Part shown: one piece after another, positions 1 to 64,000 of the stretch | Numbering within the stretch: position 1 is the stretch's first letter | Layout: each line of letters begins with the position of its first letter | Source of the DNA: Pseudooceanicola sp. | GTDB taxonomy: Bacteria; Pseudomonadota; Alphaproteobacteria; Rhodobacterales; Rhodobacteraceae | Direction of reading: 5' to 3' | Assembly: GCF_029213205.1 (NCBI RefSeq) | Contig: NZ_JARGNH010000009.1 | Span: forward strand, 62,001 to 126,000 | DNA: 64,000 nt | Made by a program: the position numbers and the translations under genes | The notes under the pieces: model-generated | Told to the model about the DNA's origin: nothing | What the model saw: the letters and a program-made list of their open reading frames with translations, nothing else | Databases searched by the model: none

Positions 1-681
1 ACGGTTGGTGTCTGCAATGGCTTTGTCGGCAACCGGATGGGGGCCAGCCGCGGGCGGCAGGTGCATGCGCTGATGCTGGAAGGCGCGATGCCGCAACAGA
101 TCGACCGGGCGGCCACCAGCTTCGGATTCGCGATGGGGCCGCTGGCGACCAATGATCTGGCGGGACTCGACGTCGGTTACTTGGTGCGCCAGGAGCGCGG
201 CGAGGTGATGGAGATCCCCGACGCGATCGTCGAAAAGCTGGGCCGCAAGGGGCAAAAGACCAAGGCGGGCTTTTACCGCTATGAGGAGGGGTCGCGCAGC
301 CCGATCCCGGATCCCGAGATCGAGACGCTGATCAGCGATATCCGCCGCGACAAGGGCTTTACCCCGCGCGCGTTCAGCGATGACGAGATTGTCGAGCGAC
401 TGATCTTTCCGCTGATCAACGAAGCTGCGCAGATTCTGGACGAAGGCATCGCCACACGGGCCAGCGACATCGACCTGATCTATATCAACGGCTTTGGCTT
501 TCCGCTCTGGACCGGCGGGCCGATGGCCTATGCCGACCGGGTCGGGGTGGCCGAGGTGGCCAGCAAGCTGGCGCAATATGCCGAGATGGCGGGCAGTGAT
601 GAGCTGAAACCGAAACCGTTGCTGGCGCGATTGGCCGCGGAGGGCCGCAGCTTCGCAGATTTCGATAGGGAGCGTGGCTGA
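1..681 (+). CDS. 3-hydroxyacyl-CoA dehydrogenase / FadJ-like, C-terminal part
   Basis: The frame is open from base 1 and the 5' end lies outside the window; 226 residues are visible. The opening residues GVCNGFVGNRM are the typical junction into the C-terminal dimerisation domain of 3-hydroxyacyl-CoA dehydrogenases. A second copy of that fold appears to follow (about residues 120-215), as in FadB/FadJ-type bifunctional proteins, which oxidise L-3-hydroxyacyl-CoA with NAD in beta-oxidation. Whether an enoyl-CoA hydratase domain precedes cannot be seen. The stop overlaps the next start (ATGA at 680-683), so it is translationally coupled to the acyl-CoA ligase. Confidence 0.88.
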   Translation, partial: TVGVCNGFVGNRMGASRGRQVHALMLEGAMPQQIDRAATSFGFAMGPLATNDLAGLDVGYLVRQERGEVMEIPDAIVEKLGRKGQKTKAGFYRYEEGSRSPIPDPEIETLISDIRRDKGFTPRAFSDDEIVERLIFPLINEAAQILDEGIATRASDIDLIYINGFGFPLWTGGPMAYADRVGVAEVASKLAQYAEMAGSDELKPKPLLARLAAEGRSFADFDRERG

Positions 682-2345
682 TGAACACCCATGCACCGAT
701 CTGGGCTCAGCAGTTTCGTCCCGCCGTCGATCCGTTCTTTCAGCCCGAAAAGATTTGCCTCAACGGCATGCTCAAGCGCGCCTTTGATCAATGGGCCGAT
801 ATGTGTCAGTTCGAATATTACGGACAGACATATACTTACGCAGAAATGCGGCAATTGGCGGCGCAGGTGGCCTCGGCGTTGAAAGCCGCCGGGATCAAGC
901 GCGGCGACCGGGTGGCGCTGCATTTGCCCAATACCCCCTGGCATCCGATCTTTTTCTTTGGCGTGATGGCGGCTGGCGGGGTTGTCACCCATCTGTCGCC
1001 CTTGGATGCCGAGGCCGAGATTGCCCATAAGGTGCATGATGTTGGCGCCAAGATGGTGATTTCACTGTCGACCCCGGAATTCGCAGAGCGCTTTACCAAA
1101 CTCGTGCAAGATCCTGACTTTCCACCTATCTATCTCTGCGACGATCCGATTTCGGCGATGGGTCGACCTTGCCCGGTGCCCGAGTCAATGCAGTCGGCCA
1201 GCGCGCTTCTGGCTGGACATGAGGGCGCGGTTTACGACCCGCCGATGATGCGGCTTGATGAATTGGCGTTGCTGCAATTCACCGGCGGCACCACCGGCGT
1301 GCCCAAGGCGGCGATGCTGACCCATGGCAATCTGAGCGCCGCCGAGCAGACCTACAACCACCTTTCCGCCGCCGATCCCGGGGCCGAGCCGGGCAAGCCG
1401 GGGATGCTCTATGCGCCGCTGTTCCACATCATGGGGCTGACCAGCGCGATGCTGAAACGCACGATGGAGGGTGGCCGGATGCATCTGCGGCTGCGCTTTG
1501 ACGCGGCCTCGGTGATTGACGACGTGGAAAAGCACCGGATTGCCAGCCTTAGCGGGGTGCCGACCACTTGGATCGCCATCATGCAGCTTCCCGATATCGA
1601 CAAGCGGGATCTGTCCTCCGTCGAAAATGTCAGCTCGGGCGGTGCGCCGCTGCCCCGCGAGGTGTTCAACCGCATTCGCGACCTGACCGGGCTCAAGATC
1701 GGCGGCGGCTGGGGGATGACCGAAACTGCGTCGAACGGCACCTCGGTGCCGCGCGATTTCCCGGATGAGAAGCTCGGGACCATCGGTATTCCGTTGCCGG
1801 GGATGGATATGGCGATTGTCGATCTTGAGGATCCGACCAAGCGCCTGGCCACCGGCGAACCTGGCGAGATCATCATCAAGGGCCCCGCCGTCACCATCGG
1901 CTATTGGCAGAACGAAGAAGAGACCCGCAACGCCTTTGTCGATGGTTATCTGCTGACCGGCGATATCGGCTACATGGATGAGGACGGGTATTTCTATATC
2001 GTCGACCGGAAAAAAGACCTGATCCTGTCCGGCGGCTTCAACGTTTATCCGTTGTCGATTGAAAACGCGATCCATATGCATCCGGATGTCGCCGAGGCTT
2101 TGGTCATCGGGGTGCCCGATGTTTACCGAGGGGAAAGCGCCAAAGCTTTCGTATGTCTGAATAATGGCGCCCATCCGTTTACCCTGGAGGAATTACAGGG
2201 TTTTCTTGCGGACAAGTTGGGACGGCATGAAATGCCGAGATTCCTTGAATTCCGCGATGAGCTGCCACGCACATCTGTGGGCAAGGCGTCGCGCAAGATG
2301 CTGAAAGACGAAGAACGAGCAAAAAAACAGGCCGAAGGGGCCTGA
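681..2345 (+). CDS. AMP-forming acyl-CoA synthetase (fatty acid-CoA ligase)
   Basis: A 554-residue member of the ANL superfamily, which activates a carboxylic acid through an acyl-adenylate to the CoA thioester. The phosphate-binding loop TGGTTGVPK lies at residues 201-209. Further family motifs are GGGWGMTETAS in the middle, the hinge region LTGDIGYMDEDGYF and the late catalytic lysine region (TSVGKASRKML) near residue 540. Length is normal. It overlaps the upstream dehydrogenase by four bases and is followed after 9 bp by acyl-CoA dehydrogenase genes, so it probably supplies acyl-CoA to this beta-oxidation operon. The substrate (medium/long chain, aromatic or side-chain acid) cannot be decided from sequence. 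Confidence 0.92.
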   Translation: MNTHAPIWAQQFRPAVDPFFQPEKICLNGMLKRAFDQWADMCQFEYYGQTYTYAEMRQLAAQVASALKAAGIKRGDRVALHLPNTPWHPIFFFGVMAAGGVVTHLSPLDAEAEIAHKVHDVGAKMVISLSTPEFAERFTKLVQDPDFPPIYLCDDPISAMGRPCPVPESMQSASALLAGHEGAVYDPPMMRLDELALLQFTGGTTGVPKAAMLTHGNLSAAEQTYNHLSAADPGAEPGKPGMLYAPLFHIMGLTSAMLKRTMEGGRMHLRLRFDAASVIDDVEKHRIASLSGVPTTWIAIMQLPDIDKRDLSSVENVSSGGAPLPREVFNRIRDLTGLKIGGGWGMTETASNGTSVPRDFPDEKLGTIGIPLPGMDMAIVDLEDPTKRLATGEPGEIIIKGPAVTIGYWQNEEETRNAFVDGYLLTGDIGYMDEDGYFYIVDRKKDLILSGGFNVYPLSIENAIHMHPDVAEALVIGVPDVYRGESAKAFVCLNNGAHPFTLEELQGFLADKLGRHEMPRFLEFRDELPRTSVGKASRKMLKDEERAKKQAEGA

Positions 2346-2354
2346 GGAGGAAAG

Positions 2355-3548
2355 ATGGACCTGAAGTTTACCCCTGAAGAGGAGGCCTTCCGTCAGGAAG
2401 TGCGCGACTTTATCGACGCCAACCTGCCCGCGGAAACCCGCGAGCACCTCAAGTTGGGCAATGCGCCGACCAAAGAGATGACGGTGCAATGGCAGAAAAT
2501 CCTGAACAAAAAGGGCTGGGCGACGCCGCGCTGGCCCGAGGAATGGGGCGGGCCGGGTTGGTCGGTGACTCAGCAGTATATCTTCCAGCAGGAAAACCAG
2601 AGCGCCCCGGCGCCTGATCCTTTGGGCTTTGGCGTCAATATGGTTGGCCCGGTGATCATCCAGTTCGGCAATGAAGAGCAAAAGAAGCGCTTTCTGCCGG
2701 GAATCGCCAATCTTGACGATTGGTGGTGTCAGGGCTTCTCCGAACCCGGCGCCGGATCGGATTTGGCTGGTCTGAAAACCCGCGCGGTGCGTGATGGCGA
2801 TCATTGGGTCGTCAATGGTCAAAAAACCTGGACCACGCTGGCCCAGCACGCCGATTGGATTTTCGCACTGGTGCGCACCGATCCGGACGTGAAGAAACAG
2901 GAAGGTATCTCGTTCCTGCTGATCGACATGAAAAGCCCCGGTGTTGAGGTCCATCCGATCCAGACCATGGATGGCGGCCACGAAGTCAACTCGGTGTTCT
3001 TTACCGATGTCCGGGTGCCTGCGGAAAACATGGTGGGCGAGGTCAACAAGGGCTGGACCTATGCCAAGTTCCTGCTTGGCAACGAACGCCTAGGCGCGCC
3101 GCGGGTCGGCTCCAGCATGGCCAAGCTGGAAGAGCTGAAAGAAATCGCCAAATCCCGCATCGTGCGGGGCAAGCCGCTCTGGGATCATCCGCGGTTCCGC
3201 GACAAGTTTGTCGAGGCCCAGGTCGAGCTGAAGGCGCTTGAGATGACGGTGATGCGGGTGCTGTCGGGGATCGAAGCCGGGGCGGATCAGTCCAAGCCCG
3301 ATCCGGCGACTTCGGTGATCAAGATCAAGGGCGCCCAGATGGTGCAGCGGATGACCGAACTCTATGTCGAGGCGGCCGGCGAACAGGCGGCGCCATGGCT
3401 CGACGCAGAGGGCGCCAATGCCCAGGTCGGCCCGGATTGGACGATCCGCGCCGCGCCCAACTATTTCAACATGCGCAAGTCGAGCATCTACGGTGGCTCG
3501 GATCAGGTGCAGAAGGGGATCATCTCCAAAGCGATCCTTGGACTGTGA
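2355..3548 (+). CDS. acyl-CoA dehydrogenase (first of a pair)
   Basis: A 397-residue FAD-dependent acyl-CoA dehydrogenase. Domain order is the usual N-terminal helical domain, a middle beta domain (FSEPGAGSDLA, then a WTT block at about residues 130-160) and a C-terminal helical domain ending in IYGGSDQVQKGI. The position that carries the catalytic glutamate in medium-chain enzymes (YEGT) reads YGGS here, so the base must lie elsewhere or in a partner subunit. A good ribosome site (GAGGAAAG) precedes the ATG. It lies 9 bp after the ligase gene and 9 bp before a second, divergent acyl-CoA dehydrogenase, so a heteromeric enzyme is possible. Confidence 0.93.
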   Translation: MDLKFTPEEEAFRQEVRDFIDANLPAETREHLKLGNAPTKEMTVQWQKILNKKGWATPRWPEEWGGPGWSVTQQYIFQQENQSAPAPDPLGFGVNMVGPVIIQFGNEEQKKRFLPGIANLDDWWCQGFSEPGAGSDLAGLKTRAVRDGDHWVVNGQKTWTTLAQHADWIFALVRTDPDVKKQEGISFLLIDMKSPGVEVHPIQTMDGGHEVNSVFFTDVRVPAENMVGEVNKGWTYAKFLLGNERLGAPRVGSSMAKLEELKEIAKSRIVRGKPLWDHPRFRDKFVEAQVELKALEMTVMRVLSGIEAGADQSKPDPATSVIKIKGAQMVQRMTELYVEAAGEQAAPWLDAEGANAQVGPDWTIRAAPNYFNMRKSSIYGGSDQVQKGIISKAILGL

Positions 3549-3557
3549 GGTAAGACA

Positions 3558-4664
3558 ATGAACTTTGAACTGAATGACGAACAGCGGATGCTGTCCGAAA
3601 GCCTGACGCGTTTCCTTGCAGACCGTTATGATTTTGAAAAGCGCAACAAATACATGGCGCTGCCCGAAGGCTTTGATCGCAAGATCTGGCAAGGCTATGC
3701 CGATATGGGCCTGTTTGCGCTGCCGTTCCCCGAGGATGAGGGCGGCATCGGCGGCACCCCGACCGAAACCATGCTGGTGGGCGAGGCGATGGGCAATGCC
3801 AACACGCTGGAGCCTTGGGCCGAAGCGATCGCAATCGCACCGGCACTGCTGGCGTCGGCCTCTGCTGCGCAACGCGCGGCGATTGCCGAGGGCATCATCT
3901 CGGGCGCGCATGTGCCGACCTGGGCGCATCTGGAACCGGGGATGATCGAGCGTGACGAGCCGCTGAAAACCCAGGAAAACGGTGGCAAGATTTCGGGCAG
4001 CAAGACCGTGGTGTCCTATGGTGCCGAGGCCGATCTGATCTTTGTCACCGCCGTCGACGGCGCTGGTGCGGTCGGCATCTATGTGGTGCGCAAGGGGGCC
4101 GAAGGGCTTGAGACTCGCAGCTACCGCACTCAGGACGAACAGCGCGCGGCGGAGCTGACCTTTGATGGCACTCCGGCGGAAAAGCTGACCGGCGGGATTG
4201 CCGCGGACAAGGCCATTGCAGTGGCGGAGTCCAAGGCGCTGGCGGCGACCATCGCGGAATCCCTGGGTGCGATGGAGCAGGCGATCGACCTGACCGTCGA
4301 ATACATCAAGGGGCGCGAACAATTTGGCCGCCCGATCGGCACCTTCCAGGCGTTGCAGCATATCGCGGCGCAGGGCGTGGTCGAAAAGGAACAGGTCAAA
4401 TCAATGGCGATGTATGCCGCGCTGATGTGTGAGGATGCGGATGAGCAGACTCGCGACCTGGCGCTCTCCACCGCCAAGGTAAAGATGTGCGATGCCTCGC
4501 GCTATGTCGGGCAGATGTCGATCCAGCTGCATGGCGGGGTCGGGATGACGATGGAATATTCCATCGGCCACTACTTCAAGCGTCTGACGATGCTGGAAAT
4601 CGCCTGGGGTGACCGGGATTTCCACATGGACCGTCTCTGTGCGGCAGGCGGGCTGGCGGCGTAA
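3558..4664 (+). CDS. acyl-CoA dehydrogenase (second of a pair)
   Basis: A 368-residue acyl-CoA dehydrogenase homologue, shorter than its neighbour and of a different subgroup. The C-terminal domain is recognisable by REQFGRPIGTFQALQH and LHGGVGMTMEYSIGHYFKRL. The middle domain is poorly conserved and lacks the clear GAGSD signature of the 397-residue protein. In actinobacterial steroid degradation, adjacent unlike acyl-CoA dehydrogenase genes encode alpha2beta2 enzymes; the same arrangement here makes a heteromer likely but unproven. It is probably the last gene of the beta-oxidation operon, because a 115-bp gap with a hairpin follows. Confidence 0.9.
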   Translation: MNFELNDEQRMLSESLTRFLADRYDFEKRNKYMALPEGFDRKIWQGYADMGLFALPFPEDEGGIGGTPTETMLVGEAMGNANTLEPWAEAIAIAPALLASASAAQRAAIAEGIISGAHVPTWAHLEPGMIERDEPLKTQENGGKISGSKTVVSYGAEADLIFVTAVDGAGAVGIYVVRKGAEGLETRSYRTQDEQRAAELTFDGTPAEKLTGGIAADKAIAVAESKALAATIAESLGAMEQAIDLTVEYIKGREQFGRPIGTFQALQHIAAQGVVEKEQVKSMAMYAALMCEDADEQTRDLALSTAKVKMCDASRYVGQMSIQLHGGVGMTMEYSIGHYFKRLTMLEIAWGDRDFHMDRLCAAGGLAA

Positions 4665-4704
4665 CGCCAGGGGAAAGGTTTTAACCAAGACTTTTCAAAA
4701 AAAC

Positions 4705-4734
4705 TTTGGCGCGGCTGGTCACGGTCGCGCCAAA
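4705..4734 (-). terminator. intrinsic terminator facing the minus strand
   Basis: Perfect 9-bp arms (TTTGGCGCG and CGCGCCAAA) enclose a 12-base loop. Read on the minus strand, the hairpin is followed by G and seven T, the classic intrinsic terminator layout. On the plus strand no U-run follows. It lies between two plus-strand genes, so it would stop antisense transcription coming from the tfoX/ilvD side. Confidence 0.55.
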
Positions 4735-4779
4735 TCGGCAGGGTGCGGATGCATCAAACAGATCCAAAAGGCAGGGCCA

Positions 4780-5460
4780 ATGAATATCGACCAGACCATG
4801 CAGGAGCGGCGCAGTATTCGCGGCTTTCAGAAGAAGCCGGTGTCGCGCGCCCTGATGGAAGAGGTGCTGGCGCTGGCCAATTGCGCGCCGTCTTCGATGA
4901 ACACCCAGCCCTGGCATTTCCATGTCCTGACCGGCGCGCCGCTGGAAAAGGTGCGTGACGGCAATACCGAACGGATGTTGGGCGGAGTACCGCCAAAGCG
5001 CGAGATTCCCAGCCATGGCACCTATGAAGGCATCCACCGCGACCGCCAGGTCGAGATCGCCAAACAGCTGTTTGCCGCGATGGGCATCGCCCGCGAGGAT
5101 GCCGAACGTCGCCAGGATTGGGTGATGCGCGGGTTCCGGCAATTCGACGCACCGGTCTCGGTGGTGGTGACCTATGACCGGGCGTTGAACGACCACGGAC
5201 CGGTGGCGATTTTCGACGCGGGTGCCGCCACCTACGGGCTGGTGCTGGCGGCCTGGTCGCGCGGGCTGGGCGCGGTGATCAACGGCCAGGGCATCATGCA
5301 ATCGCCGGTGGTGCGCGAACATGCGCAGATCCCCGAGGATGAGGTCATTCTCACCTGTGTCGCCCTGGGCTGGCCGGATGAGGAATTCGCCGCCAATTCG
5401 GTGAAATCGGTGCGCCGGGACGCGGCTGAGGTCAGCACATTCCTCGGCTTTGAAGACTGA
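4780..5460 (+). CDS. nitroreductase family protein
   Basis: A 226-residue FMN-dependent nitroreductase-fold oxidoreductase. The N-terminus MNIDQTMQERRSIRGF contains the RRSIR motif that binds the FMN phosphate, followed by APSSMNTQPWHF, a second FMN-contact signature. The C-terminal part has GLGAVINGQG and the late ALGWPDE motif. An upstream in-frame ATG at 4609 lies inside the preceding gene and is rejected; the start chosen fits the family N-terminus. Such enzymes reduce nitro or quinone compounds or act as enone/flavin reductases; the substrate is unknown. It converges with a TfoX-C-like gene. Confidence 0.9.
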   Translation: MNIDQTMQERRSIRGFQKKPVSRALMEEVLALANCAPSSMNTQPWHFHVLTGAPLEKVRDGNTERMLGGVPPKREIPSHGTYEGIHRDRQVEIAKQLFAAMGIAREDAERRQDWVMRGFRQFDAPVSVVVTYDRALNDHGPVAIFDAGAATYGLVLAAWSRGLGAVINGQGIMQSPVVREHAQIPEDEVILTCVALGWPDEEFAANSVKSVRRDAAEVSTFLGFED

Positions 5461-5486
5461 GATCAACGGCTAAGATCAACAATGCG

Positions 5487-5514
5487 CTCCCCGCTGTCTG
5501 AAAATGGCGGGGAG
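5487..5514. terminator. hairpin between convergent genes
   Basis: Perfect 8-bp arms CTCCCCGC and GCGGGGAG with a 12-base loop, placed between the stop codons of the nitroreductase (plus) and the TfoX-C-like gene (minus). There is no strong U-run on either side, so termination efficiency is uncertain. Confidence 0.4.
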
Positions 5515-5537
5515 ACGCCATTGGCGGGCAAGCGGGC

Positions 5538-5876
5538 TCAGCCCCGGTTGCGCCCGACCCCAAGGGCGTCGAGTTCCCTTTCGATGCCGATGGGTGCCGT
5601 TGCCGATTGCTTGGCTTGCGCCTTCAGCCCGTCAAAGCGCAGCCTGAGCGCGGCTTTTTCTTCAGCCGTGCAATCGTTCCAGGGGCGGCCCTGAAGACCC
5701 ATGACCAGTGCATAATAACCAATGAAATGGGCAGAGCCGCCGGCGTGCAGATAGGCGAGATAGCCCTGATCCGCGCCGATCTCGCGCAGCTGCGCGGCGC
5801 TGGTGATCCCGGCGCGGGCGAAATCGCGCACCGCCGCCGGGCCGAGGTTGGGAATGGTCGAAACCGGGTCGTCCAT
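5538..5876 (-). CDS. TfoX C-terminal-domain-like protein
   Basis: A 112-residue protein resembling the C-terminal domain of the competence regulator TfoX/Sxy. It opens with a helix-hairpin-helix-like stretch (IPNLGPAAVRDFARAGI, then a second AQLREIGA helix) and continues with HFIGYYALVMGLQGRPWND, usual for these stand-alone domains. The N-terminal TfoX domain is absent, so a role in competence should not be assumed. It starts 10 bp after the ilvD stop and is probably cotranscribed with it. Confidence 0.8.
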   Translation of the reverse strand: MDDPVSTIPNLGPAAVRDFARAGITSAAQLREIGADQGYLAYLHAGGSAHFIGYYALVMGLQGRPWNDCTAEEKAALRLRFDGLKAQAKQSATAPIGIERELDALGVGRNRG

Positions 5877-5886
5877 TCCCGGAGGC

Positions 5887-7716
5887 TCAGATTTGCCGCA
5901 CGGCCCCTTTGGCCGCGCTGGTGGTCAGGGCGGCATAGGCGCGCAACGCCCCGGTGATCTTGCGCTTGCGCGGTTTCGCCGGGGTCCAGCCCTTGGCCTC
6001 CTGTGCCGCGCGCCGGTCGGCCAGAACCGCGTCATCGACGGCCAGGTGGATTGTCCGGTTCGGGATGTCGATCTCGATCAGATCGCCCTGTTCGACCAAG
6101 CCGATGGTGCCACCTTCGGCCGCTTCCGGCGAGACATGGCCGATCGACAGCCCCGAGGTGCCGCCAGAAAACCGCCCGTCGGTGACCAGCGCGCAGGCGG
6201 CGCCCAGGCCTTTGGATTTCAGATAGGAGGTCGGGTAGAGCATTTCCTGCATCCCCGGTCCGCCGCGCGGCCCCTCGTAGCGGATCACCACCACATCGCC
6301 GGCCTTGACCTTGCCGGTCAGGATCGCGCTGACCGCGTCATCCTGGCTTTCCACCACAAAGGCCGGGCCCGAGAATTTCAGGATTGAATCGTCGACCCCG
6401 GCGGTTTTGACGATACAGCCCTCTTCGGCGAGATTGCCGTTGAGCACGGCCAGCCCGCCATCCTGGGAAAACGCATTGGCCTTGTTGCGGATCACCCCGG
6501 CCACCCGGTCGGTGTCGACGGCTTCATAGCGGCGCGATTGCGAAAACGCGACCTGGGTTGGCACCCCGCCGGGGGCGGCGGAATAAAACTCATGCACCGA
6601 ATTGCTGGTGGTCTGGGCAATGTCCCATTGCGCCAGAGCCGCCGCCATCGTTGGTGCATGCACGGTGGGCAGAGAAGTATCCAGCAGCCCGGCGCGGTCC
6701 ATTTCGCCGAGGATTGCCATGATCCCACCGGCGCGATGCACGTCTTCCATATGCACATCCGCCTTGGCGGGCGCGACCTTGCACAGGCACGGCACCTTGC
6801 GGCTGAGGCGATCAATATCCTCCATGGTGAAATCCACCCCGCCCTCATGGGCGGCGGCCAGCAGGTGCAACACGGTGTTGGTGGACCCGCCCATGGCGAT
6901 GTCGAGGCTCATGGCGTTCTCAAACGCGGCAAAGGACGCGATCGAACGCGGCAGAACCGAAGCATCGTCGTTTTCGTAATAGCGTCGGCACAGATCGACG
7001 ATCAGATGCCCGGCCTCGACAAACAGCCGCTTGCGGTCGGCATGGGTGGCGAGAGTCGAGCCATTGCCGGGCAGGGATAGCCCCAGCGCCTCGGTCAAGC
7101 AATTCATCGAGTTGGCGGTGAACATGCCAGAACAGGAACCACAGGTCGGGCAGGCGGCCTCTTCGATGGTCTGCACCTCGGCGTCGGAATACTTGTCATC
7201 GGCTGCGGCAACCATGGCATCGACCAGGTCCAGCGCCTGTTCCTTGCCGTTCAGCACCACCTTGCCGGCCTCCATCGGCCCGCCAGAGACAAACACCACC
7301 GGGATGTTCAGCCGCATCGCGGCGTTCAGCATGCCCGGCGTGATCTTGTCGCAGTTGGAGATGCAGACCATGGCATCGGCGCAATGGGCGTTGACCATGT
7401 ATTCGACGCTGTCGGCGATGATTTCACGGCTGGGCAGGGAATAGAGCATCCCGTCATGGCCCATGGCGATGCCGTCATCCACCGCAATGGTGTTGAATTC
7501 CTTGGCCACGCCGCCGGCCGCCTCGACCTCGCGGGCCACCAGCTGACCCAGGTCCTTCAGATGGACATGGCCGGGCACGAATTGGGTGAAGCTGTTCACG
7601 ATAGCGACAATCGGCTTGCCGAAATCGCCATCCTTCATGCCGGTTGCGCGCCAAAGGCCACGGGCTCCGGCCATGTTGCGGCCATGGGTGGAAGTGCGGG
7701 AACGGTAATGCGGCAT
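5887..7716 (-). CDS. ilvD: dihydroxy-acid dehydratase
   Basis: A 609-residue IlvD, which dehydrates 2,3-dihydroxy-3-methylbutanoate and its ethyl homologue to the 2-keto acids of valine and isoleucine synthesis. Family marks include an early SCDK-like [11 protein letters not shown], the Fe-S cysteine region [11 protein letters not shown] and the late GGPGMQEML and TDGRFSGG motifs. The start gives the family N-terminus [15 protein letters not shown] and has an ideal ribosome site (AGGAGGA) 7-8 bases upstream; the frame stays open further upstream but that extension is not IlvD-like. It is followed closely by the TfoX-C-like gene. Confidence 0.97.
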
Positions 7717-7795
7717 CAGATGTCCTCCTGTCGTCGGGCATCCTATACCAGCTTCGGCGCCGGATGCCATCGCATCCAGCGCCTGAAATTCAGCC

Positions 7796-7921
7796 TCAGA
7801 TCGCCGCCCAATCGGTATAGCGCTGCGGTTGCGGGGTGCTGGCGCCCGGTTGGGTCGTCGGGGAGGATTGCTGGCCCTGTTGCTGTTGTGGCTGTGCGGG
7901 CTGCGTGGTGTTCGGTGACAT
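7796..7921 (-). CDS. small Q/P-rich hypothetical protein
   Basis: A 41-codon frame with ATG and TGA, starting [10 protein letters not shown], rich in Gln, Pro and Thr, and ending in RYTDWAAI. Codon third positions are mostly G or C like neighbouring genes, and the aromatic/acidic C-terminal tail looks selected rather than random. The upstream ribosome site is only moderate (AGGCGA). It lies between ilvD and the GIY-YIG-like gene on the same strand. No function is recognised; it could be a chance frame. Confidence 0.45.
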
Positions 7922-8079
7922 CGGATTCGCCTGTGATCAAACCGGGGATCATCCCCCGAATGCGGCGGCATTTGCGCCCGGCCCGGTGAAATTGCAAGCC
8001 TTCGATTTCCGCAACACGTTCACATGCGCGCGACACCGCCGAACTGTGACGAAAACCCCCGGCGCCCGGTAACAAATTG

Positions 8080-8439
8080 TCAGATCGTCTTGGCCGCAAG
8101 CGTCTCGCTCCAGGCGGCGCGCCGCTCCTTCAGGGCGCGTGGACGCGCCACTGGCTCGACCTCGTCGCCAAGCGTTTCCAGCACCTCGAACGCGATGGAC
8201 TCAGCCCCCTCATCGGTCCAGGCCGCCTGCAGGTCGCGCTGCGGGTGATTGCCACCACGCAGGGAAAAGCTCTGGCGATTCCATATCGTATCAAGGTCGC
8301 TGGCGGATCCGACCCAGATCAGCCCGCGCGCCGCACACCGCAGCGCGTAGATGCCAGCGCGGCGCTTTTCCTCGCCCCAGGCGGCGACGGCGGCTTTGCG
8401 CTCGGCCTTGCTCACCGGAGGGGTGCGATTTGCCGTCAT
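8080..8439 (-). CDS. GIY-YIG nuclease-like small protein
   Basis: A 119-residue protein with the short GIY-YIG signature: AGIYALRC followed by LIWVGSASDLDTIWNR, then a conserved HPQRDLQAAW segment. GIY-YIG domains cleave DNA in repair and mobile-element enzymes, but the second half of the motif reads WVG rather than YIG, so activity is uncertain. The ATG at 8439 is chosen because a GAGGA ribosome site lies 8 bases before it; a TTG five codons upstream is less likely. It stands alone between ilvD and a flavin oxidoreductase gene. Confidence 0.7.
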   Translation of the reverse strand: MTANRTPPVSKAERKAAVAAWGEEKRRAGIYALRCAARGLIWVGSASDLDTIWNRQSFSLRGGNHPQRDLQAAWTDEGAESIAFEVLETLGDEVEPVARPRALKERRAAWSETLAAKTI

Positions 8440-8504
8440 TTCCGTATTCCTCAAGCTTCAGGAAAGCGGGAGGCGCCAGGGTATTTCCCAGGCGCCCACC
8501 GTCG

Positions 8505-9491
8505 TTACTTCTTCCAGCCGAGCTGGCCGCACAGCCGCTGTTGCGCGGCTTCGAATTCATCCGCCAGCCGGTCGATCAGCACCGTCGTCGGCACCACCTC
8601 CTTGACCAGGCCAATGCCCTGGCCGGATCCCCAGATGTCCTTCCAGCGTTTCTTGCGCTCGGTGCCTTCGGCGAAATTCATCGCCGCCGGGTTGGATCCG
8701 GGCAGGTTGTCGGGATCAAGCCCGGCGCGTTCGATCGAGGGGCGCAGGTAATTGCCCCAGACACCGGTGAAATCGTTGGAATAGACGATGTCGCTGGCGC
8801 CATGCGTTGTGATCATTTCCTTGTAACCGGGCACCGCATTCGCCTCTTCAGTGGCGATAAAGGCCGACCCAGCATAGCCACCATCGGCGCCCATCGCCAG
8901 CGCCGCCAGGATCGAATCGCCCTTGGCAATCGCGCCGGAGAGATAGAGCGGCCCATCGAACCATTCCCGGATCTCCTGGATCAGCGCCAAAGGTGACAGC
9001 GCCCCGGCATGGCCACCGGCCCCGGCGGCCACGGCGATCAGGCCATCTGCGCCTTTCTCGATCGCCTTGTGGGCGAATTTGTCGTTGATGACGTCATGCA
9101 GGACGGTGGCGCCGACCGAATGCGCCGCCTCATAGACCCATTCCTGCGCCCCCAGCGAGGTGATCCAGACCGGCACCTTGTGCTTCACGCAGAGCTCGAC
9201 ATCGCGCTCCAGCCGCCCATTGGTGCGGTGCACGATCTGGTTGACCGCATAGGGTGCGGCGGGCCGGTCCGGATTGGCCTGGTTATGGGCGTCCAGCTCG
9301 TCGGTGATCCGGGTCAGCCATTTGTCCAGCTCGATCTCTTCGCCTTCGGCCTCGCGGGCATTCAGCGCCGGAAAAGAGCCGACGACACCGGCCTTGCATT
9401 GCGCCAGAACCAGATCGGGATTCGAGATGATGAACAGCGGGCTTCCGATCAGCGGAATACGCAGATTTTGCAAAACTGGCGGCAGTGCCAT
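8505..9491 (-). CDS. NAD(P)H-dependent flavin oxidoreductase (2-nitropropane dioxygenase-like)
   Basis: A 328-residue TIM-barrel FMN protein of the nitronate monooxygenase / YrpB family. It starts MALPPVLQNLRIPLIGSPLF, the usual substrate-pocket strand, followed by a GVVGSFPALNAR segment. The FMN-phosphate motif AAGAGGHAG lies near residue 175 and GADGGYAGSAFIATEEA near residue 215. The ATG has a perfect AGGAGG site 7 bases upstream. These enzymes oxidise alkyl nitronates or act as enoyl reductases; the physiological substrate here is not evident. The gene is apparently monocistronic. Confidence 0.9.
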   Translation of the reverse strand: MALPPVLQNLRIPLIGSPLFIISNPDLVLAQCKAGVVGSFPALNAREAEGEEIELDKWLTRITDELDAHNQANPDRPAAPYAVNQIVHRTNGRLERDVELCVKHKVPVWITSLGAQEWVYEAAHSVGATVLHDVINDKFAHKAIEKGADGLIAVAAGAGGHAGALSPLALIQEIREWFDGPLYLSGAIAKGDSILAALAMGADGGYAGSAFIATEEANAVPGYKEMITTHGASDIVYSNDFTGVWGNYLRPSIERAGLDPDNLPGSNPAAMNFAEGTERKKRWKDIWGSGQGIGLVKEVVPTTVLIDRLADEFEAAQQRLCGQLGWKK

Positions 9492-9644
9492 GTGATTTCC
9501 TCCTAGGATCATTCGCCTTGCGGAAAGAGGTTCCGCAACAGGCAGGCGGCTACACTATCGCCCCTGTCAGGGGTTGCAATCGCTTCTTCCCCCCCCTTCG
9601 GCTTTCACTCGGGCGACCACCCTGGCCTCTGCGCCCGCGCCGAT

Positions 9645-9691
9645 CTTCATCTTGCCAAAAATATTCCGGGGTCCGGGGCAGCGCCCCGGCG
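9645..9691 (-). repeat. REP-like intergenic repeat, copy A
   Basis: Minus-strand copy of a repeat found six times in the window: a GC-rich self-complementary part (CCGGGGCGCTGCCCCGG region) followed by ATATTTTTGGCAAGATGAAG. It lies directly downstream of the hyuB remnant. Copy E (45969-46036) has the same GGCAAGATGAAG tail. Confidence 0.65.
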
Positions 9692-9727
9692 CTCAGCCAA
9701 GCCGCGCCCGCGCCGACCGCCGCGGCA

Positions 9728-9925
9728 TCAACCGTGCCACCCACCGCCAGCACCACACCGAACAAGCTCCGCGCCATCCTCGGCGGCGTAAATCCCGTCC
9801 GAGCGGTCATTGGCCTCGGCGATCACCAGCGAGAATGCGGCGCGGGAAAACGACAGGTCCATTTCGTCGCAGACCTGCTGCAGCCCGGCCTGAATGACGG
9901 AGAGGGTAATCGGGTCGAGACTCAT
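9728..9925 (-). pseudogene. hydantoinase B / N-methylhydantoinase subunit, N-terminal remnant
   Basis: A 65-codon frame beginning MSLDPITLSVIQAGLQQVCD and containing FSRAAFSLVIAEANDRSDGIY, which matches the first about 50 residues of HyuB subunits, normally 550-600 residues long. After YAAEDGAELV the homology ends and a stop follows, so more than 85 percent of the gene is missing. A ribosome site (AAAGGTG) precedes the ATG. It lies downstream of hyuA, with which HyuB normally forms the ATP-dependent amidohydrolase. The repeat copy A lies just beyond the break. Confidence 0.7.
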
Positions 9926-10037
9926 GATTGCATCACCTTTCGGACGGCAGTGCCCGATCGCCGGGGGGGGGCGGTCGGGCGCTGCCTGTGCCGCAAGCCG
10001 CACCGGCGGTCTGTTTGGCAACCGAACCGCAAATGCG

Positions 10038-10057
10038 GCAGACATGCGCATGTCTGC
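10038..10057. promoter_or_regulatory. 20-bp perfect palindrome between hyuA and the hyuB remnant
   Basis: The sequence GCAGACATGCGCATGTCTGC reads identically on both strands. It lies in the 260-bp spacer between hyuA and the hyuB remnant, genes that normally almost touch. A dimeric regulator site, a cruciform/hairpin processing site or a mobile-element trace are possible; the sequence does not decide. Confidence 0.4.
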
Positions 10058-10185
10058 GGCCTCCCGGCGGCTCCGCAGGTGGTTCGGGCATTCGGGCGGG
10101 TTCTCGCCCCGCCAGCGCCCTCCACCACCCCCATCGGCGCGATGCCGAGGTGATCCCGATGTCTCACCGATGCCCCGCAGCCCGA

Positions 10186-12117
10186 TCATGCCGCCCCGCC
10201 AATCGTCACCAGGATATTGCCGATCGCATCGCCCTCGGCCCGGTCGCCGGGCGGGATCAGGATGGTGGTGTCCATCTGTTCGATCACCGCCGGGCCGTCG
10301 ATCACCGCCCTGAGCGGCAGCGCTTCGCGCTGATAGATCGGTGTCGCCTGCCAGGTGCCATCGAACGACACCTGCCGGATGTCGCGCTGCGCCTCGGCCA
10401 GGGTCGCGCGCCGCCCCGCCGCCGGGATCAGCGTCGCCAGGTCAAACCCGCGGCGTTCGCCAATGACCGAGCAATTCACATTGACGACCGCCGCCCGGAT
10501 CGAGTCGAGCCGCACCCGGAACCGTTGCCAATAGGCGGCCTCGAACCGGGCCTGCAGCGCCTCGCGGCTGATCTCGGGCCCGTCCAGATCGACCCGCAGC
10601 AGGTGGGTCTGGCCGATGAATTGCATGTCGAGCGAATAGAGCGCCCGCACCCCGGTCAGTGGCAGGGTCTCGCGCGCGATCAGGGCGCGGCCCTCGGCGG
10701 CCTGGGCCTGCAGCACCGCGCTGAGCGCGTCCATATCGAGCTGGTCGAGCGGGCGGTTCAGCGTGGTCACGAAATCATGGCGCAGATCGGCGACCACACA
10801 GCCCAAGGCGTTGGTGATGCCGGGGCGGGCCGGGATCAGCACCCGGGGAATGCCCAATTCGCGGGCCAGGGCGCAGGCGTGCAACGGCCCGGCACCGCCA
10901 AAGGCGAAGAGGGCAAAATCGCGCGGGTCGACGCCCAGCGACACCGACACCATGCGGATCGCCCCGGCCATCTTGACATTGGCCAGCCGCAGCACCGCAT
11001 CGGCCGCCGCTTCTGTCGTCACGCCCAGCGGGTGGCCCAGGTGTTCGTCAAAGATCTGACGCAGGTGATCCAGGCTGACGCCGCCTTCGACCGAGTTCAG
11101 CCGCGCCGGATCCAGCCGCCCGAGCAGCAGGTTGGCATCCGAAATCGTCGGCAATTCACCGCCCCGGCCATAGCAGATCGGCCCCGGCGCCGCCCCGGCG
11201 CTGTCCGGCCCAACCTCCAGCAGACCGGCGGCATTGACCCGCGCGATCGAGCCGCCGCCCATGTCATAGGTGATCAGGTCGCCGATCCCCGCCGCCCGCC
11301 CGGTATAGGCCGCCGCCATCACCCCCGAGGCCGGGCCGGACATCACCGTCTTGGCCGCCTCGCGCGCCACGTTGGCCGCCGAAACCATGCCGCCATTGCC
11401 ATTCATCACCAGCAGTTCCCCGGCATAGCCCGCCGCCGCCAGCCGGTCTTTCAACCGGGTGACATAGCGGTCCAGCAGTGGCTGCACCGAGGCATTGACC
11501 GCCGCCGTCACCCCGCGCTCGAACTCGCGGCTTTCCGACAGCAAGGCATGGCCGAGGGTGATGTGCGAATTGGGCCAGAGTTCGCGCAGGATCTCGGCGG
11601 CGCGCAGCTCATGCGACGGGTTGGCATAGGCGTGCAGGAAATGCACCACCACCGAAACACAGCCTTGATCCAGCAGCGCCTGCGCCGCCGTTCCCAGTGC
11701 CACCTCGTCCAGCGCGGTCACCACCCGGCCCTGGGCATCCATCCGTTCGGGGACCTCGAGGCGCAGATCGCGCGGGATGATCGGGCGAAACACGCCCTTC
11801 ATCCCATAGGCCTGTGGCCGGGTGCGTCGGCCCAGTTCCAGAATGTCGCGAAATCCGGCGGTGGTGATCAGCCCGGTGCGCGCCAGCTTGCGCTCAAGCA
11901 CCGCATTGGTGGTGGTGCCATGCACGATCAAGGCGCAACGGCGCAGATCGGCCCCGGCCGCGTCCAGCGCCGCGATCACCCCGTCGGCCTGATTGGTCGG
12001 CGTGGTCGCCACCTTGGCCAGCCGCACCGCGCCGCTGCTCGGGTCGCAGAGCACTAGATCGGTGAAGGTGCCGCCGACATCGACGCCAATGATCTGATCG
12101 GCTCTGCGCTGGGTCAT
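10186..12117 (-). CDS. hyuA: hydantoinase A / 5-oxoprolinase-type ATP-dependent hydrolase subunit
   Basis: A 643-residue HyuA protein of the actin/hexokinase-like ATPase superfamily. The N-terminus contains IIGVDVGGTFTDLVL, the phosphate-1 loop, followed by HGTTTNAVLERK. A central YDMGGGSIARV block is the second phosphate motif, and FAFGGAGPLHA lies at about residue 415. With HyuB it would hydrolyse a cyclic amide (hydantoin, oxoproline or a related lactam) using ATP. HyuB is decayed here, so the enzyme is probably inactive, or HyuA acts with a distant partner. The ATG at 12117 has GAGG eight bases upstream. It is divergent from the FedB-like gene. Confidence 0.9.
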   Translation of the reverse strand: MTQRRADQIIGVDVGGTFTDLVLCDPSSGAVRLAKVATTPTNQADGVIAALDAAGADLRRCALIVHGTTTNAVLERKLARTGLITTAGFRDILELGRRTRPQAYGMKGVFRPIIPRDLRLEVPERMDAQGRVVTALDEVALGTAAQALLDQGCVSVVVHFLHAYANPSHELRAAEILRELWPNSHITLGHALLSESREFERGVTAAVNASVQPLLDRYVTRLKDRLAAAGYAGELLVMNGNGGMVSAANVAREAAKTVMSGPASGVMAAAYTGRAAGIGDLITYDMGGGSIARVNAAGLLEVGPDSAGAAPGPICYGRGGELPTISDANLLLGRLDPARLNSVEGGVSLDHLRQIFDEHLGHPLGVTTEAAADAVLRLANVKMAGAIRMVSVSLGVDPRDFALFAFGGAGPLHACALARELGIPRVLIPARPGITNALGCVVADLRHDFVTTLNRPLDQLDMDALSAVLQAQAAEGRALIARETLPLTGVRALYSLDMQFIGQTHLLRVDLDGPEISREALQARFEAAYWQRFRVRLDSIRAAVVNVNCSVIGERRGFDLATLIPAAGRRATLAEAQRDIRQVSFDGTWQATPIYQREALPLRAVIDGPAVIEQMDTTILIPPGDRAEGDAIGNILVTIGGAA

Positions 12118-12140
12118 CGCTTGCCTCGTATTGTTGGTGT

Positions 12141-12153
12141 GCAAATGATTTGC
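12141..12153. promoter_or_regulatory. inverted repeat upstream of hyuA, candidate operator
   Basis: GCAAAT and ATTTGC arms around one central base, 24 bp upstream of the hyuA start in the 138-bp divergent region. It is AT-richer than its surroundings. Only its position and symmetry support an operator role. Confidence 0.3.
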
Positions 12154-12255
12154 CTGCCAGGGGCGAGGTGTCAATTGCGGCGTTGCCTGGCATTGCCGGG
12201 TGCCGGGCGATTGTTGAGGCTTGGAACCGGGGCGCGAACCGGGCTAGATCAACGG

Positions 12256-13635
12256 ATGCGGCGGATTTGTGCACTCATATTGTTGATTTCAGCCCTGATA
12301 CCGGGGGCCGCCCTGGCGCATGCCTCCGAAGGCGGATTCGTGCTGTTGCTGCCGACCGGCCTCTATGCGGCGGGCGGAGTCACGGTGGTGGTTCTGACGG
12401 TGCTGCTGGTGGCGCTGCTGCCGGGGCGACAGAGCCTGGCGCTGTTTCGCCCGCTGCCGCTCTGGCGCGCTGCGCCGCGGGTTCGGGCGGGCTGGATCAG
12501 TCTGCTGGTGCTGGCGATCCTGGCCTGGGCGGTGATCCAGGGCTGGGTCGGCGAACAGGATCCGACCCATAATCCGCTGCCGCTGATCGTCTGGACCGGG
12601 GGCTGGGTGATCCTGCTGCTGATCCAGGCGATTCTGGGCGATGTCTGGCGGGCGCTGAATCCCTGGACCGGGCTCTGGTGGCGGCTTGGTCGTCCGGCGC
12701 CGCTGCGCTATCCGGCGGCGCTGGGGCATTGGCCCGCAGTGGTCGGGCTGCTGGCGCTGGCCGGGTTTCTGCTGGCCGATATCGCCCCCGCCGCGCCGGG
12801 GCGGCTGGCCTGGGTGGTGGCGCTCTATTGGGCGCTGCAAATGTTGGGGCTGTGCCTGTTCGGGCTGCCCTGGTTGCTGCGCGCCGAGGCGATCACCGTC
12901 ATGATGCGGGCCTATGTCGGGCTGAGCCTGCTGGGCCGCAGCCGGGGCAGGCGGGCGATCGGGCTGAGCGGCTGGCGCCGGATGGCGCAGCAGACGCCGC
13001 CGCCCGCCGGGCAGGCGGTGTTCATCCTGCTGATGCTGGCGATTGGCAGCTTTGACGGGGTGAACGAAACCTTTTGGTGGTTCGCCCGGATCGGGATGAA
13101 CCCGCTGGAATTCACCGGCCGGTCAGCGGTGGTCTGGCAAAGCCTGGGCGGGCTGGCCCTGGCCTGTCTGCTGCTGGTCGCGGTGTTTGCCGCCACCACC
13201 CGCGCCGGTCTGTGGCTGCTGCAGAGCACGCTGCCGCCGGGCCGGGTGATCCGCCTGTTGGTGCCGAGCATCCTGCCGATTGCCCTGGGCTATCACCTGG
13301 CGCATTACCTGCCGGTTCTGCTGGTCGAGGGGCAATACCTGGCACTGATGCTGAATGACCCCATGGAGACCGGCGTCAATCTGCTGGGGCTGGCGGGCGC
13401 ACATGTGACGACCGGGTTCTTCAACACCCAGGCGACGGTACGGGTGATCTGGCTGACCCAGGCGGGGGCAGTGGTGTTTGGTCATGTGATCGCGATTCTG
13501 ATGGCGCATGGGCTGGCGCTGCGCCTGTTCGAAACGCCGCGAAAGGCGGCGTTATCGCAAATTCCGCTGGCCATTTTCATGGTGCTCTACACGATTTTCG
13601 GACTTTGGCTGCTGGCCTCGCCACGCGGTGTTTGA
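12256..13635 (+). CDS. polytopic membrane protein, FedB (fenitrothion hydrolase)-like
   Basis: A 459-residue integral membrane protein with an N-terminal signal-like helix (MRRICALILLISALIPGAAL) and about ten further hydrophobic segments. The opening AHASEGGFVLLLPTGLYAAG and the NPWTGLWW block resemble proteins annotated after FedB, a component of bacterial fenitrothion hydrolysis; hydrolase activity should not be inferred. The first ATG that gives a signal-like start (12256) is used; its ribosome site is weak, so the start is uncertain. It is divergent from hyuA and 111 bp upstream of the LIV-type binding protein, possibly part of the same uptake unit. Confidence 0.75.
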   Translation: MRRICALILLISALIPGAALAHASEGGFVLLLPTGLYAAGGVTVVVLTVLLVALLPGRQSLALFRPLPLWRAAPRVRAGWISLLVLAILAWAVIQGWVGEQDPTHNPLPLIVWTGGWVILLLIQAILGDVWRALNPWTGLWWRLGRPAPLRYPAALGHWPAVVGLLALAGFLLADIAPAAPGRLAWVVALYWALQMLGLCLFGLPWLLRAEAITVMMRAYVGLSLLGRSRGRRAIGLSGWRRMAQQTPPPAGQAVFILLMLAIGSFDGVNETFWWFARIGMNPLEFTGRSAVVWQSLGGLALACLLLVAVFAATTRAGLWLLQSTLPPGRVIRLLVPSILPIALGYHLAHYLPVLLVEGQYLALMLNDPMETGVNLLGLAGAHVTTGFFNTQATVRVIWLTQAGAVVFGHVIAILMAHGLALRLFETPRKAALSQIPLAIFMVLYTIFGLWLLASPRGV

Positions 13636-13746
13636 CCCATGGTAAAACTCTGGACAACCATGTCTGGGGGGGCGAAACTTGTTCATCCCCGGTCAGACGG
13701 GACATGCGATCACCGCCAAGGATCAATTCCAGAAGGATTGCCTGCC

Positions 13747-15039
13747 ATGACAAAATCCACTGATCACCCGGTTTCCACCTCGCGCCGCACGGCGCTGAAG
13801 ACTCTGGGCGCCGTCGGGGCCGCTGCCACGCTGCCGCTCTGGTCGCGCTATGCCCAGGCCCAGACCAGCGAACCGATCCGCATCGGGTTCCAGAAACACG
13901 CGACCGGCATCGGCGCCGCCTATGGCCGCTGGTATGAGCGCACCACCGATGCGGCGGTCGCCAAGATCAACGCCGAGGGCGGGATCAATGGCCGGATGGT
14001 CGAGCTGGTGACCGAGGATGATGGTACCGACCCCAAGCGCGGTGCCGAAGTGCTTGAAAAATTTGCCAATCAAAGCAAATGCGATGTCGCATTCGGCACT
14101 CTGTACAGCCATGTGGTGATCGGTTCTGCGCCGCGCGCGGCTGAGCTGAAGCTGCCGTATTTCGTGGTCTCCGAAGGCCATCATGTCGCCTCGGGCATTC
14201 TCAACCGCTGGACCGTGCAGCCGGGCATCACCGATGTGAAAAGCCAGGTGCAGGCGATGGCGCCGTTTGTGAGCAAGACGCTCGGCAAAAAGGTCACGAT
14301 GATCTATCCTGACTTCGCCTTTGGCTATGATCACCGCGACAATTTCTCGGCGGCGATGAAGGCGCAGGGCGGCGAGGTTCTGGAAATGATCGCAGTGCCG
14401 CCGACCGAAACCTCGTTTACCAAGTATTTCCCCAAGATCCCCCGCGACACCGAGGTTCTGTATCACGTCATGGTCGGCCCTGCGGTGCTGACCTTTGTCA
14501 AGGAACTGGGCGAATTCTTTGGCCCGAACCGGCCAGAGCTTTTCGGCTTTATCGACAGCCTGGAAGCGGTCGATATGGCCTCGCCCGGCCTGGAATTCCT
14601 GGAAGGCACCTATTTCTGGGAAGGCATGCCGCGGTATCTGCAGCCGGACACCCCGGATTACGTCAAGACCTACCGCGACGCGGTCGGCATCGACGCCAAT
14701 GGCGCCTCGGTCAATGATGCCAAGGACGTGTCGACCGCCGCGCATATGTTCGGCTGCTGGGAAACCCTGCATGTCATCAAGGCCGGGATGGAGGCGTCGG
14801 GCTATGTCGGACCGAAGGACCGGCAAAAGCTGATCGAAGCGGTCGAGGCAATGAGCGTGATGCCCGCCGGGCTGGCACATCCGCAGGGCGGCAAGCTGTT
14901 CAATGGCAAGACCCACCAGGTGTTCGGCCCGCAATACATCAGCCAGGTCGAGAACGGCAAATTGGTGGTCAAGCACACCGCCGCGATCACCGACACGCTC
15001 TATGCGGATGAGGTGGATTACACCGCCCAGAGTTTCTGA
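13747..15039 (+). CDS. ABC transporter periplasmic binding protein, LIV/amide family
   Basis: A 430-residue type-I periplasmic binding protein (Peripla_BP_6 family). Residues 10-40 form a signal with a twin-arginine SRRTALK motif, a hydrophobic core and a YAQAQ cleavage region, so export by Tat is likely. The mature part starts IRIGFQKHATGIGAAYG, with INAEGGINGRMVELVTEDDG, the family's first lobe. The ATG at 13747 follows an AGAAGGA ribosome site. Length and lack of Leu-specific signatures place it with importers of amides, urea or aromatic acids as much as with leucine ones. It heads the operon with livHMGF. Confidence 0.93.
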   Translation: MTKSTDHPVSTSRRTALKTLGAVGAAATLPLWSRYAQAQTSEPIRIGFQKHATGIGAAYGRWYERTTDAAVAKINAEGGINGRMVELVTEDDGTDPKRGAEVLEKFANQSKCDVAFGTLYSHVVIGSAPRAAELKLPYFVVSEGHHVASGILNRWTVQPGITDVKSQVQAMAPFVSKTLGKKVTMIYPDFAFGYDHRDNFSAAMKAQGGEVLEMIAVPPTETSFTKYFPKIPRDTEVLYHVMVGPAVLTFVKELGEFFGPNRPELFGFIDSLEAVDMASPGLEFLEGTYFWEGMPRYLQPDTPDYVKTYRDAVGIDANGASVNDAKDVSTAAHMFGCWETLHVIKAGMEASGYVGPKDRQKLIEAVEAMSVMPAGLAHPQGGKLFNGKTHQVFGPQYISQVENGKLVVKHTAAITDTLYADEVDYTAQSF

Positions 15040-15145
15040 AGCCTCGGGCGCGGCCGTGTCGCGTGCCGTATCGATGCGCTCCGGCCCACCGCGCGGCGTG
15101 GTCTTCCATCACATGAAAATCACCCAGTAACCCGCAAGGATCACG

Positions 15146-16072
15146 ATGGAATTCGGCCCCTATCTGATGCTCGCCATGCTCGAGGGCGCGGTGCTGGCCG
15201 CGGTGCTGGCGCTGATGGCCTCGGGCCTGTCGCTGACCTTTGGGGTGATGCGGGTGGTCAATGTCGCGCATGGCGAATTCTACATGCTGGGGGCGGTCAT
15301 CGCCTGGTTCGTCGCACATCTGGTCGGCGGTGGCGCGGCGCTGTCCTTTGTCGCCGCCGCGATCATTGCGCCGCTGGCGGTTGGCGTTCTGGCCGCCGCC
15401 GCCGATATCACCATCCTGAAGCGCATCGACTATGACCCGGAGCGCACCATCGTCGCCACCATCGGGCTGCTCTATGTGATCCAGCAGGTGACGCTGATGA
15501 CCTATGGCCCGGATGCGCGCCCGGTCGAACCGCCGTTCAATAGCCGGATCGCGCTGCCCTGGATCGAATGGGGCGAGGGCGGGCCGTCGCTCTATTTCCC
15601 CTGGGGGCTGTCGACCACCTCTTACAAGCTGTTCGTGATCGGCGCCGCTGCGGTGCTGATCCTGGCGATCCGACTGTTCATGACCCGTTCGCGCGCCGGT
15701 CTGATCATGCGGGCGACGCAGCTGGACAGCGACATGGCCACCGCCTTTGGCATCCCGGTCGAGCGGGTCTATGCGGCGGTGTTCGGCCTCGGCGCGGCAC
15801 TGGCGGCCCTGGCCGGGGTGCTGATCGTGCCGATCCAGCAGGCGCATTACCTGATGGGCGGCGACGCCCTGCTGCTGTCGTTCATCGTGGTGATCATCGG
15901 CGGCCTCGGCTCGATGGCCGGGACCATTGTGGCGGCGGTGCTGATCGGCATGTCCGACGGCATCATCTCGGTGTTTTTCTCACCGACCCTGGCCAAGATC
16001 ATCGCGACGCTGCTGGTGGCGCTGGTGCTGGTGTTCCGCCCGCAGGGCCTGTTTGGGACCCGCGACAGATGA
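15146..16072 (+). CDS. livH: LIV-family ABC transporter permease 1
   Basis: A 308-residue inner-membrane permease with about eight hydrophobic segments. The N-terminal LTFGVMRVVNVAHGEFYMLGA is the LivH hallmark, and a cytoplasmic loop contains SRAGLIMRATQLDSDMATAFG, which contacts the ATPases. An AAGGATCACG site precedes the ATG. The stop overlaps the next permease start (ATGA at 16069), as usual in liv operons. It is part of an importer whose substrate is inferred from context to be a small carboxylate or amide. Confidence 0.94.
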   Translation: MEFGPYLMLAMLEGAVLAAVLALMASGLSLTFGVMRVVNVAHGEFYMLGAVIAWFVAHLVGGGAALSFVAAAIIAPLAVGVLAAAADITILKRIDYDPERTIVATIGLLYVIQQVTLMTYGPDARPVEPPFNSRIALPWIEWGEGGPSLYFPWGLSTTSYKLFVIGAAAVLILAIRLFMTRSRAGLIMRATQLDSDMATAFGIPVERVYAAVFGLGAALAALAGVLIVPIQQAHYLMGGDALLLSFIVVIIGGLGSMAGTIVAAVLIGMSDGIISVFFSPTLAKIIATLLVALVLVFRPQGLFGTRDR

Positions 16073-17004
16073 GCCGCATCGTCGCCCTGCACCTCGGCCT
16101 GGTGGCGCTGTTGCTGGCGCTGAATTTCCTGCTGCCCGCCTACACCCATGGCAATATTGCCCGGATCATGGTGCTGGCGGTCTATGCGATCGGCTATAAC
16201 ATCGCCTTTGGCTATACCGGGCTGCTGTCGCTGGGCCATGCGATGTTCTTTGCCGCGGGCATGTATGGCACCGGGCTGATCCTGCGGTTCAGCGAGCTGT
16301 CGGCGCTGCCTGCCTGGGGGGTGGGGCTGGCCTGCGGCGCCGGTCTGGCGCTGGCGGTGGGGCTGCTGGCGCTGCGCACCGCCGGGGTGGCGTTCATGAT
16401 CGTGACGCTGATGTTCTCGCAGGCGGTCTATTTGATCATCCTTTATTTCGGCGCCTTTACCCGTGGTGACGAGGGTTTTGTGATTGAAGCCGCCGATCGG
16501 ATGATCTGGGGCCTCGACCTCGGCCAGCCGCAGGTCCGCTATCTGGCCGCCTGGGCGCTGTTCTCCGTGGTCTTGCTGATCTCGCTGCGGCTGGTGCGCC
16601 GCCCGGCGGGCCGGGTGTTCGTCGCGATCCGCGAGAATGAACTGCGGGCGCGGTTGCTGGGCTATGACACCTTCCGCTACAAGCTGTTGGCGCTGGTGAT
16701 CTCAGGGACCATTTCGGCGGCCTCGGGTGGCGCCTATGCGCTGCTCTTCGGCTATGCCGGGGCCAGTTTCGCCACGGTGCAATATTCGATCTTTCCGTTG
16801 CTCTGGGTGCTGCTGGGCGGCGCGGGCACCGTGCTCGGCCCGTTCCTTGGCACCTTGTTCATGTTCTACCTGATCGACATCGCCTCGGGTCTGACCGAGG
16901 CCTATATGCTGATTGCCGGTCTGGCGCTGATCGGCCTCACCCTGTTCGCGCCACAGGGCATCGCCGGGGTCATCCGGGCGCGGCTGTGGAAGGATCTGCC
17001 ATGA
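16069..17004 (+). CDS. livM: LIV-family ABC transporter permease 2
   Basis: A 311-residue inner-membrane protein of the LivM family with about eight to nine hydrophobic segments. Recognisable blocks are YAIGYNIAFGYTGLLSLGHA near residue 40 and the cytoplasmic coupling loop GRVFVAIRENELRARLLGYD near residue 190. It overlaps livH by four bases and livG by four bases (17001-17004), indicating tight translational coupling. It forms the translocation pore with LivH. Confidence 0.94.
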   Translation: MSRIVALHLGLVALLLALNFLLPAYTHGNIARIMVLAVYAIGYNIAFGYTGLLSLGHAMFFAAGMYGTGLILRFSELSALPAWGVGLACGAGLALAVGLLALRTAGVAFMIVTLMFSQAVYLIILYFGAFTRGDEGFVIEAADRMIWGLDLGQPQVRYLAAWALFSVVLLISLRLVRRPAGRVFVAIRENELRARLLGYDTFRYKLLALVISGTISAASGGAYALLFGYAGASFATVQYSIFPLLWVLLGGAGTVLGPFLGTLFMFYLIDIASGLTEAYMLIAGLALIGLTLFAPQGIAGVIRARLWKDLP

Positions 17005-17726
17005 GCCTGATCCTGTCGACGCGCGGATTGTCCAAATCCTTTCAAGGGTTGCGGGCGGTGCATGAGGTCGATTTCGACCTGCCGCAGCATCAGGTCCGGG
17101 CGCTGATCGGCCCGAATGGCGCGGGCAAGACCACCTTCGTGTCGATGCTGATCGGGCGGCTGGCGGCGAGCGCAGGCCGCATCTGCTTCGATGGTCGCGA
17201 TGTCACCGATATGCCCGCCCATGCCCGCGTGGCCCTCGGCATGGCCTATACCTTTCAGATCACGTCGGTTTTTGCCCGGCTCAGCGCGCATGAGAATGTG
17301 GCGCTGGCGGCGCGCCGCCATCTCGGCGCCGATCAGGATGCGGTCGAGGCCGAGGTGCAGGAGGCGCTGGGCCGCACCGGCCTGGCCGATCGCGCCGACG
17401 CGCTGGCTCAGGACCTCTCCTATGGCCATCAGCGGTTGCTGGAAATCGCCATGGGGCTGGCACAGCGGCCTCGGCTGATGATCCTCGATGAGCCGACCCA
17501 GGGCCTGGCCGAAGGTGAGATCGCCGCGTTCAAGGCGTTGATCCGCGACCTGGCGCGGGACACCACGATCCTGCTGATCGAACATAATATGGCGGTGGTG
17601 ATGGAGCTGGCCGACCGGATCACGGTGTTGAATTTCGGCGAGATCCTGGCCGAGGGCACCCCGGCGGAGATCCATGCCGATGCCCGGGTGCAGGCGGCCT
17701 ATCTGGGGAGTGGCGGCGATGATTAG
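17001..17726 (+). CDS. livG: LIV-family ABC transporter ATP-binding protein 1
   Basis: A 241-residue ABC ATPase with Walker A GPNGAGKTTF (residues 36-45), a family-typical signature LSYGHQRLLEIAMGL instead of LSGGQ, and Walker B LMILDEPTQGL. The switch histidine is in LLIEHNM. LivG-type ATPases pair with LivF to drive import through LivHM. A 177-bp spacer containing a long inverted repeat separates it from livF, unusual for an otherwise overlapping operon. Confidence 0.94.
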   Translation: MSLILSTRGLSKSFQGLRAVHEVDFDLPQHQVRALIGPNGAGKTTFVSMLIGRLAASAGRICFDGRDVTDMPAHARVALGMAYTFQITSVFARLSAHENVALAARRHLGADQDAVEAEVQEALGRTGLADRADALAQDLSYGHQRLLEIAMGLAQRPRLMILDEPTQGLAEGEIAAFKALIRDLARDTTILLIEHNMAVVMELADRITVLNFGEILAEGTPAEIHADARVQAAYLGSGGDD

Positions 17727-17783
17727 ACCCGCGCCCTGTTGCCAGCGCGCGCCCTTTGGCCGGGCGCGCAAAATAGAGAAAAT

Positions 17784-17820
17784 GCCTCCGGCGGGGATAT
17801 TTGCAACCAGAGGAAGCAGG
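17784..17820 (+). repeat. REP-like intergenic repeat, copy B
   Basis: Plus-strand copy: GCCTCCGGCGGGGATATTTG followed by CAACCAGAGGAAGCAGG. It forms an inverted pair with copy C 12 bp downstream, both inside the livG-livF spacer. Confidence 0.65.
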
Positions 17821-17832
17821 CGGATCGGCCCT

Positions 17833-17867
17833 CGCTTCCTCTGGTCTGAAATATCCCCGCCGGAGGC
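17833..17867 (-). repeat. REP-like intergenic repeat, copy C
   Basis: Minus-strand copy almost identical to copy B: CGCTTCCTCTGG, then TCTGAAATATCCCCGCCGG and AGGC on the plus strand. Together B and C could fold into an 84-base hairpin with about 30 paired bases in the transcript between livG and livF. Confidence 0.65.
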
Positions 17868-17903
17868 TTCGCCGTCAGGCGAAATCAGCCCGGGGCGCCA
17901 CCA

Positions 17904-18611
17904 ATGCTGAGGCTGGAGGGGATCAGCGCCGGATATGGCCCGGCGATCGTGCTGCGCGATCTCAGCCTCAGCGCCGCGCCGGGGCGGATCACCTGCCTGA
18001 TGGGGCGCAATGGTGCGGGCAAGACCACGACGTTGAAGGCGATCATGGGGCTGGTGCGCCCCAGCGCCGGGCGGATCATGCTGGGCGATCAGGTGATCTC
18101 GGATCTGCCGGCGCATCGGGTGGCTGGGCAGGGGATCGGTTATGTGCCGCAGGGCCGGGGGCTGTTTTCCGAACTGAGCGTGGCGCAGAACCTGCGCATC
18201 GGGCTGATGGCGCGGCGCGGCGACGCGGCCGAGACCGCTGCGATCCGGGCCGAGGTTCTGACCCGGTTTCCGCGCCTGGCCGAGCGGCTGGATCAGCGCG
18301 CCGACACCCTGTCTGGAGGCGAGCAGCAGATGTTGTCGATGGCCCGCGCGCTCTGCCTGCGGCCCCGGCTGCTGCTGCTGGACGAACCGACCGAGGGCTT
18401 GCAGCCGAGCATGATCGAGGCAATCCGCCAGGTTATCATGTCGCTGCGCGACGCGGGCGCGGCGGTGCTGTTGGTCGAACAGCGGATCGACGCGGTTCTG
18501 GCGATTGCCGATCATGTCCATGTGATTGAAAACGGGCGCAATCTGGAAGATTTCGACGCCGCCGCCCTGACCCGGGCGCCGGAGCGTCTGCGCGCCCATC
18601 TCGGGGTCTGA
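17904..18611 (+). CDS. livF: LIV-family ABC transporter ATP-binding protein 2
   Basis: A 235-residue ABC ATPase of the LivF type. Walker A is GRNGAGKTTT (residues 34-43), the signature is LSGGEQQMLSMARAL and Walker B is LLLLDEPTEGL, with a LVEQRI switch region. The N-terminus MLRLEGISAGYG is typical. Its stop lies 4 bp from the convergent marR stop. It completes the importer begun at 13747. Confidence 0.94.
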   Translation: MLRLEGISAGYGPAIVLRDLSLSAAPGRITCLMGRNGAGKTTTLKAIMGLVRPSAGRIMLGDQVISDLPAHRVAGQGIGYVPQGRGLFSELSVAQNLRIGLMARRGDAAETAAIRAEVLTRFPRLAERLDQRADTLSGGEQQMLSMARALCLRPRLLLLDEPTEGLQPSMIEAIRQVIMSLRDAGAAVLLVEQRIDAVLAIADHVHVIENGRNLEDFDAAALTRAPERLRAHLGV

Positions 18612-18614
18612 GGC

Positions 18615-19031
18615 TCAGCCGAGGCGGGCCAGCAGCGCCAGCAGGGTGGCGCTTTCCTGCTCGGACAACGGCGCAAGGGTTTCGGCGCTGATCTGATGCC
18701 CGGTTCCGACCTGCGCAGCAAACCAATCCCGCCCCTCGGGGCTGAGCCGCAGACTCAGGCGGCGCTGATCGTCAGGATCGGGTCCGGCCGCGATCAGCGC
18801 CTTGGCGCGCAGCCGGTCGACCACCCCCTTGATCGTCGCCCCGTCCATCGCCACCGCCCGCCCCAGGGCGTTTTGCGACATCGCACCGCGTTCGTACAGC
18901 CGGGCCAGCACCGCGAATTGCATCGGCGTCACCGCATCGATCCGGGCGGCAAAGAGTGCCAGGTGGCGCTGATTGGCGCGGCGCATCAGAAACCCGACCT
19001 GATCGTCGAGCCGATAGTCAGATTGGCCCAT
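18615..19031 (-). CDS. MarR-family transcriptional regulator
   Basis: A 138-residue winged-helix regulator. The recognition region AMSQNALGRAVAMDGATIKGVVDRL and the wing with DPDDQRRLSLRLSPEG (about residues 50-95) are standard MarR. MarR proteins usually repress adjacent genes and release DNA on binding an aromatic or related ligand. It is divergent from the molybdenum hydroxylase genes, with a GTATAC-centred dyad in between (19095-19108), so it is the likely regulator of the catabolic genes to its right. The ATG at 19031 gives the family's normal length. Confidence 0.9.
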   Translation of the reverse strand: MGQSDYRLDDQVGFLMRRANQRHLALFAARIDAVTPMQFAVLARLYERGAMSQNALGRAVAMDGATIKGVVDRLRAKALIAAGPDPDDQRRLSLRLSPEGRDWFAAQVGTGHQISAETLAPLSEQESATLLALLARLG

Positions 19032-19094
19032 ATCCCGTCCCTTGCTGTGTTGATCCCGAACTTGACAGAGCGGGGTCGCGGCGCTCACGCTCTC

Positions 19095-19108
19095 GTTTGT
19101 ATACCAAC
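19095..19108. promoter_or_regulatory. dyad centred on GTATAC, candidate MarR operator
   Basis: GTTTGTATACCAAC is a 14-bp dyad with one mismatched pair, 64 bp upstream of the marR start and just before the truncated FAD-subunit coding region. Position, symmetry and size fit a MarR-family operator; no binding data. Confidence 0.4.
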
Positions 19109-19132
19109 GCCCCCGACGCTCATAGCGCCCAA

Positions 19133-19714
19133 CTGAAAGCGGCGACGCGCGAGGTCGGATCGGTGCAGATCCAGAATGCGGGCACCCTCGGCGGCAATCT
19201 CTGCAACGCTTCCCCCGCCGCTGACGGGGTGCCGGCCCTGCTGAGCCTTGAGGCGCGGGTCGAGCTGCGCAGCGAGAGCCGCACAAGGGTGCTGCCGCTC
19301 AGTGATTTCCTGCTCGGGCCGCGCCGGACCGCACTGGCGGCGGGCGAGATCCTGAGCGCGGTGCTGATCCCTGATGTCTCTGGGCAGGGCGGCTTTCTCA
19401 AGCTTGGTGCGCGGCGCTATCTGGTGATCTCGATTGCCATGGTGGCGGCGCGGATCGCGGTAAGCGAGGGGCGGATCAGTGCCGCCGCGCTGGCGGTCGG
19501 GGCCTGTTCGCCGGTGGCCTGCCGCCTGCCAGACCAGGAGGCGGCGCTGATCGGGTGCCCGGTGGCGGCGGCGGTGTCGGCCATCGACGCGGCGCTGATC
19601 TTGCCGGTGCTGGCGCCAATCGACGACCCGCGGGCCGATGCCGGGTATCGCCAGATCGCGGCGGTCGAATTGCTGCGCCGATTGGTCGGGGACATGACGG
19701 GGGCGGCGCGATGA
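19133..19714 (+). pseudogene. CoxM/XdhB-like FAD-binding subunit, 5'-truncated
   Basis: About 193 residues matching the second half of FAD-binding subunits of molybdenum hydroxylases: REVGSVQIQNAGTLGGNL followed by ASPAADGVPALL, then a C-terminal CO_deh_flav_C-like domain. Complete proteins have about 280-290 residues and begin with the FAD-pyrophosphate segment, which is missing. Upstream of 19133 the frame runs through the marR promoter with no family similarity and no start codon with a ribosome site. A GTG at 19163 could start a shorter product. The 3' end is intact and overlaps the next gene by ATGA. Probably a deletion relic. Confidence 0.65.
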
Positions 19715-22434
19715 GCCTTGATCTGAAGGTCAACGGCCGACAACACCAGGTGAGCGCCGCGCCGGGGCGTCGCCTGTCGGATGTGCTGCGCCACGATCTG
19801 CGTCTGACCGGCACCAAGACCGGCTGTGACGCGGGCGATTGCGGCGCCTGCACGGTGCTGATCGACGGCGCCCCGGTCTGTGCCTGTCTGACCCCGGTTG
19901 CCCAGGTGGCCGGGCGAGCGGTCGAAACCGTCGAGGCGCTGGCCGGGATGCCGGAAACCGCCGCCCTGCAGGCCGCGTTTCTGCGCCACGGCGCGGCACA
20001 ATGCGGGATCTGCACGCCGGGTATGTTGATGGCCGCGACGGCGCTGATCCGCCTTGTGCCGCAGCCGAGCCGGGCCGAGGTCGAGGCGGCGCTTGGCGGG
20101 GTGCTCTGCCGCTGCACCGGATACACCAAGATCATCGATGCGGTCTGTGACGCCGGGCCGGGGGCGATGCCAGTACAGCCCATTGCCGGGGCGGCGGTCG
20201 GCGCCCGGCTGCCACGGCTCGACGGCGGCGACAAGGTGACCGGGGTCGAGCGGTTTGGCGCCGATCACCTGCCCGAGGGCGCGCTCTGGCTGCGGGCGAT
20301 CCGCTCGCCACACCCGGCGGCGCGGTTCCGGCTGGGCGATGTCGCGGCTTGGGCGGATGCGGTCGGGGTGCAGGTGTTCACCGCCGCCGATATCCCCGGG
20401 GTCAACCGGTTCGGGGTGATCCCGGCCTTTATTGATCAGCCGGTGCTGGCCGAGGGTGAGGTGCGGCTGCGCGGTGAGGCGGTTGCGCTGATCGCCGGGC
20501 CGCGCGCGGCGGTGGAGGCGGCGGATCTGGCCGGGTTTCCGGTAACCTGGGAGGTGCAGGAGGCGATCAGCGATCCGGGGCAGGCCATCGGCGCCCGCCC
20601 GGTGCAGCCCAGCCGCCCCGACAATGTGCTGATCCGTGGCCAGGTCATCCGTGGTGATGCCGAGGCGGCGCTTGCCGCTGCTGCGCATCTGGTGGAAGGA
20701 ACGGTCGAAACCGGCTTTGTCGAACACGCCTATATCGAGCCCGAGGCGGGGGCGGCCTGGATGGAGGGGGACACGCTTTGCATCCGCGCCTGCACCCAGG
20801 CGCCGGTGATGGATCAGGAAAGCGTCGCCAGCCTGCTGGCCCTGCCGCTGGAGCGGGTGCGCATCCTGCCCTCGGGTACTGGCGGCGGCTTCGGCTCCAA
20901 GCTTGATCTGTCGGTGCAGCCGCTGATCGGGCTGGTGGCGCTGAAAACCGGCCAACCTGCCGTGATGGCCTATTCGCGCGCCGAATCGCTGCAGGTGAGC
21001 ACCAAGCGTCACCCGGCCCGGATGGCGGCGCGGATCGGTTGTGACGCTTCGGGGCGGATCACCGGAATGACGTTCACCGGCGATTTCGACACCGGCGCCT
21101 ATGCCTCCTGGGGGCCAACGGTGGCGAACCGGGTGCCGGTGCATGCCTCTGGGCCCTACTACACCCCGGCCTACCGGGCCGAGGCCGCGGCGCTGCACAC
21201 CAACAACCCGATTTCCGGGGCGTTTCGCGGCTTTGGCGTGCCGCAGGCGGCGATCTTGCAAGAGACGCTTTATGACGATCTGGCGCAGAGCACCGGCATC
21301 GACCGGCTGGCGTTCCGGCGGTTGAATGCGCTGAGCGAGGGCCAGCCGACGGTCTGCGGCCAGGAGCTGGGCGGCGTCGGCATCGGCGCCTGTCTGGAGG
21401 CATTGCAGCCGCATTGGGACCGGGCGCGGGCCGCGGCGGCGGCGTTCAATACGGCGGCAGAGACCAGTGACGGCGCGATCCGGCACGGCGTCGGGGTGGC
21501 CTCCTGCTGGTATGGCTGTGGCAATACCGCATTGCCCAATCCCTCGACCATGCGGCTGGGGCTGAGCGCGGCAGGGCGGCTGGTGCTGCACCAGGGGGCG
21601 GTCGATATCGGTCAGGGGTCGAACACGGTGATCGCGCAGATCTGCGCCGATGCGCTGGGGCTGCCGCTGGCGGATTTCGACCTGATCGGACCGGACACCG
21701 CGCTGACCCCGGATGGTGGCAAGACCTCGGCTTCGCGGCAGACCTATGTTTCTGGCAAGGCGGCGCTTCTCGCCGGGGCGGCACTGCGGGCGCAGATCCT
21801 GGCGCTGACCAACCGGGCTGCCGACGCGGTGCTGGCGCTGGAGGGGGCGCGGCTGAGCGTCAGGGATGCCAGCGGTGAAAGCCTGCTCGACCTGGCGCAA
21901 ATGCCCGGCGGCGCAGGCGGGTATCTGCTGATGGCGGAGGAAAGCTATGACCCGCCGACCCGGCCCTTGGGTGAAAACGGGCAGGGCGCACCCTATGCGG
22001 TCTATGGCTTTGGTGCGCAACTCGCTGAGGTTGCGGTGGATTGCGCCCTGGGCACGGTCCGGGTGCGGCGCATCATTGCCGCGCATGATCTTGGCCGGGT
22101 GATCAACCCGCTGCTGGCCGAAGGCCAGATCGAGGGCGGCATTGCCCAGGGGTTGGGTCTGGCGCTGATGGAGGACTACCTGCCGGGGCGGAGCGAGAAC
22201 CTGCATGATTACCTGATCCCGACCAGTGGCGACATGCCCGAGATTGTGCCGATCCTGCTCGAAGTGCCCGATCCCGAGGGGCCGATGGGCGCCAAGGGTC
22301 TGGGTGAACATGCGCTGATCCCGACCGCTCCGGCGATTCTGAACGCGATCCGGGATGCGAGCGGGGCACGGATCACCCGGTTGCCGGCGCTGCCGCACCG
22401 GGTGCTGAAGGCGATCGGGGAGGCGGCGGGATGA
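19711..22434 (+). CDS. molybdenum hydroxylase, fused 2Fe-2S and molybdopterin subunits (aldehyde oxidoreductase/XDH family)
   Basis: A 907-residue single-chain protein of the xanthine oxidase family. The N-terminal ferredoxin-type 2Fe-2S ligands are C39, C44, C47 and C59; the second cluster uses C98, C101, C133 and C135 (CGICTPGM ... CRCTGY). The molybdopterin part follows from about residue 190, with GTGGGFGSKLD, GAFRGFGVPQ and GQGSNTVIAQI, and the catalytic glutamate in GAKGLGEHA (E866). Domain order and length match Desulfovibrio aldehyde oxidoreductase (MOP), which needs no FAD subunit. In context it probably hydroxylates an N-heterocycle or aldehyde. The ATG overlaps the FAD-subunit stop. 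Confidence 0.92.
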   Translation: MSLDLKVNGRQHQVSAAPGRRLSDVLRHDLRLTGTKTGCDAGDCGACTVLIDGAPVCACLTPVAQVAGRAVETVEALAGMPETAALQAAFLRHGAAQCGICTPGMLMAATALIRLVPQPSRAEVEAALGGVLCRCTGYTKIIDAVCDAGPGAMPVQPIAGAAVGARLPRLDGGDKVTGVERFGADHLPEGALWLRAIRSPHPAARFRLGDVAAWADAVGVQVFTAADIPGVNRFGVIPAFIDQPVLAEGEVRLRGEAVALIAGPRAAVEAADLAGFPVTWEVQEAISDPGQAIGARPVQPSRPDNVLIRGQVIRGDAEAALAAAAHLVEGTVETGFVEHAYIEPEAGAAWMEGDTLCIRACTQAPVMDQESVASLLALPLERVRILPSGTGGGFGSKLDLSVQPLIGLVALKTGQPAVMAYSRAESLQVSTKRHPARMAARIGCDASGRITGMTFTGDFDTGAYASWGPTVANRVPVHASGPYYTPAYRAEAAALHTNNPISGAFRGFGVPQAAILQETLYDDLAQSTGIDRLAFRRLNALSEGQPTVCGQELGGVGIGACLEALQPHWDRARAAAAAFNTAAETSDGAIRHGVGVASCWYGCGNTALPNPSTMRLGLSAAGRLVLHQGAVDIGQGSNTVIAQICADALGLPLADFDLIGPDTALTPDGGKTSASRQTYVSGKAALLAGAALRAQILALTNRAADAVLALEGARLSVRDASGESLLDLAQMPGGAGGYLLMAEESYDPPTRPLGENGQGAPYAVYGFGAQLAEVAVDCALGTVRVRRIIAAHDLGRVINPLLAEGQIEGGIAQGLGLALMEDYLPGRSENLHDYLIPTSGDMPEIVPILLEVPDPEGPMGAKGLGEHALIPTAPAILNAIRDASGARITRLPALPHRVLKAIGEAAG

Positions 22435-22499
22435 ACGCGGTGCGACCGGTCTCTGCGGCCCATATCGCAGACATAGCCACCCACACCCGCCCGGGCTGC

Positions 22500-22521
22500 G
22501 CCTGCCTGCCCCCCGGCAGGC
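22500..22521. terminator. GC-rich hairpin between the hydroxylase and reductase-like genes
   Basis: Perfect 7-bp arms GCCTGCC and GGCAGGC with an 8-base loop in the 156-bp spacer. No U-run, so it may be a processing or pausing element rather than a terminator. Confidence 0.3.
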
Positions 22522-22590
22522 GCATTCGCGCCCGCCCAGTCCGGCGCAACCCTTCGGTACTGTCGCCACGTTGCAACCAGGCGTTAACTC

Positions 22591-24039
22591 ATGACCACCC
22601 CTGACGCCCGCCCCGAGAAGGTCCGCTGCGATGCCTGCCCGGTGATGTGCTATGTCGCCGAAGGCCGCACCGGCGCCTGTGACCGCTATGCCAATCACAA
22701 TGGCCAGATCGTGCGCTGTGACCCGCTGACCATCCTCGAGGCGGCAACGGAAAGCGGCACGCCGCTGCGCCCGTTCCTGAACGCCGATTGGGACGGCAGC
22801 CTCGCCACCGATGACGGGCGCATTGTCACCGCGATCGGCGCGGGCACCACCTATCCGGATTTCAAACCCGCCCCGTTTATCGTCTCGCGGAAGTTCGACG
22901 GGATCGACGCCGTCACCGTGGTGACCGAGGCGATCTATTCCTATTGCGGCGTCAAGGTGAAGATCGACACCGACCGCCACCTCGGCCCGGAGGGCGCAAG
23001 GGTCTTGGCCAAGGGCGAGGTCGTCGGGCTGGTCATCACCTCTGAATATGGTTCGCAAATGCTCTCGCTCGGCGGTGTCGATCACCTGACAGGCGGCTCG
23101 AAATCCGAAGGCCGGGCGACCTGCGACACCTTGCTGGCGCTGTGCAATTGTGAACCGGTCACGTTGCAGATCGATGGCGGCGCGGAGGTGATCGTGCAGG
23201 CCGGGCAGCCGCCGATTGTCGACGGCCAGCCCGAGGCGCGGATGCGGGTCGGCTGCGGTTCGGCCACCATCGGCATGTTCGCCGGCCAATGGCAGGGGTT
23301 GGTGGACGAGGTGGTGGTGGTCGATGACCACATCACCGGCGTGGTCAGCGAACACCAGGCCGGCAAGGTGATCGGCTGGGCCGACACCGGCATCCGGATC
23401 AAGGGCCACCGTTCGACTCCCGGGCGCTATTTCCGGGTGGCCGAGCCCGGCCTTGGCTGGGGCGGCACCAATATCGACGATCCGCTGGCGATCTTGAATC
23501 CCTGGCTGGCGAAAAAGGGCGCGCGACCCGGGCTGACGCTGCTGATGGTTTCAACCACCGGAGAGCATGCTGCCTATTATGTTCTGGATGACGATCTGCA
23601 GCCGCGGCGGCAAGAGATACCCGCAGCCCTGCAGCCCTCGGTCGATCTGATTGCGGAAAACTGCGAACGGGCGCTCTGCACGGTGATGTTTCAGGCCGGT
23701 GCGGGGGGATCGTTGCGCTCAGGTGTCACCCAGAACCCGGTGCGGCTGACCCGGGCGGTGCAATCCGGCGCGGTCAGGGTCACGGTCGGCGGCGCGCCCG
23801 CCTATATCTGGCCCGGCGGCGGCATCACCCTGATGGTCGATGTCACCGAGCTGCCACCAAACAGCTTTGGCTATGTGCCGACACCGGCGCTGGTGGCGCC
23901 GCTGGAATTCACCTGTGACCGTGTCACCTTCCGGGCGTTGGGGGGCCATGACGACGCGGTGCGCGATATTTCGGATGTGCTGGAAAACGGCAATGAATAC
24001 GGGGCCGAGCATCGGATCTTGCCGGGGCGCACAGAATGA
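22591..24039 (+). CDS. 6-hydroxynicotinate reductase-like iron-sulfur flavoprotein
   Basis: A 482-residue protein of the family named after Eubacterium barkeri 6-hydroxynicotinate reductase, an enzyme reported to contain covalently bound flavin and several Fe-S clusters. An N-terminal Fe-S motif is visible: C13, C16, C20 and C30 (CDACPVMC ... GAC). Further cysteines are at 43, 119, 178, 185, 187 and 222. Residues 164-170 read DHLTGGS, resembling the ApbE flavinylation consensus DxxTGAT/S. The stop overlaps the UPF0280 start (ATGA at 24036). The likely role is reductive dearomatisation of a hydroxylated N-heterocycle; the actual substrate is unknown. Family assignment is from memory of sequence features, not a search. 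Confidence 0.75.
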   Translation: MTTPDARPEKVRCDACPVMCYVAEGRTGACDRYANHNGQIVRCDPLTILEAATESGTPLRPFLNADWDGSLATDDGRIVTAIGAGTTYPDFKPAPFIVSRKFDGIDAVTVVTEAIYSYCGVKVKIDTDRHLGPEGARVLAKGEVVGLVITSEYGSQMLSLGGVDHLTGGSKSEGRATCDTLLALCNCEPVTLQIDGGAEVIVQAGQPPIVDGQPEARMRVGCGSATIGMFAGQWQGLVDEVVVVDDHITGVVSEHQAGKVIGWADTGIRIKGHRSTPGRYFRVAEPGLGWGGTNIDDPLAILNPWLAKKGARPGLTLLMVSTTGEHAAYYVLDDDLQPRRQEIPAALQPSVDLIAENCERALCTVMFQAGAGGSLRSGVTQNPVRLTRAVQSGAVRVTVGGAPAYIWPGGGITLMVDVTELPPNSFGYVPTPALVAPLEFTCDRVTFRALGGHDDAVRDISDVLENGNEYGAEHRILPGRTE

Positions 24040-24854
24040 CCGGGCCGCAGGCGCAGATGCTGAGCGGAGACCGGCTGCACCTCAACCAGGGACCGATTGA
24101 CCTGATCCTCGGGGCGAGAGGGCCCGGTCGCGCGGCGTTTTTTGCCGCCGCCACCGCGCGGTTTCAGACGGTTCTGCAGGAATTGGTGGCCGAGCTTGCC
24201 AACCTGCGCCGTGCCGATCCGCCGCCGCTATCCGGCCCGGTGGCGCGGCGGATGCAGGCCGCCATCACCCCCTTGGCGGTGGAGTTCGTCACCCCGATGG
24301 CCGCCGTGGCCGGGGCGGTGGCCGATGAGATCCTGCAGACCGCACCGCCGGAGCTGCCAATGGCCTATGTCAACAATGGCGGAGATATCGCCTTTCAACT
24401 TGCGCCGGGTCAGAGCTTTGCGGTGGCGATGGTCGGCGGAAGCCTCACTCTTCCCGCCGCCGCGCCCTGGCGCGGCCTCGCCACCTCGGGGCGCGGCGGA
24501 CGCTCACATTCACTGGGGATCGCCGACGCGGTCACCGTCATCGCCAGAACCGCCGCCCAGGCCGATGCCGCCGCCACGATGATTGCCAATCGCGTCGATC
24601 TGCCCGGCCATCCGGCGATCAGCCGTATGCCGGCGTGCCATCTGTCGCCGGACAGCGATCTCGGCGACCGCCCCGTCACCACCGGCCTTGCCCGCCTCAC
24701 CGCCGCCGAAACCGCCCAGGCGCTGGCGGCGGGCGCCGCCTATGCCGAAACCCTGCAGCTGCGCGGCCTGATTGGTGGCGCGCAGCTCTGCCTCAACGGC
24801 GCCACCCGCCAAACTGGCCCCGATATCTTGACCAAGGACCCTGCCCATGCCTGA
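24036..24854 (+). CDS. UPF0280 family protein (ApbE-related)
   Basis: A 272-residue protein of UPF0280, a family placed in the ApbE superfamily. ApbE-like marks are VNNGGDIAF (residues 112-120, compare NxGGD), ATSGRGGRSHSLG (149-161) and DAVTVIARTAAQADAAAT (164-181). ApbE proteins transfer FMN from FAD to a Thr/Ser of a target protein. The metal-binding HIIDP motif of ApbE is replaced by HSLGIAD. It is translationally coupled to the reductase-like gene upstream and overlaps the next gene by 8 bp. Flavin transfer to the reductase-like partner is an inference. Confidence 0.82.
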   Translation: MTGPQAQMLSGDRLHLNQGPIDLILGARGPGRAAFFAAATARFQTVLQELVAELANLRRADPPPLSGPVARRMQAAITPLAVEFVTPMAAVAGAVADEILQTAPPELPMAYVNNGGDIAFQLAPGQSFAVAMVGGSLTLPAAAPWRGLATSGRGGRSHSLGIADAVTVIARTAAQADAAATMIANRVDLPGHPAISRMPACHLSPDSDLGDRPVTTGLARLTAAETAQALAAGAAYAETLQLRGLIGGAQLCLNGATRQTGPDILTKDPAHA

Positions 24855-25425
24855 TTTTACCCTGCGCAAGACGATGATTTTTCTGGAAGATATCCAGCAC
24901 GACGGCGGCCCCGTCGGTCCGGTCCGGCAGCGCGGCGCGATTGTCGCGCTGGTGCGCAACCCGTTTGCTGGCGGCTATACCCCGGATCTGCAATCGGCGA
25001 TGGACGACCTGAAACCGCTGGGCCTGCTGATGACTGATAGGCTGATCGCCGCGATGGGCGGTCGCGACGGGATCGACGGCTATGGCAAGGCGGCGATGTG
25101 CGGCACCGGCGGTGAATTGGAACACACCGCGCTCTGGCACGTCCCGGGCGGTTATGCGATGCGCGAGCGGCTGGGCGAAGCGCGGGCGATTGTGCCCTCG
25201 GCGATGAAGCAGGGCGGGCCGGGCATCCGCATCGACGTGCCGCTGGGGCATATCAATGCCGCCTATGTGCGGTCGCATTTCGATGCGATGGAGGTCGGGC
25301 TGCCGGATGGCCCGCGCCCGGATGAATTGCTGCTGGCGCTGGCGATGGCGCGCGGTGGCCGCATCCATGCGCGGATGGGCGGGCTGCGTGTCGATCAGAT
25401 CAGTGTCGGCGACGGGCTGCGCTAA
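24847..25425 (+). CDS. AA_synth (amino acid synthesis) family protein
   Basis: A 192-residue protein that fits the Pfam AA_synth family, whose members often occur in catabolic clusters with LIV transporters despite the name. Conserved-looking blocks are VALVRNPFAGGY near residue 35, GKAAMCGTGGELEHTA near residue 80 and a VPSAMKQGGPGIRIDVPLGH segment near residue 118. No catalytic mechanism is established that I know of. It overlaps the UPF0280 gene by 8 bp, so it belongs to the same operon, and its stop overlaps the convergent reductase gene's stop. Confidence 0.8.
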   Translation: MPDFTLRKTMIFLEDIQHDGGPVGPVRQRGAIVALVRNPFAGGYTPDLQSAMDDLKPLGLLMTDRLIAAMGGRDGIDGYGKAAMCGTGGELEHTALWHVPGGYAMRERLGEARAIVPSAMKQGGPGIRIDVPLGHINAAYVRSHFDAMEVGLPDGPRPDELLLALAMARGGRIHARMGGLRVDQISVGDGLR

Positions 25426-26450
25426 TCGGCAAAGCCGCGTTGCCGCTCGATCGCGCGCAACTTTTCCGTCGCCGCCTCCAGCACCGGGCAGGGCACGCCG
25501 CGCGCCCGCGCCAGCGCCACGGTGGCACCAAAGATCGGCTCCACCTCCATCGGGCGGCCCTTTTCCAGATCCTGCAGGGTCGAGGGTTTGAAGCCCGGAT
25601 CCCGCGCCGCCAGCTCCAGCCGTTTTTCGGTGGTCATCCGGATCTCGGCACCCTCGGCCTTGGCCAGGGCGCGGACCTCTTCCATGATCGCGGCGGCCTG
25701 CTGGCGCAGCGTTGGATCGGCCATGATTTCCGCCTGGGTCAGCCCGGACAGGGCGGCGACCGAATTCAGCGCGCAATTGCTGAACAGCTTGGAAAACAGC
25801 GAATTCTGGAACGGTTCGGTCTCGCGGATGGTCAGCCCGGCGTCCCGCAGCAGCTGGGCCAGGCGTTCGACATCCTCGCGCGGCTGGCCGGGCAGGCGGC
25901 CAAGGTCGAGATAACCGTCAATCTCGACCTGGATCAGCCCCGGTTCTGGCACCGAAGCGCCCATATAAGCAATCGCGCCAATCGCCCGTTCGGCGCCGAC
26001 CAGCCGCCACAGGCGGCCCTTTGGATCGACCTCGGGTGCGCCCTGGACCCCGCCCTTGCCATCGGGCAGCGGATACCACCAGGGCAGCCCGTTGACCACC
26101 GGCACGATCCGCCCGTGCGAGGCCAGCAGCGTTGCCAGCTTGCCCGCCATCGCCGGAATCTGATGGCCCTTCAGAGCGGTGATCACGACATCCTGCGGCG
26201 GCAGCTCGGCGGGGTTTTCGACCGCCGTGACCGGGATCGCTATCGGTTCGGGATGCACTGGGGTTTTCAGCCGCAGCCCGTAGTCGCGGATCGCCTGCAA
26301 ATGCGCGCCCCGCGCGATGACCGAGATCTTGCCCAGCCCGTGATCCCGCGCCATTGCCAGCCGTGCGGCGATGGTGCCGCCAATCGCGCCGGGCCCGACG
26401 ACGCAGACATTGAGATTTCCAGGCGGCAGCGGTGGCAGGGTGTTGGACAT
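25422..26450 (-). CDS. 2-dehydropantoate 2-reductase (ApbA/PanE) family protein
   Basis: A 342-residue NADP-dependent reductase of the ketopantoate reductase fold. The N-terminal VCVVGPGAIGGTIAARLA (about residues 14-31) is the Rossmann motif; the C-terminal domain contains the helix KLFSNCALNSVAAL with the family's catalytic-lysine/Asn region, and EVRALAKAEGA. Several paralogues of panE occur in catabolic clusters with 2-hydroxyacid substrates, so pantothenate synthesis should not be assumed. It is convergent with the AA_synth gene, overlapping by 4 bp. Confidence 0.87.
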   Translation of the reverse strand: MSNTLPPLPPGNLNVCVVGPGAIGGTIAARLAMARDHGLGKISVIARGAHLQAIRDYGLRLKTPVHPEPIAIPVTAVENPAELPPQDVVITALKGHQIPAMAGKLATLLASHGRIVPVVNGLPWWYPLPDGKGGVQGAPEVDPKGRLWRLVGAERAIGAIAYMGASVPEPGLIQVEIDGYLDLGRLPGQPREDVERLAQLLRDAGLTIRETEPFQNSLFSKLFSNCALNSVAALSGLTQAEIMADPTLRQQAAAIMEEVRALAKAEGAEIRMTTEKRLELAARDPGFKPSTLQDLEKGRPMEVEPIFGATVALARARGVPCPVLEAATEKLRAIERQRGFAD

Positions 26451-26568
26451 CGGCGGGCCTTTCCTGGCAGTTGCGGGTGGCGGCACGATCCGCAGCGGGC
26501 CGCACCGGTTGCGACGATAGGCAGTGGCTGCGCTGCGGGCAACCGCCAAGCGCGGCACCCGCCCCCGG

Positions 26569-26597
26569 TTTACAACGCCCCGACCGCTTGCTAAATC
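26569..26597 (+). promoter_or_regulatory. candidate trpEG promoter
   Basis: TTTACA (26569) and TAAATC (26592) are separated by 17 bp, in an AT-richer island upstream of trpEG. The predicted transcript start near 26604 would leave a 145-base leader containing the small Trp-bearing frame at 26626. Confidence 0.4.
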
Positions 26598-26625
26598 GGG
26601 TCAGCCTGCAACGGAGCTCTGCCGC

Positions 26626-26691
26626 ATGTGCAATCAGCGATGGCCAAGCCGGATCGAAGCAGGGCGATGGCGCGCGCCGTCGTCCGTCTGA
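26626..26691 (+). CDS. possible trp leader peptide
   Basis: A 21-codon frame MCNQRWPSRIEAGRWRAPSS + V, with two Trp codons, a GGAG site 9 bases before ATG and a position about 20 bases after the predicted transcript start. Fused trpE(G) genes of rhizobia are controlled by a Trp-rich leader peptide. Against this: the two Trp codons are nine codons apart, and no clear U-tailed terminator follows. Confidence 0.25.
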   Translation: MCNQRWPSRIEAGRWRAPSSV

Positions 26692-26748
26692 TACTTGCCC
26701 GGCAACCGAGGGCGCCCCGGCGCACCCGACACATGAGAATCCAAACCA

Positions 26749-28905
26749 ATGACTGACCTGACCTTTGTGACCAAGGGTGGCGTGACAATTGCGCGCCGCG
26801 AAACCGAAGCGCGTTATCTGGCCGCCGCCGAAGAGTTGGCCGAACGGCTCGACTCCCGTCTCGGCGCGCTGTTTTCGTCGAACTACGAATACCCGGGGCG
26901 CTATACCCGCTGGGAATTCGGCTTTGCCGAACCGCCGCTGATGATCGAGGCGCGGGGCCGCGAGATGGCGATCCGGGCGCTGAACCCGCGCGGTGAGGTG
27001 CTGGTGCAGCTGCTGCGCCCGACCCTGGAACCGCTCGACGCGCTGTCGTCAGTGCGCGACTCCGCCGACGGGCTGGCGCTGACCATCCGCACCCCCGACC
27101 GGGTCTATAACGAAGAGGAACGTTCGCGCGCGCCCTCGGTGTTTTCGGTGCTGCGGGCGATCACCGATCTGTTCCATGCCGAAGAGGACAGCCACCTCGG
27201 CCTCTACGGCGCCTTTGGCTATGATCTGGCGTTTCAATTCGAACCGATCGAATTGAAACTGAAACGCCCCGATGATCAACGCGATCTGGTGCTGTTCCTG
27301 ATCGACAGCCTGCTGGTGACCGATCACTATTCGACCCGGTCCTACACGCTGTCCTATGAGTTTTCCAAGGACGGGCTGAGCACCCAGGGCCTGCCCGGCG
27401 GCGGCCCCAATGATCCCTTTGTCAAAGGCCCGTCCGAGGTGCCGCGCGGCGATCATGTGCCCGGCGAATACGCCAAGCTGGTGACTGAGGCGAAGAAGAG
27501 CTTTCGCCGCGGCGATCTTTTTGAGGTGGTGCCGGGACAGGTGTTTTATGAACCCTGCAAGGATGCGCCCTCTGCGATCTTCAAGCGGCTGAAAAAGATC
27601 AACCCGGCGCCCTTTGGTTTCATCATGAACCTCGGCGCGCAGGAATATCTGGTCGGCGCTTCCCCGGAAATGTTTGTGCGGGTCACCGGGCGGCGGGTGG
27701 AAACCTGCCCGATTTCCGGCACCATCAAACGCGGGGCCGATGCGATCGAGGATTCCGAACAGATCCTGAAGCTGCTGCAGTCCAAGAAGGACGAGAGCGA
27801 GTTGACGATGTGCTCGGATGTCGATCGCAATGACAAATCCCGGGTCTGCGAACCCGGCTCGGTCCGGGTGATCGGACGTCGGCAGATCGAGATGTATAGC
27901 CGCCTGATCCACACCGTCGATCATATCGAGGGGCGGCTGCGCGAGGGCATGGATGCCTTTGACGCCTTTCTGTCGCATGCCTGGGCGGTGACGGTGACCG
28001 GGGCGCCAAAGCTCTGGGCGATGCGGTTCATCGAGGCGCATGAAAAATCGACGCGGTTCTGGTATGGCGGCGCGGTCGGGGCGATCGGCTTTGACGGCGA
28101 TATGAACACCGGGCTGACCCTGCGCACCATTCGGATCAAGGATGGCGTCGCCGAGGTCCGCGCCGGGGCGACCCTGCTGAACGACAGCGACCCGAACGAG
28201 GAAGAGGCCGAGACCGAGCTGAAAGCCAGCGCCATGCGGGCGGCAATTCGTGGCGATGTCACGGGTAATGCTGCTGGCGGCGACGGCTGGCGGCTGCCGG
28301 TCGGGCAGGGGCGACGGGTGCTGCTGGTCGATCACGAGGACAGCTTCGTGCACACTCTGGCGAATTATTTCCGCCAGACCGGGGCCGAGGTTCTGACCAC
28401 GCGAACACCGGTTTCGGATCAGGTGTTTGACGACTTTCACCCCGATCTGGTGGTGCTGTCGCCAGGCCCGGGCAACCCGGCGGATTTCGATTGCCGCACC
28501 ACCATCGGCAAAGTGCTGGCCCGAGACCTGCCGCTGTTCGGTGTCTGCCTGGGGCTGCAGGCGATTGCCGATTATTTCGGCGCGACGCTAGAGCAACTGG
28601 ATGAGCCGATGCACGGCAAACCCTCGCGGGTGCGGGTGCTCCACCCCGGGGTGGTCTTTGCCGGTCTGCCGGAGGCGGTGACCATCGGGCGCTATCATTC
28701 CCTGCACGCCCGGCGCGAGACAATTCCGGATGACATGATCGTGACTGCCATCACCGAGGACAATGTGGTGATGGGACTCGAACATCGAAACCGCGCAATC
28801 GCGGCCGTGCAATTCCATCCCGAAAGTATCATGTCCTTGGGCCAAGATGCTGGTATTCGGATGATCGAAAATGTGGTCAGCCGATTGTGCGCCAAGCCGG
28901 TTTGA
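26749..28905 (+). CDS. trpE(G): anthranilate synthase, fused components I and II
   Basis: A 718-residue fusion converting chorismate and glutamine to anthranilate, the first step of tryptophan synthesis. Residues 1 to about 505 are the TrpE chorismate-binding part, ending in the typical [17 protein letters not shown] and [20 protein letters not shown] blocks. A short linker leads to the TrpG amidotransferase from about residue 522 ([10 protein letters not shown]), with nucleophile C600 in FGVCLGLQ and the His/Glu pair in QFHPES. Fusions of this kind are known in rhizobia, Azospirillum and other alphaproteobacteria. The gene stands alone here, with a terminator-like repeat after it. Confidence 0.96.
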
Positions 28906-28974
28906 GCCAGTGAAACAAGCGTATCATTGGGAAATTGTTCAGCGCTAACGGTCAATGGATTAATTGTCTTGGGT

Positions 28975-29010
28975 AAAGAAAGCGACGCCGACCGGTATCG
29001 CTTTCTTTAT
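28975..29010 (+). terminator. intrinsic terminator-like hairpin after trpEG
   Basis: Perfect 10-bp arms AAAGAAAGCG and CGCTTTCTTT with a 14-base loop; the 3' arm is pyrimidine/U-rich in the trpEG direction. Confidence 0.55.
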
Positions 29011-29016
29011 CGCCAT

Positions 29017-29042
29017 TTCGAATAATATCGCCATTATTCGAA
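29017..29042. promoter_or_regulatory. inverted repeat upstream of the H-NS-like gene
   Basis: Perfect 10-bp arms TTCGAATAAT and ATTATTCGAA with a 6-base spacer, in an AT-rich block about 160 bp upstream of the H-NS-like start. It may be an operator, or an AT-rich autoregulatory site as expected for H-NS-type genes. Confidence 0.4.
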
Positions 29043-29087
29043 CTTAATTTTTCTATTGGATAACTCCGGATTTGGCGGCGTTCGCCG

Positions 29088-29116
29088 TTGACACAAATTA
29101 GCCCATTGACTTATGC
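29088..29116 (+). promoter_or_regulatory. candidate promoter of the H-NS-like gene
   Basis: TTGACA at 29088 and TTATGC at 29111 with a 17-bp spacer. The transcript would start near 29123, leaving a leader of about 75 bases with a GAGGAAA-type ribosome site before the ATG at 29198. Confidence 0.4.
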
Positions 29117-29197
29117 GGCTCTCCATGGGCAGTAACCTGTCTGGGTATGGCAACAATTCGGTCCAATGTGGCCGTACGTTTGAGGAAATGGTAACGA

Positions 29198-29515
29198 ATG
29201 AAAATTGACCTGGAAAATATTTCTCTGGATGAGCTGAAGGCACTTCGCAAGGATGTGGAGACCGCTATTCGCAACTTTCAGGATCGCGAACGCAAGAAGG
29301 CGTTGGACGCATTGGAAGAAAAGGCGCGTGAACTTGGCTATTCGCTGTCTGATCTGACTGGCTCTGGCGCCAAGACACGCAAGGTGAACCCGGCCAAGTA
29401 CCGTCATTCCGACGATCCCAACAAAACCTGGAGCGGCCGTGGCCGTCAGCCGGGTTGGATCAAGGAGATCCTGGCCAATGGTGGCAACCTGGACGATTAC
29501 CTGATCCGCAAGTGA
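29198..29515 (+). CDS. H-NS/HvrA-family DNA-binding protein
   Basis: A 105-residue small nucleoid protein. Residues 1-60 are charged and helical (oligomerisation coiled coil, IRNFQDRERKKALDALEEKA), and the C-terminal domain contains YRHSDDPNKTWSGRGRQPGW, the H-NS family DNA-binding motif; GRGRQP contacts the minor groove of AT-rich DNA. In Rhodobacter the homologue HvrA/Spb adjusts photosynthesis and nitrogen-fixation genes. The upstream region is markedly AT-rich for this genome, consistent with autoregulation. Confidence 0.93.
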   Translation: MKIDLENISLDELKALRKDVETAIRNFQDRERKKALDALEEKARELGYSLSDLTGSGAKTRKVNPAKYRHSDDPNKTWSGRGRQPGWIKEILANGGNLDDYLIRK

Positions 29516-29537
29516 TCGCCTTTAAGTGATCGCCTTT
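29510..29537. repeat. 14-bp tandem duplication over the H-NS-like stop codon
   Basis: AAGTGATCGCCTTT occurs twice in exact tandem; the first copy carries the last codon and TGA stop of the H-NS-like gene. A strong hairpin follows directly. Confidence 0.6.
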
Positions 29538-29566
29538 CCAGCGCGCCCGTGATCGGGCGCGCTGGA
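29537..29566. terminator. strong hairpin between convergent genes
   Basis: Perfect 12-bp arms (TCCAGCGCGCCC and its complement) with a 6-base loop, between the convergent H-NS-like and thioesterase genes. There is no U-run on either side; it could terminate both transcripts or stabilise their 3' ends. Confidence 0.5.
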
Positions 29567-29574
29567 CAGGGGGG

Positions 29575-30039
29575 CTATTTGCGAATGCCCATCGTGCGTC
29601 CGACCCAATCGGGCACTGGCGATTGGGAATGCTCTGCCAGCATCGCCTGCAACGCCGCCAGCACCGGCGCCGGATAGGGCGCGACCCTTGGGCCGGATTG
29701 GTCGATATGCAGGCTGATCCCCTCACCGGTGGCCGACAGCCAGCCGTCGCTGTGATACAGCTCCTGACAGAAGTGATAGGCCTTGGGCCCGACGTCGAGC
29801 AGCCGAAAGGTGGAATAGACGCTGGCATCGGGTGGCAATTCGCGCAGGTAGCGAATGTGGAATTCGCCGGAAAAGGTGGTAAAGCCACTGCTCCGGGCAT
29901 AGTCGATACCCAGGCCGACACTGTCCTGAACCGCATCCACCCCCCAATCGAACAACACGCCGTAATAGGCCATATTGAGATGGCCGTTGTGATCGATCCA
30001 CTCGGGTTTCAGGGTTTGTGTGGCGCTTTGAATGCTCAT
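29575..30039 (-). CDS. thioesterase-like hotdog protein (second of a tandem pair)
   Basis: A 154-residue single hotdog-domain protein. EWIDHNGHLNMAYYGVLFDWG near the N-terminus contains the acidic and His residues of the 4-hydroxybenzoyl-CoA thioesterase/FcbC class, and FSGEFHIRYLRELP follows. The end WVGRTMGIR matches the paralogue upstream. The start at 30039 overlaps the upstream gene's stop (TGATG), so the two are coupled and probably form a heteromer or act in sequence on acyl-CoA thioesters. The natural substrate is unknown; carnitine catabolism thioesterases look similar. Confidence 0.85.
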   Translation of the reverse strand: MSIQSATQTLKPEWIDHNGHLNMAYYGVLFDWGVDAVQDSVGLGIDYARSSGFTTFSGEFHIRYLRELPPDASVYSTFRLLDVGPKAYHFCQELYHSDGWLSATGEGISLHIDQSGPRVAPYPAPVLAALQAMLAEHSQSPVPDWVGRTMGIRK

Positions 30040-30545
30040 CAGCGGAGTCCCATCTTGCGCCCGACCCAATCGGGCCGTGGCAATTGTGCCTGTTCTTTTT
30101 GCAACGCCTGCAGTCGTGCCAATATTTCCGGCAGATAGGGGGCGACGCGCGGGCCATTGGTATCGATATTCAGGCTGATCTTTTCCGACGTCGCCACCAA
30201 CCTGCCGTCACCGCGCAGCAGTTCCTGGGCAAAGTGAAACGATTTCGGCCCGACATCCAGCAGGCGAAAGCTGCAGCGCACCCGGTCGCCCAATCTCAAT
30301 TCGCTGAAATAGCGCACCCAGAATTCACCGGCAAAAGTGGTGCGTTGATACTGGGCGCGATAGGCGGGGCCAAAGCCTATCCGGCGAAACACATGGCTGC
30401 TGCCCTTGTCGAACAGCACCCCGTAAAACGCCCTGTTCATATGCCCGCTGTGATCGATCCATTCCGGCAGCACTGCCATCGGTGGCGACAGATCCGGTGG
30501 CGACAGATCCGGCGCATCGATTTCGGGCGGCGCGGCAGTGATCAT
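30039..30545 (-). CDS. thioesterase-like hotdog protein (first of a tandem pair)
   Basis: A 168-residue hotdog protein, clearly paralogous to the downstream one: EWIDHSGHMNRAFYGVLFD, TFAGEFWVRYFSEL and a C-terminal WVGRKMGLR. It has an extra N-terminal tail of about 25 residues containing a duplicated DLSPP, produced by a perfect 15-bp tandem repeat at 30481-30510. The ATG at 30545 overlaps the rhodanese stop (ATGA), so rhodanese and both thioesterases form one operon. Confidence 0.85.
   Translation of the reverse strand: MITAAPPEIDAPDLSPPDLSPPMAVLPEWIDHSGHMNRAFYGVLFDKGSSHVFRRIGFGPAYRAQYQRTTFAGEFWVRYFSELRLGDRVRCSFRLLDVGPKSFHFAQELLRGDGRLVATSEKISLNIDTNGPRVAPYLPEILARLQALQKEQAQLPRPDWVGRKMGLR
30481..30510. 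repeat. 15-bp in-frame tandem duplication in a thioesterase gene
   Basis: GGTGGCGACAGATCC occurs twice in exact tandem and encodes a doubled DLSPP in the N-terminal tail of the thioesterase-like protein. Confidence 0.75.
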
Positions 30546-30931
30546 TTCGGCTTGCGCTCGGCAATGTCGAGGCCCGCGGCTTTCCAGGCGCCGAAGCCGC
30601 CGGTCAGGTTCACCGCCTTCAGCCCCATCTCCTGGGCGACCTTGGTGGCCAGCAATGAGCGCCAGCCGCTGGCGCAATAGAACACGAATGTCTTGTCCTC
30701 GGCAAAATAGGGCTTGTGATAGGGGCTGGCCGGGTCAATCCAGAATTCCAGCATCCCGCGGGGTGCGTGTTTGGCGCCGGGCACCATGCCGTCACGCTCC
30801 AATTCGCGCACGTCGCGGATATCGACAAAGACGGTGTTTTCATCCGCCAGCTTTGGCTGTGCCGCCTCCGGCGCCCAATTGGTTACCTGCGCCTCGGCGC
30901 GTTCCATAAGATCCTTGATTCCGAGTGCCAT
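30542..30931 (-). CDS. rhodanese-like sulfurtransferase domain protein
   Basis: A 129-residue single rhodanese domain. VFVDIRDVRELERDGMVPGA is the substrate-binding N-half, and FVFYCASGWRS carries the active-site cysteine that takes a persulfide from thiosulfate or a protein donor. The C-terminal GLKAVNLTGGFGAWKAAG is standard. It leads an operon with two hotdog thioesterases by ATGA overlap; a role in thioester/sulfur chemistry is suggested by context only. Confidence 0.92.
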   Translation of the reverse strand: MALGIKDLMERAEAQVTNWAPEAAQPKLADENTVFVDIRDVRELERDGMVPGAKHAPRGMLEFWIDPASPYHKPYFAEDKTFVFYCASGWRSLLATKVAQEMGLKAVNLTGGFGAWKAAGLDIAERKPK

Positions 30932-30998
30932 GTGTCTGCCTTTCCTGTTGCGTGCCGAACCTGCCGCGTGACGGCGGCAAGGGCAAGAGGGCGGCAGG

Positions 30999-31221
30999 CT
31001 ATTCGCCTAGGGCTGCACGAATGTGGTCGCGCAGGGTGGTGGCCTTTGGGTGGCAATAGGCGGCGGCGTCGGGGTCATAGACCTCCGGCGCGACCTCGGC
31101 GTTGTTCGGGGCCCGGTGCAGGCGGTGGCCATCGCCATGTCTTGATGGTCAGCACCCGTCCGGTCAGCGACAGATAGCGTTGTGCTGCCGCGCAATTGAG
31201 TGGCACGCAATCACGGGTCTG
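30999..31221 (-). pseudogene. possible frameshifted remnant of a small unknown gene
   Basis: The 320-bp stretch between the rhodanese and gatB holds no intact gene. On the minus strand, TRDCVPLNCAAAQRYLSLTG and RVLTIK read in one frame, and GDGHRLHRAPNNAEVAPEVY followed by DPDAAAYCHPKATTLRDHIR and AALGE plus stop in the +1 frame; the switch is near 31138. Both parts have coding-like codon use, so a single-base change may have broken a gene of about 70 codons. No family is recognised. Confidence 0.35.
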
Positions 31222-31251
31222 TTTGCTGGGCGAGCCAATGCCCGCCCGCCC

Positions 31252-32763
31252 TTACAGCCCGAGTTTCGCCGTCACCAGCGCGTTGACTGCCGCCGGGTTG
31301 GCCTTGCCGCCTGTCGCCTTCATCACCTGGCCGACGAACCAGCCGGCCAGTTTCGGGTTCTGCTTGGCCTTTTCCACCTGCGCCGGGTTGGCGGCGATGA
31401 CCTCGTCCACCGCGGCCTCGATCGCGCCGGTGTCGGTGACTTGGGTCATCCCTTCCGTGGCCACGATTTCCTCCGGCGCACGGCCCGAAGTATAGGCGAT
31501 TTCAAAGACATCCTTGGCGATCTTGCCGTTGATGTCACCGCTGGAAATCAGCCCGACGATCTGGCCCAGATAGTCCGGGCTGATCGGGCTGTCGGTGATG
31601 TCGTGATCTTCCTTCTTCAGCCGTCCGAACAACTCGTTGATCACCCAGTTGGCGGCCAGTTTGCCGTCGCGCCCCTCGGCGACCTTTTCAAAGAACGCCG
31701 CGCTTTCGGCATCGGCGGTCAGGACCGAGGCGTCGTATTCCGACAGGCCGAAATCGCTGACAAAGCGCGCCCGCTTTGCGTCCGGCAGTTCCGGCAGGCT
31801 GGCCTTGATATCGTTGACCCAGGCCTGTTCGATCTCAAGCGGCAGCAGATCGGGGCAGGGGAAATAGCGATAGTCATGCGCCTCTTCCTTGGAGCGCATC
31901 GAGCGGGTTTCGCCCTTGTCCGGGTCATAAAGCCGGGTTTCCTGCACGATCTCGCCGCCGGATTCCAGGATCTGGATTTGCCGGCGCGCTTCATGGTCAA
32001 TGGCTTGCTGGATGAAGCGCATCGAATTCATGTTCTTGATCTCGCAGCGGGTGCCCAGATGCGAGAAATCCTGCGTCGCCTGATATTTCTCATATTGGCC
32101 GGGTTGGCAGACCGAGACGTTCACATCTGCCCGCAGGTTGCCGTTCTGCATATTGCCGTCGCAGGTGCCCAGGTAGCGCAGGATCTGGCGCAGCTTGGTG
32201 ACATAGGCGGCGGCCTCTTCGGGGCCGCGAATATCGGGGCGGCTGACGATTTCCATCAGCGCCACGCCGGTGCGGTTGAGATCGACAAAGGACATGTTCG
32301 GATCCATGTCATGGATCGACTTGCCGGCGTCCTGTTCCAGGTGGATCCGTTCGACCCGCACCAGGCGGGCGACGCCGGGGCCCATGTCGACCAGGATTTC
32401 GCCCTCGCCGACAATCGGATGGTAGAGCTGACTGATCTGATAGCCCTGCGGCAGATCGGGGTAGAAGTAATTCTTGCGATCAAAGGCCGAGCGCAGGTTG
32501 ATTTCCGCGTTCAGCCCCAGCCCGGTGCGCACTGCCTGTTCAACGCAGAATTCGTTGATCACCGGCAACATCCCGGGCATCGCCGCGTCGACAAAGGCGA
32601 CGTTGGAATTGGGTTCGGCGCCGAATTCGGTGGAGGCGCCGGAAAACAGCTTGGCCTTTGAGGCGACCTGGGCGTGCACCTCAAGCCCGATCACCAATTC
32701 CCAATCGTGTTTCGCGCCTGCGATCACCTTTGGTTTCGGGGTCTCATAGCTGAGGTCCAGCAT
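31252..32763 (-). CDS. gatB: Asp-tRNA(Asn)/Glu-tRNA(Gln) amidotransferase subunit B
   Basis: A 503-residue GatB, the subunit that phosphorylates the carboxyl of misacylated Glu-tRNA(Gln) or Asp-tRNA(Asn) for amidation by GatA. Marks are [20 protein letters not shown] near the N-terminus, [15 protein letters not shown] and a C-terminal YqeY-like tail ([20 protein letters not shown]). Length is normal. gatA and gatC are not adjacent. Expected in alphaproteobacteria that lack GlnRS or AsnRS. Confidence 0.97.
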
Positions 32764-32828
32764 GGTGCATCCTTTCGGGCCGAGTGTCGATCAGCCTTCT
32801 AGGACAGGGTCAGCAGGGGAGCAAGGGC

Positions 32829-34163
32829 TCAGGCCGGGTTGCGCAGTTCGACGCCTCCGGGGGCAAAGGTCACGATCTGCCCGGCCTCGAGTTCCTGGTG
32901 GAAATGCCGCGAGATCAGTGACCGCGCCATCGCCTCGCCATCCTCGGCCAGATCTTCGACCGCCGGCAGGTTGGCAAAGGGTGACAATTGCGCCTCGGCC
33001 CAATGCCCGGGGTGCAATTCATGCAGCCGTTCGCGCACGATCGCGCCAAAGCTGTCGTTGATCTTTTTGCGGTTGCGGCGGGCCGTGGCGCTGATGTCAT
33101 CGGGGGCGCTGGTCGGGTCCATCACCACGCCGGCATGGGCGGCCATCAGATTGGTCACATGCTGGGTGCCGCGCCGGTCGAGAATGTCTTTTATCCCCTC
33201 GACATAGCGATCGATGTCCAGCCGGTCGGCGGCCTCGGGCACCGCCCGCAGCACGTCGAACCAGACCCAAGTATAGCCGCCGTCGCCCCAGATGTCCTCG
33301 ACCCGCTCGGCGGTTTCATGCGCCATCTCGTCAAGAATCTCGAAAGAGCCGAACCAGCGCGGCAGCAGCCGCAGGCCGAAATTGCGCAGGTGCCGGGGAT
33401 TGCCGGGATCGAGGTCGATCAGGTCTTCGAAATCGTCGCAGACCCGGTCCGGCGCATCCGGGATGCCAGAGAGCAGATCGCACCGCGCCTCGGCCAGCAG
33501 GGCGCTGCCCAGCTCGATGGCGCTGAACGGATCGAGGATCTCGGCGGCGCGGTTGAAATGATGGATGCAATTCGCGCCATCGCAGGGGGGGCGCGAGGTC
33601 GGACGGCGCGGGCCGAGGCTGGCCAGCCCCATATCCATATGCGCCTGTGCCACCACCACGGCGACGCCCCAGCATTCGGGATGATCATCCAGCGCCTCCT
33701 CCAGACCGGCCAGAACCGAAGCGTCGGGCTGGCCGCCCGCATGATAGGCGGCGGTGGCGGCGGTGACGAAATCCGAACGGGCGCCGAGCGACAGCAGCCT
33801 GGCATAGCTGGTGCCTTCGGTGGTGGTTTCGCGGTTCAAGTCGGTTTCGCGGGTCAGACGACCAAGGACATCCCACTGGTCCTGACGCACCAGAAACTGG
33901 CCTTTGCCGATATAGGTCTGGCGCAGGTAATCCTCCTGGCCGTCGGAATTGACCGGCAGGATCAGCCCACGGTCGCGGTGATGGCCAGCGGCCTTGCCAC
34001 GCGCCAGGCTCATCGCGAACTGGGCAAAACCCACCGCGTCGGTCTGGCTGCGCGAGGCCGGTTTGGGGGCGCCATGGTGACCTTTGGCCTTGGCCGAGCC
34101 GTCACGCGGGGTGCGGGACAGCTGCGAGGCGATCAGATCGGGCAGACGGGCAAAGCCGCGCAT
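32829..34163 (-). CDS. hypothetical protein, 444 residues
   Basis: I do not recognise this protein. It is soluble, acidic in its second half, with no signal peptide or membrane segment. The first 60 residues are basic and low in complexity. The middle is helical with repeat-like blocks (LEEALDDHPECWGVAVVVAQ, FNRAAEILDPFSAIELGSAL, FEDLIDLDPGNPRHLRNFGL) that look like degenerate TPR or SEL1-type helices. The ATG at 34163 is used because GGAG lies 7 bases upstream; further upstream residues are not coding-like. It lies 65 bp upstream of gatB on the same strand. Confidence 0.8.
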   Translation of the reverse strand: MRGFARLPDLIASQLSRTPRDGSAKAKGHHGAPKPASRSQTDAVGFAQFAMSLARGKAAGHHRDRGLILPVNSDGQEDYLRQTYIGKGQFLVRQDQWDVLGRLTRETDLNRETTTEGTSYARLLSLGARSDFVTAATAAYHAGGQPDASVLAGLEEALDDHPECWGVAVVVAQAHMDMGLASLGPRRPTSRPPCDGANCIHHFNRAAEILDPFSAIELGSALLAEARCDLLSGIPDAPDRVCDDFEDLIDLDPGNPRHLRNFGLRLLPRWFGSFEILDEMAHETAERVEDIWGDGGYTWVWFDVLRAVPEAADRLDIDRYVEGIKDILDRRGTQHVTNLMAAHAGVVMDPTSAPDDISATARRNRKKINDSFGAIVRERLHELHPGHWAEAQLSPFANLPAVEDLAEDGEAMARSLISRHFHQELEAGQIVTFAPGGVELRNPA

Positions 34164-34511
34164 GGGGGTACTCCGTGAATTATTCGTTGGCATCAATCTG
34201 GCATCGCATTCCGGCGGAAACGTGGCTGCATTCAGGAGATACGGCGAAACCTTCGCGACGCGGATTGACCCTAGGTCAGCCCGGGGCACGGATTTGGGCA
34301 GGTGCGGGGGGCGGTGAAATTTGGTGAAAGCGCTTTGTAACAAAGGGTTTCAGCGGCCGGTCCGCGTGGCACCGACGCCCGTTCCGGCCTAATTTTCGGG
34401 GCAATGGCCACATTGACGCCCTGATGACCGGGCGTGGCCTTGGGGCGTGGCCCTGGTCAGGGGGCTGGCCCGGTTCGCGCCCATCAGCGGGGCGCAACCG
34501 GGCCGTCCGGC
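34164..34511. other. intergenic region without a gene
   Basis: 348 bp between pepN and the 444-residue protein gene, both minus strand. It holds the promoter side of the latter, a dyad CTTTGTAACAAAG at 34333-34345 (6-bp arms, one central base) that could be an operator, and the hairpin after pepN at 34468-34503. No open frame here looks coding. Confidence 0.5.
34468..34503 (-). terminator. long GC hairpin after pepN
   Basis: Arms GCCCGGTT(C)GCGCCC and GGGCGCAACCGGGC pair over 14 bp with one bulge and a 7-base loop, 9 bp beyond the pepN stop on the minus strand. There is no U-run, so termination may be Rho-assisted or the hairpin may protect the 3' end. Confidence 0.45.
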
Positions 34512-37073
34512 CTAACCGTTGCGGATCCGGGCGATCATTTCGGCACAATCCGGGCTCAGCCCGTCACGGGCCGCGATCCGGTCCAGTTCGGCTGCGATCA
34601 TCTGCTGGCGGTCAGCGTCATAGCGGCGCCAGCTCTGAAACGCGGTGCATATCCGCGCCGTGGTCTGCGGGTTCAGCGCATCCAGCGCGATCAGCCCATC
34701 GGCCATGATCCGATAGCCGTCACCGCTGGCATGATGAAACCCGGCCTGATTCAGCGCCAGGGCGCCATAGACGGCGCGGAACCGGTTGGGATTGCGCAGG
34801 GTGAAATCGGGATGCTCGGTCAGGCGCTGGACCGTTGCCGCCGTGTCTTCGGGCGCGGCATGACCGACCTGCAGCATGAACCATTTGTCCATCACCAGCC
34901 GGTCGGCGCGCCATTGCCGTTCAAACCCGGCCAGCGCCTCGGCTCCGGCCCCGGCAATCAGCAACGCTGACAGGGCGCTGAGTTGTTGGGTCATATTGTC
35001 AGCCGCCGCATATTGGGTGCGGGCGAGGGCGCCGCCATCGCGCCGCGACAGCAGCATCAGCGCGCTGTTGGCCAGCGACCTTGCCGCGACATGCGCCGCT
35101 TCGGGGCGGTAATCGCCGGGCACCTGATTGACCTCATAGGCGGCGCGCAATTGATCGCCCAGACGGTCGGCGATGGCATCAAGCAGCGCCTCGCGCGCCT
35201 GATAGATCGCCTGCGGATCGGGCACCCGCCCGGCATCGACCTGGGCCTGGGCCAGGTCATCCTCAGAGGGCAGGGCAAGAACCAGCGCGACAAAGGCCGG
35301 GTCAAGGCTGTCATCGGCCAGGGTGGCCGCCAGCGCGCCGAGATAGCTGTCGTCGGGCGTGGCGCCCTCGTTCAGCATCCTGAGCAGCCCGTCACGGGCC
35401 AGGGCGCGCCCGGCCTCCCATTTGCAGAACGGATCGGTGTCATGGGCCAGCAGAAAGGCGCGTTCGGCATTGTCGGTGTCGCGGTCCAGGATCACCGGCG
35501 CCGAAAACCCGCGCAGGATCGACGGGATCGGCCGGGCACCCAGCCCGTTGAACTCAAAGCTTTGCTCGGCTTCGGTCAGCTCCAGCACCGTGGTTTCCCG
35601 CACCTCGTCGCCATTGGGGCCGATCAGGCCGACGGCCACCGGGATCACCCGTGCCGGTTTGTCGGGCTGGCCCGGGGTCGGCGGCGTCGATTGCGACAGG
35701 GTCAGGGTAAAGGTGCCATCCGCCCAATCCTCGCGCACCTTCACCCGTGGGGTGCCGGCATCGGTATACCAGCGTTTGAACTGGCTGAGGTCGCGGCCGG
35801 TGGCATCCTCGAACACCTTCAGCCAATCCTCGATCGTGCAGGCCTGACCGTCGTGGCGGGTGAAGTAAAGGTCCAGCGCCTTGGCGTAATTCGCGTCCCC
35901 GACCAGCCGTTTCAGCATGCCGATCACCTCGGCGCCCTTTTCATAGACCGTGGCGGTATAGAAATTGTTGATCTCGACGAAATGATCCGGGCGCGGCGGA
36001 TGCGCCAGCGGGCCGTTGTCTTCGCGGAACTGGCGGCCGCGCAGGTCGATCACATCGCTGATTCGCTTCACCGGTTCGGATCGCATATCGGCGGTGAACT
36101 GGCTGTCGCGGAACACCGTCAGCCCCTCTTTCAGGCAGAGCTGGAACCAGTCGCGGCAGGTGATCCGGTTGCCGGTCCAGTTGTGGAAATACTCATGCGC
36201 GATGATCGCTTCGATCCGTTCGAAATTGGCGTCCGTCGAGGTTTCCGGCGAGGCGAGCACGGCGGAGGAGTTGAACACGTTCAGCCCCTTGTTCTCCATC
36301 GCGCCCATGTTGAAATCGTCAACCGCGACGATGTTGAAGATGTCGAGGTCGTATTCGCGGCCATAGACATCCTCATCCCATTTTATCGCCTTTTTCAGGC
36401 TCTCCATCGCAAAGGCGCATTTGCCCTCGTCACCCGGGCGCACCCAGACATTGAGCTCGATCTTGCGCCCGGACATGGTCTTGAACTGGCCCGGATGGTT
36501 CAGCAGATCACCGGCCACCAGCGCGAACAGATAGGCCGGTTTCGGCCAGGGATCGTGCCATTCGGCAAAACCGGCGCCACTGGCCTGCGGGTTGCCGTTC
36601 GACAGCAACACCGGCAGGTCGCTTTCGATCCGCACGCTGAAGGTCGCCATGACATCCGGGCGGTCCGGGTAATAGGTGATCTTGCGAAATCCCTGCGCCT
36701 CGCATTGGGTGCAATACATGCCGTTGGACATGTAAAGCCCTTCCAGCGCGGTGTTGCGTGCCGGGGCAATTTCGACCTCGGCTTGCCAGTCAAACGGCGC
36801 GTCCGGGACCGCGCAGCGCAGACCCTCTGGCGTGACCTCGGGGCTGATCGGCTGTCCGTCGATACTGGCCGCGATCAGCGTCAAATCCTCACCATGCAGA
36901 AAGAAATCGCGGTCGCTGGTCGCCGGGTTGGGGCGGAATTGGATGCGGCTTTTCACCCGTGTCGCCTCGGGCGACAGAACAAAGGTCAGCTCGACCTTGT
37001 CCACCAGATAGGCGGGCGGGGTGTAATCGCTCAGGTGAATGGTTACGCCGCCTGTTTCGCCTTTGTTGCTCAT
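34512..37073 (-). CDS. pepN: aminopeptidase N
   Basis: An 853-residue M1 metallopeptidase of the bacterial PepN type (E. coli 870). GAMENKGLN, the exopeptidase motif, and HEYFHNWTGNRITCRDW with the zinc ligands and general base lie at about residues 255-300. The C-terminal helical domain is present. It removes N-terminal residues from peptides in the cytoplasm. The start at 37073 (MSNKGETGG) is preferred because GGAGG lies 5 bases upstream; an in-frame ATG nine codons earlier (37100) is possible. The gene upstream overlaps its 5' end if its frame is taken literally. Confidence 0.95.
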   Translation of the reverse strand: MSNKGETGGVTIHLSDYTPPAYLVDKVELTFVLSPEATRVKSRIQFRPNPATSDRDFFLHGEDLTLIAASIDGQPISPEVTPEGLRCAVPDAPFDWQAEVEIAPARNTALEGLYMSNGMYCTQCEAQGFRKITYYPDRPDVMATFSVRIESDLPVLLSNGNPQASGAGFAEWHDPWPKPAYLFALVAGDLLNHPGQFKTMSGRKIELNVWVRPGDEGKCAFAMESLKKAIKWDEDVYGREYDLDIFNIVAVDDFNMGAMENKGLNVFNSSAVLASPETSTDANFERIEAIIAHEYFHNWTGNRITCRDWFQLCLKEGLTVFRDSQFTADMRSEPVKRISDVIDLRGRQFREDNGPLAHPPRPDHFVEINNFYTATVYEKGAEVIGMLKRLVGDANYAKALDLYFTRHDGQACTIEDWLKVFEDATGRDLSQFKRWYTDAGTPRVKVREDWADGTFTLTLSQSTPPTPGQPDKPARVIPVAVGLIGPNGDEVRETTVLELTEAEQSFEFNGLGARPIPSILRGFSAPVILDRDTDNAERAFLLAHDTDPFCKWEAGRALARDGLLRMLNEGATPDDSYLGALAATLADDSLDPAFVALVLALPSEDDLAQAQVDAGRVPDPQAIYQAREALLDAIADRLGDQLRAAYEVNQVPGDYRPEAAHVAARSLANSALMLLSRRDGGALARTQYAAADNMTQQLSALSALLIAGAGAEALAGFERQWRADRLVMDKWFMLQVGHAAPEDTAATVQRLTEHPDFTLRNPNRFRAVYGALALNQAGFHHASGDGYRIMADGLIALDALNPQTTARICTAFQSWRRYDADRQQMIAAELDRIAARDGLSPDCAEMIARIRNG

Positions 37074-37428
37074 TGCCGCCTCCGTTTTGGGTTTGGCCAT
37101 TGCTGCGGCAGGGGCGGCGGAATTGCAAGGGTGGCCGGGGCGATGTGCGTCGCCCCGATGGTGTCAGCCGACTTGCCGCTTGCGTGCCGCCGCGTCGAAC
37201 GCTGGCCGGCGTTTCATAACCCGTTTCCAGCGCGCCAGATGCCATGATATTGCGACGGGGCATATCGCCAAGGGTCGTCTTCACGGTGACCCGCTTGCCC
37301 TGGCTTTCGGCACCAAAGGTGACGAAAACATCGCTGTGGTGGCGCAGGTCGTCAAAGCGGCTCAGCCAATAGGCCAGATGCTTTTCTGGCTCCGTCTCAG
37401 CGAATTCATGCCGGTTCGGAACGTCCAT
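36889..37428 (-). CDS. hypothetical protein, 3' end doubtful
   Basis: The first 75 residues (MDVPNRHEFAETEPEKHLAY, then WLSRFDDLRHHSDVFVTFG and VTVKTTLGDMPRRNIM) look like a real conserved protein with good codon use. No family is recognised. Beyond residue about 78 codon use weakens and the frame runs 185 bp into pepN on the same strand, which is unusual. Another frame from 37220 downward reads MKRRPAFDAAARKRQVG plus stop with better codon use, so a frameshift near 37220 may have replaced the true end. Confidence 0.45.
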   Translation of the reverse strand: MDVPNRHEFAETEPEKHLAYWLSRFDDLRHHSDVFVTFGAESQGKRVTVKTTLGDMPRRNIMASGALETGYETPASVRRGGTQAASRLTPSGRRTSPRPPLQFRRPCRSNGQTQNGGGNEQQRRNRRRNHSPERLHPARLSGGQGRADLCSVARGDTGEKPHPIPPQPGDQRPRFLSAW

Positions 37429-37618
37429 GCCGTCGCCCTGCATGGTAAAGCGCCAGCGCCCGCCGGGCTGCTCTATGTCTCGCCATTTGCCTCACCAAAT
37501 GGGGCGCAGCCTGGCCGTCAACAGAAACCTGGGCAAATGCCGAACTGTCGCCGTCTTGTGGCGGCAGTGACAGGGCGTTAGCCTGCACCTTGCAACCAGC
37601 AGCGGACAGGGGAACAAC

Positions 37619-39778
37619 ATGGCAGACAGGATCAAGGCCCACGGGCTTGAGGTTGCGGACAGCCTTTACCGGTTTGTCACCGATCAGGCTTTGCCCGGCA
37701 CCGGCATCAGCGCCGACAACTTCTGGTCCGGCTTTGCCGATCTGATCGCCGACCTGACACCGAGGAACGCGGCGCTTCTGGAAACCCGCGAGGTGATGCA
37801 GCAAAAGATCGACGCTTGGCATCTGGCCCGGCGCGGCCAGCCGCATGACCCGGGCGCCTATCGCGCGCTGCTGGAAGAGATTGGTTATCTGGTGCCCGAA
37901 GGCCCGGATTTCGAGATCGAGACCAGCGGCATCGACCCGGAAATCGCCCATATCGCCGGGCCGCAGCTGGTGGTGCCGGTGACCAATGCGCGCTACGCGC
38001 TGAACGCCGCCAATGCCCGCTGGGGATCGCTTTATGATGCGCTCTATGGCACCGATGCCCTTGGCGACTTGCCACAGGGCGGCGGCTATGACCCGGCGCG
38101 CGGGCTGCGGGTGATCGCCTGGGCCAAGGCGCATCTGGATGCGGTGGCACCACTCACCGGTGCCAGCTGGGCTGCGGTCACCGGGATCAGCGTCAATGAC
38201 GAACGCCTGGCGTTGAGCTCCGAGGCCGGGCCGGTCGGGTTGCAGGATGCGGCGCAATTTGTCGGCTGGGCCGCCGATGACCAGGCGCCGCTGCGGGTGC
38301 TGCTGCGCAAACACGGGCTGCTGATCGAGATCGTGGTGGATTACGACACCCCGGTCGGCCAGCAGGACCTGGCGGGGATTTCCGATGTCCGGCTGGAAAG
38401 TGCGGTCTCGGCGATCATGGATTGCGAGGACAGTGTCGCGGCGGTCGATGCCGAGGAAAAAGTCGGGGCCTATGCCAATTGGCTGGGGCTGATGAAGGGT
38501 GATCTGAGCGAACAGATGGACAAGGGCGGCCGCGCCTTTACCCGCCGCCTGACCCCGGATCGCGACTATACCGCGCCGGATGGTCATAATTTTTCGGTCA
38601 AGGGTCGCGCCCTGATGCTGGTGCGCAATGTCGGCCATCTGATGACCAACCCGGCGATCCTGGACGCCCATGGCGATGAGGTGTTCGAAGGGCTGATGGA
38701 CGCGGTTGTGACCACGCTCTGCGCCCTGCACGACCTGGCCAAATCCGGCGGTGATCGCAATTCCATCGAAGGCTCGGTCTATGTGGTGAAGCCCAAGATG
38801 CACGGGCCGGCAGAGGTCGCCTTTGCCGACGAGATCTTTACCCGGGTCGAGGACCTGCTGGGCCTGCCGCGCTATACGGTAAAGCTGGGGATCATGGATG
38901 AGGAACGGCGCACCTCGATCAACCTCAAGGAATGCATCCGCGCCGCGAAACACCGGGTGGCCTTTATCAACACCGGCTTCCTCGACCGCACCGGGGATGA
39001 GATCCACACCAGTATGGAGGCCGGGCCATTCCTGCCCAAGGGCGAAATGAAGAACACCGCCTGGATCGCCGCCTATGAGGATCGCAATGTCGATATCGGC
39101 CTGGCCTGCGGGTTGAAGGGCCGGGCGCAGATCGGCAAGGGGATGTGGGCGATGCCCGACCGGATGGCCGAGATGCTGGAGGCCAAGATCGGCCACCCCG
39201 AGGCCGGAGCGAGCTGCGCCTGGGTGCCTTCGCCAACCGCCGCGACCCTGCATGCGACGCATTATCACAAGGTCGATGTCGCCACCCGGCAGAGCCAGAT
39301 TGCCGCTGGCGGCGCGCGTGGCCGGCTTGAGGATCTGCTGCGCATCCCGGTGCTGGACGGGCGCAACCTGAGCAGCGACGAGGTGGCGCGCGAGGTTGCC
39401 AACAACGCCCAGGGCATCCTGGGCTACGTGGTGCGCTGGGTCGATCAGGGGGTCGGCTGTTCCAAGGTGCCTGACATCCATGACGTCGGGCTGATGGAGG
39501 ATCGCGCGACCTGCCGGATCTCCTCGCAGGCTTTGGCCAATTGGTTGCATCACGGGGTGGTGGACGAGGTTGAAGTGATGACGGCGCTGCGCAAGATGGC
39601 GGCGGTGGTCGACCGCCAGAACGCCGATGACCCGGCCTACCAGCGGATGGCGCCGGATTTCACCGGCTTTGCCTTTCAGGCGGCCTGTGATCTGGTGTTC
39701 CAGGGCCGGGTGCAACCCTCGGGCTATACCGAGCCGGTGCTGCACCGGCGGCGGCTGGAGATGAAGGCGGCGGGCTGA
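37619..39778 (+). CDS. glcB: malate synthase G
   Basis: A 719-residue malate synthase of the G type (E. coli GlcB 723), condensing glyoxylate and acetyl-CoA to malate in glyoxylate use. Family blocks include [39 protein letters not shown], the active-site region [20 protein letters not shown] and [13 protein letters not shown]. The ATG follows a GGGGAACAAC site. It is followed by a glcG homologue after a spacer with an intergenic repeat, which mirrors the E. coli glc operon order. Confidence 0.97.
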
Positions 39779-39800
39779 GGCGCAATTGATGCGGGAAGCG

Positions 39801-39867
39801 GGGGGCTGTCTGCCCCCCACGCCCTGCGGGCGCCCCCCCGAGGATATTTTGAACCAGAGGAAGCGGG
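39801..39867 (+). repeat. REP-like intergenic repeat, copy D
   Basis: Plus-strand copy between glcB and glcG: a GGGGGC/GCCCCC self-complementary part, then CCCCCCCGAGGATATTTT and GAACCAGAGGAAGCGGG. Its tail matches copies B, C and F. Confidence 0.65.
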
Positions 39868-39874
39868 AAAAGAC

Positions 39875-40312
39875 ATGGCCGAGATCAGTTTGAGACGGGC
39901 GCGGACGATCATCCGCAAGGCGCTGGAGGCCGGACAGGCGCAGCAGATGCGGCCGCTGTCGGTGGTTGTGCTGGATGCCGGGGGTCATGTGAAGGCTTTT
40001 GAGCGCCAAGATGGCGCCTCGCCCGGGCGGTTCGGGATTGCGCATGGCAAGGCTTATGGCGCGGTGATGCTGCATATGAGCGGCACCGCGCTGGCCGAGC
40101 GGGTGGCCGCAGGGCCGGGCGGCGCCGCTTTTGTCGCCGCCGCCAACGGGGTGTTCGGCGGCGCGGTGGTGCCGGTGCCGGGTGGGGTGCTGGTGCGCGA
40201 CGGCAAGGGCCATGTGATCGGCGCGGTCGGGGTCAGTGGCGATCTGTCGGAACGCGATGCCGCCGCCGCGGTGGCCGGGATCGAGGCCTCGGGGCTGAGC
40301 GCGGAAGCCTGA
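39875..40312 (+). CDS. glcG: GlcG/HbpS-like (DUF336) protein
   Basis: A 145-residue protein of the GlcG/HbpS family. SVVVLDAGGHVKAFERQDGA, an AHGKAYGA segment and the glycine-rich GGVLVRDGKGHVIGAVGVSG are the hallmarks. HbpS binds haem; GlcG itself has no proven reaction but is encoded in glycolate/glyoxylate operons, as here beside malate synthase G. An AGGAAGCGGG stretch contributed by the upstream repeat may serve as its ribosome site. Confidence 0.88.
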   Translation: MAEISLRRARTIIRKALEAGQAQQMRPLSVVVLDAGGHVKAFERQDGASPGRFGIAHGKAYGAVMLHMSGTALAERVAAGPGGAAFVAAANGVFGGAVVPVPGGVLVRDGKGHVIGAVGVSGDLSERDAAAAVAGIEASGLSAEA

Positions 40313-40449
40313 GCCGGGGCACGAATGTCACAAGCCTGCCCAAACGGCGGTCAAAGGCCGCTGATCTGCGCATATGCACAGGTTTAACTGTTTATTCGCG
40401 GCAACTTGCGGCATAGGATCGGTGCCAAATTCCAGATTTCAGGTGGCTC

Positions 40450-41229
40450 ATGTCCCGCGCGCGCGTCGGTATCATTACCAATTATAACGTCATTAATGAT
40501 CAATACCGCACCCATTCCGGCGGGCTGATGAACACCCAGGCGGTGGCCGAGGTCTGCGATTGCATGCCGCTGCTGATCCCCGCCGATCCCCGGTTCGTGT
40601 CGGTCGAGGAACTGCTGGCAGAGTTTGACGGTTTCGTGCTGACCGGCGGGCGCCCGAATGTGCATCCCGAGGAATATGGCGAGGAAGCGACCGAGGCGCA
40701 TGGCACCTTTGATCGCAACCGTGACGCCATCACCCTGCCTTTGGTGCGCGCCTGTGTGGAGCGTGGCCAGCCGTTCCTGGGAATCTGCCGGGGGTTTCAG
40801 GAGGTTGCGGTGGCGATGGGATCGACCCTGCATCCGGAAATTCGCGACCTGCCGGGGCGGTTGAACCACCGGATGCCCCCCGACGGCACCATCGAGGAAA
40901 AATTTGCCCTGCGCCACAAGGTGACCTTTACCGAGGGCGGGGTGTTTCATCAGCTGATGGGCGCGCCTGCGGTGATGACCAACACGCTGCACGGGCAGGG
41001 GGTGGCAACCCCCGGTGCCCGCTTCCATGTCGACGGCACCGCGCCGGACGGCACCCCCGAGGCCGCCTATGTCGACGGTGCGTCGGGCTTTACCCTGGCG
41101 GTGCAATGGCACCCGGAATACAATGCGTCCAATGATCCGGTATCGCGGCCGCTGTTCACCGCCTTTGGCGATGCGGCGCGCGACTGGGCGGCGGGCCGGG
41201 CCGGGTGCCCGGTGTTGAAAAGCGCCTAG
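40450..41229 (+). CDS. gamma-glutamyl-gamma-aminobutyrate hydrolase-like (peptidase C26)
   Basis: A 259-residue class-I glutamine-amidotransferase-like hydrolase. The nucleophile is C113 in FLGICRGFQE and the His/Glu pair is H221/E223 in QWHPEY. FDGFVLTGGRPNVHPEEY is the oxyanion-side region typical of PuuD-type enzymes, which hydrolyse gamma-glutamyl-GABA in putrescine breakdown. Other putrescine genes are not adjacent, so the substrate may be another gamma-glutamyl amide. It starts 137 bp after glcG and probably has its own promoter. Confidence 0.88.
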   Translation: MSRARVGIITNYNVINDQYRTHSGGLMNTQAVAEVCDCMPLLIPADPRFVSVEELLAEFDGFVLTGGRPNVHPEEYGEEATEAHGTFDRNRDAITLPLVRACVERGQPFLGICRGFQEVAVAMGSTLHPEIRDLPGRLNHRMPPDGTIEEKFALRHKVTFTEGGVFHQLMGAPAVMTNTLHGQGVATPGARFHVDGTAPDGTPEAAYVDGASGFTLAVQWHPEYNASNDPVSRPLFTAFGDAARDWAAGRAGCPVLKSA

Positions 41230-41336
41230 GCCACCGGGATTTCGGCCTGGATTTCTGGGGTATTGCCATCCGGGTCGGGCAAGAACGGCGTCCGGCGCGG
41301 CACGCTCGACACCGGCGGCGGCGCATCCGGCCGCAT
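41226..41336 (-). pseudogene. VOC/glyoxalase-family C-terminal fragment
   Basis: A 36-codon minus-strand frame ending TPFLPDPDGNTPEIQAEIPV + A with a stop; (F)xxDPDGNxxEI/L is the C-terminal signature of vicinal-oxygen-chelate proteins, which normally have 120-150 residues. No related sequence is visible upstream, so this is a relic. Its stop overlaps the stop of the convergent C26 hydrolase gene. Confidence 0.5.
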
Positions 41337-41405
41337 CGCGGGCGAAAATGACGGTGCAATCAATCGCCCGGATGGATTTCAGAGCCTGCGCTGGTGGGCC
41401 ATGGT

Positions 41406-42158
41406 TCAGAGCGGTCCGCCCGCGATTTCGACCTCGGAGCCATTGACGCTTTCACAGAGTGGGTTGCACAGCCAGAGCGCGGCGGCGGCGACCTCTTCGG
41501 GTTTGATCAGCCGCTTGTGGCGGTTGATGTTCACCATCACATCGCGGGCCTCGTCGGCACTGACCCCGGTGCGGTCCTTGATCGAGTCAGTGTTGCGGGT
41601 GACGATCGGGGTGTCGACATAGCCCGGGCAGATCGAATTGAACGTATAGGGCCCGCCGATGAAATCCTCGGCAAAGGAGCGCACCATCCCGATCACCCCG
41701 TGTTTGGAGGCTGAATACGCACCCGCACCGCCGGCACCGCGCAGCCCGGTAATCGAGGAAATCACGATCACCCGGCCCCAATCGGTGCCGAGCATCGAGT
41801 GCAGGCTTTCGCGCACCGTATAGAAACTGCCATCCAGATTGGTGGCCATGATCTTGCGCCAGAACTCGCCGCTGGTCTTGTGCAGCTTGCGGCCTTCGGC
41901 AATTCCGGCATTGGCGACGCAGATCTGGATCGGGCCACGGGCGGCGACGGCGGCGGCGGTGACATCGCGCACCTGCGCTTCGTCGGTGATATCCATCACC
42001 AGCGGGTGCATGCCGGGGTCGGCGACCTCTTTCAGCACCTCGATCCGGCGGCCGGTGATTGTCACCTCGGCGCCCTCGGAGACCAGAGCGCGGGCGATGG
42101 CGAGGCCGATTCCGGTGCCGCCGCCGGTGACGATGGCGTGTTTGCCCTTGAGATACAT
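41406..42158 (-). CDS. SDR-family oxidoreductase
   Basis: A 250-residue classical short-chain dehydrogenase/reductase. The cofactor motif TGGGTGIG is at residues 11-18, NAG at 83-85, the catalytic Ser at 134/135 and Y148-x3-K152 in YSASK. GRR at residues 36-38 after the second strand favours NADP over NAD. The C-terminal NGSEVEIAGGPL is family typical. The upstream sequence has an AGGAGGA ribosome site. Likely substrates are 3-hydroxyacyl or sugar alcohols; not decidable. Confidence 0.92.
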   Translation of the reverse strand: MYLKGKHAIVTGGGTGIGLAIARALVSEGAEVTITGRRIEVLKEVADPGMHPLVMDITDEAQVRDVTAAAVAARGPIQICVANAGIAEGRKLHKTSGEFWRKIMATNLDGSFYTVRESLHSMLGTDWGRVIVISSITGLRGAGGAGAYSASKHGVIGMVRSFAEDFIGGPYTFNSICPGYVDTPIVTRNTDSIKDRTGVSADEARDVMVNINRHKRLIKPEEVAAAALWLCNPLCESVNGSEVEIAGGPL

Positions 42159-42270
42159 GCAGTTCCTCCTGTTTCTGGCGTCAACTTACCCACCGGCACC
42201 GGGGTGACAAGCCCGCCCGATTGCGAAAGCTTCTATGGCGGTGGCTCCGAGGGCGGGCTAAAGTGGCGCC

Positions 42271-42723
42271 ATGCGCAAGTGGATCGACATCCCCCCTGTC
42301 TGGCTGGCCGCGTTTCTGGCCCTGGCCTGGGCGCAGGCTGCCTTTGTGCCGATGGGTCTCAGCTTTGGCACCACCGGTGCGCGCTTCCTCGGTGGGCTGG
42401 CGGTCGGCGGCGGGCTGGTGCTGATGGCGCTGGCGGCCTATGAGATGCGGCGTCGGCGCACCACCCTCATACCACATGCCGAGGCCAGCGCGCTGGTCAC
42501 CTCAGGCATTTTTTCCCGCTCACGCAATCCGATTTACCTTGGTGATGCGCTGATTCTGACCGGTATGATCCTCTATTGGGGCGCGGTTCTGGCGCTGGTG
42601 CTGATCCCGATCTTTGTCTGGCTGATCGAACGTCGGTTCATCCTGCCCGAAGAGGATCGTCTGCGGCGGAAGTTCCGGGCCGATTTCGCCCGCTATTGCC
42701 AGAAGGTGCGCAGATGGGTTTGA
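42271..42723 (+). CDS. membrane methyltransferase (PEMT/isoprenylcysteine type)
   Basis: A 150-residue inner-membrane protein with four hydrophobic segments. Between segments 3 and 4 the signature LVTSGIFSRSRNPIYLGDAL, followed near the end by EEDRLRRKFRADFARYCQKV, is that of the phospholipid/isoprenylcysteine methyltransferase superfamily, with S-adenosylmethionine bound between RNP and the EE pair. The acceptor is unknown. It is followed by pntA on the same strand but with a 126-bp spacer containing two palindromes. Confidence 0.87.
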   Translation: MRKWIDIPPVWLAAFLALAWAQAAFVPMGLSFGTTGARFLGGLAVGGGLVLMALAAYEMRRRRTTLIPHAEASALVTSGIFSRSRNPIYLGDALILTGMILYWGAVLALVLIPIFVWLIERRFILPEEDRLRRKFRADFARYCQKVRRWV

Positions 42724-42727
42724 CACT

Positions 42728-42780
42728 TTGCGCAAGAACGGGCATCTCATCTGACGAAACCGCGTAACAATATTGCGCAA
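42728..42780. promoter_or_regulatory. two TTGCGCAA palindromes upstream of pntA
   Basis: Perfect 8-bp palindromes at 42728-42735 and 42773-42780; the second extends to ATTGCGCAAT. Their centres are 45 bp apart. They flank the probable promoter region of pntAB and could bind one dimeric regulator at two sites. Confidence 0.35.
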
Positions 42781-42849
42781 TGAATTTGCGGGCTGCTTCG
42801 GGGTAATCCGGCGCGGCCCTGACCTTTGTTCAGTAGGGGGATCTAGGAC

Positions 42850-44424
42850 GTGAAGATCGGAACGCCAAAGGAAGTGTTCGAGGGCGAGGCGCGGGTTGCC
42901 ATGACCCCGGATTCAGCCACGCAACTGCAAAAGCTGGGCCATGACTGCCTGATCGAAAGCGGCGCGGGCGCCATGGCCGGGTTTTCGGACGCGACCTATG
43001 AGGCCGTCGGCGTCAAGGTGGTGGCAACCGCTGCGGCGCTCTGGAAAGAGGCCGATGTCATCGCCAAGGTGCGGCCGCCCTCGGACACCGAGGCCAAGCG
43101 GCTGACCGAAGACAAAACCCTGATTTCGTTCTTTTATCCTGCCGCCAATGCGGAGTTGATGGAGCTGTGCAAATCCAAGGGTGCCTCTGTCATCGCGATG
43201 GATATGGTGCCCCGCATCAGCCGGGCGCAAAAGATGGATGCGCTGTCTTCGATGGCCAATATCGCCGGGTATCGGGCGGTGATCGAGGCCGGTAACAACT
43301 TTGGCCGCTTCTTTACCGGTCAGGTGACTGCCGCCGGTAAAGTGCCGCCTGCCAAGGTTCTGGTGGTCGGCGCCGGGGTGGCTGGTCTGGCCGCGATCGG
43401 CACCGCGACCTCGCTGGGTGCGATCACTTACGCCTTTGACGTGCGCCCCGAAGTCGCCGAACAGGTGGAATCGATGGGCGCCGAGTTTGTGTTCCTCGAT
43501 TTCGAAGAGGAACAACAGGACGGCGCCGCCACCGGCGGTTATGCCGCCGTGTCGAGCCCGGAATTCGCCGCCGCGCAGCTGGCCAAGTTCCGTGAGATTG
43601 CGCCGGATATCGACATCGTCATCACCACCGCGTTGATCCCGAACCGCGAAGCGCCCGAGCTCTGGACCGAGGATATGGTCGCGTCGATGAAGCCGGGATC
43701 TGTCATCATCGACCTGGCCGCCGAACGTGGCGGCAATTGCAAGATGACGGTGATGGATGAAAAGATCGTCACCGACAACGGCGTGACCATCGTCGGCTAT
43801 ACCGATTTCCCCAGCCGGATGGCAGCGCAAAGCTCGACGCTCTATTCCACCAATATCCGCCATATGATGACCGATCTGACCCCGGCCAAGGACGGGGTGA
43901 TCAATCACAATATGGAAGACGACGTGATCCGTGGTGCCACCGTGACCCATGCTGGCGAGATCACCTTCCCGCCACCACCGCCCAAAGTGAAGGCGATTGC
44001 GGCGCAGAAGCCGAAAGAGAAATCCCGGGAATTGACCGTTGCCGAAAAGCGCGAGCTTGAGGTGGTGGCGTTCAAGAAACAGACCCGCTCGCAGGTGACA
44101 TTGCTGGCGGTCGGCGCGGCGATCCTGCTGGCGATCGGGCTGGTCGCTCCGGCCAGCTTCATGCAGCACTTCATCGTCTTTGTGCTCTCGGTCTTCATCG
44201 GTTTCCAGGTGATCTGGAAAGTCAGCCATTCGCTGCACACGCCGCTGATGGCGGTGACCAACGCGATTTCGTCGATCATCATTCTGGGTGCCCTGATGCA
44301 GGTCGGATCCGGGTCGTTCCTGGTGATTTTGCTGGGCGCGCTGTCGGTGTTCATGGCCGGAATCAATATTTTCGGCGGCTTTCTCGTGACCCGGCGGATG
44401 CTCGCCATGTTCCAGAAATCGTAA
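42850..44424 (+). CDS. pntA: NAD(P) transhydrogenase subunit alpha
   Basis: A 524-residue PntA with a GTG start after a GGGGGATCTAGGAC-type leader. The NAD-binding domain I covers about residues 1-380 (MKIGTPKEVFEGEARVAMTP, and VLVVGAGVAGLAAIGTA as Rossmann motif); four hydrophobic segments follow from about residue 415. This full-length form is like E. coli PntA; many alphaproteobacteria split it into PntAA and PntAB. With PntB it couples proton entry to NADPH formation in the inner membrane. Confidence 0.96.
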   Translation: MKIGTPKEVFEGEARVAMTPDSATQLQKLGHDCLIESGAGAMAGFSDATYEAVGVKVVATAAALWKEADVIAKVRPPSDTEAKRLTEDKTLISFFYPAANAELMELCKSKGASVIAMDMVPRISRAQKMDALSSMANIAGYRAVIEAGNNFGRFFTGQVTAAGKVPPAKVLVVGAGVAGLAAIGTATSLGAITYAFDVRPEVAEQVESMGAEFVFLDFEEEQQDGAATGGYAAVSSPEFAAAQLAKFREIAPDIDIVITTALIPNREAPELWTEDMVASMKPGSVIIDLAAERGGNCKMTVMDEKIVTDNGVTIVGYTDFPSRMAAQSSTLYSTNIRHMMTDLTPAKDGVINHNMEDDVIRGATVTHAGEITFPPPPPKVKAIAAQKPKEKSRELTVAEKRELEVVAFKKQTRSQVTLLAVGAAILLAIGLVAPASFMQHFIVFVLSVFIGFQVIWKVSHSLHTPLMAVTNAISSIIILGALMQVGSGSFLVILLGALSVFMAGINIFGGFLVTRRMLAMFQKS

Positions 44425-44436
44425 GGGGTAGGACAG

Positions 44437-45870
44437 ATGGATTTTGGTTTCACAACAGCGGCCTATGTGGTCGCAGCTGTCCTCTTCATCCTCTCGCTGG
44501 GTGGGCTTTCCGGACAGGAAAGCGCCAAGCGGGCGGTCTGGTATGGCATCAGCGGCATGGCGCTGGCGGTGTTTGCGACGCTGATCGGCCCCGGTTCCGG
44601 GCTCTGGCTGCTGTCGCTGATCCTCATCGTCGGTGGCGGCACCATCGGGTATTTTGTCGCCACACGGGTGCAGATGACCGAGATGCCGCAGCTGGTGGCG
44701 GCGATGCATTCACTGGTCGGTCTGGCGGCGGTGTTCGTCGGCTATAACGCCCATATCGAACTGGGTCGGGTGCTGATGATGGACGCGGCGACCCGCCACG
44801 ACCTGACCGGCTTTGCCGCGCTTCTGGCGCATAAGACGGCGGTCGAGGTGTCGATCCTGCGGGTCGAATTGTTCCTTGGCGTGTTCATCGGCGCGGTGAC
44901 CTTTACCGGCTCGGTGATCGCCTATGGCAAGCTGGCCGGCAAGGTCAGCACGGTGGCGACCAAGCTGCCCGGCGGGCATCTGCTGAACGCGGCGGCGGCC
45001 GGGCTCTCGGTGCTGTGCCTGTTCTGGTATTTCAGCACTGGTGGCTTTTTCCCGCTGTTCCTGATGACGCTGCTGGCGCTGTTCATCGGCTATCACCTGA
45101 TCATGGGCATCGGCGGCGCGGATATGCCGGTCGTGGTGTCGATGCTGAACAGCTATTCCGGCTGGGCGGCGGCGGCGATCGGTTTCTCCCTCGGCAATGA
45201 TCTGCTGATCGTGGTCGGGGCGCTGGTCGGCTCTTCCGGTGCGATCCTGAGCTATATCATGTGCCAGGCGATGAACCGCTCGTTCATCTCGGTGATCCTC
45301 GGCGGCTTTGGTGGCTCCACCGGCCCGGCGATGGAGGTCGAGGGCGAACAGATCGCCATCGATTCCGACGGTGTCGCGGCGGCGCTGGAGGATGCGGATT
45401 CGATCATCATCATCCCCGGCTACGGCATGGCGGTGGCGCAGGCGCAGCAATCTGTCAGCGAGTTGACCAAGCGGCTGCGGGCAAAGGGCAAGACCGTGCG
45501 CTTTGCCATTCACCCCGTCGCGGGGCGTCTGCCCGGCCACATGAACGTGCTGCTGGCTGAGGCCAAGGTGCCCTATGACATCGTGTTGGAAATGGACGAG
45601 ATCAACGAAGATTTCCCCAGCACCGACGTGGCGATTGTCATCGGGTCGAACGACATCGTGAATCCGGCGGCGCAGGAGGATCCGAATTCGCCGATCGCCG
45701 GGATGCCGGTGCTGGAATGCTGGAAGGCCAAGCAGGTGTTCGTGTCCAAGCGCGGCCAGGGCACCGGCTATTCCGGGATCGAGAACCCGCTGTTCTATAA
45801 AGAGAACACCCGGATGTTCTATGGCGATGCCAAGAAATCCCTAGATGAGTTGCTGACCAAGATCAGCTGA
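44437..45870 (+). CDS. pntB: NAD(P) transhydrogenase subunit beta
   Basis: A 477-residue PntB. About eight to nine membrane segments occupy residues 1-270, and the C-terminal NADP-binding domain III contains [32 protein letters not shown] and [20 protein letters not shown], the NADP-loop region. It lies 12 bp after pntA and ends before an intrinsic terminator, so pntAB form a two-gene operon. Confidence 0.97.
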
Positions 45871-45892
45871 TCGTCATGGGGTCGGAATGCAT

Positions 45893-45922
45893 GGGGCGGT
45901 CCTTTCGGGCCGCCCTTTTGCT
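45893..45922 (+). terminator. intrinsic terminator of pntAB
   Basis: GGGGCGGTCC and GGGCCGCCCT pair around a TTTC loop with one GU pair, followed by TTTTGCT, 22 bp beyond the pntB stop. Confidence 0.7.
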
Positions 45923-45968
45923 ATTGTGTGACTGGGATGATGTGGGGCGCGCGCTTTGGTGCGCCGCA

Positions 45969-46036
45969 GAGGGGGCGCTGCCCCCGCCGGGCCTGCGGCC
46001 CGACTCCCCCGGAATATTTATGGCAAGATGAAGCGG
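45969..46036 (+). repeat. REP-like intergenic repeat, copy E
   Basis: Plus-strand copy: GAGGGGGCGCTGCCCCCGCC, then a GGGCCTGCGGCCC hairpin, then CCCCCGGAATATTTATGG and CAAGATGAAGCGG. It lies between pntB and the convergent oligopeptide permease gene; tail as in copy A. Confidence 0.65.
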
Positions 46037-46052
46037 TCGGGGCTCAGGGGGG

Positions 46053-47021
46053 TTAGCGGCCGCGGATGCGCGGGTCGAGCGCGTCGCGCAGCCCGTCGCC
46101 CAGGTAGTTCACCGACAGCACCGTCAGCGAGATCGCCAGGCCGGGCATGATCACCCGCTCCGGGTTTTGTTGCATGTAATCCACCGCGTCGAACAGCAGC
46201 CGCCCCCAGGTCGGGAAATCGGGTGGAAAGCCGAGGCCGAGGAAGGACAGCGCGGATTCGGTGATAATCGCATTGGCGATGCCGAGGGTGGCCGAGACCA
46301 CGATCGGCGAGACCACATTCGGCAGGATATGCCGGGCGATCAGCATCAGGTTCGAGGTGCCGATCGAGCGCGCCGCGAGAACGAATTCACGCTCTTTCAG
46401 CGCCAGCACGTCGCCGCGCACGATTCGTGCGGTCGGCATCCAGGAGGTGATGCCGATGGCGGTGACCATCAGGATGAAAATCCCGGTTTCCGGCCCGAAG
46501 GCGGCGCTCAGCCGGTCGCGGAACAGCATCACCATGACCAGCAGCAGCGGCAGCAGCGGCAGCGCCAGGAACAGATCGGTCAGCCGCATCAGCAGACCGT
46601 CGAGCCGCCGGTAGAACCCGGCCAGAACCCCGATCAGGGTGCCCAGCACCAGCCCCAGGGACATCGCAACGATGCCGACCAGCACCGAGGTCTGGCCACC
46701 GATCATCATCCGGCTCAGCATGTCGCGCCCCAATTGGTCGGTGCCGAAAGGATGTGCCAGGCTGGGTCCCTGATTGCGGGCGCGGATGTCGATATAGGTG
46801 GCGTCGAGCGTCCAGATCTGCGGCCCGAGAAAGACCGCAAAGACGATCAGCAGGAACACCACGCCGCCGGCGACGGCGCCCTTGTGGTGGATGAACTGGC
46901 TCCAGACCTCGCTCAACTGGCTGCGCGGCGGGGTCAGCGGCACCGGGCCACTGGTCAGCACTGCATCCAGCACCTCGGCGGTGAGGTCAGGTTCGGCGGT
47001 GGTGCGGCGGTCCTCAGTCAT
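46053..47021 (-). CDS. peptide-type ABC transporter permease (OppC/DppC)
   Basis: A 322-residue permease with six membrane segments and an N-terminal cytoplasmic extension of about 60 residues. HPFGTDQLGRDMLSRMMIGG is the typical OppC periplasmic block, and TARIVRGDVLALKEREFVLA with the EAA-loop AARSIGTSNLMLIARHILPN contacts the ATPase. The start overlaps the OppB stop by 8 bases. It is part of the importer with the binding protein at 48104-49813. Confidence 0.93.
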   Translation of the reverse strand: MTEDRRTTAEPDLTAEVLDAVLTSGPVPLTPPRSQLSEVWSQFIHHKGAVAGGVVFLLIVFAVFLGPQIWTLDATYIDIRARNQGPSLAHPFGTDQLGRDMLSRMMIGGQTSVLVGIVAMSLGLVLGTLIGVLAGFYRRLDGLLMRLTDLFLALPLLPLLLVMVMLFRDRLSAAFGPETGIFILMVTAIGITSWMPTARIVRGDVLALKEREFVLAARSIGTSNLMLIARHILPNVVSPIVVSATLGIANAIITESALSFLGLGFPPDFPTWGRLLFDAVDYMQQNPERVIMPGLAISLTVLSVNYLGDGLRDALDPRIRGR

Positions 47022-48021
47022 AGCGGATCCTTGGATCGAGGATGCCGTAGAGCACATCGGCGATCAGATTGAAGAGGACGATGAGAATTGCGAATATGAA
47101 GGTCAACGTCTGCACCATCGGAATGTCATTGGCCTGAATCGCGGAGATCAGCAGCTGACCGATCCCGTTCACCTTGAACACCTGTTCGGTGATGATCGCG
47201 CCGCCGAAAATCTGCGGAATGCCCAGGGCGATGACGGTGACCACCGGGATCATCGAATTGCGCAGCACATGGACCAGCACCACCACCCGTTCGGACAGGC
47301 CCTTGGCGCGGGCGGTGCGGACGTAATCCTGATTGAGATTGTCGAGCATCGAGGCCCGCATGAAGCGTGACAATTGCGCGGTGATCTGCAGTGCCAGCAC
47401 CATCACCGGCATCACCATCTGGCGCAATTGCACGACGAAACTGTCCCAATCGTTCACCGCATGGGTGGTGTCATAGATCGACGGCAGCCAGCCCAGGTTG
47501 ACCGCAAAGATCACGATCACCAGAACCCCGGAAAAGAAGGGCGGCACCGAAAACCCGATCATCGAGATAAAGGTGCCGACATTGTCGAAGATCGAATATT
47601 GTCGGTAGGCGGAATAGATGCCGATTGGCAGGGCGATGACGATTGCCACCAGATAGGCGGTGCCGACGACCCAGAGGGTCTGCGGCATCCGCTGCCAGAC
47701 GATGTCCATCACCGGCGAACGGGTCTGCCAGGACAGCACGCGCTGCTGGCCTTCGGCGAGATGGCTGCCAAACAGGCTGTCGATCATCACCTGCGGTTCG
47801 ACCCAGCAGAACTGCACCATCCATTTGCCAAAGCGCACCGGCAGTGGTTCGTCGAGACCCAGTGACTGACGGATCTGTTCGCGCACCTCCGGCGGAATGG
47901 TCAGCGGCAATTGCGCAGTCGGATCACCGGGTGCCAAATCCAGCAAAAGAAAGATCACCAGGCCGATAAACAGCAAAGTGGGAATCGCAAGAACCAGCCG
48001 TCGGACGGTGTAAGTCAGCAT
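47014..48021 (-). CDS. peptide-type ABC transporter permease (OppB/DppB)
   Basis: A 335-residue permease beginning MLTYTVRRLVLAIPTLLFIG, the standard OppB/DppB N-terminus, with six membrane segments. The EAA loop YVRTARAKGLSERVVVLVHV is present near residue 240. A large periplasmic insertion (about residues 70-110, rich in W and Q) follows the first segment, as in peptide and glycoside permeases. It is cotranscribed with the binding protein gene 82 bp upstream. Confidence 0.93.
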   Translation of the reverse strand: MLTYTVRRLVLAIPTLLFIGLVIFLLLDLAPGDPTAQLPLTIPPEVREQIRQSLGLDEPLPVRFGKWMVQFCWVEPQVMIDSLFGSHLAEGQQRVLSWQTRSPVMDIVWQRMPQTLWVVGTAYLVAIVIALPIGIYSAYRQYSIFDNVGTFISMIGFSVPPFFSGVLVIVIFAVNLGWLPSIYDTTHAVNDWDSFVVQLRQMVMPVMVLALQITAQLSRFMRASMLDNLNQDYVRTARAKGLSERVVVLVHVLRNSMIPVVTVIALGIPQIFGGAIITEQVFKVNGIGQLLISAIQANDIPMVQTLTFIFAILIVLFNLIADVLYGILDPRIRYD

Positions 48022-48103
48022 TCAGGCCAAACGCTTTCGGTTCTGGTTGGAAAAGGGAACGGGGGCAGGAGGGCGACGCAGGGCCGCCCTTCTGTAATCG
48101 GAC

Positions 48104-49813
48104 TCACTTGATCCGGTACCAGTCAGCGATGTTCCAAAGCTCGCTGTCCCAGTCGGTCATCTTGACGCCGCCCAGGGTCTTGGCATGGGCGGATTGACCG
48201 CCACGGTGCACCAGCGGGACGATCGAATAGCTGGCCATGATCATGTCGTTCATCGCCTTGGCCAGGTCGCCGCGCTTGGACAGTTCGGCGGTTTTCGACA
48301 TCTCGGTGACCAGGGCATCATAGGCCGGGTTGCAGAACCGCTGCATGTTCGACCCTTGCCATTGCTTGTCCGGCCCCGGGATTTCCGAGCAACGCCAGTT
48401 GGCCATATAGGCCTCGGGATCCACGCCGGAGAAGTTGTTGGTGTACATCTCGATGTCGGCATAGAACTTCTGGAAGGTATCGGGCGAGGACGGGTCGCCG
48501 CCAAAGAACACCGAAGCATTGATGTTGCGCAGCTCGGTTTCGACACCGAGTTCCCCCCACCACTGCTTGATCAGCGCTTGCGAATCCTGACGCACGGCGT
48601 TGGTCGAGGTCTGGAAGAGCACCGACAGTTTCACGCCATCCTTTTCGCGAATGCCGCCGGCGCCGACTTTCCAGCCTGCTTCGTCCAGCAACTTCTTGGC
48701 GCCTTCGATGTCCTGGTTCAGGCAGCTGTCATTGGCGGTCGAGGCATAGGCCGCCGGGGCCGGCAGCACGTTGCAGGTTGCTTTCCCGGCCTTGCCATAG
48801 CCCACGTCGACCAGCAACTGACGGTCAATGGCCATGCTCAGCGCCTTGCCGACCTTCGGATCGGTCAGGAACGGGTGCGGATTCTTGCCATCGGCATAGA
48901 CCGATCGCATGTCCGGGCCGAGGTCGGCAGAGGCATTGCTCTGGTTCAGGTGCAGGCGCTCGACCGAGGTGCCAAAGGCCACAACGACCACGCCCTTGCC
49001 GCCCATTTCCATCTTGTCCAGAATCTCGGGCGCCAGCTGCAGGTTCCAAGCATAGTCGAATTCGCCGGTTTCCAGAACCGCGCGGGCCGCCGCCGCTGCG
49101 TCGCCGCCGCCTTTGAATTTGACCGATCCAAAGGCCGGTTTGGACGCGTCACGGTAATTGGCATTGGCCGAGAGCGAGATCACGTCGTTCGGTTTGAACT
49201 CGTCGACCACATAGGGGCCGGTGCCGATCGGATTAAAGTTGGCGTCGGTGCATTCGGGAGCCTTGGCGCCCATGCAGTTTTCAAACTGTGCCTTCTGGAT
49301 GATCGGGCTCTCTGAGCCGACAAAGGCGGTGTAGGGGAACGGCTTGGCCTCGGCGAAGGTGACCTTGACGGTCAGCGGATCGGTGGCTTCGACATTGGAC
49401 ACGCCGTCGAAATACGAACTCTGCGCGCAGCCGCCTTCGGGATGGGTGCAATATTCCCAGGTGAACACCACATCAGACGCGGTAAAGGCGCTGCCGTCGG
49501 ACCATTTGATGCCATCGGACAGCTTGTAGGTGATGGTTTTCAGATCGGCCGACACGCCACCGTTTGCCACGGTCGGGATCTCGGAGACCAGCATCGGCAC
49601 CATTTCCCCTTGTTCGTCAAAGCGGATCAAGGGTTCGATCACCATGGACGCGGCTTCGACCTCCTTGGTGCCGCCGGACAGGAAGGGGTTCATCGTTGAT
49701 GGCGCTTGCCAGTAGATGATGTTCAACTGCCCATCCGCGCCGCGCTCGGCGTAGGCGGTTGGTGCCAGGGCGAGCGATGCCGCCGCGCCCAGCAATAGCG
49801 ACTTGAGGTTCAT
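48104..49813 (-). CDS. ABC transporter periplasmic peptide-binding protein (SBP_bac_5)
   Basis: A 569-residue family-5 solute-binding protein. A Sec signal peptide (MNLKSLLLGAAASLALAPTA with YA before the predicted cut at about residue 22) precedes the mature protein. GTKEVEAASMVIEPLIRFDE and the GIKWSDGSAFTASDVVFTWE block are the family hallmark. It binds peptides or related solutes such as N-acyl amino acids. It is divergent from the fused ATPase gene and heads the permease operon. Confidence 0.94.
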   Translation of the reverse strand: MNLKSLLLGAAASLALAPTAYAERGADGQLNIIYWQAPSTMNPFLSGGTKEVEAASMVIEPLIRFDEQGEMVPMLVSEIPTVANGGVSADLKTITYKLSDGIKWSDGSAFTASDVVFTWEYCTHPEGGCAQSSYFDGVSNVEATDPLTVKVTFAEAKPFPYTAFVGSESPIIQKAQFENCMGAKAPECTDANFNPIGTGPYVVDEFKPNDVISLSANANYRDASKPAFGSVKFKGGGDAAAAARAVLETGEFDYAWNLQLAPEILDKMEMGGKGVVVVAFGTSVERLHLNQSNASADLGPDMRSVYADGKNPHPFLTDPKVGKALSMAIDRQLLVDVGYGKAGKATCNVLPAPAAYASTANDSCLNQDIEGAKKLLDEAGWKVGAGGIREKDGVKLSVLFQTSTNAVRQDSQALIKQWWGELGVETELRNINASVFFGGDPSSPDTFQKFYADIEMYTNNFSGVDPEAYMANWRCSEIPGPDKQWQGSNMQRFCNPAYDALVTEMSKTAELSKRGDLAKAMNDMIMASYSIVPLVHRGGQSAHAKTLGGVKMTDWDSELWNIADWYRIK

Positions 49814-50081
49814 GTCACACTCCTAGTTGGTTTGCCCCGATCTCTTGGCGGATCGGTGCTGTTCGGCTCGGGGCGGTGTTCTCCCGTGGAAGGAGCCCCC
49901 GAAGCAAACTCCCCCGGAAGACCTGGGGCGGCCTTCTCCACGGTTGCAGATCATCGAAAACCGCTTGCGCTTAAATTGCAAGCCTCGCCTTCGTTTTACG
50001 CTGGGACAATTTCCCGGGATGTTTGACATTCGGGCAGTGGCATCGCTAGCGTCGTCCCATTGCGCCAACAGGATATGCTTC

Positions 50082-51932
50082 ATGCTGGATCAGCCGCCCC
50101 CCAATGCCCAGGCCCGGCCCGAACCCTTGGCCCGGATCGAAAATCTGAGGGTCACCTTTCAGACCAAGGATGGTCCGGTGGTCGGGGTCGAGGACGTGTC
50201 GTTTTCGATAAAGCCCGGCGAAACCGTTGCGGTGGTCGGAGAATCCGGCTCGGGCAAGTCGGTGTCGTCGCTGTCGCTGATGCGGCTGGTTGAATATGGC
50301 GGCGGCGAAATCGCCGGTGGCCGGTTGCTGTTTGACCGCCGCGATGGTGGCCAGACCGATCTGGCGCAGATCGATCAGGACCAGATGCGCGACATTCGCG
50401 GCAACGAAATCGGCATGATCTTTCAAGAGCCGATGACCGCGCTGAACCCGGTGTTCACCGTGGGCCGGCAATTGACCGAAGGCCTGCGGGTGCACAAGAA
50501 CATCAGCCGCGAGAGCGCCAAGGCGCGGGCGCTGGACCTGCTGCGCCAGGTGCGGATCCCGGAACCGGAACGGCGGCTGGAACAATATCCGCATGAACTG
50601 TCCGGCGGCATGCGCCAGCGGGTGGTGATCGCCATGGCGCTGGCCTGCGAGCCGCGTCTGCTGATCGCGGACGAGCCGACGACGGCCCTGGATGTGACGA
50701 TTCAGGCCGAGATTCTGGCGCTGATCAACCGGCTGAAAAAGGAAACCGGCACTGCGGTGATGTTCATCACCCATGACATGGCGGTGGTGGCGCAGATGGC
50801 CGACCGGGTGGTGGTGATGTTTCGCGGCAACCTGGTCGAAGAGGGAACCGTCGAGGAGATCTTTGCCAATCCGCAGCAGCCCTATACCAAGGCGCTGCTG
50901 GCGGCGGTGCCAAAGCTGGGCGAGATGCGCGGCAAGGCCTATCCCGAACCGATGAAGCTGTTCGGCGCCAAGGATCAAAAGATCGAACCGATCACCGGCG
51001 AGGACACGCCGCTGCTGGAGGTGCGCAACCTGACCGCCCGGTTCCCGGTCAAGGGGGGCTTTTTCCGCCGCACCGTGGCGCAGGTGCATGCGGTCGAGGA
51101 TGTCTCGTTTACCATCAACAAGGGGCAGACCCTGAGCCTGGTTGGTGAATCAGGCTGTGGTAAATCCACCGCCGGGCGGTCGCTGCTGCGGTTGGTCGAA
51201 CCGGAATCCGGGCATATTGTGCTCGACGGCAAGGACATCGTCGCGCTTGGCACGCAGGGGCTGCGGCAGGCGCGGCTGGATATGCAGATGGTGTTTCAGG
51301 ACCCGTTTGCCAGCCTCAATCCGCAGATGCAGCTTTCCGATCAGGTGGCCGAGCCGATGCGCAATTACGGCACCCACAAAGGCGCCGATCTGATGCGCCG
51401 GGTCGAGATGCTGTTCGACCGGGTCGAATTGCCCCGCTCGTTCCTGCGCCGCTATCCGCATGAATTGTCCGGCGGCCAGCGCCAGCGCGTCGCCATCGCC
51501 CGGGCCCTGGCGCTGAACCCCAAGCTGATCGTCGCGGATGAGGCGGTTTCGGCGCTGGATGTCAGCGTCCAGGCGCAGGTGCTGAACCTGATGATGGAAT
51601 TGCAGGCCGATCTCGACATCAGCTACCTGTTCATCAGCCATGACATGGCGGTGGTGGAACGGGTCAGCCACCGGGTCGGGGTGATGTATCTGGGCCGGAT
51701 CGTCGAAATCGGCAGCCGCACCGCGGTGTTCGAGAACCCGCAGCACCCCTATACCCGGGCGCTGATGCTGGCAGTGCCGATCGCCGATCCGCTGCGCCGC
51801 AAGGATGAAAACGATTTGGTCTTTAAACCGATCCCGTCGCCGATCCATGATCTCGGCTATGTGCCCGACCCCTCGGCCTATCGGCAGGTGGGCGAGGATC
51901 ATTTCGTGCTGACCACCGACAGCGGCTATTAA
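50082..51932 (+). CDS. peptide-type ABC transporter fused ATP-binding protein
   Basis: A 616-residue protein with two complete ABC ATPase domains, equivalent to DppD-DppF joined (as in GsiA/YejF). Domain 1: Walker A GESGSGKS, signature LSGGMRQRV and Walker B LLIADEPTTALD. Domain 2 (from about residue 310): GESGCGKS, LSGGQRQRV and LIVADEAVSALD, with A in place of the usual P after E. Each domain ends with the oligopeptide_ABC C-terminal YTKALL/YTRALM segment. The start at 50082 has an AGGAT site; a longer frame upstream is not ABC-like. It serves the divergently encoded OppBC. Confidence 0.93.
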   Translation: MLDQPPPNAQARPEPLARIENLRVTFQTKDGPVVGVEDVSFSIKPGETVAVVGESGSGKSVSSLSLMRLVEYGGGEIAGGRLLFDRRDGGQTDLAQIDQDQMRDIRGNEIGMIFQEPMTALNPVFTVGRQLTEGLRVHKNISRESAKARALDLLRQVRIPEPERRLEQYPHELSGGMRQRVVIAMALACEPRLLIADEPTTALDVTIQAEILALINRLKKETGTAVMFITHDMAVVAQMADRVVVMFRGNLVEEGTVEEIFANPQQPYTKALLAAVPKLGEMRGKAYPEPMKLFGAKDQKIEPITGEDTPLLEVRNLTARFPVKGGFFRRTVAQVHAVEDVSFTINKGQTLSLVGESGCGKSTAGRSLLRLVEPESGHIVLDGKDIVALGTQGLRQARLDMQMVFQDPFASLNPQMQLSDQVAEPMRNYGTHKGADLMRRVEMLFDRVELPRSFLRRYPHELSGGQRQRVAIARALALNPKLIVADEAVSALDVSVQAQVLNLMMELQADLDISYLFISHDMAVVERVSHRVGVMYLGRIVEIGSRTAVFENPQHPYTRALMLAVPIADPLRRKDENDLVFKPIPSPIHDLGYVPDPSAYRQVGEDHFVLTTDSGY

Positions 51933-52063
51933 ATGGCGGCTCTTGAACGGCAACCAATGAATGGTGAACAGTGAATCCGGAAATTGAACTGTGCTGAGTG
52001 ACGCGTAACATTGGTGGCGGCCCCGGTTTGCGCCGAACCGGTTCCGGCTTGATAGGAAATCGA

Positions 52064-53230
52064 ATGCCCAAACGCTTGACACCCTTTGAAATCATGGAAA
52101 AGCTGGTCAGCTTTCCGACAGTCAGCCGCGACAGCAACCTGCCGCTGATTGACTGGGTCGAGGCCTATCTGAACAGCCATGATGTGGCGACCTTTCGACA
52201 TCTGCACAAGGATGAGCCCAAGGCCGGGCTCTGGGCCCATGCCGGGCCGCTGGTCGAGGGCGCGGTGGTGCTGTCGGGTCATACCGATGTGGTGCCGGTG
52301 GACGGGCAGGCCTGGTCCAGCGACCCGTTCACCGTGATCGAGCGGGATGGCAAGTATTACGGCCGTGGCTGCTGCGACATGAAGGGGTTCGACGCGCTGG
52401 CGATCTGGGCGCTGGTCGAGGGCCAGGCCAGCGGCCTGACTCGGCCGCTGCAACTGGCACTGACCTATGACGAAGAGGTCGGGCTGATCGGTGTCGATCC
52501 GCTGATCCGCGATGCCGATGGGCAGTTCCCCAAGGGCTCGACCGCGATCATCGGCGAACCTTCGACCCTGCAGGTGGTCACCGGGCACAAGTCCGGGATC
52601 GGCTTTCAGGTGCATTTCGAAGGGTTCGAGGTGCATTCCTCGATCGCCTACAAGGGGGTTTCGGCGGTGATGGAGGCGGCCCGGCTGATCATGTGGGCCA
52701 ATGAGATGAACGCCGAAGGCATGGCGAAGACCCCGACCGGGGTGGACGCGCTGTTCGATCCACCCTGGACCAATGTCCATGTCGGCATGATAGAAGGCGG
52801 CACCGCCCATAACATCACCGCCAAGGATTGCGATTTCGTGCTGACCTTCCGCTGCGTGCCCGGCGACGATCCCGCCGAGTGGGGCGCCCGCTTCAAGGCC
52901 GAAGTGGCGCGGCTCGATGCCGAGATGAAAAAGGTGCGTCCCGAGGCCGGGATCGTGATTTCCGAGAAGTTCGGAGCCAAGGGGCTGGCCCCGGAGGTCG
53001 ATGGCGCCGCCGAACAACTGACCCGGTCATTGACCGGTGACAATGGCACCCATGTGGTCAGCTATGGCACCGAGGCCGGCTATTTCCAGGCGCATGGCTT
53101 TTCCGCCGTGGTCTGTGGGCCCGGCGACATCGCCCAGGCGCATCAGCCGGACGAATTCATCACCATCGAACAATTCCAGGCCGGTCATGCCTTCATGCAG
53201 CGCCTGCTGGATCATCTGAGAAAGGGTTGA
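52064..53230 (+). CDS. argE: acetylornithine deacetylase-type M20 hydrolase
   Basis: A 388-residue dinuclear zinc hydrolase of the M20 ArgE subfamily. SGHTDVVPVDG and YGRGCCDMKGFDAL provide the first metal ligands, YDEEVGLIG the catalytic Glu pair and GEPSTLQVVTGHKSG the dimerisation-domain junction. The late ligand His is in AHQPDEFI. In this setting beside a peptide importer it may deacylate N-acyl amino acids rather than serve arginine synthesis. The ATG at 52064 follows AGGAAA. It lies 131 bp after the ATPase gene and 3 bp before another M20 gene. Confidence 0.9.
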   Translation: MPKRLTPFEIMEKLVSFPTVSRDSNLPLIDWVEAYLNSHDVATFRHLHKDEPKAGLWAHAGPLVEGAVVLSGHTDVVPVDGQAWSSDPFTVIERDGKYYGRGCCDMKGFDALAIWALVEGQASGLTRPLQLALTYDEEVGLIGVDPLIRDADGQFPKGSTAIIGEPSTLQVVTGHKSGIGFQVHFEGFEVHSSIAYKGVSAVMEAARLIMWANEMNAEGMAKTPTGVDALFDPPWTNVHVGMIEGGTAHNITAKDCDFVLTFRCVPGDDPAEWGARFKAEVARLDAEMKKVRPEAGIVISEKFGAKGLAPEVDGAAEQLTRSLTGDNGTHVVSYGTEAGYFQAHGFSAVVCGPGDIAQAHQPDEFITIEQFQAGHAFMQRLLDHLRKG

Positions 53231-53233
53231 GCC

Positions 53234-54544
53234 ATGCCGATCAAGAACCGTTTTGCCGAGATGCAGACTGAAATCACCGCATGGCGTCGCGATCTGCACG
53301 AACATCCCGAGATCCTGTTCGACACCCATCGCACCGCCGGGATTGTCGCGGAAAAGCTGACCGCTTTTGGCTGTGACACCGTCGAGACCGGGATCGGGCG
53401 CACCGGCGTCGTCGGCGTGATCCGGGGCAAGTCGAACACCTCAGGCAAGGTGATCGGGCTGCGTGCCGATATGGACGCGCTGCCGATCCTTGAAACGACC
53501 GGGCTGGATTACGCCTCCAAGACCCCGGGCGCCATGCATGCCTGCGGTCATGACGGCCACACCGCGATGCTGCTGGGGGCGGCGAAATACCTCTCTGAAA
53601 CCCGCAATTTCGACGGCACCGTGGTGGTGATCTTTCAACCCGCCGAAGAAGGCGGCGCCGGCGGCAAGGAAATGTGCGACGACGGGATGATGGAAAAATT
53701 CGGCATTCAAGAGGTCTACGGGATGCACAATTGGCCCGGCATGCCGACCGGCGCCTTTGCCATCCGATCCGGCCCGTTCTTTGCGGCGACCGATCAATTC
53801 GATGTCACCGTGGTCGGGCAGGGCGGTCATGCGGCGATGCCCAACACCGTGGCCGATCCGACGATCGCCGCCGCGCAGTTGGTGCTGGCGCTGCAAACCA
53901 TCGTGTCGCGCAACGCCGATCCGGTGGAACAGATCGTGGTCTCGGTGACCTCCTTCGTCACCGCCTCGACCGCGTTCAACGTGATTCCGCCCTCGGTCAA
54001 TCTGCGCGGCACCATTCGCACGATGACCAAAGCCACCCGGGAACTGGCCGAAAAGCGGTTCAAGCAGATCGCGACCTCGACCTGCGCGGCCTTTGACTGC
54101 CGCGCCGATATCACCTGGATTCGCGGCTATCCCTCGATGGTGAATTCCGTCGATCAGACCGAATTCGCCGTCGAGGTCGCCACCGCCGTCGCCGGCAAAT
54201 GCGACCTGGCCGAGGTGACGATGGGCGGTGAGGATTTCGCCTATATGCTCGAAGAGCGCCCCGGCGCCTATATCCTGGTCGGCAATGGCGACAGCGCCAA
54301 GGTCCATACCCCGGACTACAATTTCAACGACGAGGCGATCCCGGCGGGCTGCTCCTGGTGGGCGGAAATCGTCGAACGCCGGATGCCCGCCGCCACGCTC
54401 AGCGATAGGCGAACAGCTCGTCATCCAGGTCGATGGCGGCGAATTCGTCTTTTTCGACCCAGTAATCCTGGTTCAGCTTCCATTCATTCGAAGCGCCGCG
54501 CCGGGGAAAGATATTTTGCCCGCGCAGCAGGTAGCCGGGATTGA
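53234..54544 (+). CDS. M20 amidohydrolase (hippurate hydrolase/aminoacylase type), 3'-extended
   Basis: A 436-codon gene whose first 388 residues are a normal M20D amidohydrolase: RRDLHEHPEILFDTHRTA, RADMDALPI, HACGHDGHTAMLLGAAKYL, FQPAEEGGAGGKEM, MHNWPGMPTG and MGGEDFAYMLEERPGAYI with the metal ligands and catalytic Glu. Family members end near WWAEIVERRMPA. Here the frame continues about 48 residues antisense to the flavin monooxygenase gene, giving an Arg-rich tail, so the original stop seems lost. It follows argE by 3 bp and probably hydrolyses N-acyl amino acids or amides imported by the adjacent system. Confidence 0.9.
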   Translation: MPIKNRFAEMQTEITAWRRDLHEHPEILFDTHRTAGIVAEKLTAFGCDTVETGIGRTGVVGVIRGKSNTSGKVIGLRADMDALPILETTGLDYASKTPGAMHACGHDGHTAMLLGAAKYLSETRNFDGTVVVIFQPAEEGGAGGKEMCDDGMMEKFGIQEVYGMHNWPGMPTGAFAIRSGPFFAATDQFDVTVVGQGGHAAMPNTVADPTIAAAQLVLALQTIVSRNADPVEQIVVSVTSFVTASTAFNVIPPSVNLRGTIRTMTKATRELAEKRFKQIATSTCAAFDCRADITWIRGYPSMVNSVDQTEFAVEVATAVAGKCDLAEVTMGGEDFAYMLEERPGAYILVGNGDSAKVHTPDYNFNDEAIPAGCSWWAEIVERRMPAATLSDRRTARHPGRWRRIRLFRPSNPGSASIHSKRRAGERYFARAAGSRD

Positions 54545-55907
54545 AATCTTCTTCATCGGCCCAGTCGAACAGCTCCATATCCTGCTCCGAGGCGCGCAAT
54601 TTCACCTCGACCCGGCTTTTCTGACCGGCCTGCATGTGATCGAGCAGGCGCATGACGAATTGCGCCACAAGCTCGGCCCGCAGGGTCCAGGACGAGCGGA
54701 AATAGCCCATCACCCAAACCAGATTGGGCACCCCGGTGAACATCATGCTGCGATAACCGACGGTGTCATGCAGATCGAGCGCCTGACCGTCGATTTCGAA
54801 GGCAATATCGCCCAAGGCGCAGAGGTCGAAGCCGGTGGCGGTGACGATGACATCGGCCTCCAGCAGCTTGCCGGATTTCAGCAGGATGCCTTCGGGCACG
54901 AATTTTTCGATCTCATCGGTTTCGATCGAGGCCTTGCCACCGGCCAGCGCCTTGAACAGATCGCCGTCCGGGATTCGCGCCAGCCGCTGCCGCCAGGGGG
55001 CGTAGGACGGGGTCAGATGCTTGTCGTAATCGAAATCCTCGCCCAGGTATTTCTTGGCCGTGGCAATCAGCTCTTTCTTCACCGCCTCAGGGTTGGCGGC
55101 GCAGAGCAGCGCGAAATCGCGGCCCAGGACCAGCATTTCACGGCGCACGATCTCATGAATCCAGACCTCGTCGACCTGCAATTCGCGCAGCCGCGCGGCG
55201 ATGGCGATTTCATTGCGCTCGGAGCGGAAATAGGTTGGCGAGCGCTGCAGCATGGTGACGTGATCGACCATATCGGTGACATTGGGAACCAGGGTCGCCG
55301 CCGTGGCACCAGAGCCGATCACCACCATGCGTTTGCCGGCGCCGTCGAAATCCTCGGGCCAGCTCTGCGGGTGAATGATCTCGCCGTTGAAATCCGCCAT
55401 CCCCGGCCAGTCCGGGGTATAGCCCTTGGAATGGCGGTAATAGCCCTGGCACATCCACAGGAACCGTGCCGACACCTCGCGCAGCTTGCCGCTGCCGCTC
55501 TGCCGCGCGGTGACGGTCCAGAGGTTGGTGGCGGAATTCCAGCGCGCTGTTTCGATCCGCCAGCCATAATGGATATGCCTGCCGAGATCGTTTTCGGCGA
55601 TGGTCTCGCCGAGGTAGGCGTTGATCTCGTCCGCGGTGGCAATCGGTGGCCCGACCCAGGGTTTGAAGCCATAGCCGAATGTGTGCAGATCGCTGTCCGA
55701 GCGGATGCCGGGATATTTATGGGTGCGCCAGGTGCCGCCAAAGCCGTCCTGTTCCTCGATCACCGCATAGCTGTCGTCGGGCCGTTCCTGCTGTAGATAG
55801 CGCGCGGCGGCGATGCCGGAAATTCCGGCGCCGACAATCAGGACATCCAGCGGCTCGGTCAGCGCCTCAAGCGCGGGGTCGGGACCTATGTCGTTCATCT
55901 GGTTCAT
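54399..55907 (-). CDS. flavin-containing monooxygenase (Baeyer-Villiger type)
   Basis: A 502-residue FAD/NADPH monooxygenase. DVLIVGAGISGIAAARYL is the FAD Rossmann motif; GGTWRTHKYPGIRSDSDLHT is the conserved GGTW block of the family, and VVIGSGATAATLVPN the NADPH Rossmann motif. The FxGxWxHxxxW/YxR motif region is altered, so FMO versus Baeyer-Villiger chemistry is not certain. The ATG has an AGGAGGA site upstream. Its 3' end overlaps the extended M20 gene by 146 bp in the opposite direction. Confidence 0.9.
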   Translation of the reverse strand: MNQMNDIGPDPALEALTEPLDVLIVGAGISGIAAARYLQQERPDDSYAVIEEQDGFGGTWRTHKYPGIRSDSDLHTFGYGFKPWVGPPIATADEINAYLGETIAENDLGRHIHYGWRIETARWNSATNLWTVTARQSGSGKLREVSARFLWMCQGYYRHSKGYTPDWPGMADFNGEIIHPQSWPEDFDGAGKRMVVIGSGATAATLVPNVTDMVDHVTMLQRSPTYFRSERNEIAIAARLRELQVDEVWIHEIVRREMLVLGRDFALLCAANPEAVKKELIATAKKYLGEDFDYDKHLTPSYAPWRQRLARIPDGDLFKALAGGKASIETDEIEKFVPEGILLKSGKLLEADVIVTATGFDLCALGDIAFEIDGQALDLHDTVGYRSMMFTGVPNLVWVMGYFRSSWTLRAELVAQFVMRLLDHMQAGQKSRVEVKLRASEQDMELFDWADEEDFNPGYLLRGQNIFPRRGASNEWKLNQDYWVEKDEFAAIDLDDELFAYR

Positions 55908-56001
55908 CTGGAAATCCTCCTCAGCTGGCGCCTATCAATCCCGTAGCCGCGCCCCAAGTCAATTGTCCCAGGTCGGATGTCAGCCTCGTGCAAAACCGAT
56001 T

Positions 56002-56064
56002 CCGCTTCCTCTGGTCCAAAATATCCCGGGGGTGAGGCCAAGGGCCGAGGGGGCAGCGCCCCCT
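56002..56064 (-). repeat. REP-like intergenic repeat, copy F
   Basis: Minus-strand copy: on the plus strand CCGCTTCCTCTGGTCC, AAAATATCCCGGGGG and later GGGGGCAGCGCCCCC. It lies between moaA and the flavin monooxygenase; tail as in copies B, C and D. Confidence 0.65.
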
Positions 56065-56073
56065 GCGACGGGT

Positions 56074-57081
56074 TCAGCCGCCGGTATGGCTCATATGGCG
56101 CGACACCTGGCCATCCGGCTTTTGCCGAGAATAATCAAAATCATGGCCCTTGGGTTTGCGGGCAATGGCCGCGCGGATCGCCTCGGCCAGCACCGTGTCG
56201 CTGTCGGGATGGTTGCGCAGGGGCGGGCGCAGGTCGGCCATGTCTTCCTGCCCCAGGCACATGTACAGCTGGCCGGTGCAGGTCAATCGCACCCGGTTGC
56301 AGCTTTCGCAGAAATTATGGCTGAGCGGGGTGATAAAGCCGATCTTCTGGCCACTTTCCTGCAGCCGCACATAGCGCGCCGGACCACCGGTGCGTTCGGG
56401 CAGGTCGATCAGCGTATAGGTTTGGGCCAGTTGGCGGCGCAGATCCTCCAGCGACCAATATTGCCCGACCCGGTCCTCATTGCCGAGATCGCCCATCGGC
56501 ATCACCTCGATCCAGGTCATGTCCATGTCACGGGCGGCGCAGAATTCGGCCAGGCTGATCAGCTCATCCTCGTTAAAGCCTTTCAGCGCCACCGCGTTGA
56601 TCTTGACCCGCAGCCCGGCGGCCTGGGCTGCATCCAGTCCGCGCAGCACCTGTGGCAACCGGCCCCAGCGGGTGATCCGGGCGAATTTTTCCTCGTCCAG
56701 CGTGTCGATCGACACATTCACCCGACGCACCCCGGCGGCGTAAAGATCCCCGGCAAAGCGTTCCAGCTGTGAGCCATTGGTGGTCAGAGTCAATTCGTCC
56801 AGCGCGCCGCTGTCCAGATGCCGGGTCATGGCGCGGAAAAACGTCATGATATCGCGCCGCACCAGCGGCTCGCCGCCAGTGATCCGCAGCTTTTTCACCC
56901 CGAGGCCGATAAAGGCCGAACACATCCGGTCCAGCTCTTCCAGGGTCAGCAGGTCTTTCTTTGGCAGAAAGGTCATGTTTTCGGTCATGCAATAGACGCA
57001 GCGGAAATCGCAGCGATCGGTCACCGAAACGCGCAGATAGGAAATCGGCCGGGCGAAGGGATCAATCAGGGGCATGTCCAT
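56074..57081 (-). CDS. moaA: GTP 3',8-cyclase (molybdenum cofactor synthesis)
   Basis: A 335-residue radical-SAM MoaA. The SAM cluster ligands are C24, C28 and C31 (CDFRCVYC), followed by [10 protein letters not shown]. The second 4Fe-4S cluster is in [21 protein letters not shown] near residue 265, and the protein ends in the required GG (HTGG). It converts GTP to the cyclised precursor of molybdopterin. In this window it supplies the cofactor class needed by the molybdenum hydroxylase at 19711-22434, though the genes are not linked. Confidence 0.97.
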
Positions 57082-57166
57082 AGGGCGAAGGTAAGGATCC
57101 GCGCATCCGGCGGCAAGAGTGCGATCACCGATTGTCGTCTGGGCGGGCCGGGCTTAGGCTGATGAG

Positions 57167-57622
57167 ATGACGATGCTCAGACATACGCTCTTGGTGCTGG
57201 CCCTAACCGCCTTGCCAGCGGGCTGCGCGGTTCTGCGCCCTGATCGCGGCGGTGAGGGGCCGGTTGCGGTGCGCGATGGCGATGGCCAGACCCGCCCGCG
57301 CGCCCGGCCGGGATCGGCGGATGCTGCGGCGCCTGATGCGACGGATGTGGCCGCGGCCAAACCTGTCGCCGGGCCAGGCGGGCGGCTTGGCGTGACCATC
57401 GCTTCGCTGGGCGATGTCGGCCAGCCGGGGCTGTGGCTGAAAACGCCGCTGGTGGCGGCGGATCGCAAGGGGCGGCTGGCCTACAAGGGGCAGCGGGTCG
57501 ATGTCGATCTGATCGCAATTCCCGGAACCGCCAAGGCCGGGAGCCGGATGTCGCTGGCGGCGTTCCAGGCGCTCGGCGCGCCGATTACCGGCCTGCCCGA
57601 AATCGAAGTCTTTGCGAACTAA
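57167..57622 (+). CDS. putative lipoprotein of unknown function
   Basis: A 151-residue exported protein. The N-terminus MTMLRHTLLVLALTALPAGC is a lipoprotein signal with lipobox LPAGC (C20). A disordered Ala/Pro/Asp-rich linker (about 25-70) follows, then a small domain: LGVTIASLGDVGQPGLWLKT and SRMSLAAFQALGAPI. Similar short roseobacter proteins tend to be mis-named D-galactarate dehydratase; nothing here supports that enzyme. It is convergent with the DNA-alkylation-repair gene, overlapping by 4 bp. Confidence 0.75.
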   Translation: MTMLRHTLLVLALTALPAGCAVLRPDRGGEGPVAVRDGDGQTRPRARPGSADAAAPDATDVAAAKPVAGPGGRLGVTIASLGDVGQPGLWLKTPLVAADRKGRLAYKGQRVDVDLIAIPGTAKAGSRMSLAAFQALGAPITGLPEIEVFAN

Positions 57623-58311
57623 CCTGTCGGTTTGACAAGGTATTTCCCGGCTTCCTTGCGCGCGAAAGGTTTCATCGCGGCACCATGTTGGTCAAGGAAG
57701 GCCTGTGCCCGCGCCGGATCATGTTTCGAGAGGTCGCGGATCCACCAGGCCACCGCCTTTTGGATGAACCAGTCGCGGTCGGACACATAGCTGGCCGCCC
57801 AGCCCAGCACCCGCTCCCGCGCCGCCGCCTCATCAGGTTTCGGATGGTTTGATTTGCTCAGCGGCAAGGTGATCACCAGCGCCGCGCGCCGGGTCCACAT
57901 ATGCTCTGAGCGGGTCCAGCCCTCGACCCGGTCCAGCCGCGACAGATCGGCGGTGATCCGGCGCTGCCCGGCCATGCAGGCGTGATCGGCGACCGCCCAA
58001 CCGTCAAAATCCGGCACCCAGGCACAGATCAGATCCCAGGCCGCCGAATCGGGTCGAATCCGCGCCTGGGTCAGCAGCTTGGCCGCCGCCAGCATCGCCT
58101 CGTGGATATTGGTGTTCCAGAGCGCCCCGGCCAGGATCAGGCGCTCGTTCAGCGAAAGGTCTTGCCGCCAGGTCTTGGTCAGGTCGTTGATCGCCGGATT
58201 CGGGGTGCCAAGATAGGTCCGCGCCACCTTATGATAGGCGGCCATGGACTCGGCGCGCCCCGGTTCGGCCCCGGCACGCAGCGCCGCCAGCGCTTCGTCC
58301 AGGGTCACCAT
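57619..58311 (-). CDS. DNA alkylation repair protein (AlkD-like HEAT-repeat)
   Basis: A 230-residue protein of the DNA_alkylation family, made of HEAT-like helical repeats. ICAWVPDFDGWAVADHACMA and WFIQKAVAWWIRDLSKHD contain the Trp/Asp residues placed at the lesion site in AlkD-type glycosylases, which excise 3-methyladenine and 7-methylguanine. Length matches AlkC/AlkD relatives. It ends 4 bases inside the lipoprotein stop and lies upstream of the glmS stop with a 34-bp gap. Confidence 0.85.
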   Translation of the reverse strand: MVTLDEALAALRAGAEPGRAESMAAYHKVARTYLGTPNPAINDLTKTWRQDLSLNERLILAGALWNTNIHEAMLAAAKLLTQARIRPDSAAWDLICAWVPDFDGWAVADHACMAGQRRITADLSRLDRVEGWTRSEHMWTRRAALVITLPLSKSNHPKPDEAAARERVLGWAASYVSDRDWFIQKAVAWWIRDLSKHDPARAQAFLDQHGAAMKPFARKEAGKYLVKPTG

Positions 58312-58345
58312 TCCGGGCCGAACCGATCACAGCGCTTGGCCATGG

Positions 58346-60160
58346 TCACTCGACAGTGACGGATTTTGCCAGGTTGCGCGGCTGGTCGACGTCAGTGCCT
58401 TTGGCGATGGCGGTGTGATAGGCCAGCAATTGCGCCGGCAGGGCATAGAGGATCGGCGTCAGCATCGGGTCGATGCGCGGCATTTCGATCTTGCGCCAGA
58501 CCTCACCGGCGGCGGCCAGCCCTTCGGAATCCGAGATCAGAACCACCTTGCCGCCGCGGGCCATCACCTCTTGCATGTTGGACACGGTTTTCTCGAACAA
58601 CCCGTCACTGGGTGCCATCACCACCACCGGCATATGGCTGTCGATCAGTGCAATCGGGCCGTGTTTCAACTCGCCTGATGCATAAGCTTCGGCGTGGATG
58701 TAGCTGATTTCCTTAAGTTTTAGAGCGCCCTCCATCGCCAGAGGATACATCAGCCCGCGGCCCAGGAACAACACGTCCGAGGCTTCGGCCAATTCCTGGC
58801 TGATCGCCTCGACCGGTCCACCCATGTCGAGGCCAGTGCCAAAGATCGCGGGCAAGCCGCGTAGCTTTGCCAGGGCATCGGCAAAGCCTACGTCGCTCAG
58901 TTCACCCTTTTGCCGCGCGGCCTCAAGTGCCAGCGCCAGGAGCACCGTCAATTGACAGGTGAAGGCCTTGGTCGAGGCGACGCCGATTTCGGCACCGGCA
59001 TGGATCGGAAAGCTGACGTCGCTTTCCCGCGCGATCGAGCTTTCCGAGACATTGACCACCGACAGGATGCGGTCGGCCTTGCCAGCGCAGTAGCGCAGGG
59101 CGGCCAGGGTATCGGCGGTTTCGCCGGATTGGCTGACGAACAGTGCCGCCGTGCGCGGTGCGATTGGCGGCTCGCGATAGCGGAATTCCGAAGCAATATC
59201 GATCTCGACCGGGAGTCGCGCCACGGTTTCGAACCAATATTTCGCGGTCATGCACGCCAGATAGGCCGTGCCGCAGGCGACCAATACCAGCCGGTCGATC
59301 TGGGTGAAATCAACCCCGCCGCCGGGCAGGACGATGGTGTCGCCGTCCAGGTAATGTTTCAGCGCTTCGCCTAGCACCTTGGGCTGTTCGGCGATTTCCT
59401 TGGCCATGAAATGCTTGTGCCCGGCCTTGTCCACCGAGGCGGCGTCCAGCCGGATGATGCGCATTTCGCGATTGGCCAGCGCGTCGTTCTCATCGCGCAC
59501 CTCGACCGAGGTCCGGGTGATGACGGCAATATCGCCTTCTTCCAGATAGGTGACCTGATTGGTCAGCGGTGACAGGGCAATCGCGTCAGATCCGACGTAA
59601 TTCTCGCCCTCGCCATGGCCGATGGCCAGCGGCGGGCCGCGCCGGGCCGCGACCAGCAGGTCGTCGTCGGATTCAAACAGGAACAGCAGCGCAAAGGCGC
59701 CTTCGAGACGGCGAATGGTCTTGGTGGCTGCGGCGATCGGATCAAGGCCCGTGGTCAGGTAATGGTTGGCCAGCAGCGCCACGGTTTCGGTGTCGGTTTC
59801 GGTTTCATGGCCGATCCCGGCGGCAGCCAATTCGGCGCGCAATTCGCGGAAATTCTCGATGATGCCATTATGCACCACCGCCACCGGGCCCGAGCGATGC
59901 GGATGCGCATTGACCTCGGTCGGCGCGCCATGGGTGGCCCAACGGGTGTGGCCGATGCCGGACTTGCCGCTGAGCGGGTCGTGCACCAGCAGATCAGCAA
60001 GATTGACCAGCTTGCCGACGGCGCGGCGCCGGTCCAGAATCCCGTCGCGAATGGTGGCGATTCCGGCGCTGTCATAGCCCCGGTATTCCAGCCGCTTCAG
60101 CGATTCGACCAGAAATGGCGCGGCCTCATGTCCGCCCAGATACCCGATGATTCCGCACAT
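58346..60160 (-). CDS. glmS: glutamine-fructose-6-phosphate transaminase
   Basis: A 604-residue GlmS. The N-terminal nucleophile amidotransferase starts MCGIIGYLGG with C2 as catalytic residue; two SIS domains follow (FVSQSGETADTLAALRYC near residue 345 and GRGLMYPLAMEGALKLKEIS near residue 480). The C-terminus DVDQPRNLAKSVTVE is diagnostic. It makes glucosamine-6-phosphate for peptidoglycan and LPS. It starts 4 bp after glmU, so both are one operon, as in many proteobacteria. Confidence 0.97.
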   Translation of the reverse strand: MCGIIGYLGGHEAAPFLVESLKRLEYRGYDSAGIATIRDGILDRRRAVGKLVNLADLLVHDPLSGKSGIGHTRWATHGAPTEVNAHPHRSGPVAVVHNGIIENFRELRAELAAAGIGHETETDTETVALLANHYLTTGLDPIAAATKTIRRLEGAFALLFLFESDDDLLVAARRGPPLAIGHGEGENYVGSDAIALSPLTNQVTYLEEGDIAVITRTSVEVRDENDALANREMRIIRLDAASVDKAGHKHFMAKEIAEQPKVLGEALKHYLDGDTIVLPGGGVDFTQIDRLVLVACGTAYLACMTAKYWFETVARLPVEIDIASEFRYREPPIAPRTAALFVSQSGETADTLAALRYCAGKADRILSVVNVSESSIARESDVSFPIHAGAEIGVASTKAFTCQLTVLLALALEAARQKGELSDVGFADALAKLRGLPAIFGTGLDMGGPVEAISQELAEASDVLFLGRGLMYPLAMEGALKLKEISYIHAEAYASGELKHGPIALIDSHMPVVVMAPSDGLFEKTVSNMQEVMARGGKVVLISDSEGLAAAGEVWRKIEMPRIDPMLTPILYALPAQLLAYHTAIAKGTDVDQPRNLAKSVTVE

Positions 60161-60164
60161 GTGC

Positions 60165-61517
60165 TTATCGCCCCGTTTGCTTTGCTTTGATCGCCCGCAG
60201 GCGGTCCATCAACTTGCGCGCCATGCCTGGCTTGTTCACTTGCCGGGCCCGCGCCAGCGCCAGCGCGCCGGGTTCGACATCCGATGTGATCACCGAACCT
60301 GAGGCGGTCATCGCGTCATCGCCCAGGGAGACCGGCGCCACCAGCATGGTGTCGGAGCCGACAAACACCCGCGCCCCGATCCGGGTGCGATGTTTCATCA
60401 CCCCGTCATAGTTGCAAGTGATCGTGCCGGCGCCGATATTGGTGGCTTCGCCAATATCCGCATCGCCGATATAGCTGAGGTGATTGACCTTGGCGCCCCG
60501 GTCGATGATCGCGTTCTTCACCTCGACAAAATTGCCGATATGCACGTCTTCCGCCAGTTCGGCGCCAGGGCGCAGCCGGGCAAACGGGCCGATGGTGCCG
60601 CCACGCGACACATGGGCGCCTTCCAGATGCGAAAACGCCCGAACCCGGGCGCCGGTTTCCACCGTGACGCCGGGGCCAAAGACCACATTCGGTTCGATGA
60701 TGCTGTCGCGGCCCAGCACGGTGTCATGGGCGAAATAGACAGTTTCCGGCGCCACCAGGGTGACCCCGTCCTCCAGCGCCTTGACGCGGGCGCCGGCCTG
60801 AAAGGCGGCTTCGGCCCTGGCCAGATCGATGCGCGAATTGATTCCCATCGTCTCGGCCTCGTCACAGGCGACGGCGGTGGCGGTGAGGCCACGGGCGCGG
60901 GCGATACCGACGATATCGGTGAGGTAATATTCGGCGCTGGCGTTGTCGTTCTTCACCTCGGTGATCAGATCGAACAGCAAGGCGGCATCGGCGCAGAGCA
61001 CCCCGGAATTGCAAAAGCTGATGGCCCGTTCCTCGGGGCTGGCATCCTTGTATTCGACGATCCGTTGCAGCGTTTCGCCGTCCATCACCAGCCGCCCATA
61101 GCGGGCATCGCGATCGGCGGCGTGAAAGCCCAGGATCACCACGTCATTCTGCTGCCGCGCCTGTTTCAGCGCGTCGAGGGTTTCAGGGCGGATGAACGGG
61201 GTGTCCCCGAACAGGACAAAGGCATCGCCGTTGAACGATTTCAGCAGCGGCGCCGCCTGCGCCACCGCGTGGCCAGTGCCCAACTGCTCTTCCTGCACCG
61301 CGATCTCGGCGCGCTCGTCCCAGTCGCGGGCGGCGCGGCCCACCGCCTCACCGCCATGGCCGGTGACCACGACGATTCGTTCCGGTTGCAGGCTGTCGGC
61401 GGCCTTCATCGCGTGGACCAGCATCGGCGCGTCGGCGATCTCGTGCAGAACTTTCGGAAGGTCGGATTTCATCCGGCTGCCTTGACCGGCAGCAAGGATG
61501 ATAAGGGCGGTGTCCAT
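60165..61517 (-). CDS. glmU: bifunctional GlcNAc-1-P uridyltransferase / glucosamine-1-P acetyltransferase
   Basis: A 450-residue GlmU. N-terminal nucleotidyltransferase with LAAGQGSRMKSDLPKVLH (residues 8-25), then a left-handed beta-helix acetyltransferase from about residue 240, with GPFARLRPGAELAEDVHIGN, NHLSYIGDADIG and GAGTITCNYDG. It makes UDP-GlcNAc from GlcN-1-P. The start giving MDTALIILAAG is the family start; the frame remains open for another 295 codons upstream but has no similarity there. It is followed by glmS. Confidence 0.97.
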   Translation of the reverse strand: MDTALIILAAGQGSRMKSDLPKVLHEIADAPMLVHAMKAADSLQPERIVVVTGHGGEAVGRAARDWDERAEIAVQEEQLGTGHAVAQAAPLLKSFNGDAFVLFGDTPFIRPETLDALKQARQQNDVVILGFHAADRDARYGRLVMDGETLQRIVEYKDASPEERAISFCNSGVLCADAALLFDLITEVKNDNASAEYYLTDIVGIARARGLTATAVACDEAETMGINSRIDLARAEAAFQAGARVKALEDGVTLVAPETVYFAHDTVLGRDSIIEPNVVFGPGVTVETGARVRAFSHLEGAHVSRGGTIGPFARLRPGAELAEDVHIGNFVEVKNAIIDRGAKVNHLSYIGDADIGEATNIGAGTITCNYDGVMKHRTRIGARVFVGSDTMLVAPVSLGDDAMTASGSVITSDVEPGALALARARQVNKPGMARKLMDRLRAIKAKQTGR

Positions 61518-61633
61518 TGTGACGTTACAATCCTGTCGCTTGTCCTTGGGTTGGGTCCGTTTTATCGGGTTCATGGCGCGGCGCAAGGGTGGCGCAGCTG
61601 ACTTGACAAGACGCAACAGAATGGAACAGGCGC

Positions 61634-62302
61634 ATGGGCACGGTGGTATTTGATCTGGACGGCACGCTGGCCGACACCAGCGGCGATCTGCTGGCCGCTG
61701 CCAATGCCTGTTTTCGCGGGCTCGGGGTGGGGGATCTGCTCGGGCCGCAGGATGCGCCGGTGGCGCTGAACGGCGGTCGGGCGATGCTGCGGCTGGGGCT
61801 GGGGCGGCTGGGACGCAGCGGTGACGAGGCCGAGGTCGATCGCCAGTTCCCGCTGCTGCTAGAGCATTATGAAGGTGCCATCGACACCCATAGCTTTCTG
61901 TTTCCCGGGGCGATGGCGGCGGTGACGGCGCTAAAGGCCGAGGGCTATCGCGTGGCGATCTGCACCAACAAGCCCGAGGGGCTGGCTGATCTGCTCCTGA
62001 CCCGGCTCGGGGTGCGAGGCGATTTCGCGGCGCTGGTCGGGGCCGACACGCTGACGGTCCGCAAGCCTGACCCGGAACCTTTGCGCGAGGCGGTGCGCCG
62101 CGCCGGTGGCGATCCGGCGGTGTGTTGCCTGATTGGCGACAGCCGCACCGACCGCGAAACCGCCCGTGCCGCCGGGGTTGCCTCGATTCTGGTCGGCTTT
62201 GGCCCTTCCGGTCCGCTGACCGCCGCGCTGGAGCCTGAGGCGCTGATCGGGCATTTCGATGAACTGCCCGACGTGGTTCGGCGTCTGCTGCCACTGCGCT
62301 GA
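61634..62302 (+). CDS. HAD-family phosphatase, phosphoglycolate phosphatase-like
   Basis: A 222-residue HAD hydrolase. Motif I is FDLDGTLADTSGDLL (nucleophile D9), motif II lies at ICTNKPEGL with the Thr, and motifs III/IV are KPDPEPL and IGDSRTDRETA. Size and the cap domain fit Gph, which removes phosphate from 2-phosphoglycolate. It is divergent from glmU (116-bp spacer). Confidence 0.87.
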   Translation: MGTVVFDLDGTLADTSGDLLAAANACFRGLGVGDLLGPQDAPVALNGGRAMLRLGLGRLGRSGDEAEVDRQFPLLLEHYEGAIDTHSFLFPGAMAAVTALKAEGYRVAICTNKPEGLADLLLTRLGVRGDFAALVGADTLTVRKPDPEPLREAVRRAGGDPAVCCLIGDSRTDRETARAAGVASILVGFGPSGPLTAALEPEALIGHFDELPDVVRRLLPLR

Positions 62303-62310
62303 TCTGCAAT

Positions 62311-62370
62311 TGACGCGGGCGCCATTGAGACAGGCACCATTGAGACGGGCACCATTGAGACGGGCGCCAT
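62311..62370. repeat. 15-bp tandem repeat, four units
   Basis: Four consecutive 15-bp units: GACGCGGGCGCCATT, GAGACAGGCACCATT, GAGACGGGCACCATT, GAGACGGGCGCCATT, in the 102-bp spacer between the HAD and DegT genes. The units differ at one to four positions. No coding role is evident. Confidence 0.85.
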
Positions 62371-62404
62371 TGACGCCGCCCCGGGGCCGCGAAAGGATAC
62401 ATCC

Positions 62405-63604
62405 ATGGAGCGTTTCACCGGCAGTTTCACCCAGCAAGAGCCGATTCCCGAAGCCGCCATCGCCGCCGCCGTCGCGGTGATGCGGAGCGGGCGGCTGCAT
62501 CGTTACAACACGCTGGGCGATGACCCCGGCGAGGCGGCGCTGCTGGAACAGGACTTCGCCGCCGCGATGGGGGCAAAATACGCGCTGGCCGTTGCCTCGG
62601 GCGGCTATGCGCTGGCCACGGCGCTGCGCGCGGTCGGGGTCAAGCCCGGCGACCGGGTGCTGACCAATGCCTTTACCCTGGCGCCGGTGCCGGGGGCGAT
62701 CGCATCGCTGGGCGCGGTGCCGGTCTTTGTCGGGGTGAGCGAGGCGCTGACCATCGACCTTGACGATCTGGCCGCCAAGGCCGACCAGGCCGAGGTGCTG
62801 CTGCTCAGCCATATGCGCGGCCATATCTGCGATATGGAGGCGTTGACCGCGCTCTGCCGCGCCCATGATCTGACCCTGATCGAGGATTGCGCCCATACCA
62901 TGGGCGCGCGCTGGAACGGCGTCCTGTCCGGGCGCCACGGGCGGGTGGCCTGCTATTCCACCCAGACCTACAAACATCTGAATTCCGGCGAGGGTGGGCT
63001 GCTGATCAGTGACGATGCCGATCTCATGGCCCGGGCGGTGATGCTGTCGGGGAGCTATATGCTCTATCCCCGCCACCTGGCGGCGCCGGATCCTGCGGTG
63101 TTCGAGGCGGTGAAATACGACACGCCCAATATCTCGGGGCGGATGGACAATCTGCGCGCCGCGATCCTGCGCCCGCAACTGGCACAGCTCACGACCCAAT
63201 GCGCCGCCTGGACGGCGCGCTATCGGGTGGTCGAGGCGGGGCTGCGCGAGACCCCCGGCCTGCGTCTGATCGAGCGGCCTGAGGCCGAGGAATTCGTCGG
63301 CTCGTCGATCCAGTTCCTGCTGCTGGATTGGTCCGCCGAGGCGATCCAGGCGGTGCTGGCGCGCTGCGCCGCGCGCGGGGTCGAGCTGAAGTGGTTCGGC
63401 GGCGCCGAGCCGAGCGGTTTCACCTCGCGCTATGAGTCCTGGCGCTATGCACCCAGCGCGCCGATGCCCGCCAGTGACCGGGTGCTGAAGGCGATTGTCG
63501 ACATGCGCCTGCCACTGACCTTTACGCTCGCCGATTGCGCGCTGATCGCCCGGATCATCCGGGCCGAGGTTTTGGCGGTGCAACAGGCCGGGGACGGCGA
63601 TTGA
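62405..63604 (+). CDS. DegT/DnrJ/EryC1/StrS-family PLP aminotransferase
   Basis: A 399-residue type-I PLP enzyme of the sugar aminotransferase family. ALAVASGGYALATALRAVG near residue 60 binds the PLP phosphate, LIEDCAHTMGARWNG holds the Asp that contacts the pyridine N, and the Schiff-base lysine is in STQTYKHLNSGEGGLL (about residue 195). Such enzymes usually aminate keto-sugars for LPS or antibiotics, but no sugar genes are adjacent, so the substrate is open. Confidence 0.88.
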   Translation: MERFTGSFTQQEPIPEAAIAAAVAVMRSGRLHRYNTLGDDPGEAALLEQDFAAAMGAKYALAVASGGYALATALRAVGVKPGDRVLTNAFTLAPVPGAIASLGAVPVFVGVSEALTIDLDDLAAKADQAEVLLLSHMRGHICDMEALTALCRAHDLTLIEDCAHTMGARWNGVLSGRHGRVACYSTQTYKHLNSGEGGLLISDDADLMARAVMLSGSYMLYPRHLAAPDPAVFEAVKYDTPNISGRMDNLRAAILRPQLAQLTTQCAAWTARYRVVEAGLRETPGLRLIERPEAEEFVGSSIQFLLLDWSAEAIQAVLARCAARGVELKWFGGAEPSGFTSRYESWRYAPSAPMPASDRVLKAIVDMRLPLTFTLADCALIARIIRAEVLAVQQAGDGD

Positions 63605-63606
63605 CC

Positions 63607-63636
63607 GGGGGGCAATAAAGCGGGGGGCAATTAAGC
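63607..63636. repeat. 15-bp tandem duplication after the DegT-type gene
   Basis: GGGGGGCAATAAAGC and GGGGGGCAATTAAGC lie in tandem 3 bp after the stop. A related CAATAAAGCGGGGG string recurs at about 63700 as the leader of the next gene. Confidence 0.65.
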
Positions 63637-63720
63637 GGGCAGGCCGCGCAACGGCTTGACCCAGGCTGGCCCATATGTCAGCAATGTGAACAAGTGTTCA
63701 ATAAAGCGGGGGAGGCGCCG

Positions 63721-64000
63721 ATGTTCACCGGATCCATGCAGTTTGACCTGGGCGAAGACGCAAATGCCCTGCGCGACATGGTGCATCGCTGGGCGCAGGA
63801 GCGGGTGAAGCCGTTGGCCGCCGAGATCGACCAGAGCAACAACTTTCCTCCCGCGCTCTGGCGCGAGATGGGCGAAATGGGCCTGCTCGGCATCACCGTG
63901 GGCGAGGAGTTCGGCGGCGCCGGAATGGGCTATCTCGCCCATGTCGTCGCGGTCGAGGAAATCGCCCGCGCCTCGGCCTCGGTGTCGCTGTCTTATGGTG
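63721..64000 (+). CDS. ivd: isovaleryl-CoA dehydrogenase, N-terminal part
   Basis: 93 residues visible; the gene runs off the right edge. MVHRWAQERVKPLAAEIDQS, FPPALWREMGEMGLLGITV and the EEIARASASVSLSYG block match the N-terminal domain of isovaleryl-CoA dehydrogenases of the leucine degradation pathway. GGGGAGG precedes the ATG. Methylcrotonyl-CoA carboxylase genes would be expected downstream. Identification rests on the N-terminal domain only, so another short-chain acyl-CoA dehydrogenase is possible. Confidence 0.8.
   Translation, partial: MFTGSMQFDLGEDANALRDMVHRWAQERVKPLAAEIDQSNNFPPALWREMGEMGLLGITVGEEFGGAGMGYLAHVVAVEEIARASASVSLSYG

Follow-up and report, generated by a model that had tools for sequence, protein, structure and literature searches.

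A likely reductive nicotinate-catabolic gene cluster of the HyuAB variant in Pseudooceanicola sp.

The window, by which we mean the whole stretch of 64,000 nucleotides analysed here, likely holds a nicotinate-catabolic gene cluster of the reductive type, which passes through 1,4,5,6-tetrahydro-6-oxonicotinate (THON), and its copy is probably decaying. The cluster is of the HyuAB variant, not of the enamidase type, and this variant is widespread. Of 183 genomes with a protein of the 6-hydroxynicotinate reductase (Hnr) family, 180 have, among the matches listed, either of two unrelated enzymes, namely an orthologue of enamidase (82) or of HyuB (98), never both; three have neither. If our reading is true, it would assign a role to a common HyuAB subgroup, account for the lack of enamidase in many Hnr-bearing Alphaproteobacteria, and tie the UPF0280 family to a single enzyme.

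Gene content and proposed reactions

The genes of the cluster are collected in Table 1. The 2Fe-2S, molybdenum and FAD parts of a molybdenum hydroxylase, with Pfam domains PF20256, PF02738 and PF01799, all adjoin hnr, the FAD subunit being N-terminally truncated in the window. The open reading frames from the fused hydroxylase subunit to AA_synth lie, and overlap, as the original prediction had described. Its proposals that the hydroxylase and the Hnr family protein point to a reductive route for an N-heterocycle, and that UPF0280 and AA_synth belong to the operon, are likewise supported.

Table 1. Features of the cluster, with positions in the window.
Feature	Position	Strand	Remarks
hyuB remnant	9728..9925	-	ATG and ~50 homologous codons, stop after 65 codons; located by tblastn with HyuB of L152 and of the Maritimibacter locus, and by translation
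hyuA, ATP-binding subunit of HyuAB lactamase (hydantoinase/oxoprolinase family)	10186..12174	-	start approximate
conserved hydrophobic gene (membrane-protein-like)	12250..13635	+	found alongside the transporter genes; unmatched in Pfam; start approximate
livK-type substrate-binding protein, ABC transporter	13741..15039	+	putative nicotinate uptake; start approximate
livH-type permease	15146..16072	+	
livM-type permease	16069..17004	+	
livG-type ATPase	17001..17726	+	
livF-type ATPase	17904..18611	+	
MarR-family regulator	18615..19031	-	conserved within the cluster
FAD-subunit gene of hydroxylase	19106..19714	+	FAD-binding domain short of ~78-91 N-terminal residues
fused 2Fe-2S/molybdopterin subunit, xanthine-dehydrogenase-family hydroxylase	19711..22434	+	start ATG 19711; putative nicotinate substrate
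6-hydroxynicotinate reductase (Hnr) family protein, 482 aa	22591..24039	+	CX2CX3CX9C motif, residues 13, 16, 20, 30
UPF0280 / COG2122 protein, ApbE superfamily, 272 aa	24036..24854	+	ATGA overlap with Hnr ORF; probable Hnr accessory or maturation protein
AA_synth (DUF1185) protein, 192 aa	24847..25425	+	PF06684; 8-base overlap with UPF0280 ORF

The name Hnr for the 482-residue protein would follow from public annotation and from PMC3511419. First, 17 of the 26 plasmid records with a match of 58-72% identity name it 6-hydroxynicotinate reductase (three others give hypothetical protein, four list no gene there and two are unannotated). Second, a Bradyrhizobiaceae Hnr homologue, 42% identical to that of Eubacterium barkeri, is described within a conserved nicotinate cluster (PMC3511419). 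No Pfam or NCBIfam model matched the protein. Homology to a solved structure was discarded, as the best single-sequence E value was 0.17, which is chance level, and a profile search returned none up to E 10.

We propose that a Liv-type transporter would take up nicotinate, which the molybdenum hydroxylase would convert to 6-hydroxynicotinate; Hnr, with electrons from ferredoxin, would reduce the latter to THON, a six-membered lactam. HyuAB would then open this lactam with ATP, enamidase not being used, and the enamine product would shed ammonia to give 2-formylglutarate, to be processed onward via glutarate. In E. barkeri, nicotinate fermentation reportedly ends in propionate and pyruvate. We take from the literature how nicotinate is hydroxylated, how THON is formed and opened by enamidase, and how the product is processed via glutarate, while the gene content, its conservation, the mutual exclusion of HyuB and enamidase orthologues and the gene damage come from this analysis; we infer that THON is the substrate of HyuAB, that Hnr here draws on ferredoxin, and that UPF0280 is a maturation factor of Hnr.

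The pathway had been predicted to be possibly uncharacterised, and a reductive route to be notable for an aerobe. Neither description is supported, because the THON route and such a cluster have been published for aerobic Azorhizobium and Bradyrhizobiaceae (PMC3511419). The clusters of Azorhizobium caulinodans ORS571, Bradyrhizobium japonicum USDA110 and strain SG-6C resemble that of the window in belonging to aerobic bacteria with the THON route (PMC3511419), but they are described with the genes for the first three steps, presumably including enamidase, whereas the window has HyuAB instead, and damaged; the two unknown proteins of these clusters would, in our view, be UPF0280 and AA_synth. 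E. barkeri likewise hydroxylates nicotinate and then reduces 6-hydroxynicotinate to THON (PMC3511419, PMC9304392), but it uses enamidase, for which the window's genome gave no match at E 1e-20.

Our survey covered 111 hnr loci of at least 14 kb (15 of 126 loci, being shorter than 14 kb, were omitted). UPF0280 is near hnr in all 111, whereas hnr itself is present in 103 of the 295 genomes of the host's taxonomic family, and the gene order is therefore conserved far beyond chance. Far from always lacking a hydroxylase and a transporter, a case which the original prediction had considered, loci with this gene trio carry the fused hydroxylase in 92 of the 111, a cytochrome-c NicB type in nine (never both, and neither in view in ten), and livH, matched at 50% identity or more, in 56.

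Damage to the copy in the window

The hyuB gene is reduced to a remnant that falls short of a complete B subunit and its metal site (Table 1), as compared with 583 residues for the full-length HyuB of the relative L152. The product of hyuA retains the Hydantoinase_A, Hydant_A_N and Hydant_A_C domains, and its alignment has an in-frame gap of 41 residues at the ATP site, directly after YDMGG, such that the DMGGT phosphate-2 motif of subunit A (PMC8453981), present in L152, is broken. Homology of the FAD-subunit gene starts between 19106 and 19133, varying with the query, and this remnant overlaps the gene of the fused subunit by ATGA. Damage to the FAD-subunit gene and to both hyu genes was not part of the original prediction. 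Altogether the copy looks decayed, or misassembled. Since on paper there is no working ring opener in the window, this copy may not support the pathway, and the strain has possibly lost the ability to degrade nicotinate.

Assembly or binning artefacts in a strain whose pathway is intact could also account for the deletions, in agreement with a draft genome of 60 contigs that is 95.6% complete, with the unusual occurrence of three separate deletions within a single cluster, and with other nearby genes that look full-length by eye. We consider this unlikely, however. The three deletions sit together in a single stretch of the 135 kb contig, and this stretch shares its gene order with Maritimibacter. 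Among the matches listed, the rest of the genome yielded no HyuB orthologue and one distant match at E 8.1e-61 (four of nine candidates scored). Moreover, two related loci are without hydroxylase genes beside hnr, which makes erosion in the lineage plausible.

HyuB and enamidase among Hnr-positive genomes

Orthologues were called at 70% identity for HyuB in the family genomes, 65% for HyuB in a wider set, and 50% for enamidase, thresholds that were chosen after a gap in identity had been seen. In the family genomes four candidates per genome were scored for HyuB, of which short pieces may escape, and six for enamidase; the genome-wide search covered HyuB, not HyuA. Among the matches listed, the 103 Hnr-positive family genomes divide into 44 with enamidase only, 56 with HyuB only, none with both and three with neither, and the 192 Hnr-negative ones have enamidase in none and HyuB in two. 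The wider set, namely 80 of 91 further known Hnr-positive genomes (11 were omitted), has enamidase in 38, HyuB in 42, and both or neither in none. The enamidase orthologue matches PDB 2VUN (E 4.8e-109). Within the 111 loci themselves, 15 have enamidase and 32 HyuA or HyuB, and none has both. In an enamidase-type genome (G591), a more distant hyuA-hyuB pair adjoins the hnr cluster (L196), and HyuAB paralogues and enamidase are therefore not absolutely exclusive.

On a tree of Hnr with 146 rows, at least 11 switches between the HyuB and enamidase types are needed. A single HyuB clade was rejected by an AU test (p-AU 2.9e-66), done after the tree had been inspected and with the two groups defined by gene content. 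At a level of 90%, no column of the Hnr alignment tells the two types apart (67 and 78 rows). The mutual exclusion of the orthologues, together with the repeated switches, argues that HyuAB probably stands in for enamidase within the same pathway. The original prediction had noted that enamidase was not visible and that ring-opening genes were missing or represented only by hyuA. The first point stands for the window's genome, but the ring opener is probably replaced rather than missing, as the hyuA of relatives has a hyuB partner and as HyuB and enamidase exclude each other among the matches listed.

HyuA and HyuB belong to the same family as the caprolactamase CapAB and the 5-oxoprolinase OplAB (PMC8453981). 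OplA/OplB is described as opening six-membered delta-valerolactam in an ATP-dependent manner (PMC11033972). In contrast with these enzymes, the substrate of HyuAB in nicotinate clusters is a putative one, and the proteins of L152 do not come near the CapA and CapB equivalog cut-offs (502 for HyuA and 312 for HyuB, against 1000). No publication plainly joining HyuAB with nicotinate was found by a search that left subscription papers mostly outside.

The HyuAB branch might instead serve another but related substrate, perhaps trigonelline, homarine or a further N-methylated pyridine carboxylate, through an N-methylhydantoinase-like opening of the reduced lactam, with nicotinate left to the enamidase branch. 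The public record of one such cluster indeed names HyuA and HyuB N-methylhydantoinase, and among the carriers are many Rhodobacteraceae whose names are marine. Rieske-type oxygenases are of a kind able to demethylate, and genes for them occur near hnr in L164, L191, L192 and L221, but three of these four belong to enamidase-type genomes. Homarine is described as an osmolyte that is rapidly taken up by a marine member of the group (PMC12817926); our literature search gave no link of homarine or trigonelline as substrate to the hnr cluster. We regard this alternative as improbable. For two independent pathways it would be odd that the orthologues co-occur in none of the 183 genomes among the matches listed, and none of these has two full Hnr matches. 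The frequent changes on the Hnr tree and the lack of a type-separating column are equally at odds with it, and the same fused hydroxylase accompanies both types (8 of 15 enamidase loci, 25 of 32 Hyu loci). So do nicotinamidase-type genes, which are near hnr in 26 of 111 loci (seven with Hyu genes, two with enamidase and 17 with neither in view); the one tested scored 217 bits against a cut-off of 174.

That Hnr, UPF0280 and AA_synth form a general reducing cassette for several hydroxylated heterocycles, with the nearby molybdenum hydroxylase setting the substrate, is highly improbable: two hydroxylase types accompany hnr, two genomes are without a close copy of the fused one and the curated NCBIfam nicotinate models fit neither, but public records label the NicB type nicotinate dehydrogenase, so both may yield the same product, and Hnr varies very little, with a mean column identity of 72% in 17 sequences.

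UPF0280 and other genes near hnr

UPF0280, which we take to be the same as COG2122, scored 328.5 bits against a cut-off of 290 with NCBIfam NF003322, a model titled hypothetical protein, the name UPF0280 being that of the public annotation of orthologues. It is present in 40 of 41 Hnr-positive genomes and in none of 59 Hnr-negative ones, and this co-occurrence suggests an accessory protein dedicated to Hnr. COG2122 has been assigned to the DUF39 homocysteine pathway (PMC5764234); there as here it is a distant relative of ApbE, but at this locus its partner is Hnr instead. DUF39 (PF01837), considered as a partner, is absent from the 20 genomes searched, the window's included.

Profile comparison related UPF0280 to ApbE with a probability of 85 and E 6e-6 over 96 columns, with motifs of the GGD/GE, SG and ADxxAT types. 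His 223 is invariant in 12 ApbE rows and would be equivalent to His257 of Vibrio cholerae ApbE, reported to be catalytic (PMC12052999), whereas 27 UPF0280 sequences have no invariant or near-invariant histidine. The ApbE target motif D-x-x-[ST]-G-A-[ST] was found in none of 146 Hnr sequences. It is tempting, if speculative, to see in UPF0280 a dedicated cytosolic maturase of Hnr, one whose branch of the ApbE superfamily has lost the usual catalytic histidine, which perhaps adds a covalent flavin to Hnr, and which together with HyuAB would make up a second, ATP-driven reductive opening of the pyridine ring in aerobes, swapped many times with enamidase.

Concerning later steps, an MmsA-like aldehyde dehydrogenase was rejected as a general next step, high identity being confined to two of 111 loci (L125, L208), and in L218 and L192 the acyl-CoA dehydrogenases fell below the cut-off of every model. 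Ferredoxin-related genes were not seen in the window's cluster and occur in a minority of loci elsewhere: ferredoxin-NADP-reductase-like genes lie close to hnr in 16 of the 111, of the enamidase and Hyu types alike, and 2-oxoacid:acceptor oxidoreductase genes adjoin it in L196, L218 and L221. Five CoA-transferase genes were tested, two of which (L088, L162) are not close to the glutarate type, and genes resembling succinate-glutarate CoA-transferase (508-540 bits, cut-off 750) are near hnr in L209 and L221, of the enamidase type, and in L218, of the HyuB type.

A probable reductive nicotinate cluster and its distribution

Inspection of reading frames bore out the four genes and the overlaps of the original prediction (ATGA at 24036; 8 bp at 24847), and placed the ATG at 19711 over the stop codon of the gene upstream. 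Domain searches identified the hydroxylase as a fused 2Fe-2S/molybdopterin subunit and confirmed the AA_synth protein, while the UPF0280 protein exceeds the cut-off of NF003322, the model that UPF0280-annotated orthologues also match. The 482-residue 6-hydroxynicotinate reductase-like protein (Hnr) had no match in Pfam or NCBIfam, and a profile search for known structures found no relative. Matches of 58-72% identity occur in 26 plasmid records, and 17 of these name it 6-hydroxynicotinate reductase; the others give a hypothetical protein (3), no gene at the site (4) or no annotation (2). Annotated plasmids have the same hnr neighbours, among them genes named nicA, nicB, nicR and fpr.

Features of the window and of two compared hnr loci
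Feature	Source	Start	End	Strand
Membrane-protein-like gene	window	12250	13635	
FAD-subunit gene	window	19106		
Fused hydroxylase	window	19711	22434	
hnr	window	22591	24039	
UPF0280	window	24036	24854	
AA_synth	window	24847	25425	
Ketopantoate-reductase-like gene	window	25422	26558	-
Anthranilate-synthase-like gene (long; name by eye)	window	26749	28905	+
Citrate-transporter-family (CitMHS_2) gene	L139	4046	5470	
Distant hyuA-hyuB pair	L196 (genome G591)	637	4066	

The pathway, originally suggested as possibly uncharacterised, is already described: the route in passages of PMC3511419 and PMC9304392, the cluster in the former paper. According to the former, reduction of 6-hydroxynicotinate to 1,4,5,6-tetrahydro-6-oxonicotinate (THON) was found first in Eubacterium barkeri and later in the aerobic Azorhizobium caulinodans, whose catabolism continues via glutarate, and a homologue in strain SG-6C is 42% identical to E. 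barkeri Hnr; we infer that two proteins of the cluster in these passages are UPF0280 and AA_synth. The latter describes the same route with the bifunctional enamidase of E. barkeri. As a reductive nicotinate cluster, that of the window is ordinary.

Hnr-like proteins were present in 103 of 295 Rhodobacteraceae genomes. Samples of the class (68 of 385) and the phylum (32 of 398) also contained them, and a small number of genomes belong to more than one of the three draws. Among named genomes, at least 593 relatives were confirmed, of which the best 80 were retained. The protein is strikingly uniform, with a mean column identity of 72% over 17 sequences. Seven cysteines are invariant in 146 sequences, four of them forming a CX2CX3CX9C motif near the N-terminus, a pattern that fits an iron-sulphur protein. 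E. barkeri Hnr was reportedly described by Alhapel in 2006 with covalently bound flavin and Fe-S clusters, and such genes are said to have been noted there in nine Proteobacteria.

Neighbours were counted in the 111 of 126 loci of at least 14 kb, a sample that leans to the window's side, since 65 are nearest named relatives. AA_synth lies near hnr in 99 loci. Of the two hydroxylases, the fused one is found there in 92 loci and a cytochrome-c NicB type in nine, never together, and ten loci have neither; livH occurs in 56 and a nicotinamidase-type gene in 26. Counted by match positions, AA_synth is double in 13 of 15 enamidase clusters, and single in 22, double in six and absent in four of 32 Hyu clusters. 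The window's membrane-protein-like gene, which adjoins the transporter and has no Pfam match, has matches near hnr in 32 of the 111 loci. The ketopantoate-reductase-like and anthranilate-synthase-like pair following the window's cluster also follows it in L085, L090 and L107. Rieske-type oxygenase genes lie near hnr in L164, L191, L192 and L221; in the SAR116 loci L127, L130 and L135, the hnr cluster with its transporter is followed downstream by a second molybdenum hydroxylase and a lactonase-like metallo-hydrolase; and the CitMHS_2 gene of L139, whose cluster c13 spans 12 loci, adjoins the nicotinamidase gene.

Enamidase and HyuAB as a probable alternative ring opener

An amidohydrolase is found in 15 compared loci; one of these proteins was tested and matches the enamidase structure 2VUN (E 4.8e-109), which we take to be the E. 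barkeri enzyme. HyuA and HyuB, which are related to the subunits of caprolactamase, occur in other loci. Within the 111 loci, enamidase (15) and Hyu genes (32) do not overlap.

Whole genomes were searched with a single query each for enamidase and HyuB, and orthologue thresholds were placed at the gap in identities after it had been seen: in the family, HyuB at least 74% (full matches) or 72% (partial) against at most 61%, and enamidase at least 69%, plus one at 51%, against at most 44%; in the wider set, HyuB at least 65% against at most 58%, and enamidase at least 69% against at most 42%. Family HyuB counts hold among the matches listed, with few candidates scored per genome, and short pieces may escape. 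First, of the 103 Hnr-positive family genomes, 44 had only the enamidase, 56 only HyuB (among the matches listed), none both and three neither. These three are the window's own genome; G014, where the Hnr match is broken by stops and the best HyuB match (61% identical) is also interrupted; and G147, a genome 73% complete. Second, the 192 Hnr-negative family genomes had no enamidase orthologue, with 42-44% identical relatives in G048 and G235, and, among the matches listed, partial HyuB matches in G022 and G155. Third, in 80 of the 91 known further Hnr genomes from class and phylum, 38 had enamidase, 42 HyuB, none both and none neither. The split is blurred by the pair in L196, which adjoins the hnr cluster in a genome of the enamidase type and is too distant for the match limit of the wider-set HyuB search.

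On a quick tree of 146 of 183 Hnr proteins, the type must have changed at least 11 times. Forcing all HyuB-type rows together was rejected (log-likelihood 673.6 worse, p-AU 2.9e-66), and no alignment column of the 146 sequences separates the types at 90%. The order hnr, UPF0280, double AA_synth, 2-oxoacid:acceptor oxidoreductase is common to L218 (HyuB type) and to L221 and L196 (enamidase type), and a succinate-glutarate CoA-transferase-like gene occurs in L218 (511 bits) and L221 (508 bits; cut-off 750).

The best reading of these sequence comparisons is that HyuAB probably does the enamidase's job, such that the THON ring would be opened by HyuAB in its place. This is chemically reasonable: the lactam ring of THON has six members, and delta-valerolactam is opened by OplA/OplB in an ATP-dependent reaction (PMC11033972). 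The interest lies in a widespread, repeatedly exchanged HyuAB variant with an apparently dedicated UPF0280 protein.

UPF0280 and electron supply to Hnr

UPF0280 lies near hnr in all 111 loci. Among 100 family genomes searched at E 1e-15, it occurs in 40 of 41 with Hnr, the sole exception being 82% complete, and in none of 59 without; we regard it with fair confidence as a putative Hnr-specific accessory protein. Judged by profile comparison, it is ApbE-related (probability 85; GGD, SG and ADxxAT regions aligned over 96 columns), and its nearest structure is 2O34. ApbE has a catalytic histidine, whereas the aligned UPF0280 sequences have no invariant one; the ApbE target motif is absent from all 146 Hnr sequences; and a remark in PMC5764234 has the likeness of COG2122 to ApbE seemingly not reaching the flavin-binding region, the same source tying COG2122 elsewhere to homocysteine synthesis with DUF39. 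Flavin transfer by UPF0280 is therefore kept only as a possibility.

Ferredoxin-NADP-reductase-like genes lie near hnr in 16 of the 111 loci (nine Hyu, five enamidase, two with neither in view), the one protein tested scoring 132 against a model cut-off of 390. 2-oxoacid:acceptor oxidoreductase subunit genes, possibly encoding a dedicated ferredoxin reducer, adjoin hnr divergently in L196, L218 and L221. These neighbours suggest that ferredoxin supplies Hnr electrons; neither gene was seen in the window's cluster.

Apparent damage in the window's copy

Judged against the same gene order in Maritimibacter, the window's hyuB retains about 50 homologous codons, with a stop after 65; its hyuA has lost 41 residues, the gap starting within the DMGGT motif, which binds ATP phosphate in CapA according to a passage of PMC8453981; and about 78-91 residues are missing from the N-terminus of its FAD subunit. 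Among the matches listed, the rest of this genome yielded one distant HyuB match (E 8.1e-61) and no orthologue. These deletions may be a draft-assembly error. Two related loci, L090 (genome G1034) and L107 (G1035), keep hnr, UPF0280 and AA_synth with no hydroxylase genes beside them, and nothing close to the fused hydroxylase is present in their genomes (best 33% identity). Taken with the window's damaged genes, this suggests that the pathway is being lost piece by piece in this lineage. G1034 and G1035 each have a NicB-type region elsewhere in the genome (L178 and L179).
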